IMG/VR virus record: IMGVR_UViG_3300014838_000033
Span: 1 to 44,738 of that record
Direction: 5' to 3' (one strand)
DNA length: 44,738 nucleotides
DNA from: a virus
Positions 1-44,738 of this stretch are shown here, piece by piece. The translations under genes and the position numbers were made by a program. Positions within the stretch are counted from its first letter, which is position 1; each line of letters opens with the position of its first letter. Below the pieces are notes generated by a model that ran no database searches, had not been told where the DNA came from, and saw nothing but the letters and a program-made list of their open reading frames with translations.

Positions 1-183
1 AGCAATCGCGGTTTGCTTGCGAAAGAGATCGGCGATCTTCGATGGATTATTTCGCTCATGTTGAGTGAAGGGGATGTTGCAGAAGGCGCGGTTATTCAGC
101 GCGAAAGGCTGAAGGGTGAAAGCGCGAAGCCTTTCCTTCATCATCAAAACGCTCAAGATGAAGTCAGGGACTCAAGTATATAA
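1..183 (+). CDS. C-terminal end of an unknown protein (cut by window edge)
   Basis: Frame 1 is open from the first base to a TAA at 181-183, giving the last 60 residues of a protein whose start lies outside the window. The fragment is mixed and charged ([21 protein letters not shown]-like start, then a polar tail rich in K, E, Q and H) and shows no motif I can assign. It lies upstream of the early operon on the same strand, so it is probably another early gene. The open frame is short enough to arise by chance in GC-rich DNA, hence the modest confidence. Confidence 0.45.
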
Positions 184-320
184 GTCCCAAATCTAAGGCT
201 TCCGGAAGGTGGGCACCAGCCGGAGGAAGCGCGGAGACCCAGGCAAATCCAGCGACGGTCTTAAACGAGAGGGAGAGATACACACCCGTCCGCGCAAAAA
301 TTCAATTCAAGGAGCAAGAC
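184..320 (+). promoter_or_regulatory. Leader region of the cold-shock gene
   Basis: This 137-base stretch precedes the cold-shock gene and holds no convincing ORF. A perfect 10-bp palindrome (CTTCCGGAAG) lies at 199-208, and GCTTCC at 198-203 could instead pair with GGAAGC at 225-230. A TATATA sequence at 177-182 resembles a -10 box but has no good -35 partner. A strong ribosome-binding site (AAGGAG, about 309-314) lies 6 bases before the ATG. Long structured leaders are known for bacterial csp mRNAs; that this one is regulatory is inference. Confidence 0.3.
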
Positions 321-527
321 ATGCAAGGCAAAGTAGCATGGTTCAACAGCACGAAGGGGTTCGGCTTCATCAAGCCCACGGACGGCAGCAAAGACGTATT
401 CGTGCATTACTCCGCCATCCAGGGCGAAGGCTACAGAACGCTCGAAGCCAACCAGGTGGTCGAATTCGAGATTGTGCAGGGCGACAGGGGACCGCAGGCG
501 GACGACGTGCAGGTGATTGAGGGATAA
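321..527 (+). CDS. csp: Cold-shock domain protein (CspA family)
   Basis: A 68-residue protein of the usual single-domain CspA length. The RNA-binding motifs are both visible: RNP1 (KGFGFI, residues 12-17) and RNP2 (DVFVHY, residues 25-30), followed by the typical acidic-to-neutral C-terminal strand. Members bind single-stranded RNA or DNA and melt RNA secondary structure, acting as RNA chaperones or transcription antiterminators in the cytoplasm. The start is fixed by AAGGAG 6 bases upstream and by the canonical MQGKVAWF opening. It is the first complete gene of the early operon and ends 3 bases before the HNH gene. A phage copy may help early mRNA translation or act as an antiterminator; that role is inference. 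Confidence 0.95.
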
Positions 528-530
528 GGA

Positions 531-1061
531 ATGAACCCTGTAGGCACCGGCGCGCTGTTCGAGAACCAGGGCCACCGTGGCTTTATGGAGGTCACGGGCT
601 CGCGCTACGACGCCATGGTCGTGAGGGTCCGCAAAAAGAAGCTGCCGCCATTGAGTTTCAGCAAGGACCAGTTCCGCGCCGCAGTACTTCGCGCGCTAGG
701 TGGTCACGAGGATGGGGCGATTCAATGCCCGTACTGCCGCAAGTTTTGCGTGCTCAAGGAAGTGACGCCGGATCATGAAACGCCATTGAGCCGGGGCGGT
801 AGTTCCGGACTCGATAACCTGGGGTTTCCTTGTATGCAGTGCAACCAGGTCAAGGGGTCGCTCACTCCAGAGGAGTTTCACAAGCTGCTCCGGTTTCTTG
901 AGACGGAGATCCCGCTGGGCCGGCAGGATGTGCTGAGCCGGCTGGCGAAAGCGGTGAAGTTGGCGGCAGGGGCCGCGAGGAACCGGGCACTATTCGCGAA
1001 GTTTGGAAAGCCGGGCAAGCAGGAAACGAAACAGGACGATGACGGCATGCCGCCGTTTTGA
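531..1061 (+). CDS. HNH endonuclease
   Basis: A 176-residue protein with an HNH core in its middle. A zinc pair C66-x2-C69 is followed by D81-H82 (first beta strand of the beta-beta-alpha metal fold), N96, and a second zinc pair C101-x2-C104 followed by N105. HNH proteins cut DNA using one divalent metal ion. The first 50 residues are basic and could touch DNA; the C-terminus is lysine-rich and ends in an acidic stretch. AAGGA directly precedes the ATG. Free-standing phage HNH proteins may be homing endonucleases, packaging-associated nucleases or host-DNA degraders. Its place between csp and an ASCH gene, far from terminase, favours homing or degradation. The fold is clear, the role is not. 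Confidence 0.88.
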   Translation: MNPVGTGALFENQGHRGFMEVTGSRYDAMVVRVRKKKLPPLSFSKDQFRAAVLRALGGHEDGAIQCPYCRKFCVLKEVTPDHETPLSRGGSSGLDNLGFPCMQCNQVKGSLTPEEFHKLLRFLETEIPLGRQDVLSRLAKAVKLAAGAARNRALFAKFGKPGKQETKQDDDGMPPF

Positions 1062-1068
1062 GGGAGAG

Positions 1069-1458
1069 ATGAAAGCACTCAGCGTAAGAGCGCCGTGGTG
1101 GTGGGCGATCCTGCACCTCGGCAAAGACATTGAAAACCGCGATTGGTTTACGAATCAGCGCGGGATCGTGCTACTGCACGCCGGCAAATATTGGAGACAA
1201 TCTGAAATTGAAGAGGACTTTGACTACTGCCGCGATATCGCCCAACGGGGCGACCTCAAGATGCCCTCGGATATTCTGGATGGCTGCGGTTGCATCGTCG
1301 GTAGCGTGGAGATTGTTGACTGCGTGAGCCAAAGCAGCAGCCCGTGGTTCTTTGGGGATTACGGTTTTGTACTGCGTCATCCCATCGCCTACGGCAAACC
1401 AATCCCATTCAAGGGTGCACTCGGATTCTTCGAGGTACCGGACTCTCTTTTAGTTTGA
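1069..1458 (+). CDS. ASCH-domain protein
   Basis: A 129-residue protein beginning MKALSVRAPWWWAIL and continuing with KDIENRDW and GIVLLHAGK, the characteristic opening of phage and bacterial ASCH proteins (ASC-1 homology domain, a PUA-like beta barrel). ASCH domains are thought to bind RNA, and some relatives act on modified nucleosides (YqfB amidohydrolases). GGGAGAG lies just upstream of the chosen ATG at 1069; a longer frame exists upstream but would overlap the HNH gene and lacks the family's N-terminus. It lies 7 bases after the HNH stop. The specific substrate or RNA target cannot be told from sequence. Confidence 0.85.
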   Translation: MKALSVRAPWWWAILHLGKDIENRDWFTNQRGIVLLHAGKYWRQSEIEEDFDYCRDIAQRGDLKMPSDILDGCGCIVGSVEIVDCVSQSSSPWFFGDYGFVLRHPIAYGKPIPFKGALGFFEVPDSLLV

Positions 1459-1469
1459 AAGGAACCACA

Positions 1470-1997
1470 ATGGCCACTCGCATCACGCACGAAACGATTT
1501 ACGTCCGTCACGACTTTAACGACGCTGAGCGGCTGCAGATGGGCAGCGAACTCGCTGAGGCGCATACTCATCTGGCCACCGTGGAGGATGAATTCAAGAC
1601 CGCGAAGGCTCAATTTGGCGAGAGATTGAGTGGACTAGGCACCAGAATTAACTCGCTTTCGCGCCAACTCTCGGGCGGATTTGAAATGCGCAACGTGCGC
1701 TGCGAATTGAAGTGGGACACGCCGAACGTCGGCGAGGTATCCTACATCGGTCCCGACGGCAAGATGGAGAAGACCAGGGCGATGGCTCCATCCGAGCATC
1801 AGATGGAACTGGACCTGGCCGAGGCTGATGGTGTGCCGATCCCGCCAGCGGAAGAGGCAGCTTCCGTCGCCGAGTCGCAGGAGAATGTTAGCTCGTTTTT
1901 CAAGGGTGATCCGTCCGCCGAGAATCTGGACGCTGATGCCGCCGAGAAAGCGGGCGCGGCGGTGACGCTGAGCGAAGCGCAGGACGAGAATTTCTAA
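1470..1997 (+). CDS. Unknown early protein with helical N-terminus
   Basis: A 175-residue protein that I do not recognise. Residues 1-70 look alpha-helical and may form a coiled coil, ending in a heptad-like stretch around RLSGLGTRINSLSRQL. A short beta-like segment with a CELKWDTP...SYIGPDGK pattern follows, and the last 70 residues are acidic and alanine-rich, probably disordered. The ATG at 1470 follows GAAAGGAACCACA, a good ribosome-binding site, and removes a spurious upstream extension that overlaps the ASCH gene. Position between ASCH and the helicase suggests a DNA-metabolism accessory role, but nothing in the sequence proves it. Confidence 0.75.
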   Translation: MATRITHETIYVRHDFNDAERLQMGSELAEAHTHLATVEDEFKTAKAQFGERLSGLGTRINSLSRQLSGGFEMRNVRCELKWDTPNVGEVSYIGPDGKMEKTRAMAPSEHQMELDLAEADGVPIPPAEEAASVAESQENVSSFFKGDPSAENLDADAAEKAGAAVTLSEAQDENF

Positions 1998-2033
1998 GCA
2001 TTAACCGATGTTGTACCCCGTGAGGTAGCACCA

Positions 2034-2402
2034 ATGACGTACAACGAACACCGGCAAATCATGGAGGAGCTTGGTCATGTCCTCTTACGGCTTGCCGGAA
2101 TTGAGAGGAAAATCGAAGCCATGGCATCAACCGTAAACGCAGGACTCGCCGCCCTGCAGCAGGCCGATTCTGACCTTGCTGCCGCCATAGCCGCCAACAC
2201 CGCAGAAGTAACCGCTGCGGTAGAAGACATCCAATCCCTCAGCGAGCAACTGAGCACAGCCACGAGCGGAGATGATTCCGACTCCGCGGTCGCCTCGATC
2301 GCCGCGGACCTCGAAACCAAGGTCGCCGCGCTCTCGGCCGCAACCACGGCGCTGACCGCATCCGTGACCCCGACTCCGCCACCGGCCACACCAGCAAGCT
2401 AA
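2034..2402 (+). CDS. Unknown alanine/threonine-rich coiled-coil protein
   Basis: A 122-residue protein of low complexity: nearly continuous helix from residue 5 to about 105 with A, T, S and V in heptad-like spacing, ending in a proline-rich tail (TPTPPPATP). A GAGGTAG ribosome-binding site precedes the ATG. No catalytic motif or membrane segment is visible. Similar composition occurs in phage accessory proteins that oligomerise through coiled coils. It lies 15 bases before the helicase gene, so it might be a helicase partner, but this is only positional inference. Confidence 0.7.
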   Translation: MTYNEHRQIMEELGHVLLRLAGIERKIEAMASTVNAGLAALQQADSDLAAAIAANTAEVTAAVEDIQSLSEQLSTATSGDDSDSAVASIAADLETKVAALSAATTALTASVTPTPPPATPAS

Positions 2403-2417
2403 GGAACGAGCACAACC

Positions 2418-3734
2418 GTGGACCTGACACTCGATGCAGGATTGCCCATAAATCTCGACGCCGAGAGGACTATTCTCGGGGCAATCCTGCTCGACGTCTC
2501 CGCGCACCACGAGGCCGCAGAGGTTCTCAAGCCCGACGATTTCTCTCTAGATTCCCACCGCCGCATCTTCTGCCGCATGACGGAGTTGGTCGACCGCGGC
2601 CGCGCCGTCGACATCGTTACCCTCTCAAACGAGCTCGCCAAACACAAAGAGGTCGAAGCTGTCGGCGGTGTGGCTTACCTGGCCTCGCTGACTGAGGGTT
2701 TGCCGCGGCGGCCGGTCATCGAAGACTATATCCGCATCGTCAAGGACAAGAGCCTGTTGCGGCGGCTCATGGGCATCTGCTCGGCTGCCATCGCCAAGGC
2801 CGCCGACCAGACCGAGGACGCAACCGGGGTACTCTCCCGCACGCTCCAGGACCTCAACGACCTCGAGAACACAAACCTCGACGGCGCCGACCTTGAATCG
2901 GTTGGCCAGTGGCTCGACCAGAACGACGTATTCACCGAGCGCAAGCCCGGTATCTTCACTGGGATTGACGACTACGACGAGATGACGTTCGGCCTGCACC
3001 CCGGAGAGCTGACCGTCTTTGCCGGTCGAGCTGGAATGGGGAAAACGTCACACTGCGGCACGATCACTTGGCAGATGGCGCGCCGCGGGAAAGCGGTCGC
3101 CGACTTCATCAACGAGCAGCGCAAAGCCTCCTTCATCGGACGTATGCTGTGCGGGCGCTCTGGAGTCTCATTCAAGAGCTACCGCCGCGGCCAGCTCGAT
3201 ATGATCGAGAAAATCTACATCGAAGAGGCGCGAGACGAGTTTAGGAAGTTGCCCATCTTTATCGACCAGCGGTCGAAGATGAGCCTGTCGAGTATCCGCG
3301 CAAAGTCCGCGCGCCTCAAGCGGAGCGGGGACCTCGACGTGATCCTGGTTGACCAGCTCTACGGCATCTCGAATGAGGGCATCTGGGAAAAGGGGATGCG
3401 CGGGGATGAACTGCTCGGCAAGAAGGTGCAGGGGCTCAAGGACGTTGCACAGGAACTCGAGGTTCCCGTGGGCGTCTACCACCAGCTCAAGCGGGAGAGC
3501 ACCAAAAACGAGGACAGCCGGCCCAGCATGGTCGACCTCAAGAACTCCGGGGAGATTGAGGAGAGGGCCGATAACGTCGCGCTTTTTCACAGACCGTCGT
3601 ACTACAAGCGGGATGAGGCGACGAAATACGATGCCGAAATCATCATCGCCAAGCAACGCGACGGTGAGACGGGGACGATTCAGTGTGAATTCTTGGGGTA
3701 TAGCTGCCTTTGGCAGAATAGGAGGAGAGGGTGA
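2418..3734 (+). CDS. dnaB: Replicative DNA helicase, DnaB family
   Basis: A 438-residue hexameric-type 5'-3' helicase that would unwind the phage replication fork. The N-terminal DnaB domain is recognisable (NLDAERTILGAILLD near residue 12, then the helical hairpin to about 150). The RecA-like C-terminal domain carries Walker A (AGRAGMGKTS, residues 202-211, K209) and a Walker B-type strand ending at D312 (DVILVDQL). A KNSGEIEERAD stretch near residue 375 matches the conserved DnaB motif around the QFSR/SGxIEQDAD region. It is slightly shorter than E. coli DnaB (471). Start codon is GTG. Its stop overlaps the GroES start (gTGA). No helicase loader or primase is recognisable in the window. Confidence 0.94.
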   Translation: MDLTLDAGLPINLDAERTILGAILLDVSAHHEAAEVLKPDDFSLDSHRRIFCRMTELVDRGRAVDIVTLSNELAKHKEVEAVGGVAYLASLTEGLPRRPVIEDYIRIVKDKSLLRRLMGICSAAIAKAADQTEDATGVLSRTLQDLNDLENTNLDGADLESVGQWLDQNDVFTERKPGIFTGIDDYDEMTFGLHPGELTVFAGRAGMGKTSHCGTITWQMARRGKAVADFINEQRKASFIGRMLCGRSGVSFKSYRRGQLDMIEKIYIEEARDEFRKLPIFIDQRSKMSLSSIRAKSARLKRSGDLDVILVDQLYGISNEGIWEKGMRGDELLGKKVQGLKDVAQELEVPVGVYHQLKRESTKNEDSRPSMVDLKNSGEIEERADNVALFHRPSYYKRDEATKYDAEIIIAKQRDGETGTIQCEFLGYSCLWQNRRRG

Positions 3735-4072
3735 AATTCAGACCGTTACATGACCGCGTGCTGGTGCTGCCCGATGGCGCAGCGCCGAAAACCGTAGGCC
3801 TGGCCGCACCGCCGTCGCAGAAAGAGGAGCCGACGCAGGGGGTTGTGGTGGCGGCTGGCCCCGAAGCGTTAAAGGTCAAACTCATTCCGCATTTGATGGG
3901 GCAGCGCGTAGAAGATGACTTCCCAGCCACCTGGGGCGGAAATCCTGAGGGCGTAGCTGTCGGCGAGCGCGTGCAGTGGGCCAAGTACGCCGGCCGCGAA
4001 GTCGAGCACGATGGCCGCAAGCACCGGCTGCTAAGGCTGGAAGAAATCGATGGAGTCCTGGAGGAAGAATGA
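3731..4072 (+). CDS. groES: GroES-like co-chaperonin
   Basis: A 113-residue protein opening with KFRPLHDRVLVLP, the signature first strand of GroES. GroES heptamers cap GroEL rings and close the folding chamber. The expected mobile loop corresponds to residues 17-35 (an alanine/proline-rich segment with QKEEPTQG before the conserved GVVVAAG strand). The C-terminal strands VGERVQWAKYAGREVEHDG are typical. It is about 16 residues longer than bacterial GroES (97), with the extra length near residues 55-72, where the roof loop would be. Start is GTG, overlapping the helicase stop, with GGAGGAGAG just upstream. With the GroEL gene downstream it forms a probable phage folding machine, perhaps for its own capsid. 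Confidence 0.9.
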   Translation: MKFRPLHDRVLVLPDGAAPKTVGLAAPPSQKEEPTQGVVVAAGPEALKVKLIPHLMGQRVEDDFPATWGGNPEGVAVGERVQWAKYAGREVEHDGRKHRLLRLEEIDGVLEEE

Positions 4073-4311
4073 GGCACGTCGTCATCAGCACCGCCATGCG
4101 TGGCCGGGTCAACCCGCCAGAGCCTCTTGATTTCGACAATCAACTTATGGTCGAGGCCGGGATTGAGCGTGAAACGGCGCGAGCAGAGCAAGAGAACGCA
4201 CCGCGCATGTCCCAATGGCGCGCACGCGAATACGCCAAGAAGCCGCCGAGAGGTGAATATATTTATCTCCCAGCCCAAAACGTGCTCATGAACGCGATGG
4301 GCAGAAGGTGA
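4069..4311 (+). CDS. Unknown 80-residue protein between groES and groEL
   Basis: An 80-residue protein whose ATG overlaps the groES stop (ATGA), so it is probably translated by coupling. It has a beta-like start ([12 protein letters not shown]), a helical, acidic middle ([17 protein letters not shown]) and a basic C-terminus with [14 protein letters not shown]. No metal-binding or membrane motif is present. I do not recognise the family. Being sandwiched between two chaperonin subunits with tight spacing suggests co-expression and possibly a chaperonin-related role, but it could equally be an unrelated small early gene. Confidence 0.75.
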
Positions 4312-4323
4312 GACAAGAGAGCA

Positions 4324-5931
4324 ATGAGCAGACAGATTCTCAAAGGCGACGAAATCAGGCAGGCGGTTCTGCGCGGAGTCAACACGCTGGCCGACGCGGT
4401 GGTGTGTACGCTCGGTCCCAAGGGCCGCAATGTGATCCTCGAACGAAATCCGATGTGGCCGCCGGCAGTCACGAAGGATGGCGTGACTGTCGCAAAGGAA
4501 GTGCGGGATCTCGCGGACCCGTGGGAGAACGCTGGCGCGCACCTCATCCGCGAGGCGGCCAGCAAGACCAGCGACCAGGCCGGCGACGGCACCACCACGG
4601 CCACGCTTCTCGCCCAGGTGATCTACCAGAAGGGGCTGGAGGCATTAGCCAAAGGCGCGAACCCTGTCGCGCTCAAGCGGGGCATCGATGCGGCCGTGGC
4701 CGCGGTCGTCGAGCACATCAAGGCCATTGCGCAGCCGGTCGAGGATGACGAGACCATCATCCGGGTGGGCACCATTTCGAGCAACGGAGAGCGCACCATC
4801 GGCGAGCTGATCGCCCGGGCCATGAAGAAGGTAGGCCGGGACGGTGTAATCAACGTGGGCGAGTCCACGGACGCCGACACCACGCTCCAGGTCGTCGAGG
4901 GCATGCAACTCGACCGCGGCTGGCTTGCTGGTCCTTTTATTACCGATCCCGAGCGGCTTGAATGTGTGCTCAAGGAACCGATGATCCTGGTCACGGAGCG
5001 GAAGTTGTTCACCATGACGGACGAGATGAGTCTCGTATTCGCCGAGGTGGGCAAGGCTGGGCGGCCCGTGATGGTGGTTGCCGGAGACTACGAGCAGCCG
5101 TTTATCATCACCCTGATCCACAACAAGCAGTTGGGACAATTGAATTCGCTGGCGGTGAAGGCGCCGGCATTCGGCGAGGAGCGCCGGGTGCAGCTTGAGG
5201 ACCTGGCCATCGTGACCGGAGCATACGCTTTCACTGAAAACTGCGGACGCCCGCTGTCATCTCTGACCGTCAACGACCTCGGCAGCGCAGATAAGGTGGT
5301 TGCGCACGGGCACGACGCGACGGGGTACACGACTATTGTTGGCGGCCGGGGAGACAAAGCAAGGCTTGAGAAGCGCGTTGATCTTCTCCGGGCGCTGATT
5401 CCGGCGACGGAGAACGAGCTTCAACGGGAATTCCTGAAACGGAGGCTGGCGAGGCTGGCCTCTGGCGTGGCTGTGATCCGGGTGGGCGCCGCGACCGAGG
5501 GCGAGTTGAGGGAGAAGAAGGACCGCGTGGACGACGCGGTGTGCGCGACCAAAGCTGCGGTCGAGGAGGGAATCGTGCCGGGCGGGGGGAAGGCGCTACT
5601 GAGCGCGGTGGGCCGAGCCTCTGAGACCCTCCCGCAGAACGACCCCGATATGTTCGCCGGCGTTGACATCATTCTTTCTGCTCTGGAAGCCCCGATGCGC
5701 CAGATACTCAGAAACGCCGGCCTGGAGTCGGACAAAATAGTGACGAGAGCGCGCATTGCTCCGATAAACGAGGGCTACAATGCAGCCACTGACGATTGGG
5801 TGGACCTGGTGGCCGACGGCGTGATCGACCCGGCCAAGGTCGTCAGGTGCGCGCTCCAGAATGCAGCCAGCGTGGCGGCCCTGCTGCTGACGACCGAGGC
5901 CATGGTTGCCAGCTTTCCGGATAAGAAGTGA
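4324..5931 (+). CDS. groEL: GroEL-like chaperonin
   Basis: A 535-residue group I chaperonin, close to the usual 540-550. ATP-site motifs are intact: TLGPKGRNV (29-37), TKDGVTVA with D52 (50-57), GDGTTTA (87-93, D88), and the catalytic Asp region VDDAVCAT, where D404 matches E. coli D398. The equatorial C-terminal signature [16 protein letters not shown] is present and the apical domain has the [11 protein letters not shown] segment. The C-terminus ends SFPDKK and lacks the GGM-rich tail of most bacterial GroELs. It is divergent but looks functional. It sits 12 bases after the 80-residue gene, downstream of groES. Phage chaperonins fold capsid or other phage proteins; the substrate here is unknown. 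Confidence 0.95.
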
Positions 5932-6326
5932 AAGCTCAAATTCTGGTGGGCGATTCGCTCGTGCGCCTGCGCCAGGTGCCGGACGAGTCCGTGCAGTGCG
6001 TTGTGACGAGTCCGCCCTATTGGGGGCTGCGGGATTATGGTGTCGAGGGACAGCTAGGCCTAGAGCGCACGCCAGAGGAATACGTCGTAAACATGGTTGA
6101 AGTGTTTCGCGAGGTGCGGCGCGTGCTGCGCTCGGATGGAACGCTGTGGCTGAATATAGGGGATTCGTATGCAGGAGCAGGATACAGCAACCATAAAAAT
6201 ACAGGGGGCGCTCTTCGAGAAGAGGGTGGTGTGCAGCATCATTGCACAACAAGTGGATTAAAAAACAAAGACCTCGTAGGCATCCCATGGATGCTGGCCT
6301 TTGCGCTCCGTGCAGACGGCTGGTGA
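5928..6326 (+). CDS. DNA methyltransferase, N-terminal fragment (frameshifted)
   Basis: A GTG start overlaps the groEL stop. These 132 residues are the first half of a beta-class N4-cytosine/N6-adenine DNA methyltransferase: the catalytic motif TSPPYWGLRDYG lies at about residues 25-36, followed by WLNIGDSYAG and KDLVGIPWMLAFALRADGW. The frame then meets TGA at 6324-6326. In intact relatives, DGW is followed by about three residues and D-I-I-W; here D-I-I-W is in the next frame, from 6328. About 8 bases appear to be missing relative to that pattern. The piece holds the catalytic motif but not the S-adenosylmethionine motif, so it should be inactive alone. Either a real pseudogene or an assembly error. 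Confidence 0.8.
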   Translation: MKAQILVGDSLVRLRQVPDESVQCVVTSPPYWGLRDYGVEGQLGLERTPEEYVVNMVEVFREVRRVLRSDGTLWLNIGDSYAGAGYSNHKNTGGALREEGGVQHHCTTSGLKNKDLVGIPWMLAFALRADGW

Positions 6327-6906
6327 GGACATCATCTGGAGTAAATTGAACCCCATGCCGGAAAGCGTGACCGACCGCTGCACCAAGGCGCATGAGTATC
6401 TGTTCATGCTCACGAAGTCGGCGCGGTATTACTGGGATGCGAAGGCGATAGCAGAGGATGCCGCAGTTGAGCCACACATGCCGGGAAATATCGCTTTAGC
6501 TGGAGGGAAGAATGATTCCGGGCATATGGAAGCACGAACCTGGGGTAATGGCACCCGCAACAAGCGCAGCGTGTGGGAGATTGCCACGCAGCCATACTCC
6601 GAGGCGCATTTTGCCACGTTTCCCGAAGCTCTAGTCGAGCCGTGCATTCTGGCAGGCAGCAAAGTAGGCGATACCGTGCTGGACCCATTCTGCGGATCAG
6701 GCACAACCGGAGCCGTGGCCCTGCGCTATCACCGTGACTTTGTGGGGATCGAACTGAATCCTGAGTACGCGCGACTAGCTGAGAAGCGAATCGGCAAAGA
6801 AGCTCCGATGTTCAACGATGTATCTGTGATCGCCCCAGACTCGGTTTCCCAAAGATCACCGGCCCGGACTTCGCCTGATCCTTCCGCTCCAGACGCCAGC
6901 GAATAA
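6301..6906 (+). CDS. DNA methyltransferase, C-terminal fragment (frameshifted)
   Basis: This frame continues the methyltransferase after the break. Homology-like sequence starts at EDIIWSKLNPMPESVTDRC (from 6325), continues with EYLFMLTKSARYYWDA, and ends with the S-adenosylmethionine-binding motif LDPFCGSGTTGAVA and the GIELNPEYA strand. These are the standard C-terminal parts of beta-class enzymes. An independent start would have to be TTG 6301, GTG 6310 or ATG 6355, none with a good ribosome-binding site. The last about 25 residues overlap the end of the terminase gene on the other strand and are probably not conserved. Read together with the upstream fragment it would encode one enzyme of about 325 residues. 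Confidence 0.75.
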   Translation: MRSVQTAGEDIIWSKLNPMPESVTDRCTKAHEYLFMLTKSARYYWDAKAIAEDAAVEPHMPGNIALAGGKNDSGHMEARTWGNGTRNKRSVWEIATQPYSEAHFATFPEALVEPCILAGSKVGDTVLDPFCGSGTTGAVALRYHRDFVGIELNPEYARLAEKRIGKEAPMFNDVSVIAPDSVSQRSPARTSPDPSAPDASE

Positions 6907-8353
6907 CCGAGAGCGACCGCTCATCGACCCCGTTCTGCTCTAACTTCTTGAGCATCTCCTCGCGCGCCACCTCGTCCGGCTTCCGGTCGCCGGTGAGGAA
7001 GGTATTCGTGTACAAACAAACATCAAGTAAGTCGTCAAGGTCGTCGCCGGGCACCTTGAGGACAGCTCCCGGCCTGTCCGGGTCGTGCTTCCGCGACGCG
7101 AGCGATTCGAAGCTCTTCGGGCAGGTATCTGTGAGGATGAATTCGCGGCGCGATAGTCTCGACGCCAGAGACTGCGCGTTGCCGATCGAGTCTTTCGCCG
7201 CGCTCATCAGGCTCAAGCCCATCGGCTCGAACACTCCCTGGATGATTTCTCGGTTCGACTTGCCCGTGCCGGTGTGGGCGTCCATCGCGGGGTCGCAGTA
7301 GCCGGCGATGATCTTCGTCCGCTTGCCCTTAATCTCCCGCTCCAGGAACTTCCGAGCAATGTGCTGCGCGTAGTCGTAGGAGTACATCTTCCGCTGCACG
7401 TCCTCGCCCACCATAACCATCCGGTTGGACTCGTCCATAAAGTAGAGCCCCGTCGCCGCCGCGCTCGAACTCATGCCGTAATCCATCACGATGAAGTGCG
7501 GCATCCACCATTCCTCGCCGCATGCGTGGTACGGGAGCACGTAGCTCTCATTGAGGAAGTCGAAGAAGGCGCCCTCGGTAGCGCACCAGCAGCCGAGCAG
7601 CAACTTCTTCTGAATGGCAGCCGTCTGCGACATCAGGGCGACAACCTTTTCCTCGCCGTAGGCCGGATTGTCGGATGCCTTTGCCGGGATGAAGCAGGTC
7701 GTCCGCATCACCGGCGTCTCGTCCTTCTTCCAGCGCGCACCCTGGTAGACCGCTCCAGGGATAACCGACTTCGCGGGATAGCACACCGGGCACGAATCGT
7801 TGAGAAAGACTTTTTTCAGCCACGGAGTTGAAGGGTTCGCGGTGAGACGCACACGATCGCGCAGGCCGTACTCGGGGGGCGTAGACACCCACGGCAGGAG
7901 GGAGCGGAACCTCTCTTCGGTCTGGAACTGGGCTTCGTCAATCCCGAGCCACGAAACAGGCTTGCCGGTGTAGAGCTCGACGTCGGCATCCTTGGCCATG
8001 TACCCGACGCGCATCTGCGCTCCAGATGGAAAGCGCCACAACTTTCCGCCCTCAGCCTTTCTCCCACCGAGCGGCAGATAGATGCGCTCCATCTCGTCCA
8101 TGATGTTCGTCATCTCGGTATAGGACTTGCGCAACAGGATGCCGCGAAACCGAGGATTGTCGTATTCCTGCGCAGAGTCACCGACCAGACCATTGCTTTT
8201 CCCGCCTCCGCTGGCCCCCCCATAAAGCACAATTTGCGCGCGGCACTCGATCAACGTCATTTGGGGGGAGCTGTTCGGAAACCAGCCGTTTGTTTCCTTG
8301 ATGTTGGCTGGAAGCGGGATCATTCCGCGGTCTTCGAGGAGAGTAAGAGCCAT
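6812..8353 (-). CDS. terL: Terminase large subunit
   Basis: A 513-residue DNA-packaging motor. The ATPase domain has Walker A GGASGGGKS (45-53, K52) and Walker B SWLGIDEAQ (D139, catalytic E140), with TANPS at 171-175 as the coupling motif. The RNase H-like nuclease domain begins with FIVMDYG (D291), with a second acidic residue in GYCDPAMD (D354) and a third cluster DDLDDLLD near residue 450. It cuts concatemeric DNA and pumps it through the portal. It is the last gene of the late strand and overlaps the 3' end of the methyltransferase on the opposite strand by 95 bp. The terminase pair at the far end of the late operon recalls T7-type order. Confidence 0.95.
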   Translation of the reverse strand: MALTLLEDRGMIPLPANIKETNGWFPNSSPQMTLIECRAQIVLYGGASGGGKSNGLVGDSAQEYDNPRFRGILLRKSYTEMTNIMDEMERIYLPLGGRKAEGGKLWRFPSGAQMRVGYMAKDADVELYTGKPVSWLGIDEAQFQTEERFRSLLPWVSTPPEYGLRDRVRLTANPSTPWLKKVFLNDSCPVCYPAKSVIPGAVYQGARWKKDETPVMRTTCFIPAKASDNPAYGEEKVVALMSQTAAIQKKLLLGCWCATEGAFFDFLNESYVLPYHACGEEWWMPHFIVMDYGMSSSAAATGLYFMDESNRMVMVGEDVQRKMYSYDYAQHIARKFLEREIKGKRTKIIAGYCDPAMDAHTGTGKSNREIIQGVFEPMGLSLMSAAKDSIGNAQSLASRLSRREFILTDTCPKSFESLASRKHDPDRPGAVLKVPGDDLDDLLDVCLYTNTFLTGDRKPDEVAREEMLKKLEQNGVDERSLSVIRWRLERKDQAKSGPVIFGKPSLGRSQIHR

Positions 8354-8356
8354 ATC

Positions 8357-8920
8357 TTAGAATTTGTCCCAGGCAATATCTGCTTCGATGGTTGGCGGTT
8401 CAGGATTGCGCGGAGTCGGCACGGTGGTCACGACCTCCTTGGTCTCAACGACACGGTGTGTGATGATCGTTGCCCCTTGCGGCCGGAAGATGCGCGCAGT
8501 TTCTTCCTGCGCCGCCGCGCTGCCGGCGTCGGGCACAAAGTTGTCGTCTATCAAAAGGCCGGTTCGCCTGTACCCCAGCTCGATCGCATTCACCTTGGGG
8601 GTGGCCAGGCTAGGCGTCTCCAGGAGTTGCTTGCGGGGAATGGTAACCACCGACATGAGTGCCCGGTCCAGGGTCTCGACGTTTACCACGCGCTTTTTGG
8701 CGATCTGCTTATCGATTTCGCCATTGATGTTCTGCATCCGGCGCTGAATCTCTTCGTGCACGCCCTTGCGACGGTAGAGCGTCATGCCCAGGCGCGCGGG
8801 GAATCCGGCAGCCACGGCAGCCTTGGCGGCGTCTCGGCATCCGATGTACTCATCGACGAACTTGTATTCCTCGGCCTTGAGCGGCGGCGGGGGCGCCTGC
8901 TCCAGTACGGATTCACTCAT
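8357..8920 (-). CDS. terS: Terminase small subunit
   Basis: A 187-residue protein lying 3 bases upstream of terL. Residues 15-50 form a helix-turn-helix-like region (EEYKFVDEYIGCRDAAKAA) typical of small terminases, which bind the packaging site and recruit the large subunit. A central helical section (55-100) would oligomerise, and the C-terminal 60 residues are variable and end in an acidic/aromatic tail (AWDKF) that could contact terL. The start overlaps the stop of the giant gene (ATGA). Function rests on the HTH region and the neighbour, not on a unique motif. Confidence 0.82.
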   Translation of the reverse strand: MSESVLEQAPPPPLKAEEYKFVDEYIGCRDAAKAAVAAGFPARLGMTLYRRKGVHEEIQRRMQNINGEIDKQIAKKRVVNVETLDRALMSVVTIPRKQLLETPSLATPKVNAIELGYRRTGLLIDDNFVPDAGSAAAQEETARIFRPQGATIITHRVVETKEVVTTVPTPRNPEPPTIEADIAWDKF

Positions 8921-11900
8921 GGCTCACCTTCTCCTTCCGGCTCCGCCTTCTGCCTCAAGGGATCGATGTACTCAAACCCGTAGCGTTCCAGTTCCTCTTC
9001 AAGTTTATCTGCCTCGCCAGTCTTGCCGCGCCCGTCAAGGTCGTCGATGTACCGGCTTAGTTGGTACGCTGCCCGATTTCGGTCAGCGCCACGGGGTGCC
9101 TGCCCAACAGGTTCTCCAGTGGGTTGTTGGCTCACCAGCGCGCGTCGCTCATCCTCTGTTGACTTTTGGTAAACCCGATAGACCTCCTGTGGGTTCATAC
9201 CGTTCACAGCAAAGACGATGGGAGGCCAAAGGATAGCCTCTTCGAGTTCTCCCTCCTGGCCCTTCGTCAGTTTGCCAGAGTCCTCCAAGGCGTCCGCGAG
9301 GCGCGTGTCGTTGCCGCTAGAACGGCGAGCTTGTTCTGCCGCTGCGAGGATCGACTGAAAGACTTTTGACTTTTTCGGGTCGGGCGGATTCGGACCTTCC
9401 TTGTCGCGTCGGATCTCGGCCGCCTCTTTTAGGCCATGTTCCATCGGGAAGGTAAAGCCAGCCAATGCAAAAAGCGCCTGCTTCCCCTCGCCTTGATCCA
9501 CGCGCCCCGCGAGTTGGCCGGGAAGCGAACGTTTACCGATCCAGTCTGCGAGCTGCTTCGTCTTCCCGGCTAAATCCTGGTCCGTGCCGCGGATATGGCG
9601 GCCGGTGAAGAAGTCGCGATTGGCAATCATCTCCATCAAATTCTCTGTGCCGAGAGCGGGGGTGAATACGCCGGATGCGGTTGAACTCCAGTCACGTTCG
9701 CCGCGAGACGATTCGTAGACATTTGACGCCAGTCCAGGCAAACCACCGCGCGGGAACTTGGCGCGATCATCGCCCGTCAGTTTCTTGGCTAGGGGGTCAA
9801 GCACAAGCGGGTAGAGCGCCGCCGCCATCGCCGCGAGAACGGCTAGCTTGACAAGCCCCTGCGCGCGCATTTGCGTCTTGCTGGCGCCAAACTCATTCTC
9901 CCTAGGCGTGCTTTCGTCTTCCTTGAATCCAGCCCCGGCCGCGTCGCCTACAGCCGTAGCGACCTGGCGCAAAAGATCGGAGTGATACGCCCAGAATGCA
10001 GAGAGCTTTGGATTTTCCAGTGCCTTCTCGACCCCGCGGCTGCCAAGGAATCGCACCGGAGGACGATACTCGACCACTTGTCGATGCGCCCAATCGCGCG
10101 CCGCACCCTCGGGATCAGGCACGCCGTCTTTCTCGAAACGGTCGAGCGCAGAGTAGTAGGCTTGCAGAGTGAGCAGGTCATTCATCCCAAAGGTCGCCGT
10201 GTGGTTCGCGCGGCGGATCGCGCCCAGTGCATCGCCGGGAAGGTGCAGCGCCTTCTGCCAGAAAGAGAGCAGGTCTTTGTCGGCTGCCAAGTGCGCGGCC
10301 AGGGAACGGACCATCTCCTCCTGCTGATCGTCGAAGTTTGGATTTGTGCGAAGAAGATCGAGCCCCTGTTCCAGCGGGTGCAGATAGTCCTCATTCAGGG
10401 ACCAGACGGCATTGAGCGCGCGCATCCCAGCTTTGGCGTTGGCGACGTAGCGCACGGGATTGAGGAGCCTTCCGGACGCGATTCCCTCCGACAGCTTGCC
10501 CGTGATCCAGTTCGAGACCACATTCTTGCCGTGCATCAGGGGGTTCATCAGGACCATCTGCACGTTGAAACGGTTGATCCTGTCGAGAATGTCCGGAGTG
10601 CCTCGCGTCATCTTCTCTGCAAACTGGTCGTAAGCGTCGGCAATGTGCGGCGGGAATGAATAGCCGCGCATCTGCATGAGCTGCGTTCCCTTCCAGCCGT
10701 CGGGGATCTTGCCGGGGTCCGTCTCTTTCGTCGAAAGCCCTTCGCCTTCGAGCATGGCCTTCTGCTTTTCGATGGTGACGGCAGCCTGCGCCGCGCGCGC
10801 GGTTTCAAGATAGTTCACCGCGCTCGACAGGATGGCATTGTCGTAATACTTCTGGCCCGTGCGACCGGAAATGAATTCCGTGGTTCCACGATTGAACTTC
10901 CAGAGTCCGCCGAACTTGTCTTGCCAGTAGCGGCCCTGCAATCCGTCCTGCGTGTGCTGGTCCTCGATGTCGCCCTTCTGTGCTTCGAGTGCAGCAATGC
11001 GCTTGGAGTTCCGGTCGAGGCGCTTCTCCTGTGCTGGGGTGCGCGTCTTTATTTCACTTAGCCGCTGGCTGTCCTTGGTGATCCGGTCGATCTGCGCTTG
11101 GACCGGCCGCAGGCGCTCAGCGAGAATCTCGCTTTGACTCAGACCCTCTTCCGCCGCTTGCTCGGGTCCGATAGATGCGCGCACGGCGGCGATCTGCTTG
11201 GTCAGGTCGGCCTTTTGGACTTCGATGTTTCTGAGCCGCGCATTGGCGGCAGACATGCGGGACGGCGTGGCGCGGAGTATCCGCTCCTCTGTCTCAATCT
11301 TTTCCAGCTTCTTTTCGAGCGGCTTGACCGCTTCGTCCGCGAGATCGTTGGTGGTCACATAGCCGGAACGGTGGGCGCCAAGGTCGATGCTGGCGATGCC
11401 GCCCCCCTCAACGTCGGCGCGCTTCGCCTTGAGCGCCCAAATCTGATTCTGTACGGTTTCGATGCGCTTCTCGTTCGGTTTCTTCGCAGCCTTAGCGTCG
11501 TTAAGATCGTCCTGGAGGTCGGCGATCCTGGTGTCGAGCATCCCGGCATTTGCGGAGTTGATGAACTGCCGCACCCTGCCGCCCTTGATTGCGACAACCT
11601 CACGCTGGCCATCAGGGCTGTGCGCTTCCTGAAAGACCGAATGCTTGGACGCGGAATACGCTTTGCTCAGCACGCTCTTGCTGCCGCTGAATCCCTTGCT
11701 CACCCCGGCCATGATGCGGTCAAGTTGCGAGTTGTGCCCGGCGGCGATCCGGTGCATGTAGCCATCCACCATCGGTGCGTACTTGGCGATGTCGGCTTTG
11801 CTCACCTTGCCGTCGAGGATGTCCTGTAACTCAAACTTGCCGGTCTGGATCAGCTTTGCAATCGTGTACTGCTTCTGCGCGGCTTCATTCAGCGGGACGA

Positions 11901-14900
11901 TGTAATTGTCGCGGAGTTCGGCCTGCTTCGACGTGAGCTTTACGCTTGGGTCTTCGACGTGGCGGAATACCTGCTTACCGTCCTCCGGCGTGAATCCTTC
12001 TTTCTTGAGGATGCGCTCAATGGTCTGGATCACGCGGACCTGGCGCGCACGCTGGGCACGCTCGGTGTAGACGAGACCCTTCTGGACGGCCTCGGCGGTG
12101 CGGCCCTCGGATGCGTAGTGCTCAAGCGCCTTGGCCAGCGGTGCGGCCATATCCTTGATCGGCTCTATGATGAACCGGCGGTAGGCTTCGGGGTCGGCGA
12201 ATGGGTTTGAATAGAAGGTGCTGCCGAGCGACGACGGGGGTTCTTTGGCGGCTTTCTCTGCGTTCGCGAGATTCTCTTTTGCTGCGTCAAGCTTCTCTTG
12301 AAGGAACTGCTTGTCCTTCGCTTCGGCGCGCTTGAGGTCCTGCTCGGTCTCCTCGATTTCCGCTTTGAACTGCTGAATCAACTTTGCCGTATCCAGTTCC
12401 TTCGGCGCGAGGTCTGGATAATCCTTGAGAACTTCGGGGTCTACTTCTTCACCCCGTTTGAGAGCGCTTTTCACGGCGTCCTGGTGGTAGCCCTCATAGT
12501 CGGAATAGGGAGCATATCGCGTGCCGGATTCTTCGCTCTGACCCATCGCGCGGCGGGCAGCGCGCTGCAGGTTCGTCCAATCGTCGCGGGTCACTTGCTC
12601 CGGAGCGTAGCCGTTTCGCTCAAACTCGTCGAGGTCCATCTTGCCAGCAATGGTGGCCACCTGCGCGGATGGCTTTGGCTCGGCAACCAGGGAGGCTTGC
12701 TTCTTCTCTTTCGACAGCGCGTCGTCGATCATCCCTTCGCCTGCGAGGTCTTCCGGCAGGATGGCTTTGCGCGCTCGGGCGAGAGCTTTCCCGGCTTCAC
12801 TGGCAGGTGGGATGTCGGCCTGTGTGTTGCCGAACTTGTGCTTGGTCGGCTCTACTTTTTCTTTCGATTTTTCGGTGGTCTTGGGAACTGGAGGATCTGC
12901 GACGATGACGGGGGGCTTTTCCTCTTGTTGGACCGGAGCATACTTCCCACGCATCGCGTCCATACGCTTTTGAATCTCTGCGTCGATCATCGGCTCCAGT
13001 TTGGCCCATGCCTCTCTGTTCCACCAGCCTGGCATCGTGGAATAACTACTCGGCGACTCGGCAGCGAGCCCTCCTTTGCCGAGTTTGCTGGCGACGTACT
13101 GCTCAAACAGACGAGCGAAAATTTCGCGCGGCTCCCTCCAGTAATGACCGAGAACAACCTGAACGCGCTCAACTTCTGCGCGCTTCTCTGGCGATAGCTC
13201 GTCGAGATTTTTGGTCTTGAGCATCTTGCCGACCTCGTAACTGTCGGTCATGCTCTTGAGCGCCGTGGAATACATTTGCTGCGCGGGGGAACTGAACCCC
13301 ATGCGCTTATCGGATTCGGAAATATACGCCGAACCCTTGACTGGCTTGCCACTCAGCGAAGGATAGTCAACCTTGGTTCCGAGTACGCGGCCCGATTCAT
13401 AATCGAGCCAGTGGCCTAACTCGTGCGCCAGCGCACGGATGGGCTTGCCGAACACGTCCGCGATTCCAGCCGAGATGCTGCGCTCGGCAGGGTGATACAT
13501 TCCGCCCGCGTCACTCAGGAATGGATGCTTGCCGTTCGTGTGAGAGATGGTCAGGTCAGTTCCGCGCATCATGTCGCGCAGCTCGGGACCGAGTACCTTC
13601 ACCAACTCATCCACGCCGCCGCTCACTTCTTTGGTTTGTTCCTCGGTGATTGGTTTGCCGTCCTGCCGCTTGACCTTATAGCCTTCCTCGGCCTGCATCG
13701 TGTCGTTGACGGCAGCAGAGCGATTAGCAAAGGAAGTGTGCATCCCTTTCTCGTACCGTTCGCGGGCCGTGACGGCGGTCTTGAACTCAGACTTCTGCGC
13801 AATGACCGCATCCGGAACCGGACGTCCCTGCGAGATGGCCTTCTTGACGGTCGCGAGATATTCGTCCTTGTACTTCTGCGCAATGCGCGGATCTTTGCTG
13901 CGAAGGCTCTCCAGTCGCGTCTTCCAAAAATGGAGAGTGCTTTCCTCTTTCGTGCGCGAAACGCTGCCAGACTTGAGCTTGTCAACCTCGGCCTGTTTCT
14001 CTGTGACGGCCCGCTCGTACCGCTGAATCTCCTGGTCGAACCGTTTGGCGATGAAGTCCGGCTCCAGCACCTGCCAGTGTTGCGACTGCGCAACGTCACC
14101 GTACTTCAGTGGTTCTTCCGGGCGCTCAGCAAACGGCTTGGCCGCAGCTTTCTCTGCAATCTCACGGCGCTCGGCACGGGTCGGTTCGCCGTTCAGCTTG
14201 GAGAGTTCATCCTCTTTGGCGAGAATCTGTTTTGTCAGTTCGACATTCTGATTGGAGAGCTTGGCTGACTCCGCAGTGAAACCGCCCGGCGACGCGGCGT
14301 ACTGTCTCTGGACCTCCTCGCGCTGCTTTAGGAGTTCGTCGATCTCGCGCCGGACGTCCGTCTTTTGCTCGGGGGTGCCCAGCGCAGTCGCAGGCTTAGT
14401 CTGAGGTTCCGTTGGCGTCGCCTTGACTTCACGGATCGGCTTGATCGGAGACTGCGCGCTCTGCTGCCATGAGAGGCGAGTCTCAGTCCCGTCAGGATGC
14501 GTGATGGTCGCTTGGTTGAACCCTTGAGTGTCCGGCGACGCAGCCCTGAATTTCTTGATTGTGCCTACCTCGTCCACGGCTTCGCGTCCCTTGGTGTCCA
14601 CGAATCCTTCGCCAGAGATCGAGACGCGATCACCGGGCTTAAACGCTGGCTTTACTTCTTTCGCAACATCCGTTTCCCGGCCCGGCTTTTCTCCGGCGGG
14701 TGTAACCGCTCCGGCAGCTTCGCCCCCTTCGGCGTGTCGTCCTCGAACCGCTGCGCCACTTTCGGGTCTTTCGCCCACAGCGCGCGGCGCATTGCCTGCG
14801 ATTTCATCGGCATTTGCTTTTTCCTCCTTGGAAACGTCTGCAACTGAATTGGCAGGCTGCTCTGCGCTGATCCGCTGTTCATTTCCGGTCTCCTTCTCTG

Positions 14901-16986
14901 TTGCCAAAGTACCATCTAAATCCACATAGAGCGCCTTCCCCGCCGGAATCTGCGGGATCTTGAGCGCCGTATCTTGATTGGTCGATGTGTTGACCTCGTT
15001 ATCGATCAGTCCGCCGAAGTCGTGGCCCTTGACGTTGGTCACCGGCAGATTGCCGAGGCCGTGCTGCTGGAGCCACCGTTTGACCTCTGGATCGGCTCCG
15101 CGCGCGGTGAATATCTTGACCGGCGTTCCCTTGGCCGCGATGTCCTTGATCTGCTTAACGCGCTCGGGGAGCGGTGCGCCGACCGGGCCGGGAGCCTGCG
15201 CAGCCTTTAATTCCGATCCTTTGAATGTCTTTGTGCCGCTGGGTGTCTGGACGACGACGCGGCCCCCGCCTGAATAGTTGGGGTTGATATGCTGGACGGT
15301 TCCACCGCTGCCATCGGGGAGCGTGACGGCTGCGCCTTTGACGATAGGGGCCGGTTTCCCAGCCCCACTCGTCTGCTCTGGCGAACCGCCCTGCTTTCCC
15401 TCGCTGGCGACTGTGCGAGCTTCATCGAACTTCGCTTGAATCTTAGCACCGATCTCATCCGCTTTGGCCTTATCGCCAGCGACCAGCGCCTCTTTTTGCT
15501 GTGCATAAAGCGGGTCGGTCTCCGTCATCGCGTCGGCGACTTCCGGACTTGGAACCACCTGGAGCTCCGAGATCTGGTTCGCGTCGCCCGGCGCGCCAGT
15601 CTTCACACCGTACTGCGGGATGTCGAGACCGTTATTGTCGATCTTATCTTTCGAAGCAACGGGCAACTGGCTTTCAATGGCCTGCTGCACCGCCGGCACA
15701 GCGTCGGGATTTGGCGCGACGACGCGCACGCCCAGGTTGTCGATATTGGTTTCGGGCGGCTTGCCACGGTCTTCCTTGTTCTCGATCGAGTCCTCAGACT
15801 TGACGCGCGGCCCCACCACATCAGCGCCCGGCACAGCAGAGGCAACTGCCTGCGCCATGCCGTCAAGGTGCGGTTTCTGCTGCTGGGCCGACTTGCGGAG
15901 TTCTGCGGGGTCCGTAGATGCCTGAACGGCTGGACGGGCGCCGGTCTCGTCGATGGGTTTGCCGGTAAGCGCGGCCTCCGCAGTGGCCATCTTGCCCGTT
16001 GGCGCGGAGGCTTTGGGGATCGGGATGCCTTCGCCTTCGATCACCGCTCCCGGCTTCGGCGCGGGGGCGCCGGGGGTGCGCGCGTCCGTAAACTCCGCGT
16101 CCTTCGGAGCTGGTCCGGAAGGCGCGGGCGCGGGAGGCTGTCCCACGTACTCCGCTTCGACCGGCGCAGGAGGCGCAGGAAGCGCCTTCGGCTCGATGGG
16201 GATCTCGACATTTGGACCGGGCGGCAACGTGCGGTAGCCCTCGCGCATGACGCCTCTGCCGAAGTGTGTCCCGGCGATTCCAGCAATGACGGCATTCAAT
16301 CCCGATTCGGTGAGATACTTCGCCGCTTCCGGATTGTTCCCGGCGCGCCATGCCTGGTAGGCCTGCTCGGCATTGTCGAAACTTCCTTTGGTGGCTTGGG
16401 CCGCGAAATATGCGCTGATGAGTTTGGATTCTGGAGCGACGGCGAGCATGGCGAGGTTGGCGGGGGAAGTCAGACCGGCGGCCACCTGGCCGGCGCCCTG
16501 GTTTACCGCATCGAGGATGTCGCCGGTAGCTTTCGTCTTGGGGTGGGCCGCGAGCCATGCTGTCGCGGGCTGCGTCGCATCGCGGAGCCGCGCATTGGCC
16601 ACCTGCTCCTGCTGTGGATTCGCGGGGATTGCCTCGGGGTCCTGCTGCTCGGGGCTGCTGGCAAGTGGCTTCTGCGCCCATTCAGGGAGAACATCGGGCA
16701 GATTAGTTCTGGCTCCCACATACCCCGTTGGCTCCATGCCGAGGACGCGACCAACGGCGCTATTGCGGATATTCTGGCCGACCCGTTGAAGGTATGAGGG
16801 CGCCGGGGCTGCCTCTACTGTGTCAATCGGCCGAGGAGCAGCCAGAGGGGAGGGCTGCGTTGCCTGTGCAACCGGCGTGGCTTTCGGCAGCGGTACCGCC
16901 GTGCTCTCGTCCCACTCAGGCGCGGCTTGCTGCCCCTGCACAGGAACCGCCGTCGTTTCATCCCACTGGACCGGAGCCGTCGCCAT
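8917..16986 (-). CDS. Giant multidomain polyvalent protein (probable ejected virion protein)
   Basis: A single 2689-residue frame. Visible parts: a short N-terminal repeat (QWDETTAVPV 7-16; EWDESTAVPL 24-33); hydrophobic helices at 160-245; a Pro/Ala linker; a segment at about 395-490 resembling a RelA/SpoT nucleotidyltransferase fold (RVKSEDSIENK, LGVRVV, ISELQVV); a small beta-barrel-like piece at 547-593; HAD-phosphatase motifs in permuted order (VKIFTAR 623-629, IDNE 661-664, then YVDLDGT 687-693); another barrel-like piece at 780-845; coiled coils; a zinc metallopeptidase motif HELGH (1188-1192); a long coiled coil at about 1860-2005; and a hydrophobic segment near 2376-2400. Such giants (large polyvalent proteins) are injected with phage DNA. 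Place before terS and after two other virion-like genes supports an ejection protein. Domain calls other than HELGH and HAD are tentative. Confidence 0.88.
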   Translation of the reverse strand: MATAPVQWDETTAVPVQGQQAAPEWDESTAVPLPKATPVAQATQPSPLAAPRPIDTVEAAPAPSYLQRVGQNIRNSAVGRVLGMEPTGYVGARTNLPDVLPEWAQKPLASSPEQQDPEAIPANPQQEQVANARLRDATQPATAWLAAHPKTKATGDILDAVNQGAGQVAAGLTSPANLAMLAVAPESKLISAYFAAQATKGSFDNAEQAYQAWRAGNNPEAAKYLTESGLNAVIAGIAGTHFGRGVMREGYRTLPPGPNVEIPIEPKALPAPPAPVEAEYVGQPPAPAPSGPAPKDAEFTDARTPGAPAPKPGAVIEGEGIPIPKASAPTGKMATAEAALTGKPIDETGARPAVQASTDPAELRKSAQQQKPHLDGMAQAVASAVPGADVVGPRVKSEDSIENKEDRGKPPETNIDNLGVRVVAPNPDAVPAVQQAIESQLPVASKDKIDNNGLDIPQYGVKTGAPGDANQISELQVVPSPEVADAMTETDPLYAQQKEALVAGDKAKADEIGAKIQAKFDEARTVASEGKQGGSPEQTSGAGKPAPIVKGAAVTLPDGSGGTVQHINPNYSGGGRVVVQTPSGTKTFKGSELKAAQAPGPVGAPLPERVKQIKDIAAKGTPVKIFTARGADPEVKRWLQQHGLGNLPVTNVKGHDFGGLIDNEVNTSTNQDTALKIPQIPAGKALYVDLDGTLATEKETGNEQRISAEQPANSVADVSKEEKANADEIAGNAPRAVGERPESGAAVRGRHAEGGEAAGAVTPAGEKPGRETDVAKEVKPAFKPGDRVSISGEGFVDTKGREAVDEVGTIKKFRAASPDTQGFNQATITHPDGTETRLSWQQSAQSPIKPIREVKATPTEPQTKPATALGTPEQKTDVRREIDELLKQREEVQRQYAASPGGFTAESAKLSNQNVELTKQILAKEDELSKLNGEPTRAERREIAEKAAAKPFAERPEEPLKYGDVAQSQHWQVLEPDFIAKRFDQEIQRYERAVTEKQAEVDKLKSGSVSRTKEESTLHFWKTRLESLRSKDPRIAQKYKDEYLATVKKAISQGRPVPDAVIAQKSEFKTAVTARERYEKGMHTSFANRSAAVNDTMQAEEGYKVKRQDGKPITEEQTKEVSGGVDELVKVLGPELRDMMRGTDLTISHTNGKHPFLSDAGGMYHPAERSISAGIADVFGKPIRALAHELGHWLDYESGRVLGTKVDYPSLSGKPVKGSAYISESDKRMGFSSPAQQMYSTALKSMTDSYEVGKMLKTKNLDELSPEKRAEVERVQVVLGHYWREPREIFARLFEQYVASKLGKGGLAAESPSSYSTMPGWWNREAWAKLEPMIDAEIQKRMDAMRGKYAPVQQEEKPPVIVADPPVPKTTEKSKEKVEPTKHKFGNTQADIPPASEAGKALARARKAILPEDLAGEGMIDDALSKEKKQASLVAEPKPSAQVATIAGKMDLDEFERNGYAPEQVTRDDWTNLQRAARRAMGQSEESGTRYAPYSDYEGYHQDAVKSALKRGEEVDPEVLKDYPDLAPKELDTAKLIQQFKAEIEETEQDLKRAEAKDKQFLQEKLDAAKENLANAEKAAKEPPSSLGSTFYSNPFADPEAYRRFIIEPIKDMAAPLAKALEHYASEGRTAEAVQKGLVYTERAQRARQVRVIQTIERILKKEGFTPEDGKQVFRHVEDPSVKLTSKQAELRDNYIVPLNEAAQKQYTIAKLIQTGKFELQDILDGKVSKADIAKYAPMVDGYMHRIAAGHNSQLDRIMAGVSKGFSGSKSVLSKAYSASKHSVFQEAHSPDGQREVVAIKGGRVRQFINSANAGMLDTRIADLQDDLNDAKAAKKPNEKRIETVQNQIWALKAKRADVEGGGIASIDLGAHRSGYVTTNDLADEAVKPLEKKLEKIETEERILRATPSRMSAANARLRNIEVQKADLTKQIAAVRASIGPEQAAEEGLSQSEILAERLRPVQAQIDRITKDSQRLSEIKTRTPAQEKRLDRNSKRIAALEAQKGDIEDQHTQDGLQGRYWQDKFGGLWKFNRGTTEFISGRTGQKYYDNAILSSAVNYLETARAAQAAVTIEKQKAMLEGEGLSTKETDPGKIPDGWKGTQLMQMRGYSFPPHIADAYDQFAEKMTRGTPDILDRINRFNVQMVLMNPLMHGKNVVSNWITGKLSEGIASGRLLNPVRYVANAKAGMRALNAVWSLNEDYLHPLEQGLDLLRTNPNFDDQQEEMVRSLAAHLAADKDLLSFWQKALHLPGDALGAIRRANHTATFGMNDLLTLQAYYSALDRFEKDGVPDPEGAARDWAHRQVVEYRPPVRFLGSRGVEKALENPKLSAFWAYHSDLLRQVATAVGDAAGAGFKEDESTPRENEFGASKTQMRAQGLVKLAVLAAMAAALYPLVLDPLAKKLTGDDRAKFPRGGLPGLASNVYESSRGERDWSSTASGVFTPALGTENLMEMIANRDFFTGRHIRGTDQDLAGKTKQLADWIGKRSLPGQLAGRVDQGEGKQALFALAGFTFPMEHGLKEAAEIRRDKEGPNPPDPKKSKVFQSILAAAEQARRSSGNDTRLADALEDSGKLTKGQEGELEEAILWPPIVFAVNGMNPQEVYRVYQKSTEDERRALVSQQPTGEPVGQAPRGADRNRAAYQLSRYIDDLDGRGKTGEADKLEEELERYGFEYIDPLRQKAEPEGEGEP

Positions 16987-18645
16987 CTATTTCACAACCC
17001 CAAGGTCTTTCTTCCCGGCGTCCCGATAGTGGTATTGGTTATCGGTGCCGAGGGCCATGTCCACCGCTCCCTGTGGCGCTGGCGCCGTGGGCGTCGGAGG
17101 CTTGGGCTTGTTCGTCGCCTGCTGCCCCTGCTGGCGCGCAGCTCTGCCGCTGGGTTTGCTCGCACCTGCGTCGGCGGGGTCGAACCGCACCCCGAGCTTC
17201 GGCATTTTCTTCGCCTCAAGTTGGCTATCGAGTTTGGTCGAGATTTCATTCTTCCTATCGGTAAACTCACTCGGGTCGAGCACGTCATTCGGGTTGCTTT
17301 TATTCACGTATTGGTTGCGGCGCGGGTTGTATTCGTACTTGTCCTGAAGCGCCTGAACCTGGGCCGTTGCCGCGTCAATCATCGACTGACGAAACGCGCT
17401 CTTGTCCGGCTGATTGCCGTTAGCAAACTGAAACTTGCGGACCTCAGTCGCCGCCATCTCTCGCGCAGCCTGTGCGTAGGCCTGCGCCTTTTTCGGGTCC
17501 TTTTCCAATTTGGACGCGATAACGGCCTGCTCATAGGTCGTCGGCATCTTGCCCTGGTTAAGGGTGTCCTGCACCTGTTGCCTGAGGTCAGCGAGCTGCT
17601 GCTGGACGTCGGCGGATTCTTTCCGGGCCTGCGCAACGTCGACGCGAGACTGCGCAGTTTCTCCAGCCGCGTAATTCTTCCCGATGTCGTTGATTGAGGT
17701 GATGACGTCCTTCGCGCGCCCCGTGTCCTCCTTATAAGCCTCGGTAGTCATCGTCTGTTGCTTGTCGAGCGCGGCTTGCTGCGCCTGCTGTTGTTGCGCT
17801 GCGATCGAGAATTGCCGTGTAGGCGCGCTGTAGGGCGTGGCTCCGACGGCCTCGGGATCGAGACCGCCCAGAAGCCCTCCACGAATGCCGCCGCGCGCTA
17901 CGCCCTCGCCGACCGCGGCCAAACCGCGGAGAATGCGCCTGCCAGCCGTCGGCCTGTACTCAGGGTGCGCAGGGTCGAATTCCTGCGGGGGAAGCGTGCG
18001 CTTGGCTTGGATCGGCGCAAGTTCTTCCGCGAGGGTGGGCTGCGCCGCCAGTTTCTGCGAGAACGACTCGGCCATCTCGCCGGCGCGCTGAATGCCCTGC
18101 TGATTCGGGTCTTCTGCTGTACCGCTGGGAGTGACGGCAGCAGGCACCGCAGGGGTATGGCTCGCCTCTGATGGCGGATTAGGTGCATTAGTTGCCGCTG
18201 GCGCGCTCTGGGCGAGGTTCGCTCCGAAGTCGGTTGGTGCAGCTCCGGGGCTGGGAAGCGGCGGAGCGGTGAGCACCCTCGACAGGGCCGTTTGCCGATC
18301 CGACGGACTAGGCCCCTGATGCGACTGCGCGAGGGCCGCGCCCATGCCGTCCATAGATGAAGGAACCGTCGCGGGCTTTCCGCTGGGCATGATGGCATTC
18401 GGAGGCTTTGAGGGTTGCGCCTGCGGCTGCATCGCCGCCGTCCCCGCTGGACTCGATGCGTTCGACCCCACCGCTGGATTCGCGCCGCCGCTGGGACTCG
18501 GCCCCGTCGGAAGAGGAAGCCCCATGCTTTTGGCCTGCGCGAGCGTGGCTGGATCGCCAGAGAGCAAGCCGTCGATGTCGAGGCCGGAAGCAGCCAGGGG
18601 CGCAGCGGCGCTGAATTGGTAGTCTTCGCTATCTGTCGTTACCAT
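16987..18645 (-). CDS. Probable internal virion protein, low-complexity and coiled coil
   Basis: A 552-residue protein, starting at the ATG at 18645 after GGGGGAGACC. The first 230 residues are Pro/Ala/Ser-rich and probably disordered. A glycine-rich helix follows (RRILRGLAAVGEGVARGG, about 245-265) that could insert in a membrane. Residues about 290-430 are Gln/Ala-rich and helical (a run of QQQQAQQAALDKQQ), likely coiled coil. The C-terminus is basic and proline-rich. This composition and its position directly before the giant protein match T7 gp15-like or P22 ejection proteins that travel in the capsid and form a DNA conduit. No enzymatic motif is visible. Its start overlaps the previous gene's stop by 17 bp. 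Confidence 0.8.
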   Translation of the reverse strand: MVTTDSEDYQFSAAAPLAASGLDIDGLLSGDPATLAQAKSMGLPLPTGPSPSGGANPAVGSNASSPAGTAAMQPQAQPSKPPNAIMPSGKPATVPSSMDGMGAALAQSHQGPSPSDRQTALSRVLTAPPLPSPGAAPTDFGANLAQSAPAATNAPNPPSEASHTPAVPAAVTPSGTAEDPNQQGIQRAGEMAESFSQKLAAQPTLAEELAPIQAKRTLPPQEFDPAHPEYRPTAGRRILRGLAAVGEGVARGGIRGGLLGGLDPEAVGATPYSAPTRQFSIAAQQQQAQQAALDKQQTMTTEAYKEDTGRAKDVITSINDIGKNYAAGETAQSRVDVAQARKESADVQQQLADLRQQVQDTLNQGKMPTTYEQAVIASKLEKDPKKAQAYAQAAREMAATEVRKFQFANGNQPDKSAFRQSMIDAATAQVQALQDKYEYNPRRNQYVNKSNPNDVLDPSEFTDRKNEISTKLDSQLEAKKMPKLGVRFDPADAGASKPSGRAARQQGQQATNKPKPPTPTAPAPQGAVDMALGTDNQYHYRDAGKKDLGVVK

Positions 18646-19672
18646 GGTCTCCCCCTGCTTGTGCGAGGCGGCTTCCAATCTCGCCCCACTCCTCCATTGG
18701 TACGTTCCGCTCTGCATCGCCAACGCCGAGCGACCAGAAACCGTCCGCCAGGTACGTGTGTGAGCCGTCGGTGATGATGTTGAATACCTCGGCCACTCCA
18801 TCAGGCTCGACGCTGATTACACGGCTGGGCCCGTCCGAGGTGAGGATCGTCTTGCCCATCGACTTCGCAGCTACTGCGAAGCCACCGATCGGAAGCGCAA
18901 AGGCGTGGACCGCCGAGGTCCTGACCACAAACCCGTTCGCTGCCGTGGTGCGCAGGACGGGAAGAATTGCCGTCTGAATTTCCTCAATCAACTGATCCTC
19001 ACCGTCGATACCAGCGATGAAGTCTCCGATTTCGAGGTCTTCAACCCTCCGCTGGATTCCGCCGCATGCGAGGTAGATCGTTCCGCGCGCCGGGCAATAT
19101 GCCGTGACCGCGGCCGATCCAACCTGGCCCGCCCCGCTGATCAACCCTTGTCCCAACTCGTCGAGGAAACTCGGCGTTTGCGCGGCCTGCTCTGCCGTTC
19201 CCTCCTGGCCCTGTGCCTCGCCAGTGAGGTTGCTTGAAAGCTGCGCTTGCTGTGCCGCGATGGAATTGCCAGCGCCCAGCACCTCAGCCCCGTATTGCGC
19301 GCCCGAAGCAAGACGGCTTGTGGTCGCTCCAGCTTCTTCGCTCGACAGACTCCGCTGGGCCGCTTGCTGCTCGGCCTCTCCGGCTGCGACCGGAGCCGCC
19401 GCATTCTGACCCGTGCGCTGGGCCTGCTGCTGATTCTTGGCCGCAGCGGCTGCCGCTGTCGCGTCGGCGGTATTCGACAATTCCTGATTCTCAGCGGTTT
19501 GCATCGTGCCGCCCTGGACGTAGGGATTGTCGGCCGCAAACTTAGCGAGCTGCGACTGATTCTGGTTGATGTCCGCCTGCTCCTCAGCCTGCGACGTAGT
19601 TGCGGCCGTAGTCGACGCGGCGGAATCCGCGGACTCAGTGGACTCGATAGCTCCCTGCTGGGCTCTAGACAT
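18629..19672 (-). CDS. Virion-type protein with C-terminal Hint (intein-like) domain
   Basis: A 347-residue protein in two halves. Residues 1-190 are Ala/Gln/Ser-rich and helical, ending in a glycine/alanine hydrophobic stretch (GQGLISGAGQVGSAAV), as in internal virion proteins. Residues 193-320 look like a Hint domain: C193 starts CPARGTIYLACGG (block A); VEDLEIGDFIAGIDG follows; T252-S-A-V-H256 is the block B TxxH; and VFNIITDGSHTYLADGFWS (296-314) matches block F. The terminal His-Asn of true inteins is missing, so only N-S acyl shift and cleavage before C193 would be expected, as in hedgehog or BIL-type domains. GGGAG precedes the ATG. Function in the virion is unknown. Confidence 0.85.
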   Translation of the reverse strand: MSRAQQGAIESTESADSAASTTAATTSQAEEQADINQNQSQLAKFAADNPYVQGGTMQTAENQELSNTADATAAAAAAKNQQQAQRTGQNAAAPVAAGEAEQQAAQRSLSSEEAGATTSRLASGAQYGAEVLGAGNSIAAQQAQLSSNLTGEAQGQEGTAEQAAQTPSFLDELGQGLISGAGQVGSAAVTAYCPARGTIYLACGGIQRRVEDLEIGDFIAGIDGEDQLIEEIQTAILPVLRTTAANGFVVRTSAVHAFALPIGGFAVAAKSMGKTILTSDGPSRVISVEPDGVAEVFNIITDGSHTYLADGFWSLGVGDAERNVPMEEWGEIGSRLAQAGGDHGNDR

Positions 19673-20108
19673 TGGTTTTCTCCCTTAGATCCTTGAAAAA
19701 ATGCGCTAACCGATGGTCGTTCTGCTCAAATCCAGCGAACCCGAGTGGCTTGCGAACGTGGTCAGTGACCAAAATCGGTACGTCGCAATGGAGTCCGGTG
19801 TAGCCGAGCCAGGACAGGAACCCCGCCATCGCCTCGATGTCCCGCCGCGCAAACGCCGTCGCCTTGGGGTCGCAACCTGCAAACATCAGCTCCGCCCTGC
19901 GCTCAATCCAAATCGCCTGCACGGGATCGTCCGACCCCTCCTCCACTCCCACCAGCGAGGCTGGGACCTGCTGCGTGGGACAGCCGTTTTTATCAAAGAA
20001 TCTAGGAAGAGGATAACTGGTCCCGTCGCGCTCGTTTTGTTCCACGTGAAACCGGCGGATAAAGTGCATGTCAGTCAATCGCGCCTGCCGCAAAATGATC
20101 GGTCTCAC
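19665..20108 (-). CDS. Unknown protein, possibly GNAT acyltransferase-like
   Basis: A 147-residue protein opening MRPIILRQARLTDMHFI, a pattern like the R-x-A-x-x-x-D start of GNAT acetyltransferases. It later has FLSWLGYTGLHCDVPILV and KPLGFAGFEQND, which could be the C-terminal strand and helix of that fold. The acetyl-CoA loop (Q/R-x-x-G-x-G/A) is not clear, so the assignment is weak. Small GNAT-like proteins occur near tail and internal-protein genes in several podoviruses. It overlaps the Hint-protein start by 8 bp and the 127-residue gene stop by 4 bp. Confidence 0.7.
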   Translation of the reverse strand: MRPIILRQARLTDMHFIRRFHVEQNERDGTSYPLPRFFDKNGCPTQQVPASLVGVEEGSDDPVQAIWIERRAELMFAGCDPKATAFARRDIEAMAGFLSWLGYTGLHCDVPILVTDHVRKPLGFAGFEQNDHRLAHFFKDLREKTNV

Positions 20109-20488
20109 TTGGACCTCGGAACATGGAGGAATCGGAAGCCCGCGCTATTTATGACTCCGTGGCCCTGTGGTACAAGCGACGCCAAGGGGCCGAGCTTAAC
20201 CTTGACGCCATGCGTGCCCGCGTAACTGGCGAGCGCCTGATGGTTTGCCTCGAGCGCCTCAAGCGCCGAGTTAATCTCTGCCACGGGATCAACCAGACCC
20301 AGGTCATTCTGTGCGAAAGGGCGCCCGCAATCCCGGCACTGCGGCACTCCCAAAAGAATCTGGAGGTGGTGCTCTCCGCCCGTGACCTGATTGAAAAGGT
20401 GGATGTGGTGCACATGCGTGCGCCCGTCAATGTGATTGTGTTCGTGGCCTGGCCGCACCGCCCAGACCCCGCTAACCGGTAGTACCAT
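20105..20488 (-). CDS. Unknown His-rich protein with CxxC
   Basis: A 127-residue protein if started at ATG 20488, which follows GGGGGAAGG; a GTG at 20518 would add ten residues. The N-terminal half is strikingly histidine-rich (GHEHNHIDGRTHVHHIHLF, then GEHHLQ), followed by a C-x2-C pair (CRDCGRPF), suggesting a metal-binding module. The C-terminal half has one probable helix and a glycine/valine-rich end. Histidine-lined metal sites are common in short-tail spikes and needle proteins, so a tail role is possible. It overlaps the upstream 360-residue gene by 17 bp. Confidence 0.72.
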   Translation of the reverse strand: MVLPVSGVWAVRPGHEHNHIDGRTHVHHIHLFNQVTGGEHHLQILLGVPQCRDCGRPFAQNDLGLVDPVAEINSALEALEANHQALASYAGTHGVKVKLGPLASLVPQGHGVINSAGFRFLHVPRSK

Positions 20489-21554
20489 CGTTAACCACCA
20501 ACCTTCCCCCGTTCCCACCTATATTTTGTCCGCCTCCGGTTGATCCTGCCGCAATTCCGCCACTCACTCCGACCGGGTAAGTCCCCGGCGTTCCACCGGT
20601 GCCAGGCGTTCCATTCGCAATCGAGATGAGAACGCCCGCCGTAATCGTCTGCGCGCCCGGTGCGCCGCCGGTGCCGACCTGAACTGGCGGAGTCAACGTC
20701 ACTGGATCGCTTATCGCGTTCCCTCCGCTCACGACGTTCCATGAAGTGACAACCCCGGCCCCGCTGATCGTCACTGTGACCACCGGCAGCACGCGCGCGC
20801 CACTGCCTACCGTGCTCACCGCTCCAATCGGAGTGCTGCCGTCCTGGAGCACTTCTGGAAGCGTGCTCCGCACCTGATAATCGGTGCCGTCGTAGCCCAC
20901 AACCTGCTCGGACGCGAAAGGCACATTGATGATCGTCGCCGAGGGCAGGATCGTCTCAGCCGCCCCTTTTACCGAGGGGAATTGAGTGTTGAGGCCGGCC
21001 TTCCCGTAGATCCGGACAATGGCGCTCGTGTCTGTCGAATTCTGCGCCGAGTCCACATTGCCGTAATTGGTCTGGTTGAGGACGGTCGCGGCTTCTGACG
21101 CCGCCGACGACTGGAGGCCTGCCGAGACGGTCCCCGGCTGCACCTGGTAGGAATTCCAATTCGACTGGTCATAGCTCGAGCGCAGCCGCCAGAATGCTGT
21201 CACGCCGGGCGCCGCAGCCGTCTGCTTTGTCGCCGTCGAGACCGGAAGTACGGTAACACCACTACCGCCAACGAAACTCGCCTGCGACGAATAACTTAGC
21301 TCATGGTAGAGCGTCTTGTTGATCGACTGCGAGGGGTTCGTGATGGCGATATTGAACGCCCCGTTTGCTCCGGAAACGGTAAACGTGGCCAACGGTGGAG
21401 GCGCGCTCGACGGCTGCTGTGGAGAATTGGTCGGCTCCACAAAGTTGATTCCAAGCGTGTTATTTACAACTTCGTGCTGCGAGTACATGCCGAGCAGGAT
21501 GGTGCGCAGCGTGAAGTCCTTGATCGAGTTGATCTGCGCTTTGCTGAGTGCCAT
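20472..21554 (-). CDS. Probable tail/surface protein, beta-rich
   Basis: A 360-residue protein. Residues 1-40 are helical (ALSKAQINSIKDFTLRTILLGMYSQHE); residues about 55-145 read like a fibronectin-type or similar beta sandwich (ATFTVSGANGAFNIAITNP, FWRLRSSYDQSNWNSY); then comes a long Ser/Thr/Val/Gly-rich beta section, ending in a Gly-rich collagen-poor tail (GTPGTGGTPGTYP, GGGQNIGGNGG). No catalytic motif. It directly follows the 1037-residue tail gene (stop and start abut at 21554/21555), so it is probably a tail or head-surface component. Exact role unknown. Confidence 0.75.
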   Translation of the reverse strand: MALSKAQINSIKDFTLRTILLGMYSQHEVVNNTLGINFVEPTNSPQQPSSAPPPLATFTVSGANGAFNIAITNPSQSINKTLYHELSYSSQASFVGGSGVTVLPVSTATKQTAAAPGVTAFWRLRSSYDQSNWNSYQVQPGTVSAGLQSSAASEAATVLNQTNYGNVDSAQNSTDTSAIVRIYGKAGLNTQFPSVKGAAETILPSATIINVPFASEQVVGYDGTDYQVRSTLPEVLQDGSTPIGAVSTVGSGARVLPVVTVTISGAGVVTSWNVVSGGNAISDPVTLTPPVQVGTGGAPGAQTITAGVLISIANGTPGTGGTPGTYPVGVSGGIAAGSTGGGQNIGGNGGRLVVNDGTTG

Positions 21555-24500
21555 CTACGGAGTCTCCGCGGCCAGCCGACCCTGGAACATGGGGCTGATG
21601 AACACGCAACTATATTTCATCGAGAACCACGCATCCGGAACCGCGCCATTATCGTACCGCACTCTCCACCGCTCATTGAGCTTCGAGGGAGTATTCCGGC
21701 TGATGCCCTTGCTTGGGTTCAATTCAAGCTGAATCGGCTTCAACTTCACCAGCCAATTCGGCTGCGGTGTGCCGTCCTGCCAATCCGTCACCCTGCGCGC
21801 GCCGGCGATAAACGACACGTTGAGCGCGCCGTTCCCGCGCGCATTCATGTTCAGGCCCTGGAGCTTGCAAAGAGTCATCATCTGCTGCGCGGCCACGCTC
21901 TCATACTGGCAATCGATGCCGGCGCCGTTATCGTTATAGATTCCCGGACTCACCGCCTGCACCGTCCCATCAGGACCGGCGGAGGCAATCAGAAATTGCG
22001 AGATGTACTGCTGCGCTGTTTGCTCGTTGATCGAGACCGGCCCCTCATTCGGGATCGGCTCACCGGTGATCGTCCGGTAAACCCGCTGGCCGAGGTATCC
22101 CTGGATGTTATCGACCGAGAATTTGCGGCACTGCTCGATCGTGATTTCCTTGCCCGAGTAGCGCGAGAACAGAAGCGGGTTGTTCCAGCCTTCCTCGTAA
22201 TTCAGCGTCAGGATCACATTCGGAATGGTACTGTTCCCGACCGGGAAGCCCATCCGGACCTCGTGCTCCTGCTCGTCGATCGCGACCCAGATGCTTTGGG
22301 CAGCAGTCCAGTTGATCGTGTTCCACCAGCGCGGCAATTCCTTCGATACGAGCTCCGGAGCGGTCTGTTCGTATTTCCAGACACCTGAGCTGTGCACGAA
22401 AATCATGAACCGCCCGCACACGTCCACGGCGCGCGGGCCGCACGGCCCCACCTTCACCCAGCGCCGCGTGACGCTCCAGGTCGACGGATCGGCAGTCGAA
22501 GGAGATAGCTCGAATCCCGACCGCTCGCGCAGAGAGTAGAGCACGCCCTGATACTCGCGCACGCACCACGCGCGCTCGCCGTCATCGGTCCCAACCTCGA
22601 TTACACTGGTGTCGCCGTAATAACTCTCCGGATCAGCGGCCAGCGAGACCCAGTGGCCTGAATAGAATCCCGGCACGCCGGTCTGGAAGATGCGGTCGAC
22701 GGTTGCGGAGTAATAGATGTCGACGCACTGCTGGGGCTGAATCACGCGCAGCCGGTCGGTGATGTCAAGGCCTCCAGCGTCCGAGCCCAGCAGGTATTCG
22801 TCGGTGAAATTGACGGTCGCCGATGACGTCCCATTCGGGAAGATGGTGGCGCTGATGGGGATGAAGTCGGAGACAGTCGCCTGGTCGATGTAGGCATAAG
22901 GGCCTGCGCTTACACCGTCAGCCACCGTCAGGCCAAGAATCACGTTTTGAATGTAATTCGGCCCCGTGGGCATATTGAATACGGACAACTCCCAGCCGTT
23001 TTGATCGACGATGCAGGAGAAGGCCGCGGCCTGGCGAATTCCAGAGACGGTCTCAAACTCATCCATGAAGGCGATGATGCCCCACCGATAGCCCTGCGTC
23101 CCGTTCGGGCCGCCCTGGAGCGTGTCTTGCGGCACGTTGCCGGCCGTTCCGGTCGTATTCATCACCGGAGGCGGGCCGCCCGTGGCGGAATCGGTGATCG
23201 TCGCGATGGCGCCATTGCCGAAACTACCGACGAGGGCGAAGTCGCCGAAGGGTGGGAAGTCGTTGCCGTCAAACGTGGTCCCGGTCGGCACATCACACTC
23301 GTAGAGGTTGACGCCCGTCACCGCGTACCCCTCCGGGAAAGCCACATTGACCACAACCGCATCATCGAGCAGCGTATCAACGATCGAATTGGCTGGACCA
23401 GGAAGCGTCTCGCCCAGCGCATTTGTGTAGGTCTGGAGCACGTACACATCGCGGCCCGCGGCGAATGTGCCACCGCCAGCAGAGCGCGTGATAACCGGCT
23501 CGACGTCGGGTGTGGGCAACTGCCCACCTGTGATGCGCGCTGAATTATTGCTCGGAGGGACCGCGCCCACCCCCACCGCGGTCACGCCGTAGAGCGTCCC
23601 GAGGGCGACGGGCGTCGAATTGAACCGCTGATACATCGTAAGCTGCGGCGCGGGTGAGCCGTGCGCCACGGCGGCCACGTAGACGTTTGCTGCGGTTGGA
23701 ATGTACTGAGCGGGAAGGCCTCGAATCCATCCGGCCAGCGATGCCAGTGTTGGCACCTGGACATTGACCGTGGTGGTGGGCGCGGCGGGATTGAGGAAAA
23801 CGGGAATCGAGGGGAGAGATTCGCCGATCGAGTTCAGGAAGGTGATAACGATGTAGACGTCGCTGGTATCGTCCCACGTCCCGCCGGCTGCAACCTGCGA
23901 GAGCACCGGAGACGCCGGCATGGGCAGCGCATTCGCGAGGACCGGTGTCTGCTCTTTCCACGTGGCCGGGGTGAGGCCAGCTGCAATCTGAGCAGCAGAC
24001 AGCACCTCAACGACCATGCCGCCCTCAGTGAGAGGCCAAACCGGCTGAACGGGACCTGTTGCACCAGCGACGGTGCAGATATAGAGATGGCCATTGCCCA
24101 CCGCGACCGTAACGCCACTCTGCAACTGCGACGGCGTGCAGCACTCGCCCTGGAGGATCTGGCCGTAGCCGTACCATCCAAACCCGACCGGCTTCATTCC
24201 GTAGGGGTAGAGATTGCCCGATTTAAGGTCGTAGGCGGCAGGGTAGGCCGTTGGGGTGAGCAGATCAGAGAACGACATCCAGGCGTGGTTATAGGCCTGC
24301 GTGCCGATCATGTGAGACTTGGTGGGAACCGCGACAAGGCCCGGCGCGATGGCCACCGTCCGCCCTGTCCCGGTGGGATTTTCTATCTGTAGGGAGCCCG
24401 CGTAGTCGTAGAGCAATATGGTCTGAAAATAGCTTTCAAGCGCCGACTCCGGGGTGTACGCGCACCCCAGAAGTCCAGTAATCGCGCTGAGATTCTTGCC

Positions 24501-24668
24501 CTGGATGGCTGTCTGGATCCCGTAACGGGTCTCGACTTCGGTGAGGTTGAACCGGCAATTCTGTGCGAGGGCCGCGCAGCCCATCGGCAGATTGGTGGGA
24601 TCATCCTCATCGACTAAGCCCAACCAACGCGAGAACTCGATCTTCGAGGCTTCGCCATAATTGCTCAT
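21555..24668 (-). CDS. Large tail protein (tail hub/tubular type)
   Basis: A 1037-residue beta-rich protein, the largest structural protein of the connector-tail block. The start (MSNYGEASKIEFSRWLGLVD, then LPMGCAALAQNCRFN and VETRYGIQ) resembles podovirus tail proteins in which an early segment collects virion partners. Two similar beta-sandwich domains follow at about 258-350 and 395-495, both with GGTxxxxxDVYVxxTxxNxxGExLP. The C-terminal 450 residues have WD- or propeller-like repeats (GVLYSLRERSGF, GRFMIFVHSSGVWKYEQ). This layout resembles T7 gp12-type nozzle proteins; I infer a tail nozzle or hub. No enzymatic motif. The ATG lies inside the 3' end of the HNH homing gene. Confidence 0.8.
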   Translation of the reverse strand: MSNYGEASKIEFSRWLGLVDEDDPTNLPMGCAALAQNCRFNLTEVETRYGIQTAIQGKNLSAITGLLGCAYTPESALESYFQTILLYDYAGSLQIENPTGTGRTVAIAPGLVAVPTKSHMIGTQAYNHAWMSFSDLLTPTAYPAAYDLKSGNLYPYGMKPVGFGWYGYGQILQGECCTPSQLQSGVTVAVGNGHLYICTVAGATGPVQPVWPLTEGGMVVEVLSAAQIAAGLTPATWKEQTPVLANALPMPASPVLSQVAAGGTWDDTSDVYIVITFLNSIGESLPSIPVFLNPAAPTTTVNVQVPTLASLAGWIRGLPAQYIPTAANVYVAAVAHGSPAPQLTMYQRFNSTPVALGTLYGVTAVGVGAVPPSNNSARITGGQLPTPDVEPVITRSAGGGTFAAGRDVYVLQTYTNALGETLPGPANSIVDTLLDDAVVVNVAFPEGYAVTGVNLYECDVPTGTTFDGNDFPPFGDFALVGSFGNGAIATITDSATGGPPPVMNTTGTAGNVPQDTLQGGPNGTQGYRWGIIAFMDEFETVSGIRQAAAFSCIVDQNGWELSVFNMPTGPNYIQNVILGLTVADGVSAGPYAYIDQATVSDFIPISATIFPNGTSSATVNFTDEYLLGSDAGGLDITDRLRVIQPQQCVDIYYSATVDRIFQTGVPGFYSGHWVSLAADPESYYGDTSVIEVGTDDGERAWCVREYQGVLYSLRERSGFELSPSTADPSTWSVTRRWVKVGPCGPRAVDVCGRFMIFVHSSGVWKYEQTAPELVSKELPRWWNTINWTAAQSIWVAIDEQEHEVRMGFPVGNSTIPNVILTLNYEEGWNNPLLFSRYSGKEITIEQCRKFSVDNIQGYLGQRVYRTITGEPIPNEGPVSINEQTAQQYISQFLIASAGPDGTVQAVSPGIYNDNGAGIDCQYESVAAQQMMTLCKLQGLNMNARGNGALNVSFIAGARRVTDWQDGTPQPNWLVKLKPIQLELNPSKGISRNTPSKLNERWRVRYDNGAVPDAWFSMKYSCVFISPMFQGRLAAETP

Positions 24669-25227
24669 CTGGGAAGTTCAACCTCGCAAACTCGCCAAAG
24701 CAATGAGACGCCGCTATATCGTAGGCGCGCGCCGCGGGTTCTACCTGACGGTAGGTTCCGAGGTAGTAGCGCACCCGGTTGACAGTGATTGCGGACTCGT
24801 ACGATTCTGTGCATCGCGCCTTTCGGTAGACACCTTTGTACTTTCGTCCCGACCGAGGACGACAGTTTGCCCCATTTGTGGACCGATTCGAGGGTCGCAG
24901 ATTCTTGCGCCTATTATCCCAACCACACAGGTTGATGTGATCGGCACGCGGCCCGCAAATCTCCGCGTGCATCACGACGGTGCTTGGCCCAACGCCCGAA
25001 CGATTGGGACGCATAGCGTAATAGGTTTTGCCGCAGTGGTGTGGCCGAGCCTGCCACTTATGTTCATTCAGCCAATCAAAATCGGCCGCGTCAACGATCG
25101 TGAAAAGGCCACGGGTCAACGGGATGATCCGGCAATATATCCCATCGATTTTGAAAGGCTGCGCGTCGGCCATCTCCAATCTGAAAACATCGGGAATGAG
25201 CCGTGCTAGAGTTGAGACTTGGGGCAT
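24607..25227 (-). CDS. HNH homing endonuclease with AP2-type DNA-binding domain
   Basis: A 206-residue protein. Its HNH-like region has VVMHAEI (H near residue 91), ADHINLCGWDNRRKNLR with the D-H pair and N, and TNGANCR. The C-terminal part, YKGVYRKARCTESYESAITVNRVRYYLGTY and the following AARAYDIAA, is an AP2/ERF-like DNA-binding domain. HNH-AP2 proteins are mobile homing enzymes common in phages. A near-perfect ribosome-binding site (AGGAGG) lies 8 bases before the ATG, so it has its own strong translation signal. It sits between two structural genes and overlaps the start of the tail gene by 62 bp. Its last 20 residues run into the tail gene. Confidence 0.92.
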   Translation of the reverse strand: MPQVSTLARLIPDVFRLEMADAQPFKIDGIYCRIIPLTRGLFTIVDAADFDWLNEHKWQARPHHCGKTYYAMRPNRSGVGPSTVVMHAEICGPRADHINLCGWDNRRKNLRPSNRSTNGANCRPRSGRKYKGVYRKARCTESYESAITVNRVRYYLGTYRQVEPAARAYDIAASHCFGEFARLNFPDEQLWRSLEDRVLALVGLSR

Positions 25228-25302
25228 CGCTACCGCCTCCTGTGCGGTGGATATTGGGCAGGCCTGCGACGGCCTGTTTGATTCGATGCCCTATTTTACC
25301 CC

Positions 25303-25665
25303 TTACAGGCCCTGCAACGCGTGGTCAACTTCAATGGTGACGAAATCCCCAGCCGTGTACGCGCCGTTGAACGCTGTAGGCCCAGCAATGAGCGTCATGT
25401 TGTAGACGCCCGCCGTGGCGGTCGCTTTCAACTGCGCGACATAGCCATTGCCGCCGCCGCCAACCTGCAACGCTGTGACGCGAGGAGGGATTGGCGGAGT
25501 CCCGTTTGGCCCGGTAATGGGCTGCGCCTGGGGGTTCAAGCAGTTAACTGGCCGCAGGTCGACGCTCTCCGGGGCAGCATAGTTCCCGCTCAAGGCGACG
25601 CTGTAGCTAGTCGTCTTGAAGTTGTTTCCGTTCTTCTGGTAAACCGTTGTGACTTGATTCGCCAT
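25303..25665 (-). CDS. Unknown small structural-type protein
   Basis: A 120-residue protein, mostly beta in appearance (VTTVYQKNGNNFKTTSYSVAL, ALQVGGGGNGYVAQLKATA, GVYNMTLIAGPTAFNGAY) with a proline-rich loop at about 47-62. AGGAGAGACACAC precedes the ATG. It has the size and look of a decoration or joining protein, and lies between the 238-residue connector-like gene and the HNH gene. It was probably adjacent to the tail gene before HNH insertion. I do not recognise the family. Confidence 0.72.
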   Translation of the reverse strand: MANQVTTVYQKNGNNFKTTSYSVALSGNYAAPESVDLRPVNCLNPQAQPITGPNGTPPIPPRVTALQVGGGGNGYVAQLKATATAGVYNMTLIAGPTAFNGAYTAGDFVTIEVDHALQGL

Positions 25666-25677
25666 GTGTGTCTCTCC

Positions 25678-26394
25678 TCAGATTAGTTTTACGAACAGAT
25701 TGAAGCTCCGCCATTCCCAACCCATATTGCCCTGAAGGTTGAAATTCCAGCCGAGCCGGCGATTGTTGTTGGCGCGATTCGGCGAGCCAAGCCGGAACGT
25801 CTGGTGCTGCTGTTGGCGCTGCAGGTCCGCCGCAATCTGGTCCCACGCATTTTGCGCCATCGTGCCGTAGGTCTGGACCCATGCCTGGTTGGGCCGCTCT
25901 GCACCGATTAGAGCCGTGATTGAGCAAGCCAGCGCGTGAGCCCCGAGAGGGTGAATCTCGACCACGCTGTCATTGGTCGTCAGCGGCTGCGGCCTGAAAT
26001 CCCCGCGCACGCGAATATCGAAAAGGCCTTGCTGCACTTGGCCTGGTGTGTCAGGCAGGATCGTGCACTCCTGCACCGGCTTGTACTGGTTGGTTGGAGC
26101 CCCGGCAGTCTTGAAGTCGACATACCGAGGCTTTATCAGGTGTTCGAGCGGGTACTTTTTGGCCGAAGACGCAAAGGGCGTCAGGTTGTTTTCGTCGACT
26201 CCAACCGGGACCGACGGAATCTCCACAACCTTTTCGATGTTTGTCGAGCAGGCGCCCTGGAGATAGACAATCGCCATCTCGTAGGCAGTTTGGCACTTCG
26301 GCGAAAGGTACTCGTCGTTGAGCCAGTCGTCGTCTCCGTATGTGACGCCAACATTGCCGCCTACCTGATTAAAAACATCGAGACGTGTTTGCAT
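25678..26394 (-). CDS. Probable head-tail adaptor protein
   Basis: A 238-residue protein beginning MQTRLDVFNQVGGNVGVTYGDDDWLNDEYLSPK-like (an N-terminal helical region), with helical regions such as AYEMAIVYLQGAC (about 37-49) and HALACSITALIGAERPNQAWVQTYGTMAQNAWDQIAADLQRQ near 150-190. The long C-terminal helices with paired W/Y and a terminal aromatic segment (GWEWRSFNLFVKLI) resemble podovirus adaptor proteins (T7 gp11 or P22 gp4 class), which attach to the portal and receive the nozzle. Order portal, scaffold, capsid, then this gene, then the large tail gene agrees. Assignment is by fold impression and gene order only. Confidence 0.7.
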   Translation of the reverse strand: MQTRLDVFNQVGGNVGVTYGDDDWLNDEYLSPKCQTAYEMAIVYLQGACSTNIEKVVEIPSVPVGVDENNLTPFASSAKKYPLEHLIKPRYVDFKTAGAPTNQYKPVQECTILPDTPGQVQQGLFDIRVRGDFRPQPLTTNDSVVEIHPLGAHALACSITALIGAERPNQAWVQTYGTMAQNAWDQIAADLQRQQQHQTFRLGSPNRANNNRRLGWNFNLQGNMGWEWRSFNLFVKLI

Positions 26395-26398
26395 TGGT

Positions 26399-27358
26399 TT
26401 ACTTCGCTTTCTCTCCGCGGGCTTCAGCGCGCCGCTTTTCCTCGGCCTTAACCTTCACCCATTCCTCTGCCGATAGCGAATTCATCCGGACGTGATCGAC
26501 CGAGATTTCGCTCGACATATAAGCCGTGAACGGATCGTGCACGTAACTGCATTTGCAGACGCCAGTCGTCGAGACATACTGAGCGCCGCACCGCGGGCAC
26601 ATATCCTTGGCCTTGATCTGCGCGCTCCGCCACGGAGGAGCCTGCTGAATCCTCTTCATCGCGAGCATGAAGTCCGCAACGGTGTGGTGGTACCGAGTGA
26701 TGTTCCGGCGCTTCTCCGGCTGCTCCCAATCGTGGCCGGCGTCGTCCATCACGATGTCGAAGTGCCGATACATCTGCTCGTCCTGCTCGGCGATCAGATT
26801 CTTCAAAATCGCATCGGTGAATTTCAGGTACCGCTTGCCCTTGCGGTAGATGAACGTAGGGACGCGCACCGTGGTTGCCGAGGTGACGCCTTCCATGTTG
26901 CCCTCGAAAACGACGACGCCTCCCTGTTTGAGCATGCGGTCCTCATCGCTCTCGCCCACATACCAATGCTTGAATTCCATTGCCTGATGGCATGGCAGGA
27001 GCACCTTGCAATCAAACCGCTGCTGCAGGCTCTTGTCGCTCATTTCCTGGTTGCCGCGGTAGGGATAAACGCAGCGGCAAGTCGTAATGGTGTGGAAGCT
27101 GAAAGGCTTGTCAAATGGCCTGGCCGGAACGGTATAGCCCCAGAGCCCCGTCTCGACCCGCAGCTCGAAGGGCGAGCGATTGATGATTGTGGCTGGCTTG
27201 ATGTCGCCGCGAATCTCAAGCTCGGTCAGCTTCTCCTCGCGCAAAGCGACGCGCGCCGCGGCCGACTGGCCGAGGTTCTGCAAAGCGACGGAAGTTCCGC
27301 CGGTGGCTGGAATTACTGCATCATCGGGAAGCACAGGATGATCAACGGCTGTGGTCAT
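26399..27358 (-). CDS. Unknown late protein with C-terminal zinc knuckle
   Basis: A 319-residue protein. Residues 1-240 contain mixed alpha/beta sequence with hydrophobic strands (FELRVETGLWGYTVPARPF, VRVPTFIYRKGKRYLKF). A cysteine cluster follows: C254-x2-C257 (MCPRCGAQY) and C268-x-C270 (GVCKCSYVH), plausibly one zinc site. The C-terminus is charged helix (AEEWVKVKAEEKRRAEARGEK). No enzyme motif. It lies between the 231-residue gene and the adaptor. The gene has its own leader containing a repeated 22-bp element and a strong GGAGAG ribosome-binding site, so it may be separately controlled. Confidence 0.75.
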   Translation of the reverse strand: MTTAVDHPVLPDDAVIPATGGTSVALQNLGQSAAARVALREEKLTELEIRGDIKPATIINRSPFELRVETGLWGYTVPARPFDKPFSFHTITTCRCVYPYRGNQEMSDKSLQQRFDCKVLLPCHQAMEFKHWYVGESDEDRMLKQGGVVVFEGNMEGVTSATTVRVPTFIYRKGKRYLKFTDAILKNLIAEQDEQMYRHFDIVMDDAGHDWEQPEKRRNITRYHHTVADFMLAMKRIQQAPPWRSAQIKAKDMCPRCGAQYVSTTGVCKCSYVHDPFTAYMSSEISVDHVRMNSLSAEEWVKVKAEEKRRAEARGEKAK

Positions 27359-27378
27359 GGTGAAACTCTCCTTTTCTC

Positions 27379-27400
27379 CGAGAACTTGTCCCGCGAGGTT
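27379..27400 (-). repeat. 22-bp leader element, copy 1
   Basis: On the minus strand this reads AACCTCGCGGGACAAGTTCT then CG, and sits 20 bases before the start of the 319-residue gene. A second copy with 20 of 22 bases identical lies at 31868-31889, in the same position before the scaffold gene. The core CGGGACAAGTTCTCG can fold in RNA as a five-base-pair hairpin (CGGGA/UCUCG, one G-U pair) with loop CAAGU. It could be a phage promoter, an operator or an mRNA element. Confidence 0.6.
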
Positions 27401-28094
27401 AAATGTGGCTGGTCAGCCCTTGACGGCTGGCGAGTCGGTTGCGAAAACCCGAAAGTTGCGGGTTCTCCTTAATGAATCCGAGGTGCGAAAGCCTCTGATA
27501 GGTGACCTCGTTCAAAAACTCCTCATACTGCCGCGCCTCGCGCTCCTCACACTCGAGCGTCTCGCGCTGCATAGCGTTCGCAAGAGCCTCCTCGTCGATT
27601 ACACCGTGCGAGTGATCGGCGTTCTCCCATTGGGAGATTGCCGCGCGCACATCCTCGAGAAGAGGAATCTCTGGCCACGGTCCGCCGCCGGAGAGCAGGA
27701 AGTAGTCGCCGCGCTCGGGGAAAGGCCCCATCATCGGCGTCTGATTGTCTTGAGAAAGGGCAGACTCCCATTGAATCTTGTTGCCGAACGTCGCGGGCGG
27801 AAACCATCGCTCCAGGCCCCACCCCTTTACCGGGTAGAGAGGCACCCAAAACATGCCAATGCGCACAGCGTCGGGCGCAATCTCCCGCGTGCTGTACGCA
27901 AGATGCTTTTCTTGTTCCTCAAACTGGACCATATCCGTCCCCTCGGCGTACTCGGTCCAGAGTCCGGCCCGTTGAACGAGGTGATTTTCGAGAAGGATGA
28001 TGCGCCAGTTCGGCTCGCCGTGCGGATTTTTGCCACCCCAGCGGAGCAACGTTTCCGTCACTTCGCGGGGCGTGTCGCGGAGGGGATCAAGCAT
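27399..28094 (-). CDS. Unknown late protein
   Basis: A 231-residue protein, tryptophan- and proline-rich with a conserved-looking core (WRIILLENHLVQRAGLW, IGMFWVPLYPVKGWGLERWF, ERGDYFLLSGGGPWPEIP) and a charged helical C-terminus (ETLECEEREARQYEEFLNEVTYQRL). No catalytic or metal motif. Its start overlaps the stop of the 151-residue gene by one base. It lies in the capsid-connector region, so a head or connector accessory role is likely. Similar open reading frames of unknown function occur after capsid genes in other podovirus-like genomes. Confidence 0.72.
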   Translation of the reverse strand: MLDPLRDTPREVTETLLRWGGKNPHGEPNWRIILLENHLVQRAGLWTEYAEGTDMVQFEEQEKHLAYSTREIAPDAVRIGMFWVPLYPVKGWGLERWFPPATFGNKIQWESALSQDNQTPMMGPFPERGDYFLLSGGGPWPEIPLLEDVRAAISQWENADHSHGVIDEEALANAMQRETLECEEREARQYEEFLNEVTYQRLSHLGFIKENPQLSGFRNRLASRQGLTSHI

Positions 28095-28549
28095 CAGCGC
28101 CCAAACCTACTCAGTGGGGTGAAATAGCGCCGCCATGACCACCATGGATGCAACGCGCGCCGGATCGACCGCTTGTATCCTTTGGTGCGATAGCGATGCT
28201 CGTCATACCCGCGCATCATGGCGCTTGCAAACCATGCTGTAAGCGCGCCCTCGTCAAGCCCGATGTGATAGGCGAGATTGTGCTTCACAAATTCCCGAGC
28301 CCACACTTGCGCATCGAAGGACGCGAAGAGTTCTGTGTCCGGGATCATGCTTTCCTTGATTTCCCGTTCGATCCGCTCCCTCGCGGTCTCAATATAAGTC
28401 GGTGACGCCATCTTTTCTCCATTCAGAAGTTGGGTTGTGCCGTACGGCAAGATCGGGGCCATCTTCGGAGTGAAGGCGACCACGATCTTTGCCGTATGCC
28501 AAGGATTAAACTGGAAAGACTTAGAGTGAAATAAGTCCTTCCATTTCAT
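28094..28549 (-). CDS. Unknown late protein downstream of capsid
   Basis: A 151-residue protein if translation begins at ATG 28549, which overlaps the capsid stop as TAATG. A second ATG at 28411 has a good ribosome-binding site (GGAGA, 4 bases away) and would give 105 residues. I favour the long form because it leaves no gap and reads as protein (MKWKDLFHSKSFQFNPWHTA). The rest is helical: a charged stretch (YIETARERIEREIKES), an aromatic core (VWAREFVKHNLAYHIGLDEGALTAWF) and a basic tail with WWSWRRYF. Family unknown. Confidence 0.7.
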   Translation of the reverse strand: MKWKDLFHSKSFQFNPWHTAKIVVAFTPKMAPILPYGTTQLLNGEKMASPTYIETARERIEREIKESMIPDTELFASFDAQVWAREFVKHNLAYHIGLDEGALTAWFASAMMRGYDEHRYRTKGYKRSIRRALHPWWSWRRYFTPLSRFGR

Positions 28550-29853
28550 TAATTTGAAAAACTTGACTGGATGGACAACCCGTAGATCACGCCCGAGGTC
28601 CAGTTGTTGCGGCTCGCATAATTCACCGCGTCGTACAGCCACGCATCCTTGTAGCTGGACGTGTTGCTGCCGCTGGGGCGCTGGAACCAGATGCCGTCGA
28701 TCTGCCCCGGAACAAACTGCGGGGCGTCATTGAACCGGCACCGGATCATCGAACCGCGGTCCATGAAATACAGCTTGTCGATCGCGGCTACGGTGTCGAG
28801 CAACCACTCGACGCCAGCAATCTTTTCCATGGTGAACGTGTCGGGAACGCCATCAAACTTCGGCGCCTTGCCGGTCGGCATGGTGATTTGCTGGATGGCG
28901 AACCCGAGCTGATTCCACGACGCGCGCTGGGCGTTGTGGCCGTACCAAAAGTTCGCGGGCCGGTCGCGGTTGTAAACCGTGTTGCCCATGGTCTGCTGGA
29001 CGCGGGTCAGGAAAGTCTCGACGATACCGAGGGTGAGCAGGGAGTTGGCATTGTAGGCCGGACTCTGGACGTAAGAGAGCGACCGATCCATGCCCAGGTA
29101 CTCGCCGGTCGTATTGGGACTGACGATGTACTGAATGCCGTTGAAGAACAGCGGCGAGCCGGCGGCGACGTTGTTCACCATCACGTAGTCGCCAGCGACC
29201 ACGCCGCCGGGGACGTTATCCACTGTGATCTGGTTGCCGGTGCCGATACCGTTCTTCGGCGCGTCTACCACAACCGCGGAGCCGCGCAGGGTGTAGTTTC
29301 CATCACCCGACATGAACTGCACGGTGTCCTGGATGTCGATGAGGCGCGAGCCGAAGGGGCTTGTGGCCAGGGAAATGGGGTTAGCGCCGCCGCCGGCATA
29401 GGTTGCCGAAACGGTCGCAATCTGGCCGGTGTTAAAACCCTGGAGCGATTGGTTGCGCTTTTTGGGCATCTTCGTGTGGGCGTCGGCGACCAGCTTGTCA
29501 ACGGGGTTGACTGCGATAACAGTCTTGCCGGACGAGCCGATGCGCTTCTGGAGGTCGGTAGCGGTGATGGCGAGCAGGATCTCGACGGGGGTCATGATGC
29601 CCTCGTTGTAGGCGCCACCGGTGCCGGTCGGGTAGTTGCCGCCATCGGTCGAGCCGGCGCCGAAGCTGCCACCGTACTCGTACTGCAGCATGACGCGGAA
29701 CTCTTGGAGGCTGGTGATGGTCTGCGGGCCCATGGTCGAGAACCGGCGGTCAAGCTCCGATTCCATGTTCTCGATGACTTCCTTGGGCGGCGTATAGGTC
29801 TGCAGCATGATTACGGAATCAGCGGCTGCCGTAGTGAAATTGGGGGCTGCCAT
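28549..29853 (-). CDS. Major capsid protein
   Basis: A 434-residue protein with the size, composition and position of a major capsid protein. An N-terminal arm (PNFTTAAADSVIMLQTYTPP, ELDRRFSTMGPQTITSLQEF) is followed by a glycine-rich loop region at about 60-85 and a large alpha/beta region. The segment from about 200 to 300 (VVVDAPKNGIGTGNQITV, GDYVMVNNVAAGSP) looks like an inserted beta domain. It lies directly after the scaffold gene and before connector genes. A strong AAGGAG precedes the ATG at about 12 bases. No protease gene is adjacent, so maturation might be protease-free. The call rests on context and fold impression, without sequence search. Confidence 0.85.
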   Translation of the reverse strand: MAAPNFTTAAADSVIMLQTYTPPKEVIENMESELDRRFSTMGPQTITSLQEFRVMLQYEYGGSFGAGSTDGGNYPTGTGGAYNEGIMTPVEILLAITATDLQKRIGSSGKTVIAVNPVDKLVADAHTKMPKKRNQSLQGFNTGQIATVSATYAGGGANPISLATSPFGSRLIDIQDTVQFMSGDGNYTLRGSAVVVDAPKNGIGTGNQITVDNVPGGVVAGDYVMVNNVAAGSPLFFNGIQYIVSPNTTGEYLGMDRSLSYVQSPAYNANSLLTLGIVETFLTRVQQTMGNTVYNRDRPANFWYGHNAQRASWNQLGFAIQQITMPTGKAPKFDGVPDTFTMEKIAGVEWLLDTVAAIDKLYFMDRGSMIRCRFNDAPQFVPGQIDGIWFQRPSGSNTSSYKDAWLYDAVNYASRNNWTSGVIYGLSIQSSFSN

Positions 29854-30073
29854 GCGAATACACTCCTTGGCGCGATCCTGATGGGGACCTGGCGCGGTGT
29901 TCTAGGTTGGGAGTGGAGTCGCGCTCACGCTGAAAAACGGGAGCGGTTTACTTTTGCGCTGAGGAGCGATTTTTCCAGCGGCGCTCTCTTTTCTCCTGCG
30001 CTGTCGACGGCAGCGGTGTACGTCGATGGAAGAGATGCCGGTACTCTTTTCGTCCTCGGTGATTCTAAAATGT

Positions 30074-30092
30074 GCCCGGCTTCACACCGGGC
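30074..30092 (-). terminator. Terminator-like hairpin after the scaffold gene
   Basis: A perfect six-base-pair stem GCCCGG/CCGGGC with a seven-base loop lies 40 bases beyond the scaffold stop. On the minus strand it is followed by ACATTTT, a weak U-tract. It could be a leaky terminator that tunes scaffold-to-capsid transcription. The rest of the 278-base gap (29854-30131) between scaffold and capsid holds no convincing gene; only the capsid ribosome-binding site (AAGGAG) is clear, and no good promoter is visible. Confidence 0.5.
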
Positions 30093-30131
30093 TTGGCAGG
30101 TTTAAGGTCCGGACTGCTGGCCGACTTCGCA

Positions 30132-31847
30132 TCATTTGCGCGTGAGCAATTCCCTCTGCCGCGCAAACAGGAGCGACATGCGCTCCGATTGGTCCATAGT
30201 ATTCCAGTCTTTTCGTTCTTTGGCAAGTCCTGCTTCGGCCTGCTTCCATGCCTCGTCGGACGTCAACGTGTGCGGCCGCGGGGGTCCTCCCTGCACAGGT
30301 TCGCGGCTTGCAGTGGGCGCTACATCGACAGTTGCGCCCTCGGCGGCTGCCTGCACACCGGCCCCGTACTTGCGAACCAACTTGGTAACGATTCTGTTGA
30401 GGAGGCTCTTGCCGGTCTCGTCTTTGGTCTGGAGGATGGCGTCGAAGGATTTGACGCGCTCCTGCATATTTTCGGGGGTCGGCCGCGCGAGATACTGCCA
30501 CTCGAGGTCGAGCTGCTGCTTGAACAGGTAGGGGTCGGCTTTGATGAACTGCTCGATCTCATTTCCGACCGCATTTTTAAACGCGCTAACATTGGTCCCC
30601 GGCATCTTCGCTTCAAGTTGCCAATCCGGGATGACTGCGCCAGCTTTGCGCAGCGCGTCCACAATCTTGTCGACTTGCTCAAAGGTGCGTTTGCCTGCGT
30701 CGGCAAAGAACTTCTGCGTACCCTCAGTGCGCGTCTTTTCGCGGGACTGCTTTCCGGCGCCGGCGGTCGTGGCCGCGTTTGCGGCTTCGATCCTCTTTGC
30801 CTCATCGAGCCGCGCCTGGACTTCCCTGCGCGCATCCTCGGGGAGGTGCGATAGGTCTGGGTCCGCCTTCGGTTCATTCGACGGATGCAGGTCCTTCTGG
30901 ATGATCGAGAGCGCCAGCTTCATGTCACTGTCAGCTTCGCGCTCGGCATCGCTCCCGTACTTGTTGGCGGTGATCCTGGCATCAATCTCGGCCAGCGTGT
31001 TCTCGGCGTAGCGGTCGATCCACCGCTCGGCATAGCGGTAGCCGTCGTCCTCGTACTGCGGCGAACCGTCAGCGTCCAGAACTGGCTTTCCGTCTGCCCC
31101 TCTGACCTGAAACCGCTCCATCTGCATATCGATCGCTTCATCGATCTGCTTCGGAGTCTCCGCTGTCTGGATCTTCGAAACGACGGTGGTAAGCCAGTTC
31201 GCTTCGCCCTTGGCAAAATTAGCCGATGCGGCGGTCGGGAAGATGCCACGAAACTGCGACAATTCAGCGTGCTCGCGCGCCAACTTGAATACCGCGCCCT
31301 TGAATTCCTTGTCGCCATCGAGAAATGCCTGGCGTTCGGGGTTGTTCTTGATGAGGTCATTGAGGGCTTGGGGGGTGAGGGCCGTTTCCTCGGCGAGGGA
31401 AAACTCCTCGGCGTCGGCTCCCGCTTCGGCTGGCGGCGCTTGCTCCTCGCCGGGCTTGGCTTCTGCTGCTGGCGCTTCCTCGGCCGGCTTGGCGGCGTCC
31501 GGAGCGCCCTCTGCGGGAGCCTCAGATCCTGCCCACGGCGATTCGTCCGTGATTTCAACTTCCGGGTGCTCGGCCCTGAATGCGGCCAGGTCCTGCCGAT
31601 ATTGAACCTCGGCCTGGTAGGACTCCACCGCGTCATGGAATTGGCCGGGATCGAGTTTGGCTGGGGGCTGTGGCCCTTGAGGCGGGGCGCCCGCTGCTGG
31701 TGCAGCCCCCGTGGGAGCAGAAGGCGCAGCGGGCGCGGTAGCGGCAGGAGGTGGTGCCGCAGGCGGGGTTGAGGCAGCAGGAGGCGCAGGCGGTGGTGCT
31801 GCTGGAGCGGCTGCCGCGGGAGGCGGTGCTACGGGCGTTGTTGCCAT
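30132..31847 (-). CDS. Scaffold protein (probable)
   Basis: A 571-residue protein located between portal and capsid genes. The first 65 residues are almost entirely Ala and Pro. Residues 70-150 are acidic and Ala/Glu-rich, and the remainder is charged helix with heptad-like spacing (LDEAKRIEAANA, RTFEQVDKIVDALRKAGAV). The C-terminus ends with KSLLNRIVTKLVRK and a basic tail (RQRELLTRK), the part that usually binds capsid protein. Scaffolds line the inside of the procapsid and are released or degraded later. It is large for a scaffold. AAGGAG lies 8 bases before the ATG. Terminator-like hairpins flank the gene. Confidence 0.8.
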   Translation of the reverse strand: MATTPVAPPPAAAAPAAPPPAPPAASTPPAAPPPAATAPAAPSAPTGAAPAAGAPPQGPQPPAKLDPGQFHDAVESYQAEVQYRQDLAAFRAEHPEVEITDESPWAGSEAPAEGAPDAAKPAEEAPAAEAKPGEEQAPPAEAGADAEEFSLAEETALTPQALNDLIKNNPERQAFLDGDKEFKGAVFKLAREHAELSQFRGIFPTAASANFAKGEANWLTTVVSKIQTAETPKQIDEAIDMQMERFQVRGADGKPVLDADGSPQYEDDGYRYAERWIDRYAENTLAEIDARITANKYGSDAEREADSDMKLALSIIQKDLHPSNEPKADPDLSHLPEDARREVQARLDEAKRIEAANAATTAGAGKQSREKTRTEGTQKFFADAGKRTFEQVDKIVDALRKAGAVIPDWQLEAKMPGTNVSAFKNAVGNEIEQFIKADPYLFKQQLDLEWQYLARPTPENMQERVKSFDAILQTKDETGKSLLNRIVTKLVRKYGAGVQAAAEGATVDVAPTASREPVQGGPPRPHTLTSDEAWKQAEAGLAKERKDWNTMDQSERMSLLFARQRELLTRK

Positions 31848-31867
31848 GGGTAAAACTCCTTAGTCTG

Positions 31868-31889
31868 CGAGAACTTGTCCCGTCAGGTT
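31868..31889 (-). repeat. 22-bp leader element, copy 2
   Basis: Minus-strand sequence AACCTGACGGGACAAGTTCT then CG, matching copy 1 (27379-27400) at 20 of 22 bases. It lies 20 bases upstream of the scaffold start codon and immediately downstream of a terminator-like hairpin (31897-31923). This location, where transcription would have to restart, is what makes a promoter role plausible; an RNA hairpin role is the alternative. Confidence 0.6.
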
Positions 31890-31896
31890 GTGGGCC

Positions 31897-31923
31897 AAAA
31901 GAAACGGTCACCGAAGGGCGACC
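31897..31923 (-). terminator. Rho-independent terminator before the scaffold gene
   Basis: On the minus strand an 18-base hairpin (GGTCGCC, loop CTTC, GGTGACC; seven pairs including one G-U) is followed directly by GTTTCTTTT. It lies 30 bases after the stop of the 53-residue gene and before the scaffold leader. It would end or attenuate transcripts from the portal block. This is the best terminator-like structure I see in the window. Confidence 0.6.
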
Positions 31924-31953
31924 ATGAAAACTTTAGTGAAACGGCGAATGGTG

Positions 31954-32115
31954 TTATTGAAAATACTGGAAGGGCCGCAAAAGCGGCTCGTTGGGCCATT
32001 CAAATTTCGATGAAGAACGCCAATCTATCAAAGCGGCCACCAATCCAAATGGCAAAAGCCATCCCCATACCAGCAAATGGGAAAAGCAACAAATTAGATC
32101 GATAAGCCTCTTCAT
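31954..32115 (-). CDS. Small two-helix membrane protein
   Basis: A 53-residue protein, MKRLIDLICCFSHLL at the start followed by WGWLLPFGLVAALIDWRSS, so one long or two short membrane segments and a soluble tail ending RPFQYFQ. Its ATG overlaps the stop of the 277-residue gene as ATGA, which is strong evidence for translation. The local AT content is higher than the surroundings. Small membrane proteins in a head gene block are unusual; a holin-like or superinfection role is possible but unproven. No obvious family. Confidence 0.7.
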   Translation of the reverse strand: MKRLIDLICCFSHLLVWGWLLPFGLVAALIDWRSSSKFEWPNEPLLRPFQYFQ

Positions 32116-32945
32116 TTCTGCGCCGCGAGCGACTTCTGGACGGCTATCTCCCTTTCGCTATCGCTTGGGGGACTGTTTTCAGGATAGGAACCGGGATGCG
32201 ATTCAAGGGTTCCACCCTGGTTTTCAATTACATGGAACGAAGCGTATCCAGGCGCGTGCGGCGAATTCGGATCGCCGGGCTCGACGGCGCCCTGTGCCTC
32301 ATCCAACTTTTCGGGCGCGGTGGGCTGTACGGGCTCCTCGCCTTCCTTGAACGGCACAAACGGCTTGAGCGGCTGGCCGTCCGAGCCGAGCGGCCCGACA
32401 CCGTAGGAACCCGGGTAATCGGTTCCATCGCTGGTCTGCGTCCAATGGTCCGCGCCGTCTCCGTAGCGGCCGGTGCCGGAGCCATCCGCCAGCGGTGGCA
32501 CGAGAGATATGCCGGTCGCCTTCTCATAGGCCACGGGGTCCTGGTGGGCCATGTTAGCCAGCCGCGAGGCCTTATCCGCGTCGTTCTCGTCTTTCTGCTG
32601 CGGCAGACCGTGGATGCCGGGAAGGGCTTCATCTGCGACATTGACCGCGGGCGGTTTCTCGCCAGCGATCACCGCGGCGCTATGGGCTTGAAGTTCCGCC
32701 GGCGGGACCACAGGATTTAGCCATCCGTAGGCCGATCCCTTTGCGAGCGGGAGTACAGCCAGTTCAATGCTGGCAACCTTGCGCGTCGCGCCGGCCAGCA
32801 CCAGTCCGGGGCCTGTCGCCGGATCTGCGTAGAGCAGGGAGAGGACCTCGCGTCCGTCTGCCTGGAGTTGAGACTTGATCACGATAGCGGGCACGAGCAC
32901 GCCACCCTTCGAGAAGATCACTTGGTCGTTGAACTGTTTTTGCAT
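32112..32945 (-). CDS. Unknown protein between portal and scaffold
   Basis: A 277-residue protein. Residues 1-70 seem folded, beta-rich (FNDQVIFSKGGVLVPAIVIK, EVLSLLYADPATGPGLVLA). The remainder is low-complexity, with many Pro, Gly, Asp and Glu and motifs like DGSGTGRYGDGADHW, likely disordered. GGAGAAACGC precedes the ATG. The gene is 10 bases after the portal stop. In many podoviruses an unnamed gene of this kind lies between portal and scaffold. I do not recognise the family. Confidence 0.72.
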   Translation of the reverse strand: MQKQFNDQVIFSKGGVLVPAIVIKSQLQADGREVLSLLYADPATGPGLVLAGATRKVASIELAVLPLAKGSAYGWLNPVVPPAELQAHSAAVIAGEKPPAVNVADEALPGIHGLPQQKDENDADKASRLANMAHQDPVAYEKATGISLVPPLADGSGTGRYGDGADHWTQTSDGTDYPGSYGVGPLGSDGQPLKPFVPFKEGEEPVQPTAPEKLDEAQGAVEPGDPNSPHAPGYASFHVIENQGGTLESHPGSYPENSPPSDSEREIAVQKSLAAQK

Positions 32946-32955
32946 GCGTTTCTCC

Positions 32956-35529
32956 TTATTTTCCCATTACGGTTTCTACCGTGTCGATCAACTTATCCGC
33001 CGCGGCAACCGGGGGCTGCGAGAGCTTCGGTGTCGTAATTGGGACCTGTGCTGCCCTGTGCAGCATGTCGGCCGCGTCGGCTGCCTGTCCGAGCAATTTT
33101 GCTTCCATCGCCTGAATTGCAGGGTTCGGCGTCGGCGGAGGCGGTTGCCCCTCTTTGGCTGCCTGCATCTTGAGTTTATTCATGTAGCCCTGGACCTGCG
33201 ACTGGTACTCGAGAGCGAGCTTCTTGTACGCAATCACATTCTGCCAGCCGAGCGGGTTTTGCCCCTTTACGTCGTCGTTTTCGCGGCAGAATTGCTCGAC
33301 CGTCGGGAGCAGGATCGTGTAATCCTCGACCCACTTGTCGGGTGCGATCGATGGCATAAATATAGGCGCTCCATCGTCCGGATCGACAACCTGCTTCCCG
33401 TCCGGTCCAATCTTTTTGACTGGCGGAGTCTGGAGCAGCCGGCGAATGTCCTGGAGGGTCTTCGAACGCTGCGCGGATCCCGGAGAAATCGATCCAGGCA
33501 AACCCCAATAATCATTGAGCAGTTGCTGATTTGAAACCTCATCGAGCCACGCGAGCGCCGCCGGATTCTGTTTCTCGGCCATCTCCATAAGATTTTCGCA
33601 CCACTGGCGCTTTTGCTCTGGCGACATCGGCAGGCCTTCGTCGGTCGACGCCTTTACCCTCACGCGGCCCTGCATCTCGTCGAGGTGCACGTAATTCTGC
33701 CGGAAGGGAGAGCCGTTCTCCTGGATCACGCGCCAGAGCGAGCCTGTGTACTTCATGTTCGCCTGCAAACACTCGATGGCGTTTTGGCCGGCCGTCGCAT
33801 GCTCTTCCTTCATGGCGTCGTAGATGTCGCCGAGCGGGCCCATTGCCTGATCTAGCATTTGCTTTTGGCCCTTGCCTGTCTCGACGCCCGGCGTCGTGCC
33901 GGTTCCGGAGACCTGCGGAGGAATGCCGGAGATGATCTGGCAATAGTTCCAGAGCCGGTCGAGGTAATTGACCAGGCCGGGGTCCATCTCGAAAGAGAAG
34001 TGATAAACGGCGTTCGAAAGCGGCTGCTGGACGCCTTCGCCGACAGACGGCGTTGGATTGAGCACGGCGCCGGTGAGGGGCTTTCCGCTCATCTCGCGCA
34101 TGTCGATGCGCCGCGGATCGACCAGGGTAATGCCGGTAGAGCACCGCTCCATATAGTCGTCGAGAATGTTCGAAATATTGTTGAACCGCTCATTGAACGG
34201 CACAACATTGTCGGCGACGCTGGGCGGGTAGAGGCCGTATCCCTTGTGAAGTTTGCAGACCGACCACTCCTTTGCGAGCACTGCGTTCTCGGTGTTCAGC
34301 ACCTTCTGGCCGTGCATGCTGACCTTCATCCCGTAGGGATAAAGCCCCTTGAGCTTTGCCAGCAGCGGATCGTCTTTCTTGAGTTTGTAATAACAGTTAG
34401 GCTGGACCCATATCAGCGAGAAAGTTCCGCGCGAGGTGAAGATGTCCGCGGTAACGGAGAACGACGAGGAGAAAACCATCGTCCGGACTAGTCGATCGTA
34501 GGTCGCATTCTCATCAGTAGCGCTCTCGGCGCCATCTTCAATCTCGTCCGCCTGGTCCGGGAACGTGGCGCGTACCTCGGACGATTCAACTTCCCACTCA
34601 AGCGCGAGAAGCGGAACGTCTTCGATGTACTCCTTGGTTGGGTCGGTGTCCACCTGGAGTGGGCAGAATACACTCCACTTGGGAAGGCCATTTGCCTTTT
34701 TCTTGAGGCCTACTTGTCCGATGACCGATGCAGTCTCGCCCGGCTGGAAGTCCTGGGGATTGAGTTGCGCGCCGCAGTTCGCGCAGTTCATGCTGCCGGA
34801 CTGCGCGACCTCGGCCTCGGTCGAATCCGCGCCGCAATCCGTGCAGTGAAAGTGGTCTTCCGAGATGGGCGCTTGAACCTCGCCAAACACCGGCTCGTTC
34901 TTGTAGCCGACCCATGTCCCGTCGATCACAAAGCGGGTCCACTTGAAATAAACGCCGTAAAGATAGAGGTATTGTGCTTCGAGGCCGAGCATGGCCTTGG
35001 GTTTATTGTTCTCCTCGATGATGCTGACGGCTTCCTGCGCGGCCTTGGCCGTCGTCATATCGGCAAGGTTATCGGCATTCTCGGGGCGCACCACGATAGG
35101 AGGCACCTGACGCGCCACCGCGGCAGTGAAATTGCGCCGGCAGGTCTGGGTGATGTTGTTTATGTACTTCTCTAAATAGCTGTAATCGGTTTCCTGGTTG
35201 TTCTGCCGGTACCAGGCAACGGCATCGAAGTAGGTGCGCGAGACTGGATCCCAGCCGAGAATTTGCTTGCCCTTGTCATACTCTGTGTTCTTGAGCCAAG
35301 TGGGCATGCGCATGATGCGATCAGTCGCCCACTGGTTGCGAATGGGCGCGATGATTTCACCGACTACGCGCTGCTGCTCCTCCAGGGTGAGCCCCGAATT
35401 GGCTTCTTGGACTTGCTTATCTCCACGAAGCGGATTTTGAGGGTTTCGCTCGGCATTAACGGCGTTATGGGCTTCGGGCTGGGGCGCGCCGACCGCGCCT
35501 GGAATTGGGACTGTCTGGTTAGTCGCCAT
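32956..35529 (-). CDS. Portal protein with zinc-ribbon insertion
   Basis: An 857-residue protein with the length and features of podovirus portals. Early helices (EEQQRVVGEIIAPIRNQWATD), an aromatic clip-like region (LEAQYLYLYGVYFKWTRF), then a zinc ribbon with C229-x2-C232 and C249-x2-C252 (HCTDCGAD, NCANCGAQ). Further on come the wing and stem segments (FNERFNNISNILDDYMERC) and a long crown-like helical C-terminus (LALEYQSQVQGYMNKLKMQAAKEG). Portals form the dodecameric ring at the DNA-entry vertex and anchor terminase and tail. The zinc ribbon is not part of standard portals I know. The start overlaps the 116-residue gene by 11 bp. Confidence 0.88.
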   Translation of the reverse strand: MATNQTVPIPGAVGAPQPEAHNAVNAERNPQNPLRGDKQVQEANSGLTLEEQQRVVGEIIAPIRNQWATDRIMRMPTWLKNTEYDKGKQILGWDPVSRTYFDAVAWYRQNNQETDYSYLEKYINNITQTCRRNFTAAVARQVPPIVVRPENADNLADMTTAKAAQEAVSIIEENNKPKAMLGLEAQYLYLYGVYFKWTRFVIDGTWVGYKNEPVFGEVQAPISEDHFHCTDCGADSTEAEVAQSGSMNCANCGAQLNPQDFQPGETASVIGQVGLKKKANGLPKWSVFCPLQVDTDPTKEYIEDVPLLALEWEVESSEVRATFPDQADEIEDGAESATDENATYDRLVRTMVFSSSFSVTADIFTSRGTFSLIWVQPNCYYKLKKDDPLLAKLKGLYPYGMKVSMHGQKVLNTENAVLAKEWSVCKLHKGYGLYPPSVADNVVPFNERFNNISNILDDYMERCSTGITLVDPRRIDMREMSGKPLTGAVLNPTPSVGEGVQQPLSNAVYHFSFEMDPGLVNYLDRLWNYCQIISGIPPQVSGTGTTPGVETGKGQKQMLDQAMGPLGDIYDAMKEEHATAGQNAIECLQANMKYTGSLWRVIQENGSPFRQNYVHLDEMQGRVRVKASTDEGLPMSPEQKRQWCENLMEMAEKQNPAALAWLDEVSNQQLLNDYWGLPGSISPGSAQRSKTLQDIRRLLQTPPVKKIGPDGKQVVDPDDGAPIFMPSIAPDKWVEDYTILLPTVEQFCRENDDVKGQNPLGWQNVIAYKKLALEYQSQVQGYMNKLKMQAAKEGQPPPPTPNPAIQAMEAKLLGQAADAADMLHRAAQVPITTPKLSQPPVAAADKLIDTVETVMGK

Positions 35530-35869
35530 TTACCGCCTTCGGTGGAGCTGGTGCTGCGGCCACTGCCGGCCGTGCTCTTTCTGCGAGTTCCCGGGCGATG
35601 CCCTTGGCTCCCGGTACCTGGGCGGCCAGCGCCGCCGCTTGGTTGGCCTTGCCCATGATGAACGCGATCGTGGGCTTGCCCTGTATGGGGACAATCTTAC
35701 TGAGATCTGTGTTCTCGCCTATCTGAAGCGTCTCGACCGCTGGCTCTGGCGCCGGCGCGCGCAGGCCGGGAATAAGCAGCTCATGCAGCCGCTCAATCTC
35801 AGCTTCGAGCTTTGCGCACCGCTTCTGCTCGTCCTCGAACCTCTCACGCGAAACAAACCAGAAGGCCAT
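35519..35869 (-). CDS. Unknown coiled-coil protein before portal
   Basis: A 116-residue protein with an N-terminal coiled coil (FEDEQKRCAKLEAEIERLHELL), a beta-like middle (TIAFIMGKANQ), and an Ala/Pro-rich tail (AVAAAPAPPKAVNGD). The ATG overlaps the previous stop (TAATG) and its own stop lies inside the portal start. It has no transmembrane segment or enzyme motif. Tight coupling with the portal suggests a head-assembly helper, by position only. Confidence 0.7.
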   Translation of the reverse strand: MAFWFVSRERFEDEQKRCAKLEAEIERLHELLIPGLRAPAPEPAVETLQIGENTDLSKIVPIQGKPTIAFIMGKANQAAALAAQVPGAKGIARELAERARPAVAAAPAPPKAVNGD

Positions 35870-36279
35870 TAGTTGTACTCGGTCACCTTGACGCTGGTTG
35901 CTGCGGCAGTTCCAGAGCGAATCTTCATCATCGTCGTGGCGGTGGTCAGCCCGGGAGGATTTGCGCCCACAATGGGCTGGCCGAGCTGCCCGATGATTTC
36001 GCCCTGGTACATGCGGTCGGCAATGGGCGAGCCCAACCGGATTGGCATGTCGCCTTGCTGCGCGCGGAAGATGGTAGCGAATCCGTTTACAGACCCATCG
36101 TTCGGGATCTCATAATCAAGGACCCCTTGGAGTGCATTCGCCGCTCCCGCGGCGGTGATGGAGCTCTCCGTAACCTCGAGGCGGCGCACCGTACTCTTGG
36201 CGAGAATAGAGACGAATGCACCCGCGTCACTGTTGATGTCGAGGATGTAAGAGTTGCCTGCGAAGCCTTGTACGGTCAT
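35869..36279 (-). CDS. Unknown beta-rich protein, possible decoration-type
   Basis: A 136-residue protein, largely beta (YILDINSDAGAFVSILAKSTVRRLEVTES), with glycine and threonine and no helices of note in the second half. It has no known enzyme motif. Its start overlaps the stop of the 77-residue gene by four bases (ATGA). Small beta proteins of this type often coat capsids or tails, but this is a guess from composition. Confidence 0.68.
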   Translation of the reverse strand: MTVQGFAGNSYILDINSDAGAFVSILAKSTVRRLEVTESSITAAGAANALQGVLDYEIPNDGSVNGFATIFRAQQGDMPIRLGSPIADRMYQGEIIGQLGQPIVGANPPGLTTATTMMKIRSGTAAATSVKVTEYN

Positions 36280-36509
36280 TCAGTACCGCCCTTCTTGGCC
36301 AGCGTCCGCTTACCTGGCCGACTTTTAATGTCGGGAAACTTGTCGTGCACCTTGCGCTTGATTGTGGTTTGCTCTGTGGGAGAGGCGTTGTGCGCCATCG
36401 ACAGCGCGGCCCGTCCATGGCTCTCATCTGGGATCGGGAAACGTCCGCCGGGGAGCGCAAACTGGCCCGGCTTCAATGCGCGGCGAGCTGCGGCGTGGAG
36501 TTTAGCCAT
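36276..36509 (-). CDS. Small conserved-type phage protein
   Basis: A 77-residue basic protein with FALPGGRFPIPDESHGRAAL, then a KRKVHDKFPDI segment. This FALP-x-x-R-x-x-PIPD-x-x-H-A-R-x-A-L pattern is familiar from short phage and prophage proteins of unknown function. It is likely to be one helix-turn unit (the H-x-x-x-A-L part is a predicted helix). It overlaps both neighbours by 4-8 bp, consistent with a translated gene. Role not known. Confidence 0.75.
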   Translation of the reverse strand: MAKLHAAARRALKPGQFALPGGRFPIPDESHGRAALSMAHNASPTEQTTIKRKVHDKFPDIKSRPGKRTLAKKGGTE

Positions 36510-36762
36510 GGGACTTTCTCCTTATCCAGTGCGGCTTACGTTTGGGAGCCAGCCTTTCGACATATTCGCAGCAGCCGAGAGGATTAACAACTACCCGTCC
36601 ATCCTGAGTGCGCGGCAGTTTGCTTACTTTCATCATCGTCACCTGGCCGCATGATCCATCGCGAAAATACTCGCAATTATGACAAGCAAAAGGCCCCTTG
36701 CCATCGGGGCCTTCGTAGCCGGTTCCAGATTCTCCATTCACGCGCGAGGAATCAATTTCCAT
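36502..36762 (-). CDS. Small cysteine-rich protein
   Basis: An 86-residue protein with C-x2-C (FACHNCEYF), then C and CC later (GSCGQVTMM, LGCCEYVERL), so a probable metal or disulfide site. The C-terminus is basic (KRKPHWIRRKSHG). Its ATG overlaps the endolysin stop as TGATG. Small CxxCxYF proteins occur in many phages, usually unassigned. Zinc binding is inferred from the cysteine spacing. Confidence 0.72.
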   Translation of the reverse strand: MEIDSSRVNGESGTGYEGPDGKGPFACHNCEYFRDGSCGQVTMMKVSKLPRTQDGRVVVNPLGCCEYVERLAPKRKPHWIRRKSHG

Positions 36763-37214
36763 CAAGGTCCAACCGCCACCGCGGTATAAGTGCCGGCGCC
36801 GTTGGTCTCGCCGGTCAAGGCTTTACGTCTCTGCCGCGCGAGCGCGCCGTTATAGCTGATGTGAATGCAGCGCGGCTGCTCCGTGCCGGGATGAAATTCC
36901 AGGATCACCTCGTCGAAGGGCAGACCAGACTCGAGCCTGATCCAGTCGAAAACGGTCTCAAGATCTGCCGATTGAAAGCCTGTCATATCCGCTGCGGAAT
37001 TGAGGCCAAGGTAAAGATGCTGCGAGTCAGCCGCCCCGCCCGCGGCTTTGTTGTCGGCGGGGTTGCGGTAGCCATCCGACAGAATGGTCGCGCCAAACTT
37101 CGTGCGAATCGGCTCGAGCAGTTCAATGCAAAGCTGCCTGGCATTCGATACGATCTGCGCATCCACGCCGGCCACGCCAAGCTCGGTATCGGCGAAATGG
37201 GGGGTTAGCTGCAT
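36762..37214 (-). CDS. Endolysin, peptidase M15-like
   Basis: A 150-residue peptidoglycan peptidase of the M15_3/DacB-like type. The core reads LLEPIRTKFGATILSDGYRNP, then AADSQHLYLGLNSAADM, and later CIHISY. The probable zinc ligands are H66, D76 and H118. In typical relatives the His and Asp are seven apart (H-x6-D); here they are ten apart, because LYLGLNSA is longer than usual. M15 peptidases cut peptide cross-links in the cell wall to release phage. No signal peptide is present, so release depends on a holin. It is the only peptidoglycan hydrolase evident in the window. Confidence 0.86.
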   Translation of the reverse strand: MQLTPHFADTELGVAGVDAQIVSNARQLCIELLEPIRTKFGATILSDGYRNPADNKAAGGAADSQHLYLGLNSAADMTGFQSADLETVFDWIRLESGLPFDEVILEFHPGTEQPRCIHISYNGALARQRRKALTGETNGAGTYTAVAVGP

Positions 37215-37266
37215 GGTTCACTCCAGCCAATGAGAGCAAGGAAGGCGGCAAGTGCGGGAGCCGGGG

Positions 37267-37518
37267 TCAATGCTTGGCGTTCCATTCTTTAGCTGCGTTG
37301 ATCGTGCGAACCGTCTCTAAATTTATCCCTGCCGCAGACGGGACACAAGGTGACAGCTCAACTTTGGCCGTAGCAAACTTTCGGCCCGGCTCGCCAAGGT
37401 GCATCGATTCGATCAGGAATCGTGCATTTGCTGGTCCCTGCGGATCGCCGTGAGCACCGTCAATTAGCTTTGGGTTGCCATGCTGGTCGATCTCAGCAAG
37501 CCAGTATTGAATTTCCAT
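37267..37518 (-). CDS. Unknown small protein
   Basis: An 83-residue soluble protein (MEIQYWLAEIDQHGNPKLID, ARFLIESMHLGEPGRKFATAKVE), with a beta-like start that suits a small beta domain and a C-terminal helix. GAGGAAGA lies just before the ATG. It sits in the lysis block between endolysin and a membrane-protein gene, but has no hydrophobic segment. Could be a regulator such as an anti-holin partner; this is speculation. Confidence 0.68.
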   Translation of the reverse strand: MEIQYWLAEIDQHGNPKLIDGAHGDPQGPANARFLIESMHLGEPGRKFATAKVELSPCVPSAAGINLETVRTINAAKEWNAKH

Positions 37519-37531
37519 TCTTCCTCACAGT

Positions 37532-37570
37532 GCCGGCAGAGACGGTGCACCGCGTCTCAGAGCAGCCGGC
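37532..37570 (-). other. Nested hairpin between lysis genes
   Basis: An outer stem GCCGGC (37532-37537 with 37565-37570) encloses an inner stem GAGACG/CGTCTC (37539-37544 with 37553-37558). It lies 9 bases after the stop of the 115-residue gene and 14 before the next start, and has no U-tract on the minus strand. It may stall ribosomes or protect mRNA ends, or act as a weak terminator. Confidence 0.4.
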
Positions 37571-37578
37571 CAACGTCG

Positions 37579-37926
37579 TTACAGAACCTCTGGCGGTACG
37601 GGCAGCGTGGACGGATCAACGTCGCCGTTCCATCCTGAAATCGCGTCCCCGATCAGGTTCGAGACTTCCGCGATATCCCCGATGACGTTGGGATCAGCCG
37701 AGGTGTTCTGCTGAATAGCGGCGTACTCGCTCTGCAAGGCAACCAAGACAGCTTGGGTTTCGCTCGACGCAGATCCCCCGCCTTTGATGTCCGCAATGAT
37801 GGCGGCAATGGCGGCGATGGACGCAGAGAACAAGTTCGAGTACGCGGACGAAATGACGCCCTCGGAACTGAGGAAGCTCGGCAACGTGCCGACAACCCCA
37901 AGCAGTATTTGAAGTAACAGGCTCAT
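37579..37926 (-). CDS. Small membrane protein, possible holin
   Basis: A 115-residue protein with two hydrophobic stretches near the start: SLLLQILLGVVGTLP (2-16) and SASIAAIAAIIADIKG (34-49), followed by a polar C-terminal helix. Placement between a lipoprotein gene and the endolysin makes it a holin candidate, but the hydrophobic segments are short and Ser/Gly-rich, so it might instead be exported. The start has an eight-base gap from the lipoprotein stop. Confidence 0.65.
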   Translation of the reverse strand: MSLLLQILLGVVGTLPSFLSSEGVISSAYSNLFSASIAAIAAIIADIKGGGSASSETQAVLVALQSEYAAIQQNTSADPNVIGDIAEVSNLIGDAISGWNGDVDPSTLPVPPEVL

Positions 37927-37933
37927 GATTTCC

Positions 37934-38335
37934 TCACTTGGCCAGCGTAGACCACTGGCTCAGTACGGTTTGAATCGTGGAGATGGCTGAGGCCAAATTG
38001 GCTGGCTCGACAGCGTCTGGGTTGGCTTGGATAGCCGCCTGCCATTGCTTGAACTCAGGCTGCGCGATGGCGTAGGCTTGCTGCATTTTCTGCACGGCAG
38101 CATGGATCGCCGGGTTGGACACGCCAGGGCATTTGGTGAGCGTCGGCTGTGCCGCGCAGTCGGCCTGGTCTTTCTCGTACCCCGTGATTGTGCTGTAGGC
38201 GGAGTCGATGGCTTGTCCAGCAATCGCGACTTGCGCGTTCGGCGCCCATGCTGGCAGCGGGGCAGTAACAGTCTTGCAGCCGACGATGCACAGCGTAACC
38301 AGCAGCGCGGCGGTGAGTGACAGGATTCGTTTCAT
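37934..38335 (-). CDS. Lipoprotein (possible outer-membrane spanin)
   Basis: A 133-residue protein with a lipoprotein signal: a basic start MKRILSLTAALLVTLCIVGC, where C20 follows the lipobox IVG. The mature part is largely helical (APNAQVAIAGQAIDSAY, AVQKMQQAYAIAQPEFKQW). It fits an o-spanin-like or other envelope protein; real o-spanins are usually Pro-rich and shorter, so this is not certain. The ATG at 38335 overlaps the stop of the 64-residue gene (ATGA), which fixes the start. A diderm host is consistent with this signal. Confidence 0.8.
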   Translation of the reverse strand: MKRILSLTAALLVTLCIVGCKTVTAPLPAWAPNAQVAIAGQAIDSAYSTITGYEKDQADCAAQPTLTKCPGVSNPAIHAAVQKMQQAYAIAQPEFKQWQAAIQANPDAVEPANLASAISTIQTVLSQWSTLAK

Positions 38336-38526
38336 GGTGTTCCTTCCGTTTGGGTTTCCGCTATGCGGCGGTCCTGCAATTCCTTGGCGACGCGCCATGC
38401 AAACTCGTGCAGCTTGGCGAGATCGGTATACACCGCCCATCCACCCACAAAGGAAGCAAGGTCCGCCGATGTGACCGGCCCCTGAGACTTGTCAATCTGG
38501 TCGATGGGATAGTGGATGGTGGTCAT
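38332..38526 (-). CDS. Unknown small protein
   Basis: A 64-residue protein, possibly two helices (DLASFVGGWAVYTDLAKLHE and FAWRVAKELQDRRI) with a Thr/Pro tail. It is in the lysis block, between the lipoprotein and a small membrane-protein gene, overlapping the lipoprotein start as ATGA. It has no signal or clear membrane segment. Function unknown. Confidence 0.65.
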   Translation of the reverse strand: MTTIHYPIDQIDKSQGPVTSADLASFVGGWAVYTDLAKLHEFAWRVAKELQDRRIAETQTEGTP

Positions 38527-38531
38527 GGTTC

Positions 38532-38756
38532 CTACTTCCCCGGCAACGTCTCTGCTTTGACCTCAGCGGGCGTCGGCGGCACAGCGTTCGATGAAACCGT
38601 TCCGCCGGTCACGTTGAAGTCCTTAGCGAGAAGCCCCACCGCCACAGGACCAAGAGCGGAAACATATCCCTGCCAGGTGTTCGGGCCGGAATAGTTCGCC
38701 CACGCTACTGCCAATCCTGCCAGCAATCCTGCGAGAGCCGTTTTCCAATTTGCCAT
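38532..38756 (-). CDS. Small membrane protein, possible holin-like
   Basis: A 74-residue protein with an N-terminal hydrophobic helix (WKTALAGLLAGLAVAWANY), a second weaker hydrophobic part (GYVSALGPVAVGLLAKDFN) and a Pro/Thr tail. Reads like a short holin or an inner-membrane anchor. GAAAGGAAGG precedes the ATG. The gene starts the lysis gene run; a promoter-like sequence lies upstream. Confidence 0.7.
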   Translation of the reverse strand: MANWKTALAGLLAGLAVAWANYSGPNTWQGYVSALGPVAVGLLAKDFNVTGGTVSSNAVPPTPAEVKAETLPGK

Positions 38757-38843
38757 GTCGTGCCTTCCTTTCGTTGCGGTGGCCTTCCAGCCCCGTTGTT
38801 GGCAGGCCTCGTTTTATCTCAATTGGCTTCGCGCAACAAAATC

Positions 38844-38871
38844 AGTTTACGCCCGTCTGCGCCAAAATCAA
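38844..38871 (-). promoter_or_regulatory. Possible sigma-70-like promoter
   Basis: On the minus strand, TTGATT at 38866-38871 and TAAACT at 38844-38849 are separated by 16 bases, a fair match to sigma-70 spacing and sequence. It lies 90 bases upstream of the 74-residue gene. The 118-base gap around it (38757-38874) contains no other gene. The match is not strong, and no evidence of activity exists. Confidence 0.3.
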
Positions 38872-38874
38872 GCC

Positions 38875-39018
38875 CTACAGCCCTTGCTCCCTGCGATATT
38901 CCGCCAATTCCCGATCCGTGATAGGCCGCGGCTTGGGAATCGGTGCAGGCCGGAGTGTATCTTTCGGTACAGTCTCCTCTTTGCGCGGCACGCTAGGCTT
39001 GTCTTGAGGTGCTGTCAT
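38875..39018 (-). CDS. Small proline-rich protein
   Basis: A 47-residue protein (MTAPQDKPSVPRKEETVPKD, then a Pro-rich segment and a charged helix ELAEYRREQGL) if begun at ATG 39018. The ATG overlaps a plus-strand ATG, sharing CATG. An ATG at 39027 would add three residues. Ribosome-binding support is moderate (GGATGGAG). It may be a genuine small gene or a chance frame; the charge pattern and tight packing lean slightly towards real. Confidence 0.45.
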   Translation of the reverse strand: MTAPQDKPSVPRKEETVPKDTLRPAPIPKPRPITDRELAEYRREQGL

Positions 39019-39214
39019 GCTCTCCATCCTGATTTCGATTCTCGTGATGTGCCTGATCTTCGGCCTGATCTGGTGGATCATCAGCCTTATCCCGCTGCCC
39101 CCACCTTTCTCCCGTGTCGCTCAGGTGGTCATCGCAGTGATCTTTTGCATCTGGTTGATCTACCTGCTCGTTCCGTTTGCCACGTTTGGGCATCCGGGAC
39201 CGCTGCTGCGCTAG
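39017..39214 (+). CDS. Two-helix membrane protein, holin-like (inverted gene)
   Basis: A 65-residue protein with two clear transmembrane segments: LSILISILVMCLIFGLIWWI and, after the turn LIPLPPPFSR, VAQVVIAVIFCIWLIYLL. This two-helix layout with a proline turn resembles small holin-like phage membrane proteins. It is the only plus-strand gene inside the late arm. GAGGT lies six bases before its ATG. Start and stop share CATG and CTAG with neighbouring minus-strand genes. Being antisense to late transcription, it would need its own promoter; none is obvious. Confidence 0.78.
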   Translation: MLSILISILVMCLIFGLIWWIISLIPLPPPFSRVAQVVIAVIFCIWLIYLLVPFATFGHPGPLLR

Positions 39215-39519
39215 TGCTTGAATAGCTCCACAATAGCAATGAGCACGCCGATCAGAGCGATGATGGTCGTCCGCAGGTTGTCTTTTCTTGCCTGCTGGGC
39301 GCTGTGGGCTTCCAGTGTGGCCTTGACGACTTCTTGCTGGCTCAACACGAGATCCTTTCGTTCATCATCCCGCGCCTTATAATCGGTAATGAACTCTCGC
39401 ACATCCACTTGAAAATTGCGGAAGTTGGACACCCCGGCCACGAGTGATTCATGCTCGCTTGTCATCTTCGCCCTCCACCGAATCCAATCTCCGTCGTCAT
39501 GGCTTGGCATCGTGCTCAC
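39211..39519 (-). CDS. Tail-anchored membrane protein
   Basis: A 102-residue protein starting with GTG after AAGGGAGATAA. Residues 1-75 are charged helix, likely coiled coil (SEHESLVAGVSNFRNFQVDV, LVLSQQEVVKATLEAHSAQQ), and a single C-terminal hydrophobic helix (TTIIALIGVLIAIVELF) follows. It resembles hemolysin XhlA-type phage membrane proteins, which assist lysis. Position ahead of the lysis genes supports this. Stop codon overlaps with the inverted gene's stop in CTAG. Confidence 0.75.
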   Translation of the reverse strand: MSTMPSHDDGDWIRWRAKMTSEHESLVAGVSNFRNFQVDVREFITDYKARDDERKDLVLSQQEVVKATLEAHSAQQARKDNLRTTIIALIGVLIAIVELFKH

Positions 39520-39593
39520 TTATCTCCCTTGCTCGCTCTCCGACGCTGGTCCGATTTTACGGCGGTGTACTCCCACTTTCTGGTCGGTCCCGC

Positions 39594-41609
39594 TCACTGC
39601 AACTTCCCCGTGCCCTGAAATGTCCCAACGCCCTGCATCACACCCAGCGGACTTGTGCTGGTCGGATAGGTCAACTGGTGCATCGCCGTTCCGAGAGCCG
39701 ACCTCGCCGCCTCAAGCCCGCTACCTGATGTTTCAAACGTATAGGAGTTCGTGATCCAGCTATTGATCTCGGTGGTCACGAGCGCGCCCTGCCCATGATT
39801 ATTCAAGACGTTCAGGTATTCGTAGTCCTGCACTCCGTCTCGGATGTGCTTCAGGCGGAGGCTTGGAAGGATGATGGGCGTTGTAACTCCTGTTCCCATG
39901 TATCCGGGTGAACCCGGCTTAACATTGCCTGCATAGAACAGCGTGCCATCTCCCCAATTACCGAAGGCGTATATTGACACCCAAGGGTCTTTGGGCGATG
40001 TCGGATTGATGGGCGTTACTCCACAAGTGGTCGCTGGGTACGAGGTGGTTGTATCGCAAACATCCCCGGCATAGTACAACTCGCCGCTCTGTCCATGTAG
40101 ATACGTCAACCATTCAAAAGCGCGGTTGGCTGCGGGCTTGCCATCGACATCGTAATTTGAATAGGTGTATGTGCTGTCTCCAGGATACCCGTTCCCGCAA
40201 GTACCTCCGCTAGTGCAGCCTTGATACGCCCACCAGTGGCGCGGGATGCCATCCGTCGAGCCGGTCAGCCACGTTGCGTAATTCGTAAGATTTTGAAGTG
40301 GGCCACCTATCGGCTCCAGCACAACATTGTTCGAGACCATGATGTCAATCGAGTTCTGCGCGGAATAGGTTGTCGCGGTGACGAGATCGGTGGTAACGAG
40401 TTCGGGAATCCCTGGATTCAAATATCCGTGTCGTGTGGCAGCATTGGATATAAGCGTAGCGAAATCGCCGCTTGTGTGAGGCTCGTCCACTAGATAATCG
40501 AACAGCGGTAGCGTGCCCGCCGTTCCCCAACCGTTGGTAACAAAGTTGGTTTGAAAGTTGCTCCAGATGCCCGAACTTGCAACTCCTCCCGCCAGACTAA
40601 TTTCCTTAGTCGTATTTTTGGAGCCGGAAAGCACTGGGCATGTTGATCCGCCTCCAGCATGTAGGTTGCAAGTTCCATTCATGATCGGGCCGACATAAGT
40701 GGTGTAGTTAGAAAAACTGCCGGTGTTGGGAAAGACGTTTTCGATTCCTCCAGCATCGTAGCGGTTATCCTTCGCTATCAGATCAGCGTCCAGCCAGATT
40801 GCCGTGTTCGGATCGCCAGTGATACCTCCTCCCGGATAACTCCCGCACGATACCGTGGTGGTTCCGGGGTTATACATCTGAATGCAAAGCCCGTTGTATC
40901 CCCAATTCCAAAGCATCGTTTTGAGCGTCGGGGTCGCGGGCATATATCCTGCTGACGGCCACTGCCATACGCCGATAACCACGGGCATGGTTGCAAGCGT
41001 CGTGCTGCCGCTCTTGACCGTGACTGAACCGAGGTAATAGCCGGAAGGCGCGGTTGGCGGGATCAGCACGTCAACCCAGGCGCTCTGATTATTTCCTGAC
41101 GATACGTTGAACGGCCATGCGTTTGTGGTCTGGCCCCAGTATGGGTCAACTGCTGGAATCAGAATGTCCGGGTAATAGCCGGTCGTGCCGTAGAAAGTGT
41201 TGGCCGTGGATGATACATAGCCAGTCACGTTCATGTACGCTTCACGATAGACAGTAATCGGAAAGGGCAGCGAAGAAGTTTGATTTGAGATTGTGTTGCT
41301 GCCGCCCGGTCCTGTCGATTTTACAAAGCTGCTGGTTGTCACGCTGAGATTCGCTGTGCCACCGCCGGAGTCATGCCAGTGAACCTGAAAGTCAGCAAAC
41401 TCATTTTGCGTGGCATAAATGAGTAAGCCGCACGGATACGAACCCGGCGCGCCGCCATCCTGCCGCACCTTCTGCATCGTGTCTGTAAGCCATGCGCTTG
41501 ATGGTGTGCACGAAAGCGACGGAGCATAGGCAGAGTTTAACGGATCACTCTGCCCGAATGCGGGCAACGATAGAAGCGCGAAGATAATAATGTTGAGTAG
41601 TTTTCTCAT
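39594..41609 (-). CDS. Secreted-type protein, DUF4091-like, possible glycoside hydrolase
   Basis: A 671-residue protein with a textbook Sec signal peptide (MRKLLNIIIFALLSLPAFGQ, cleavage probably after AFG). The mature part has an N-terminal beta-sandwich region, then a TIM-barrel-like core with LFDYLVDEP (V374-D375-E376-P377), HWWAYQGC, and near the end LRLKHIRDGVQDYEYL, the signature of DUF4091 proteins related to glycoside hydrolases. D375 or E376 could be catalytic. A signal peptide on a phage late protein is unusual; it could be exported to degrade host glycans or be a captured host gene. Adjacent genes have signal peptides too. Confidence 0.85.
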   Translation of the reverse strand: MRKLLNIIIFALLSLPAFGQSDPLNSAYAPSLSCTPSSAWLTDTMQKVRQDGGAPGSYPCGLLIYATQNEFADFQVHWHDSGGGTANLSVTTSSFVKSTGPGGSNTISNQTSSLPFPITVYREAYMNVTGYVSSTANTFYGTTGYYPDILIPAVDPYWGQTTNAWPFNVSSGNNQSAWVDVLIPPTAPSGYYLGSVTVKSGSTTLATMPVVIGVWQWPSAGYMPATPTLKTMLWNWGYNGLCIQMYNPGTTTVSCGSYPGGGITGDPNTAIWLDADLIAKDNRYDAGGIENVFPNTGSFSNYTTYVGPIMNGTCNLHAGGGSTCPVLSGSKNTTKEISLAGGVASSGIWSNFQTNFVTNGWGTAGTLPLFDYLVDEPHTSGDFATLISNAATRHGYLNPGIPELVTTDLVTATTYSAQNSIDIMVSNNVVLEPIGGPLQNLTNYATWLTGSTDGIPRHWWAYQGCTSGGTCGNGYPGDSTYTYSNYDVDGKPAANRAFEWLTYLHGQSGELYYAGDVCDTTTSYPATTCGVTPINPTSPKDPWVSIYAFGNWGDGTLFYAGNVKPGSPGYMGTGVTTPIILPSLRLKHIRDGVQDYEYLNVLNNHGQGALVTTEINSWITNSYTFETSGSGLEAARSALGTAMHQLTYPTSTSPLGVMQGVGTFQGTGKLQ

Positions 41610-41610
41610 G

Positions 41611-42612
41611 TTATGGCCCCGGCTTTATTGAAGCTACAACGATTACATGGTTTGTAGTTGGATCACCCGTCTCCGTCCAGCCATCATTTGTTGCTGCTGG
41701 AGTTACAATGGGGCCATGATAGGACATCCCAAATGCAGATACTCCTTGAATCAAGTGATAGCTTCCAACTTGAGTTTGTGGCGAGCTAGGCGCGGCAGAA
41801 CCATAGTCCAAGCCTATCCCGGCTACATCAATAATCCATGCGTTTGCGTTCGCAGTCGTAATACTTACTGTTGGTGTCGCGGTTGAACTAAATGTATTTG
41901 TTGCCGAGCCAGAGTTGTCGAGCGCAGAGCCACTTGCACCAGTGAAAGACACCGCTTTGCAGTAGAAGGATGTTGTCAAGCCTGTCGAACCACTCGGGGT
42001 CACAATAATGCTATGTGTTCCCGTAGCTGGAGAAAATAAGTGGTATAGCCACACTTTAGTAAAATAGCCATTTTCACTTGAGTTTATGGCGGTCATCGAC
42101 GTGCCATTGTAAGTGACTGAGTTGATGGCTATTACATTATTGCCCTCATTGATTCCGCACCCTACCCACAAATCAGGGCCGGGGCTGGCTGCTGTAATCG
42201 TGTGGCTCCACGTACATGGCGATCCTGTCGTAGCCGTCGAGCAGTCACCGGAGTCGCTGTTGGCATCGTGGGCTATAGTAAGTGGACCGCTGATCGTGTA
42301 CGTCGCGCTTCCCACTGAGCTATCTCTATGATGAGCGCAGCCTCTCGCTTGTGCGTAGAGTGTGACGCCCGTGGTCACGGAGTACGTGGTCTGAGCCGTG
42401 ACCGGGGGATTGGATGTGTCGAAATAGATCGTGCATCCGTCGCTCGTGCTGGTCGATGCTGTGACGGTCGTGGGGTTCGCTACCGCACCCGCTGCCGGAG
42501 AGAATGTTGGCGTTGCGGCGCGCTGATTGGTGCCGCCCATGATAATCGAAAGAATCTGGCCTTGCGCTGGAACCGCAAGCAGGCACGCGAGGAGTACGAA
42601 TAGACGCTTCAT
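41611..42612 (-). CDS. Secreted-type beta-rich surface protein
   Basis: A 333-residue protein with a Sec signal peptide (MKRLFVLLACLLAVPAQGQ, cut after AQG). Residues about 33-108 match a chitobiase/hexosaminidase C-terminal-like or Fn3-associated domain (TPTFSPAAGAV, TIYFDTSNPP, VTLYAQARG). The rest is Ser/Thr-rich beta sandwich with WVGCGINEG and AWIIDVAGIGLDYG. Such domains bind carbohydrates or act as spacers in secreted enzymes. The gene starts at an ATG overlapping the previous stop (TGATG). It may accompany the 671-residue protein. No enzyme motif seen. Confidence 0.8.
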   Translation of the reverse strand: MKRLFVLLACLLAVPAQGQILSIIMGGTNQRAATPTFSPAAGAVANPTTVTASTSTSDGCTIYFDTSNPPVTAQTTYSVTTGVTLYAQARGCAHHRDSSVGSATYTISGPLTIAHDANSDSGDCSTATTGSPCTWSHTITAASPGPDLWVGCGINEGNNVIAINSVTYNGTSMTAINSSENGYFTKVWLYHLFSPATGTHSIIVTPSGSTGLTTSFYCKAVSFTGASGSALDNSGSATNTFSSTATPTVSITTANANAWIIDVAGIGLDYGSAAPSSPQTQVGSYHLIQGVSAFGMSYHGPIVTPAATNDGWTETGDPTTNHVIVVASIKPGP

Positions 42613-44060
42613 CAGTTCACCGTCACAGTTCCCACGTAGTTCGTGGTCAGGTAATGCGTTGAATCGCGCCCCGCAATGCAGACAAGGTTTCCTGTTGCTG
42701 CCGACAGGACTAGCGTACCAGTGCCCGCTGTTCCGTAAGCTGTGCGAGCAGAGTTTTCATATCTGGCGCTTGACCCAAGAGCGGACAACGTGATCGCCGT
42801 GCTCACATTGTCATCGTTGAGGATGCAGAATTGGTATCCCGCTGCCGGTACAGGAACAGACACCGTGCAGGTCCCTGTGCAGACGGCGATTCCAGACGGG
42901 GCCGCAAGGGTGATGGAGGCGCTAGGTGTCGGAACCGCAACAGCGGGGACGGCAGTAGCTGGAATATCACCCGCGGCAATCGCCGCAGAGTTGTACACAC
43001 CCGGTACAGCCGTCGCGTGCAGGACGTGCGTCGTGGTCGTATCCGAGTTTGCGCCCACCATATACTCGCTGGTGTTTGGAAACGTCAGCGTCACCGCTCC
43101 AGACGAGGCAGGGTAGGTCGATGTCGTCAGATTCGTCGATGTCCCAAACACCTCTTGGTTGCTCGTCTGCGCATGGTAAAGCGGCTGATTGACCGTGATC
43201 TTGTTCGTCGCAAAAGTGAACTTCGGAGTTCCAGTGTCCGCGCTACCAAGAGAACCACCGGCCGCTACTGAGAGATTTCCAGAGACGTCCAGCGTAGAGG
43301 TTGCAGAAGGTGTCTGCAAAGCCTGAGAGCCGCCGCCCGTAACCAGAGCGGTAGAAGTTAGGTTTCCAGAGCTAACAACTGTGACTGTGCCGCTGCCTCC
43401 GGGGGCGACCCACGTACAAACAGTGGGATTCGCAGCCGTACAGGAAAGGCTAGTATTGCCAGCCGATGGTTGAGCAACCGGAAGTTGGATAGTGTAGGAA
43501 GTAATCGCTCCTGTTCCGGGTTCGAGGGTGATTAGACCGCTCGTGGCATTCGCCAGATACAAGGGCGCGAGTGTTCCCGCTGTGCTCACAATGCTTCCGA
43601 GGGGGATAGTCGTCGCCGCTCCAACCTGAGAAGCACCATTTGCATAAACGTATCCAGTCAGACCGCTTAGAATCGGTGCTGTCGAGAATGTTTGAATTGC
43701 ACTCCAAGTGTTCGCGTGGGCCAGATTCAGCGATGCTACCACCGCGCCGGTAGTAGGCGAGATGGTCAACGTGCCGTCACTATTGGCAACAGATGAGACA
43801 GCGCCTCCACCAAAGCAACTGGTGGTACATGGCGCCCAGGTTCCAGGATTTCCCGTGCCATCGGTCGAGTAGAAGATGGCGACGTACAGGGGGACGAGAT
43901 TGGGGACCGCCGTTCCGCCGCTGCCCGTCAGTGGCTCCCACGGGCCTGCCAGGGTTCCGGTCGTACTTACGAACGCGGCGACCTTCGTTGGCTGGACCTG
44001 GGCCGATGCGCAAACCGCCGCGGCGACACACAAGAGCAGAATCAACCATTTATTTCTCAT
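42612..44060 (-). CDS. Secreted-type fibre-like protein
   Basis: A 482-residue protein with a Sec signal peptide (MRNKWLILLLCVAAAVCASAQ, cut after ASA), chosen at the ATG 44060 after GAGGAGCAAT; an upstream in-frame start would spoil it. The middle is Ser/Thr/Gly/Val-rich beta repeat typical of phage tail fibres (GGGAVSSVANSDGTLTISP, VTVVSSGNLTSTALVTGGGS). The C-terminal 75 residues share a pattern with the neighbouring truncated gene: C-x-x-x-C, QFCILNDDNVSTAITLSALG. It is probably a tail-fibre or surface adhesion protein, oddly with an export signal. Confidence 0.82.
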   Translation of the reverse strand: MRNKWLILLLCVAAAVCASAQVQPTKVAAFVSTTGTLAGPWEPLTGSGGTAVPNLVPLYVAIFYSTDGTGNPGTWAPCTTSCFGGGAVSSVANSDGTLTISPTTGAVVASLNLAHANTWSAIQTFSTAPILSGLTGYVYANGASQVGAATTIPLGSIVSTAGTLAPLYLANATSGLITLEPGTGAITSYTIQLPVAQPSAGNTSLSCTAANPTVCTWVAPGGSGTVTVVSSGNLTSTALVTGGGSQALQTPSATSTLDVSGNLSVAAGGSLGSADTGTPKFTFATNKITVNQPLYHAQTSNQEVFGTSTNLTTSTYPASSGAVTLTFPNTSEYMVGANSDTTTTHVLHATAVPGVYNSAAIAAGDIPATAVPAVAVPTPSASITLAAPSGIAVCTGTCTVSVPVPAAGYQFCILNDDNVSTAITLSALGSSARYENSARTAYGTAGTGTLVLSAATGNLVCIAGRDSTHYLTTNYVGTVTVN

Positions 44061-44068
44061 ATTGCTCC

Positions 44069-44738
44069 TCAATCCGCCCAAGGAACGCTAGAGCTCCAAT
44101 TTGCATACTGCGTGGTGCTGTATCCAATCCAGCAGCTTTCGTCATACGCGCTGCCGGGAGACACCACGGCGTGGTTGGCTGTCCCCCAAGTCGTGTGGTC
44201 GGTCAGTTCATAGGAATTTCCAGATCCGAGCGCCGCCAGCGTAACCACTGCATCCGTATCGGGTCCGTTGCGAACGCAGAGCTGCACGTTCAGCGCAGGA
44301 GGAAGCGGTGTGATCGTGCAGTTCGCCGTGCAGATGATATAGGTGTTTTGCGCTACGACCGTGATTGCCCCACTGCTGATGATGGTTGCGACGGGAGACG
44401 CGCACACGCCGTTTGTCGCATCGCAGATTCGCGCCGCAGTTCCGGCCGCCTCGCTCAACATTTCCTGTCCTAATGAGTTTGGCCCCAAAACCGCTGTCGT
44501 GCTCGAACCCGGAACAAATGGAAGAGTGTAGGTCAAAGACAGTTCCGACGGCAGCGTGGGATTATTTACGTCAATCGGCTCGCCTGTAACCGCGTGCCCC
44601 GCTGTCGAGTTTGGCGGCACAAAGCCGTGGTACTGATCTCGCCGCGCTTCTTCGATCTGGTCTGCGCTTAAGTTGCAGGTTCCTGCCGCAATGCAAGCAG
44701 GATTGTTCGGGCCGGCGATGAACGTCCAGCCCGGCTCG
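44069..44738 (-). CDS. Fibre-like protein, N-terminus beyond window
   Basis: The frame stays open to the right edge, so the start is missing; 223 residues are visible. The beginning reads EPGWTFIAGPNNP and NLSADQIEEARRDQYHG. Beta-rich middle, then a C-terminal domain like that of the 482-residue protein (IICTANCTITPLPP, QLCVRNGPDTDAVVTLAALG, then SCWIGYSTTQYANW). A GTG at 44620 is a possible internal start but the homology-like frame continues upstream. It is probably a tail-fibre or receptor-binding protein. No signal peptide can be judged. Confidence 0.75.
   Translation of the reverse strand, partial: EPGWTFIAGPNNPACIAAGTCNLSADQIEEARRDQYHGFVPPNSTAGHAVTGEPIDVNNPTLPSELSLTYTLPFVPGSSTTAVLGPNSLGQEMLSEAAGTAARICDATNGVCASPVATIISSGAITVVAQNTYIICTANCTITPLPPALNVQLCVRNGPDTDAVVTLAALGSGNSYELTDHTTWGTANHAVVSPGSAYDESCWIGYSTTQYANWSSSVPWAD

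Follow-up and report, generated by a model that had tools for sequence, protein, structure and literature searches.

What might an intein-like Hint domain do at the end of a phage protein when nothing behind it could be spliced on? The question is raised by a viral stretch of 44,738 nucleotides (IMG/VR record IMGVR_UViG_3300014838_000033, analysed whole and called the window here), in which a gene lying among presumed virion genes encodes a helical core followed by such a domain. The original prediction had a Hint domain begin at C193 of a probable ejection protein. The gene starts at an ATG at 19672, directly behind a plausible ribosome site, AAGGGAG, at 19680–19686, and its parts are as follows.

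18629–19672, minus strand: whole Hint gene, 347 aa (P0001); helical core, Hint domain and short tail
19097–19672, minus strand: core, residues 1–192; Ala/Gln-rich, helical in the predicted model
18710–19096, minus strand: Hint domain proper, approximately residues 193–321, from alignment, PDB profile, Pfam and AF2 model
19094–19096, minus strand: C193, the Hint C1 and block A nucleophile; invariant in five of five homologues, preceded by conserved T-A-[F/Y]
18905–18922, minus strand: block B, R251-[TC]-S253-x-V-H256 (S-x-x-H), from alignment and PDB profile
18752–18787, minus strand: block F, V296-F-N298-I-I-T-D-G-S-H305-T-Y307; N298 and H305 invariant
18725–18733, minus strand: S314-L315-G316, with Leu-Gly in place of the intein penultimate His and terminal Asn, from alignment
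18632–18715, minus strand: conserved tail behind the Hint core, A320 to R347; helix 326–344 predicted at low pLDDT

Identity of the C-terminal domain

That the C-terminal domain is a genuine Hint domain can be regarded as settled, since profiles built from its relatives, the AF2 fold and sequence matches in the PDB all agree. Taken singly, the sequence has a weak match to Pfam Hom_end_hint (E 0.08, domain residues 1–38 only), a search of the window with PT-HINT (PF07591) gave zero matches, and single-sequence Hint patterns found no relatives in viral contigs. Together with four distinct viral contigs that carry the domain (L011, L007, L008 and L015, at 58–73% identity and so differing at 27–42% of positions), all five homologues match Hom_end_hint, the best with E 1.6e-7. 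A profile of the five run against all PDB chains gives 14 matches, of which 13 are to inteins, to a BIL domain or to proteins that contain a Hint, and the closest BIL, 2lwy of C. thermocellum, covers most of the domain. An alignment-based Hint search returned the same four viral contigs only, and none in bacterial genomes. The AF2 model of the domain, from the five sequences, has pLDDT 70.5 and pTM 0.67, and of the PDB structures matched by Foldseek (E from 3e-7) the best 50 belong without exception to inteins, BIL domains or Hedgehog domains. By VIA-align it superposes on the gp41-1 intein with Z 14.2 over 124 residues; the comparison with BIL and Hedgehog folds that had been proposed as a check gives Z 12.7 for each (2lwy and 6tyy). 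Modelled at full length, the protein has pLDDT of approximately 72–93 across the Hint and a helical core with pLDDT mostly below 50; the fold search was made with the model of the domain.

Superfamily motifs are present in all five homologues: the block A Cys1, a block B of the [TS]xxH type with Ser, and the block F His accompanied by Asn. C1, S253, H256, N298 and H305 are invariant, as are 68 of 159 gap-free alignment columns. The start at C193 and the block F-like motif thus stand as first read; block B, taken at first for TxxH, is really S-x-x-H, position 252 varying between Thr and Cys. The terminal His-Asn was rightly called missing, being Leu-Gly in every homologue; the gene ends at most 35 residues further on, and a +1 nucleophile and C-extein are absent. 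The first reading put the domain at the protein's end with no extein after it. An extein is indeed missing, but the gene runs to 18629, not 18712, and the domain is not quite terminal, a conserved tail of approximately 26 residues lying behind it (A-E-R-x-V-x-M-x-x-W-x-x-I-G, in five of five, mostly helical in the model). The Hint end itself reads W-S-L-G-V-G without variation in the five homologues, then [DE]-A-E-R, and the T-A-[FY] ahead of C1 is kept along with the domain in all Hint-bearing homologues. By pairwise dN/dS (0.05–0.29 for the Hint part and 0.07–0.15 for the core, rough values given that dS is near saturation) the Hint part is under purifying selection.

Among cultured phages, tblastn matches best to the tape measure protein of those infecting Ruegeria (E 0.5; E 2e-5 in a two-sequence comparison with the Ruegeria segment, C1 aligned on C1), the similarity opening precisely with C193 and extending almost to the end. 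In phage DSS3-P1 (L001, 4387–9621) this protein has, inside its TMP_3 domain, a mini-intein from C539, of the form C...HHN|T, which looks complete, from C539 to His-Asn and then Thr, and is annotated without comment. A second cultured match, in Achromobacter phage 2-1, is to a Hint that ends its protein and lacks His-Asn.

One core protein in three forms

Relatives were gathered from uncultured viral contigs, 13 loci by way of the 1037-residue gp12-like neighbour and others with the Hint protein itself and its neighbour genes as queries. Over approximately 190 residues the core is 59–74% identical in nine related contigs, domain-less ones included, and it comes in three forms. The window, L011, L007, L008 and L015 have core and Hint. 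L004, L013, L014 and L022 have the core alone, of 191–196 residues, ending where C1 would begin. L003 has the core followed, from C185, by a domain starting CWVAAATFGG that resembles CFI-box-CTERM (NCBIfam NF041770); no match to the L003 protein was found among cultured phages.

How did the three forms arise? In a tree of the gp12-like protein the window, with Hint, pairs with L004, its closest relative at 81% identity, which has none; L014 (none) groups with L015 (Hint), and L010 and L003 (CFI) with L022 (none). The well-supported branches force at least three changes of C-terminal state. The placement of L013 is unsure, its gp12-like reading frame being broken: from 10001 the frame breaks after 422 residues while similarity runs on to 1037, a frameshift that may be real or due to assembly. 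Identities among the Hint domains rank in the same order as those among the gp12-like proteins, a parallel that favours vertical descent and suggests repeated loss of the domain rather than repeated gain. The domain is optional, apparently lost several times among close relatives and swapped once for the CFI-box-like domain, and its repeated loss implies that it is not essential; it has the look of a processing module that the protein can do without. Inspection by eye showed no partner gene travelling with it: the genes immediately beside it are the same whether or not Hint is present.

The gene slot and its other occupants

The order in the window is the gp12-like gene (1037 residues), genes for 360, 137 and 147 residues, the Hint gene, a gp15-position gene, a giant gene of 2689 residues, and the small and large terminase genes.

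21555–24668, minus strand: gp12-like protein, 1037 aa, in tail nozzle position; named from gene order, its weak PHROG matches being head/structural
19665–20108, minus strand: neighbour on the upstream side, 147 aa, conserved whether or not a relative has Hint; likeness to acetyltransferases judged by eye alone
16987–18645, minus strand: gp15-position protein, downstream; real start probably the ATG at 18645, overlapping the Hint gene end
8917–16986, minus strand: giant gp16-position protein, 2689 aa
6812–8353, minus strand: large terminase; best cultured matches Pelagibacter phages HTVC104P, HTVC103P and HTVC115P, approximately 30% identity

No Pfam match supporting acetyltransferase identity was found for the neighbour genes. 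Searches of bacterial genomes and of cultured phages with the gp12-like protein gave no matches. The giant protein has a weak match to LPD1 (large polyvalent protein, E 4e-4). An HNH endonuclease gene (24607–25227, minus; PHROG 99, E 5e-23) within the structural cluster overlaps the start of the gp12-like gene and is possibly a homing insert, and the window also encodes a GroEL-type chaperonin (4324–5931, plus; PHROG 5725, E 9e-146).

Proteins of the gp14 type have approximately 200 residues (181–240) and are encoded beside gp15 with the larger gp16 next; they diverge widely in sequence, transmembrane helices are reported for them, and in T7 the protein encoded at this place forms the outer-membrane pore (PMC8954989). 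The Hint gene has the same placement, ahead of gp15- and larger gp16-position genes and with a core near 200 residues, which fits the probable ejection protein of the original prediction; the sequence does not lend the same support, the 347-residue protein having no PHROG match, and neither it nor its relatives a PHROG match to gp14 or another internal virion protein, in a class where divergence is wide. A simple Kyte-Doolittle scan predicts no transmembrane helix in the core (maximum 19-residue hydropathy 0.86). With no gp14 homology found and no strongly hydrophobic stretch in the core, the protein is to be called gp14-position, not gp14. What it shares with T7 gp14 and podovirus ejection proteins is slot, core size (approximately 190–200) and predicted helicity; it differs in having no detectable sequence homology, and the review mentions no gp14 intein (PMC8954989).

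In L003 the CFI-box-like domain stands where other relatives have Hint on this core protein and likewise has Cys at its start, yet CFI-box-CTERM is an unrelated domain of 65–70 residues. Against NF041770 the L003 domain scores, from its first Cys, E 0.0021 and 17.9 bits, under the curated cut-off of 40; a profile built from 108 distinct viral domains of the CWVAREVYG type selects, among 2129 ORFs, the L003 protein and overlapping copies only (E 3.6e-7). A scan with the CWVAREVYG pattern shows that at least 120 viral proteins carry a CFI-box-like domain (loci L033–L152 and L256:7102–9222). Among the matches listed, those with a complete frame have it as their last 63–95 residues behind a Gly/Ala/Ser-rich stretch, the 30 residues before its Cys having a median of 53% G+A+S against 31% elsewhere; a later gene of at least 450 residues follows at 73 of the 90 listed loci with at least two readable downstream genes, usually preceded by one of approximately 160–800 residues. 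Most of these CFI-box proteins thus occupy the same slot as the Hint protein, before presumed ejection genes, and so it is in the cultured Puniceispirillum phage HMO-2011, where gp25 bears the CFI-box ahead of gp24 (164 residues), gp23 (502) and gp22 (1128). A search for other swaps on common cores, which matched the N-terminal regions of 89 Hint-bearing proteins with those of 117 CFI-bearing ones, gave a single short, chance-like match, so the case for a Hint/CFI swap has as its basis one family and the common gene slot. As far as checked, this alternation at one site is a new observation; no paper using the term CFI-box was found among open-licence papers, which makes that a weak negative.

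Hints with other cores recur in viruses. A block scan of viral sequences gave 103 stretches, with C-terminal Hints devoid of His-Asn on several unrelated proteins. One of these comes from a contig unrelated to the window (L201:10360–11769, minus): 469 residues long, it contains a glycine zipper by Pfam (E 1.3e-4), ends in a Hint lacking His-Asn (E 4.7e-5 to Hom_end_hint) and is encoded ahead of genes for proteins of 141, 382 and 2906 residues; no cultured match to it was found. Since so unrelated a contig also has a Hint there, Hint has probably entered the gp14-position slot more than once. The tail-fibre-type ends of Achromobacter phages JWF and 2-1, together with L201, L162 and L206, resemble the window's protein in having an HN-less C-terminal Hint on a structural-type protein, and differ in their cores; among them the gp14 slot was seen for L201 only. 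Tandem C-terminal Hints end the structural-type viral proteins of L187, L229 and L195, the first closing with HNKG and the last lacking HN in L187 and L229. Phage inteins are known in TerL and RNR (PMC3556154), those of TerL being noted elsewhere also (PMC5259590). The DSS3-P1 mini-intein and other phage inteins (TerL, RNR, helicases) have a homologous Hint, C193 falling on the C1 of DSS3-P1, but there the C-terminal end is intact and a C-extein follows, so that splicing is to be expected.

Proposed processing and its alternatives

The reading we prefer, at about an even chance of being right, is that the gp14-position protein is an ejection-type precursor whose Hint, like those of Hog and B-type BIL proteins, forms a thioester and frees the 192-residue core without splicing. 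The protein would be made as helical core plus C-terminal Hint; the Hint would shift the bond after residue 192 (Tyr or Phe) onto C193 (the N-to-S shift), and the resulting thioester would be resolved from outside by water or a small thiol or amine, to release a core equal in length to the proteins that naturally lack the domain. Cleavage would presumably be timed at assembly or ejection, and the protein would be packaged in the virion. Judged by its residues, this Hint cannot splice: C1, S-x-x-H and the block F His are kept while His-Asn and extein are gone, so that the N-to-S shift with external resolution should be the sole intein chemistry left to it, in line with the thioester formation or N-terminal cleavage originally predicted. 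Such is the chemistry of B-type BIL and Hog domains, and B-type BIL domains, though without the C-terminal motif, still cleave on their N-terminal side (PMC7765530). In favour of core release, domain-less relatives of 191–196 residues end at the C1 position. Against it, block B has Ser and block F Asn, at positions often taken by Thr and Asp in inteins; the core is without gp14-type hydrophobic segments, gp14 or PHROG homology was not found, and the domain has been lost repeatedly. The precursor could also persist uncut.

Kinship with B-type BILs extends to the Hint fold, the intein motifs bar the C-terminal one, the N-terminal cleavage to be expected, and an optional presence at variable protein ends; BILs of this type, however, are described in nonconserved bacterial proteins (PMC7765530), and here the bearer is a virion-cluster phage protein. 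The Hedgehog Hog/Hint also is C-terminal and devoid of Asn, with a Cys nucleophile and an extra segment past the Hint core, but sequence identity is only 15–17% and the present setting is viral.

Would the thioester be spent on a particular acceptor? Of the readings in which the domain is active, this is the chief rival, as an idle tag is of the inactive ones. In a Hedgehog-like transfer a specific nucleophile (a lipid, a sugar or an amine of a virion protein) would attack it and leave the C-terminus of the core covalently anchored, for example in the outer membrane of the host or on a partner, with the tail serving in adduct recognition. The fold is nearly as close to Hedgehog as to inteins, a conserved and mostly helical segment lies behind the Hint core in five of five, the slot is that of the T7 outer-membrane pore protein, and several unrelated viral proteins end in HN-less Hints, one of them (L201) behind a glycine zipper in the same slot. 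We nevertheless hold transfer to be rather improbable: the domain-less relatives do without any anchor, no acceptor is known, and the sterol-recognition region of Hedgehog is long where the tail here is short. A chemically idle domain, staying attached as a tag for folding, dosage or packaging/targeting in alternation with the CFI-box, is an unlikely account too, in spite of the ease with which the swap for a small unrelated domain at the same place can be read as tag exchange and of HN being already gone; an idle scaffold has no need of the C1, block B Ser and His and block F His that are invariant through up to 42% divergence, and the CFI-box domain likewise starts with Cys.

Descent from selfish elements fares worse. 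That the best cultured-phage match is the full HN-bearing mini-intein of the DSS3-P1 tape measure protein would suit a degenerate mini-intein that had lost its C-extein and been kept by chance, yet the boundary and the altered end, W-S-L-G-V-G-[DE]-A-E-R, are conserved in five contigs at low dN/dS and no extein lies downstream, making this very improbable. An intein still splicing, in cis or in trans, has the intein-like fold alone to commend it and is scarcely conceivable with HN, +1 nucleophile and extein absent in all five homologues. The cis or split splicing intein was accordingly rejected, no second Hint copy having been found in the window or related records.

If the Hint works, a protein of a phage ejection cluster is made as a self-processing precursor, of a kind not described for short-tailed phages in the reviews and genome papers examined; nor was literature on Hint domains in ejection proteins found among open-licence papers, again a weak negative. 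The occurrence of Hint, nothing or CFI-box on one core gives a first handle on CFI-box-CTERM, a domain that ends many uncultured phage proteins, and the swap suggests that the CFI-box does a job equivalent to that of the Hint. A bolder extension, offered as a long shot, is that T7-type ejection clusters have, on the protein encoded ahead of the two large ejection proteins, a Cys-led C-terminal processing slot, filled by Hint or CFI-box, both of which would act on the bond or carboxyl before the Cys, the Hint transferring the core in Hedgehog fashion to a lipid or partner on entry into the host envelope. Were that so, the CFI-box would be a second, hitherto unrecognised self-processing domain.

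What the first reader, a model, noticed from the sequence alone, without database searches (positions are those of the whole stretch)
39594..44060. Three adjacent phage late genes with Sec signal peptides
The 482-, 333- and 671-residue proteins each begin with n-region, hydrophobic core and A-x-A/G|Q cleavage site (ASA|Q, AQG|Q, AFG|Q). Tail fibres normally assemble in the cytoplasm and carry no export signal. A row of three suggests a dedicated exported module: secreted glycan-binding or degrading proteins acting outside the infected cell, or captured host secreted genes.
Basis: partly seen in the sequence, partly recalled or inferred. Interest (0 to 1): 0.75.

Follow-up and report, generated by a model that had tools for sequence, protein, structure and literature searches.

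The report
Soil phages with exported tail-fibre proteins
A little-known group of viruses of bacteria gives its tail-fibre and sugar-cutting proteins the 'export me' tags normally found on secreted bacterial proteins, and their paired cysteines suggest that they really fold outside the cell interior, unlike any tail fibre I know of.

Summary
Three adjacent late genes (482, 333 and 671 aa) start with textbook Sec signal peptides. It is not a one-off. Nearly complete relatives of this phage (terminase 68-73%, 857-aa connector protein 74-80% identical) carry rows of about 4-7 such proteins at the same place, upstream of the lysis genes and connector gene. In ordinary viral contigs only 1 of 134 tail-spike/collar proteins has a signal; among contigs sharing a fibre motif with the window it is at least 10 of 17.

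Independent evidence that the signals work: mature signal-bearing proteins hold twice the cysteine, and an even number in 42 of 50 (94 of 198 without signal; p=1.6e-6). One fibre N-terminal domain exists with and without a signal; a loop cysteine pair is present in 13/13 with and 0/14 without.

The exported proteins are fibre/spike types: tail collar, pectate-lyase spike, K1-lyase chaperone, GH54 and, in the window, a GH123-clan N-acetylgalactosaminidase relative. In relatives, three neighbours share one domain directly after the signal, like a docking domain. Most likely they are exported, disulphide-bonded and join virions at lysis (virion step inferred). Rival: free secreted glycan-degrading enzymes. 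Host, cleavage and virion location are untested.

The parts
42612..44060 (-). 482-aa fibre-like pre-protein. Mature part has 8 Cys in close pairs (78/82, 207/215, 394/398, 412/461), a fibre motif (residues ~86-130) and a C-terminal domain shared with other exported phage fibres
   Evidence: residues ~21-85 are 77% identical to the same place in the relative G007, then diverge
44001..44060 (-). Sec signal peptide of the 482-aa protein, MRNKWLILLLCVAAAVCASA|Q
   Evidence: GGAG ribosome-binding site just upstream
41611..42612 (-). 333-aa pre-protein of unknown fold, 6 Cys in the mature part; start overlaps the stop of the 482-aa gene
   Evidence: N-terminus 94% identical in another phage that also keeps the signal
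42559..42612 (-). Sec signal peptide of the 333-aa protein, MKRLFVLLACLLAVPAQG|Q (alternative site after VPA)
39594..41609 (-). 671-aa pre-protein, GH123-clan beta-N-acetylgalactosaminidase relative with DE motif (YLVDEPH) and 10 Cys
   Evidence: profile match to PDB 8k2f E=1.2e-28; weak Pfam GH123_N_2; DE pair kept in L002
41553..41609 (-). Sec signal peptide of the 671-aa protein, MRKLLNIIIFALLSLPAFG|Q
   Evidence: the homologue in L002 has a divergent signal, MKRLILYLALLIVTSAMTTHA
44069..44737 (-). C-terminal fragment (222 aa) of a further fibre-like protein, cut by the contig end; its last ~90 aa are homologous to the C-terminus of the 482-aa protein
   Evidence: blastp 33% over 91 aa, E 3e-8
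39211..39519 (-). 102-aa protein with C-terminal membrane segment, start of the small-gene/lysis block
   Evidence: weak PHROG match only
37934..38335 (-). 133-aa small lipoprotein-like pre-protein (MKRILSLTAALLVTLCIVGC|K)
   Evidence: the same signal-bearing protein lies upstream of the connector gene in L234
36762..37214 (-). endolysin, peptidase M15 type, no signal peptide
   Evidence: Pfam PF08291 E=4e-9; PHROG endolysin E=2e-20
32956..35529 (-). 857-aa head-tail connector (portal by position and size; no PHROG hit), the anchor gene used to find relatives
28549..29853 (-). putative major capsid protein
   Evidence: PHROG 'major head protein' E=0.01, position
6812..8353 (-). terminase large subunit
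   Evidence: about 30% identity to terminases of HMO-2011-like and Pelagibacter podoviruses; 68-73% in whole relatives

Best explanation
The three genes are the visible part of a fibre/spike module whose products are made as Sec pre-proteins. (1) The signal sends each protein across the inner membrane and signal peptidase I cuts it before the Q (inferred from sequence; strongly supported). (2) In the oxidising periplasm the proteins form disulphides and fold as fibre- or spike-like glycan-binding and glycan-cutting proteins; the 671-aa one is a GH123-clan N-acetylgalactosaminidase relative (disulphides inferred from cysteine statistics; enzyme family from a profile match). (3) Heads and tails are built in the cytoplasm without them. 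When holin and endolysin break the envelope, the two pools meet and the exported fibres dock on the released particles through a shared N-terminal domain, so the virion gains its receptor-binding parts outside the cytoplasm (inferred, the least certain step). I give about 0.9 to steps 1-2 and about 0.5 to step 3.
For: Signals: at least 10/17 motif-bearing fibre proteins of window relatives, against 1/134 ordinary spikes/collar proteins. Seven of eight connector relatives with enough upstream sequence carry signal-bearing fibre-like genes; in the eighth (L251) the candidate ORF is cut at its 5' end. Nearly complete relatives hold rows of them. Signal regions diverge faster than what follows, 30-59% against 67-75% identity, yet stay signals. 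Oxidative folding: Cys 1.75% against 0.80%; even Cys count 42/50 against 94/198, p=1.6e-6. A fibre N-domain with and without signal: loop Cys pair 13/13 against 0/14, with the signal directly before the domain. Fibre/spike nature: Collar, pectate-lyase spike, PHROG tail fibre, GH54, K1-lyase_C directly on signal-bearing proteins. Docking: families F2, F3 and F4, neighbours in the same phages, share ~150 aa right after the signal; the 482-aa N-terminus is 77% conserved with G007 over 66 aa, then diverges. L006 carries a domain of cyanophage PSS2 gp074, deposited as 'virion structural protein', which has no signal there. GH123.
Against: No wet-lab or proteomic data; cleavage and virion location are not shown. 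SignalP was not available and my scorer is a rule set. The window's 671- and 333-aa proteins show no recognised docking domain and would fit free secreted enzymes as well. The phages also hold unsigned virion proteins (window 20472-21554, 21555-24668) that could include the true receptor-binding part. The shared N-domain could be a glycan-binding or trimer-start domain rather than a dock; its fold matched nothing significantly. No host is known.
Confidence: 0.52

Rival explanations
1. The proteins are exported and act free: soluble glycan-binding and glycan-cutting enzymes, built from recycled fibre/spike parts, that leave the infected cell or are freed at lysis, strip surface glycans and debris that would trap progeny, or mask receptors on infected cells. 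They never join the virion.
For: Same export and cysteine evidence. The 671-aa GH123-clan relative, GH54 and GH39-like domains are enzymes. The window's 333- and 671-aa proteins show no docking domain.
Against: Tail collar, K1-lyase_C, PHROG tail-fibre and virion-protein domains on signal-bearing proteins; a shared N-terminal domain in neighbours; no other fibre set was recognised in nearly complete relatives. Free release alone would not need fibre trimer chaperones.
Confidence: 0.36
2. Captured host secreted genes (morons or auxiliary metabolic genes) that help the host use glycans, with no role in the virion or the lytic cycle.
For: Signal style and GH domains resemble bacterial secreted enzymes; a distant relative of the 671-aa protein lies on a Nostoc plasmid.
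Against: Several per phage in every informative relative at a fixed late position; fibre/spike domains; members mosaic with each other's C-termini, as fibres are.
Confidence: 0.07
3. The N-terminal hydrophobic segments are not cleaved signals but membrane or virion anchors of proteins that stay in the cytoplasm.
For: Cleavage is not shown; some phage proteins use uncleaved signal-anchor segments (SAR endolysins, PMC6116005).
Against: Small-residue -3/-1 sites followed by Q in most members; paired cysteines that follow the signal state need an oxidising compartment.
Confidence: 0.05

Closest known systems
Tail fibres and tailspike depolymerases of tailed phages (collar fibres, pectate-lyase spikes, K1 capsule lyase)
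   Same: Domains, low charge, length, place in the late region, variable distal parts on conserved N-domains
   Different: Ordinary members carry no signal peptide (1/134) and fewer cysteines; these have Sec signals and paired cysteines
Bdellovibrio MAT fibres (mosaic adhesive trimers, PMC10769870)
   Same: Phage-tail-fibre-like chimeras with a signal peptide, a conserved domain right after it and exchangeable tips
   Different: Encoded by a predatory bacterium and used on its own surface and vesicles; here encoded in phage genomes, several in a row. Homology not tested
Sec-exported phage endolysins (fOg44 Lys44; SAR endolysins; PMC6116005)
   Same: Tailed phage uses the host Sec system for a late protein
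   Different: Those are lysis enzymes; here fibre/spike and glycosidase proteins. The window's own M15 endolysin has no signal
GH123-clan beta-N-acetylgalactosaminidases (PDB 8k2f; PMC11087588)
   Same: N-terminal domain, C-terminal segment and DE motif in the 671-aa protein
   Different: Phage-encoded, in a fibre module; activity and fold not shown
Virus-encoded glycoside hydrolases described as auxiliary metabolic genes of soil viruses (from memory; no paper on signal-bearing cases found)
   Same: Glycosidase domains in environmental phages
   Different: Here they sit inside a signal-bearing fibre block, so a virion or lysis-time role is more likely than host metabolism

Membership tests
Sec / signal peptidase I substrates | basic n-region, hydrophobic core, small residues at -3 and -1 | tested here: met
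   with shuffle and genome controls
Sec / signal peptidase I substrates | folding in an oxidising compartment (paired cysteines) | tested here: met
   window mature parts hold 8, 6 and 10 Cys
Sec / signal peptidase I substrates | actual translocation and cleavage | not testable with these tools
   needs N-terminal sequencing or reporter fusions
Phage tail fibre / tailspike proteins | recognised fibre/spike domains | tested here: met
   met for relatives; in the window the 482-aa protein shares motif and ends with them but has no direct Pfam/PHROG hit
Phage tail fibre / tailspike proteins | no export signal (cytoplasmic assembly) | tested here: not met
   signals present; ordinary members 1/134
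Phage tail fibre / tailspike proteins | presence on the virion | not testable with these tools
   no virion proteome; no isolate relative in INPHARED
GH123 clan | sequence homology over N-terminal domain and C-terminal segment | tested here: met
   8k2f E=1.2e-28, two stretches; Pfam GH123_N_2 below cut-off
GH123 clan | DE catalytic pair | tested here: met
   YLVDEPH in window, YLCDEPF in L002; role of DE from PMC11087588; this stretch lies outside the aligned stretches
GH123 clan | catalytic barrel fold | tested here: inconclusive
   AlphaFold2 model failed, pLDDT 30
Bdellovibrio-type MAT fibres | signal peptide followed by the conserved ~130-aa beta-rich domain, S74 or other tip | not tested
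   signal present; the MAT domain was not compared
Sec-exported endolysins | peptidoglycan-hydrolase domain behind the signal | tested here: not met
   no such domain in the three proteins; the endolysin gene is separate and unsigned

The most novel reading that the evidence does not exclude
A group of tailed phages splits virion assembly over two compartments: DNA-filled heads and tails in the cytoplasm, and receptor-binding fibres and spikes exported by Sec, disulphide-bonded in the periplasm and added to the particle only when the cell lyses. That would be a new assembly route for tailed phages.
Probability: 0.42. Interest if true: 0.92.

Novelty: new variant of a known kind. Interest (0 to 1): 0.77.

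Why it matters
Textbook tailed phages build fibres in the cytoplasm, where structural disulphides do not normally form. If these phages use the periplasm as a second workshop, tailed-phage assembly has a route nobody has described, and Sec, Dsb and signal peptidase become phage host factors. Even in the modest reading (free secreted enzymes), it shows that a group of environmental phages exports a whole battery of glycan-active, fibre-derived proteins, and that some viral 'auxiliary' glycosidases may really be part of the infection machinery. It gives simple tests: semi-tryptic peptides starting at the predicted Q, and disulphides in virions.

Tried and rejected
Chance or artefact of N-terminal reading: rejected by shuffles and by ordinary viral contigs. 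Lipoproteins: the three large window proteins lack a lipobox; only the small 133-aa neighbour has one. Captured host genes: see rivals. Structure of the 671-aa protein: AlphaFold2 failed (pLDDT 30). F3 from L240: N-domain modelled at pLDDT about 65-88, but Foldseek gave no match at E<=0.001 in BFVD or PDB; its C-terminus leans towards K1-lyase_C, weakly. Host: no tRNA in the window; phage and plasmid GroEL matches are below 53%; the one genome scan with the fibre motif found Patescibacteria, Ignavibacteria, Myxococcales and a few other contigs but no recognised prophage of this kind. I suspect Acidobacteriota hosts from the signal style, from memory only. Isolate relatives: none in INPHARED for the 482-aa, 671-aa or connector proteins. 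Literature: searches found no report of Sec-exported tail fibres in tailed phages; the library is open-access only.

Full report
WHAT WAS CHECKED. The window is an IMG/VR virus record of 44,738 bases.

THE PATTERN RECURS. Searches with the three proteins found other viral contigs that show the same habit: up to five large proteins in a row, each with its own signal. Of 134 such proteins with a complete start, one has a signal, and it lies in a contig already in the first set. Of the 17 proteins with the fibre motif in window relatives, 10 pass the threshold and more do so on reading by eye, where the signal lies further from the stop-to-stop ORF start.

RELATIVES OF THIS PHAGE. The 857-aa connector gene and the flanking head and tail genes are syntenic and about 52-81% identical in G007, a 53.7-kb contig. 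A scan with the connector found 18 loci. Eight have at least 8 kb upstream; seven of these carry signal-bearing fibre-like genes (for L241 they lie further upstream, in the whole contig G024), and in the eighth (L251) the candidate ORF is cut at its start. L248, with only 2.5 kb upstream, has one too. G024, G025 and G027 (57-69 kb; terminase 71-73%) hold rows of about 4-7 of them just upstream of the lysis block and the connector. Some were read by eye where the scorer missed them, for example MKRLSTLLSTMILSAGQLICA|Q in G027.

THE SIGNALS ARE USED. Two independent lines. First, in a non-redundant set (ambiguous calls set aside) the mature signal-bearing proteins have a median 1.75% Cys against 0.80%, and an even Cys number in 42 of 50 with at least 3 Cys, against 94 of 198 without signal (Fisher p=1.6e-6). 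That is what stable disulphides leave behind. The window proteins fit: 8, 6 and 10 Cys, mostly in close pairs. Second, one fibre N-terminal domain was found in two states (bait rows 2-4 of A7 were typed variants). With a signal, the signal ends at the start of the domain; without, the domain starts the protein or nearly so. All 13 signal-bearing copies from that scan have a loop cysteine pair; none of the 14 unsigned copies does. On a tree of this short domain the signal state needs three changes, so the 13-to-0 contrast rests on few independent events. Signal regions diverge faster (30-59% identity) than the sequence after them (67-75%) while remaining signals.

WHAT THE PROTEINS ARE. Behind the signals lie a Tail Collar domain (L011), a pectate-lyase tail spike (L013), PHROG tail-fibre families (L002, L003, L006), a GH54 arabinofuranosidase domain (L006, E=1e-47) and the K1-lyase C-terminal chaperone (G007 926-aa protein, whose signal was read by eye). 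The L006 protein also carries, after its signal, a domain of cyanophage PSS2 gp074, deposited as 'virion structural protein'; there it has no signal. The window's 671-aa protein matches the GH123-clan enzyme 8k2f (E=1.2e-28, N- and C-terminal stretches) and keeps a DE pair, which in that clan is catalytic (PMC11087588). The 482-aa protein shares motif, N-domain and C-domain with signal-bearing fibres of other phages. The 333-aa protein remains without a family.

WHERE THEY GO. Three neighbouring signal-bearing families in the relatives (F2, F3, F4) share about 150 aa right after the signal and differ beyond. In phages a shared N-domain on different fibres is usually a dock. A relative of that domain occurs without a signal in G018, next to its terminase-like gene. 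No other fibre set was recognised in the nearly complete relatives. I therefore think it somewhat more likely than not that these proteins end up on the virion, which would require meeting the particles at lysis. This step is inference. The main rival, free secreted enzymes, shares all the export evidence and cannot be excluded.

KNOWN OR NEW. Sec export by tailed phages is known for endolysins (PMC6116005), and exported phage-fibre-like chimeras are known in Bdellovibrio (PMC10769870). I found no report of tailed phages whose fibre/spike proteins are Sec pre-proteins; the searched library is open-access only. The parts are known and the combination looks new: a new variant of a known kind, with a possible new assembly route behind it.

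LIMITS. Heuristic signal and gene calling; controls not matched for habitat or host; no host; no isolate; no proteomics; the contig ends inside the module. That these are soil phages, and the Acidobacteriota guess, rest on context and memory, not on a test.

Noticed in passing
window 4324-5931: The phage encodes a full-length GroEL (535 aa, at most about 52% identical to anything in the plasmid and phage collections); relatives G024, G025 and G027 keep it at 66-70%.
   Followed up: partly
window 18629-19672: The 347-aa protein has a Hint/intein-like second half (CPARGTIYLACGG...VEDLEIGD...SHTYLADGFWSLGV) fused to a head part that is alone (~190-214 aa) in the relatives.
   Followed up: no
window 24607-25227: HNH/AP2-type homing-endonuclease-like gene between structural genes; several copies (34-44% identical) sit at different places in G024, G025 and G027.
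   Followed up: partly
window 5928-6906: A DNA methylase gene appears split into two overlapping frames (5928-6326, 6301-6906); G027 has one 370-aa ORF there.
   Followed up: no
window 8917-16986: A 2689-aa protein next to the terminase genes, probably an ejected internal virion protein; its middle and end vary strongly between relatives.
   Followed up: no
L003 9842-10630: A signal peptide fused almost directly to the last third of the GH123-like protein (residues ~460-662): a shortened or mosaic version.
   Followed up: partly
L005 and L006 (contig IMGVR_UViG_3300049728_000037): A signal-bearing tail-fibre protein with a GH54 arabinofuranosidase domain whose last 204 aa are 86% identical to the end of the window's 482-aa protein; an unsigned copy of a fibre N-domain lies just upstream.
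   Followed up: yes
L199 5976-6896 (contig G007): A papain-family (Peptidase_C1) protein in the lysis region of the relative where the window has an M15 endolysin.
   Followed up: no
L027, L028, L030 (Patescibacteria and similar contigs): The fibre motif also occurs in very long proteins of cellular contigs, some starting with a recombinase-like N-terminus (sequence context only).
   Followed up: no
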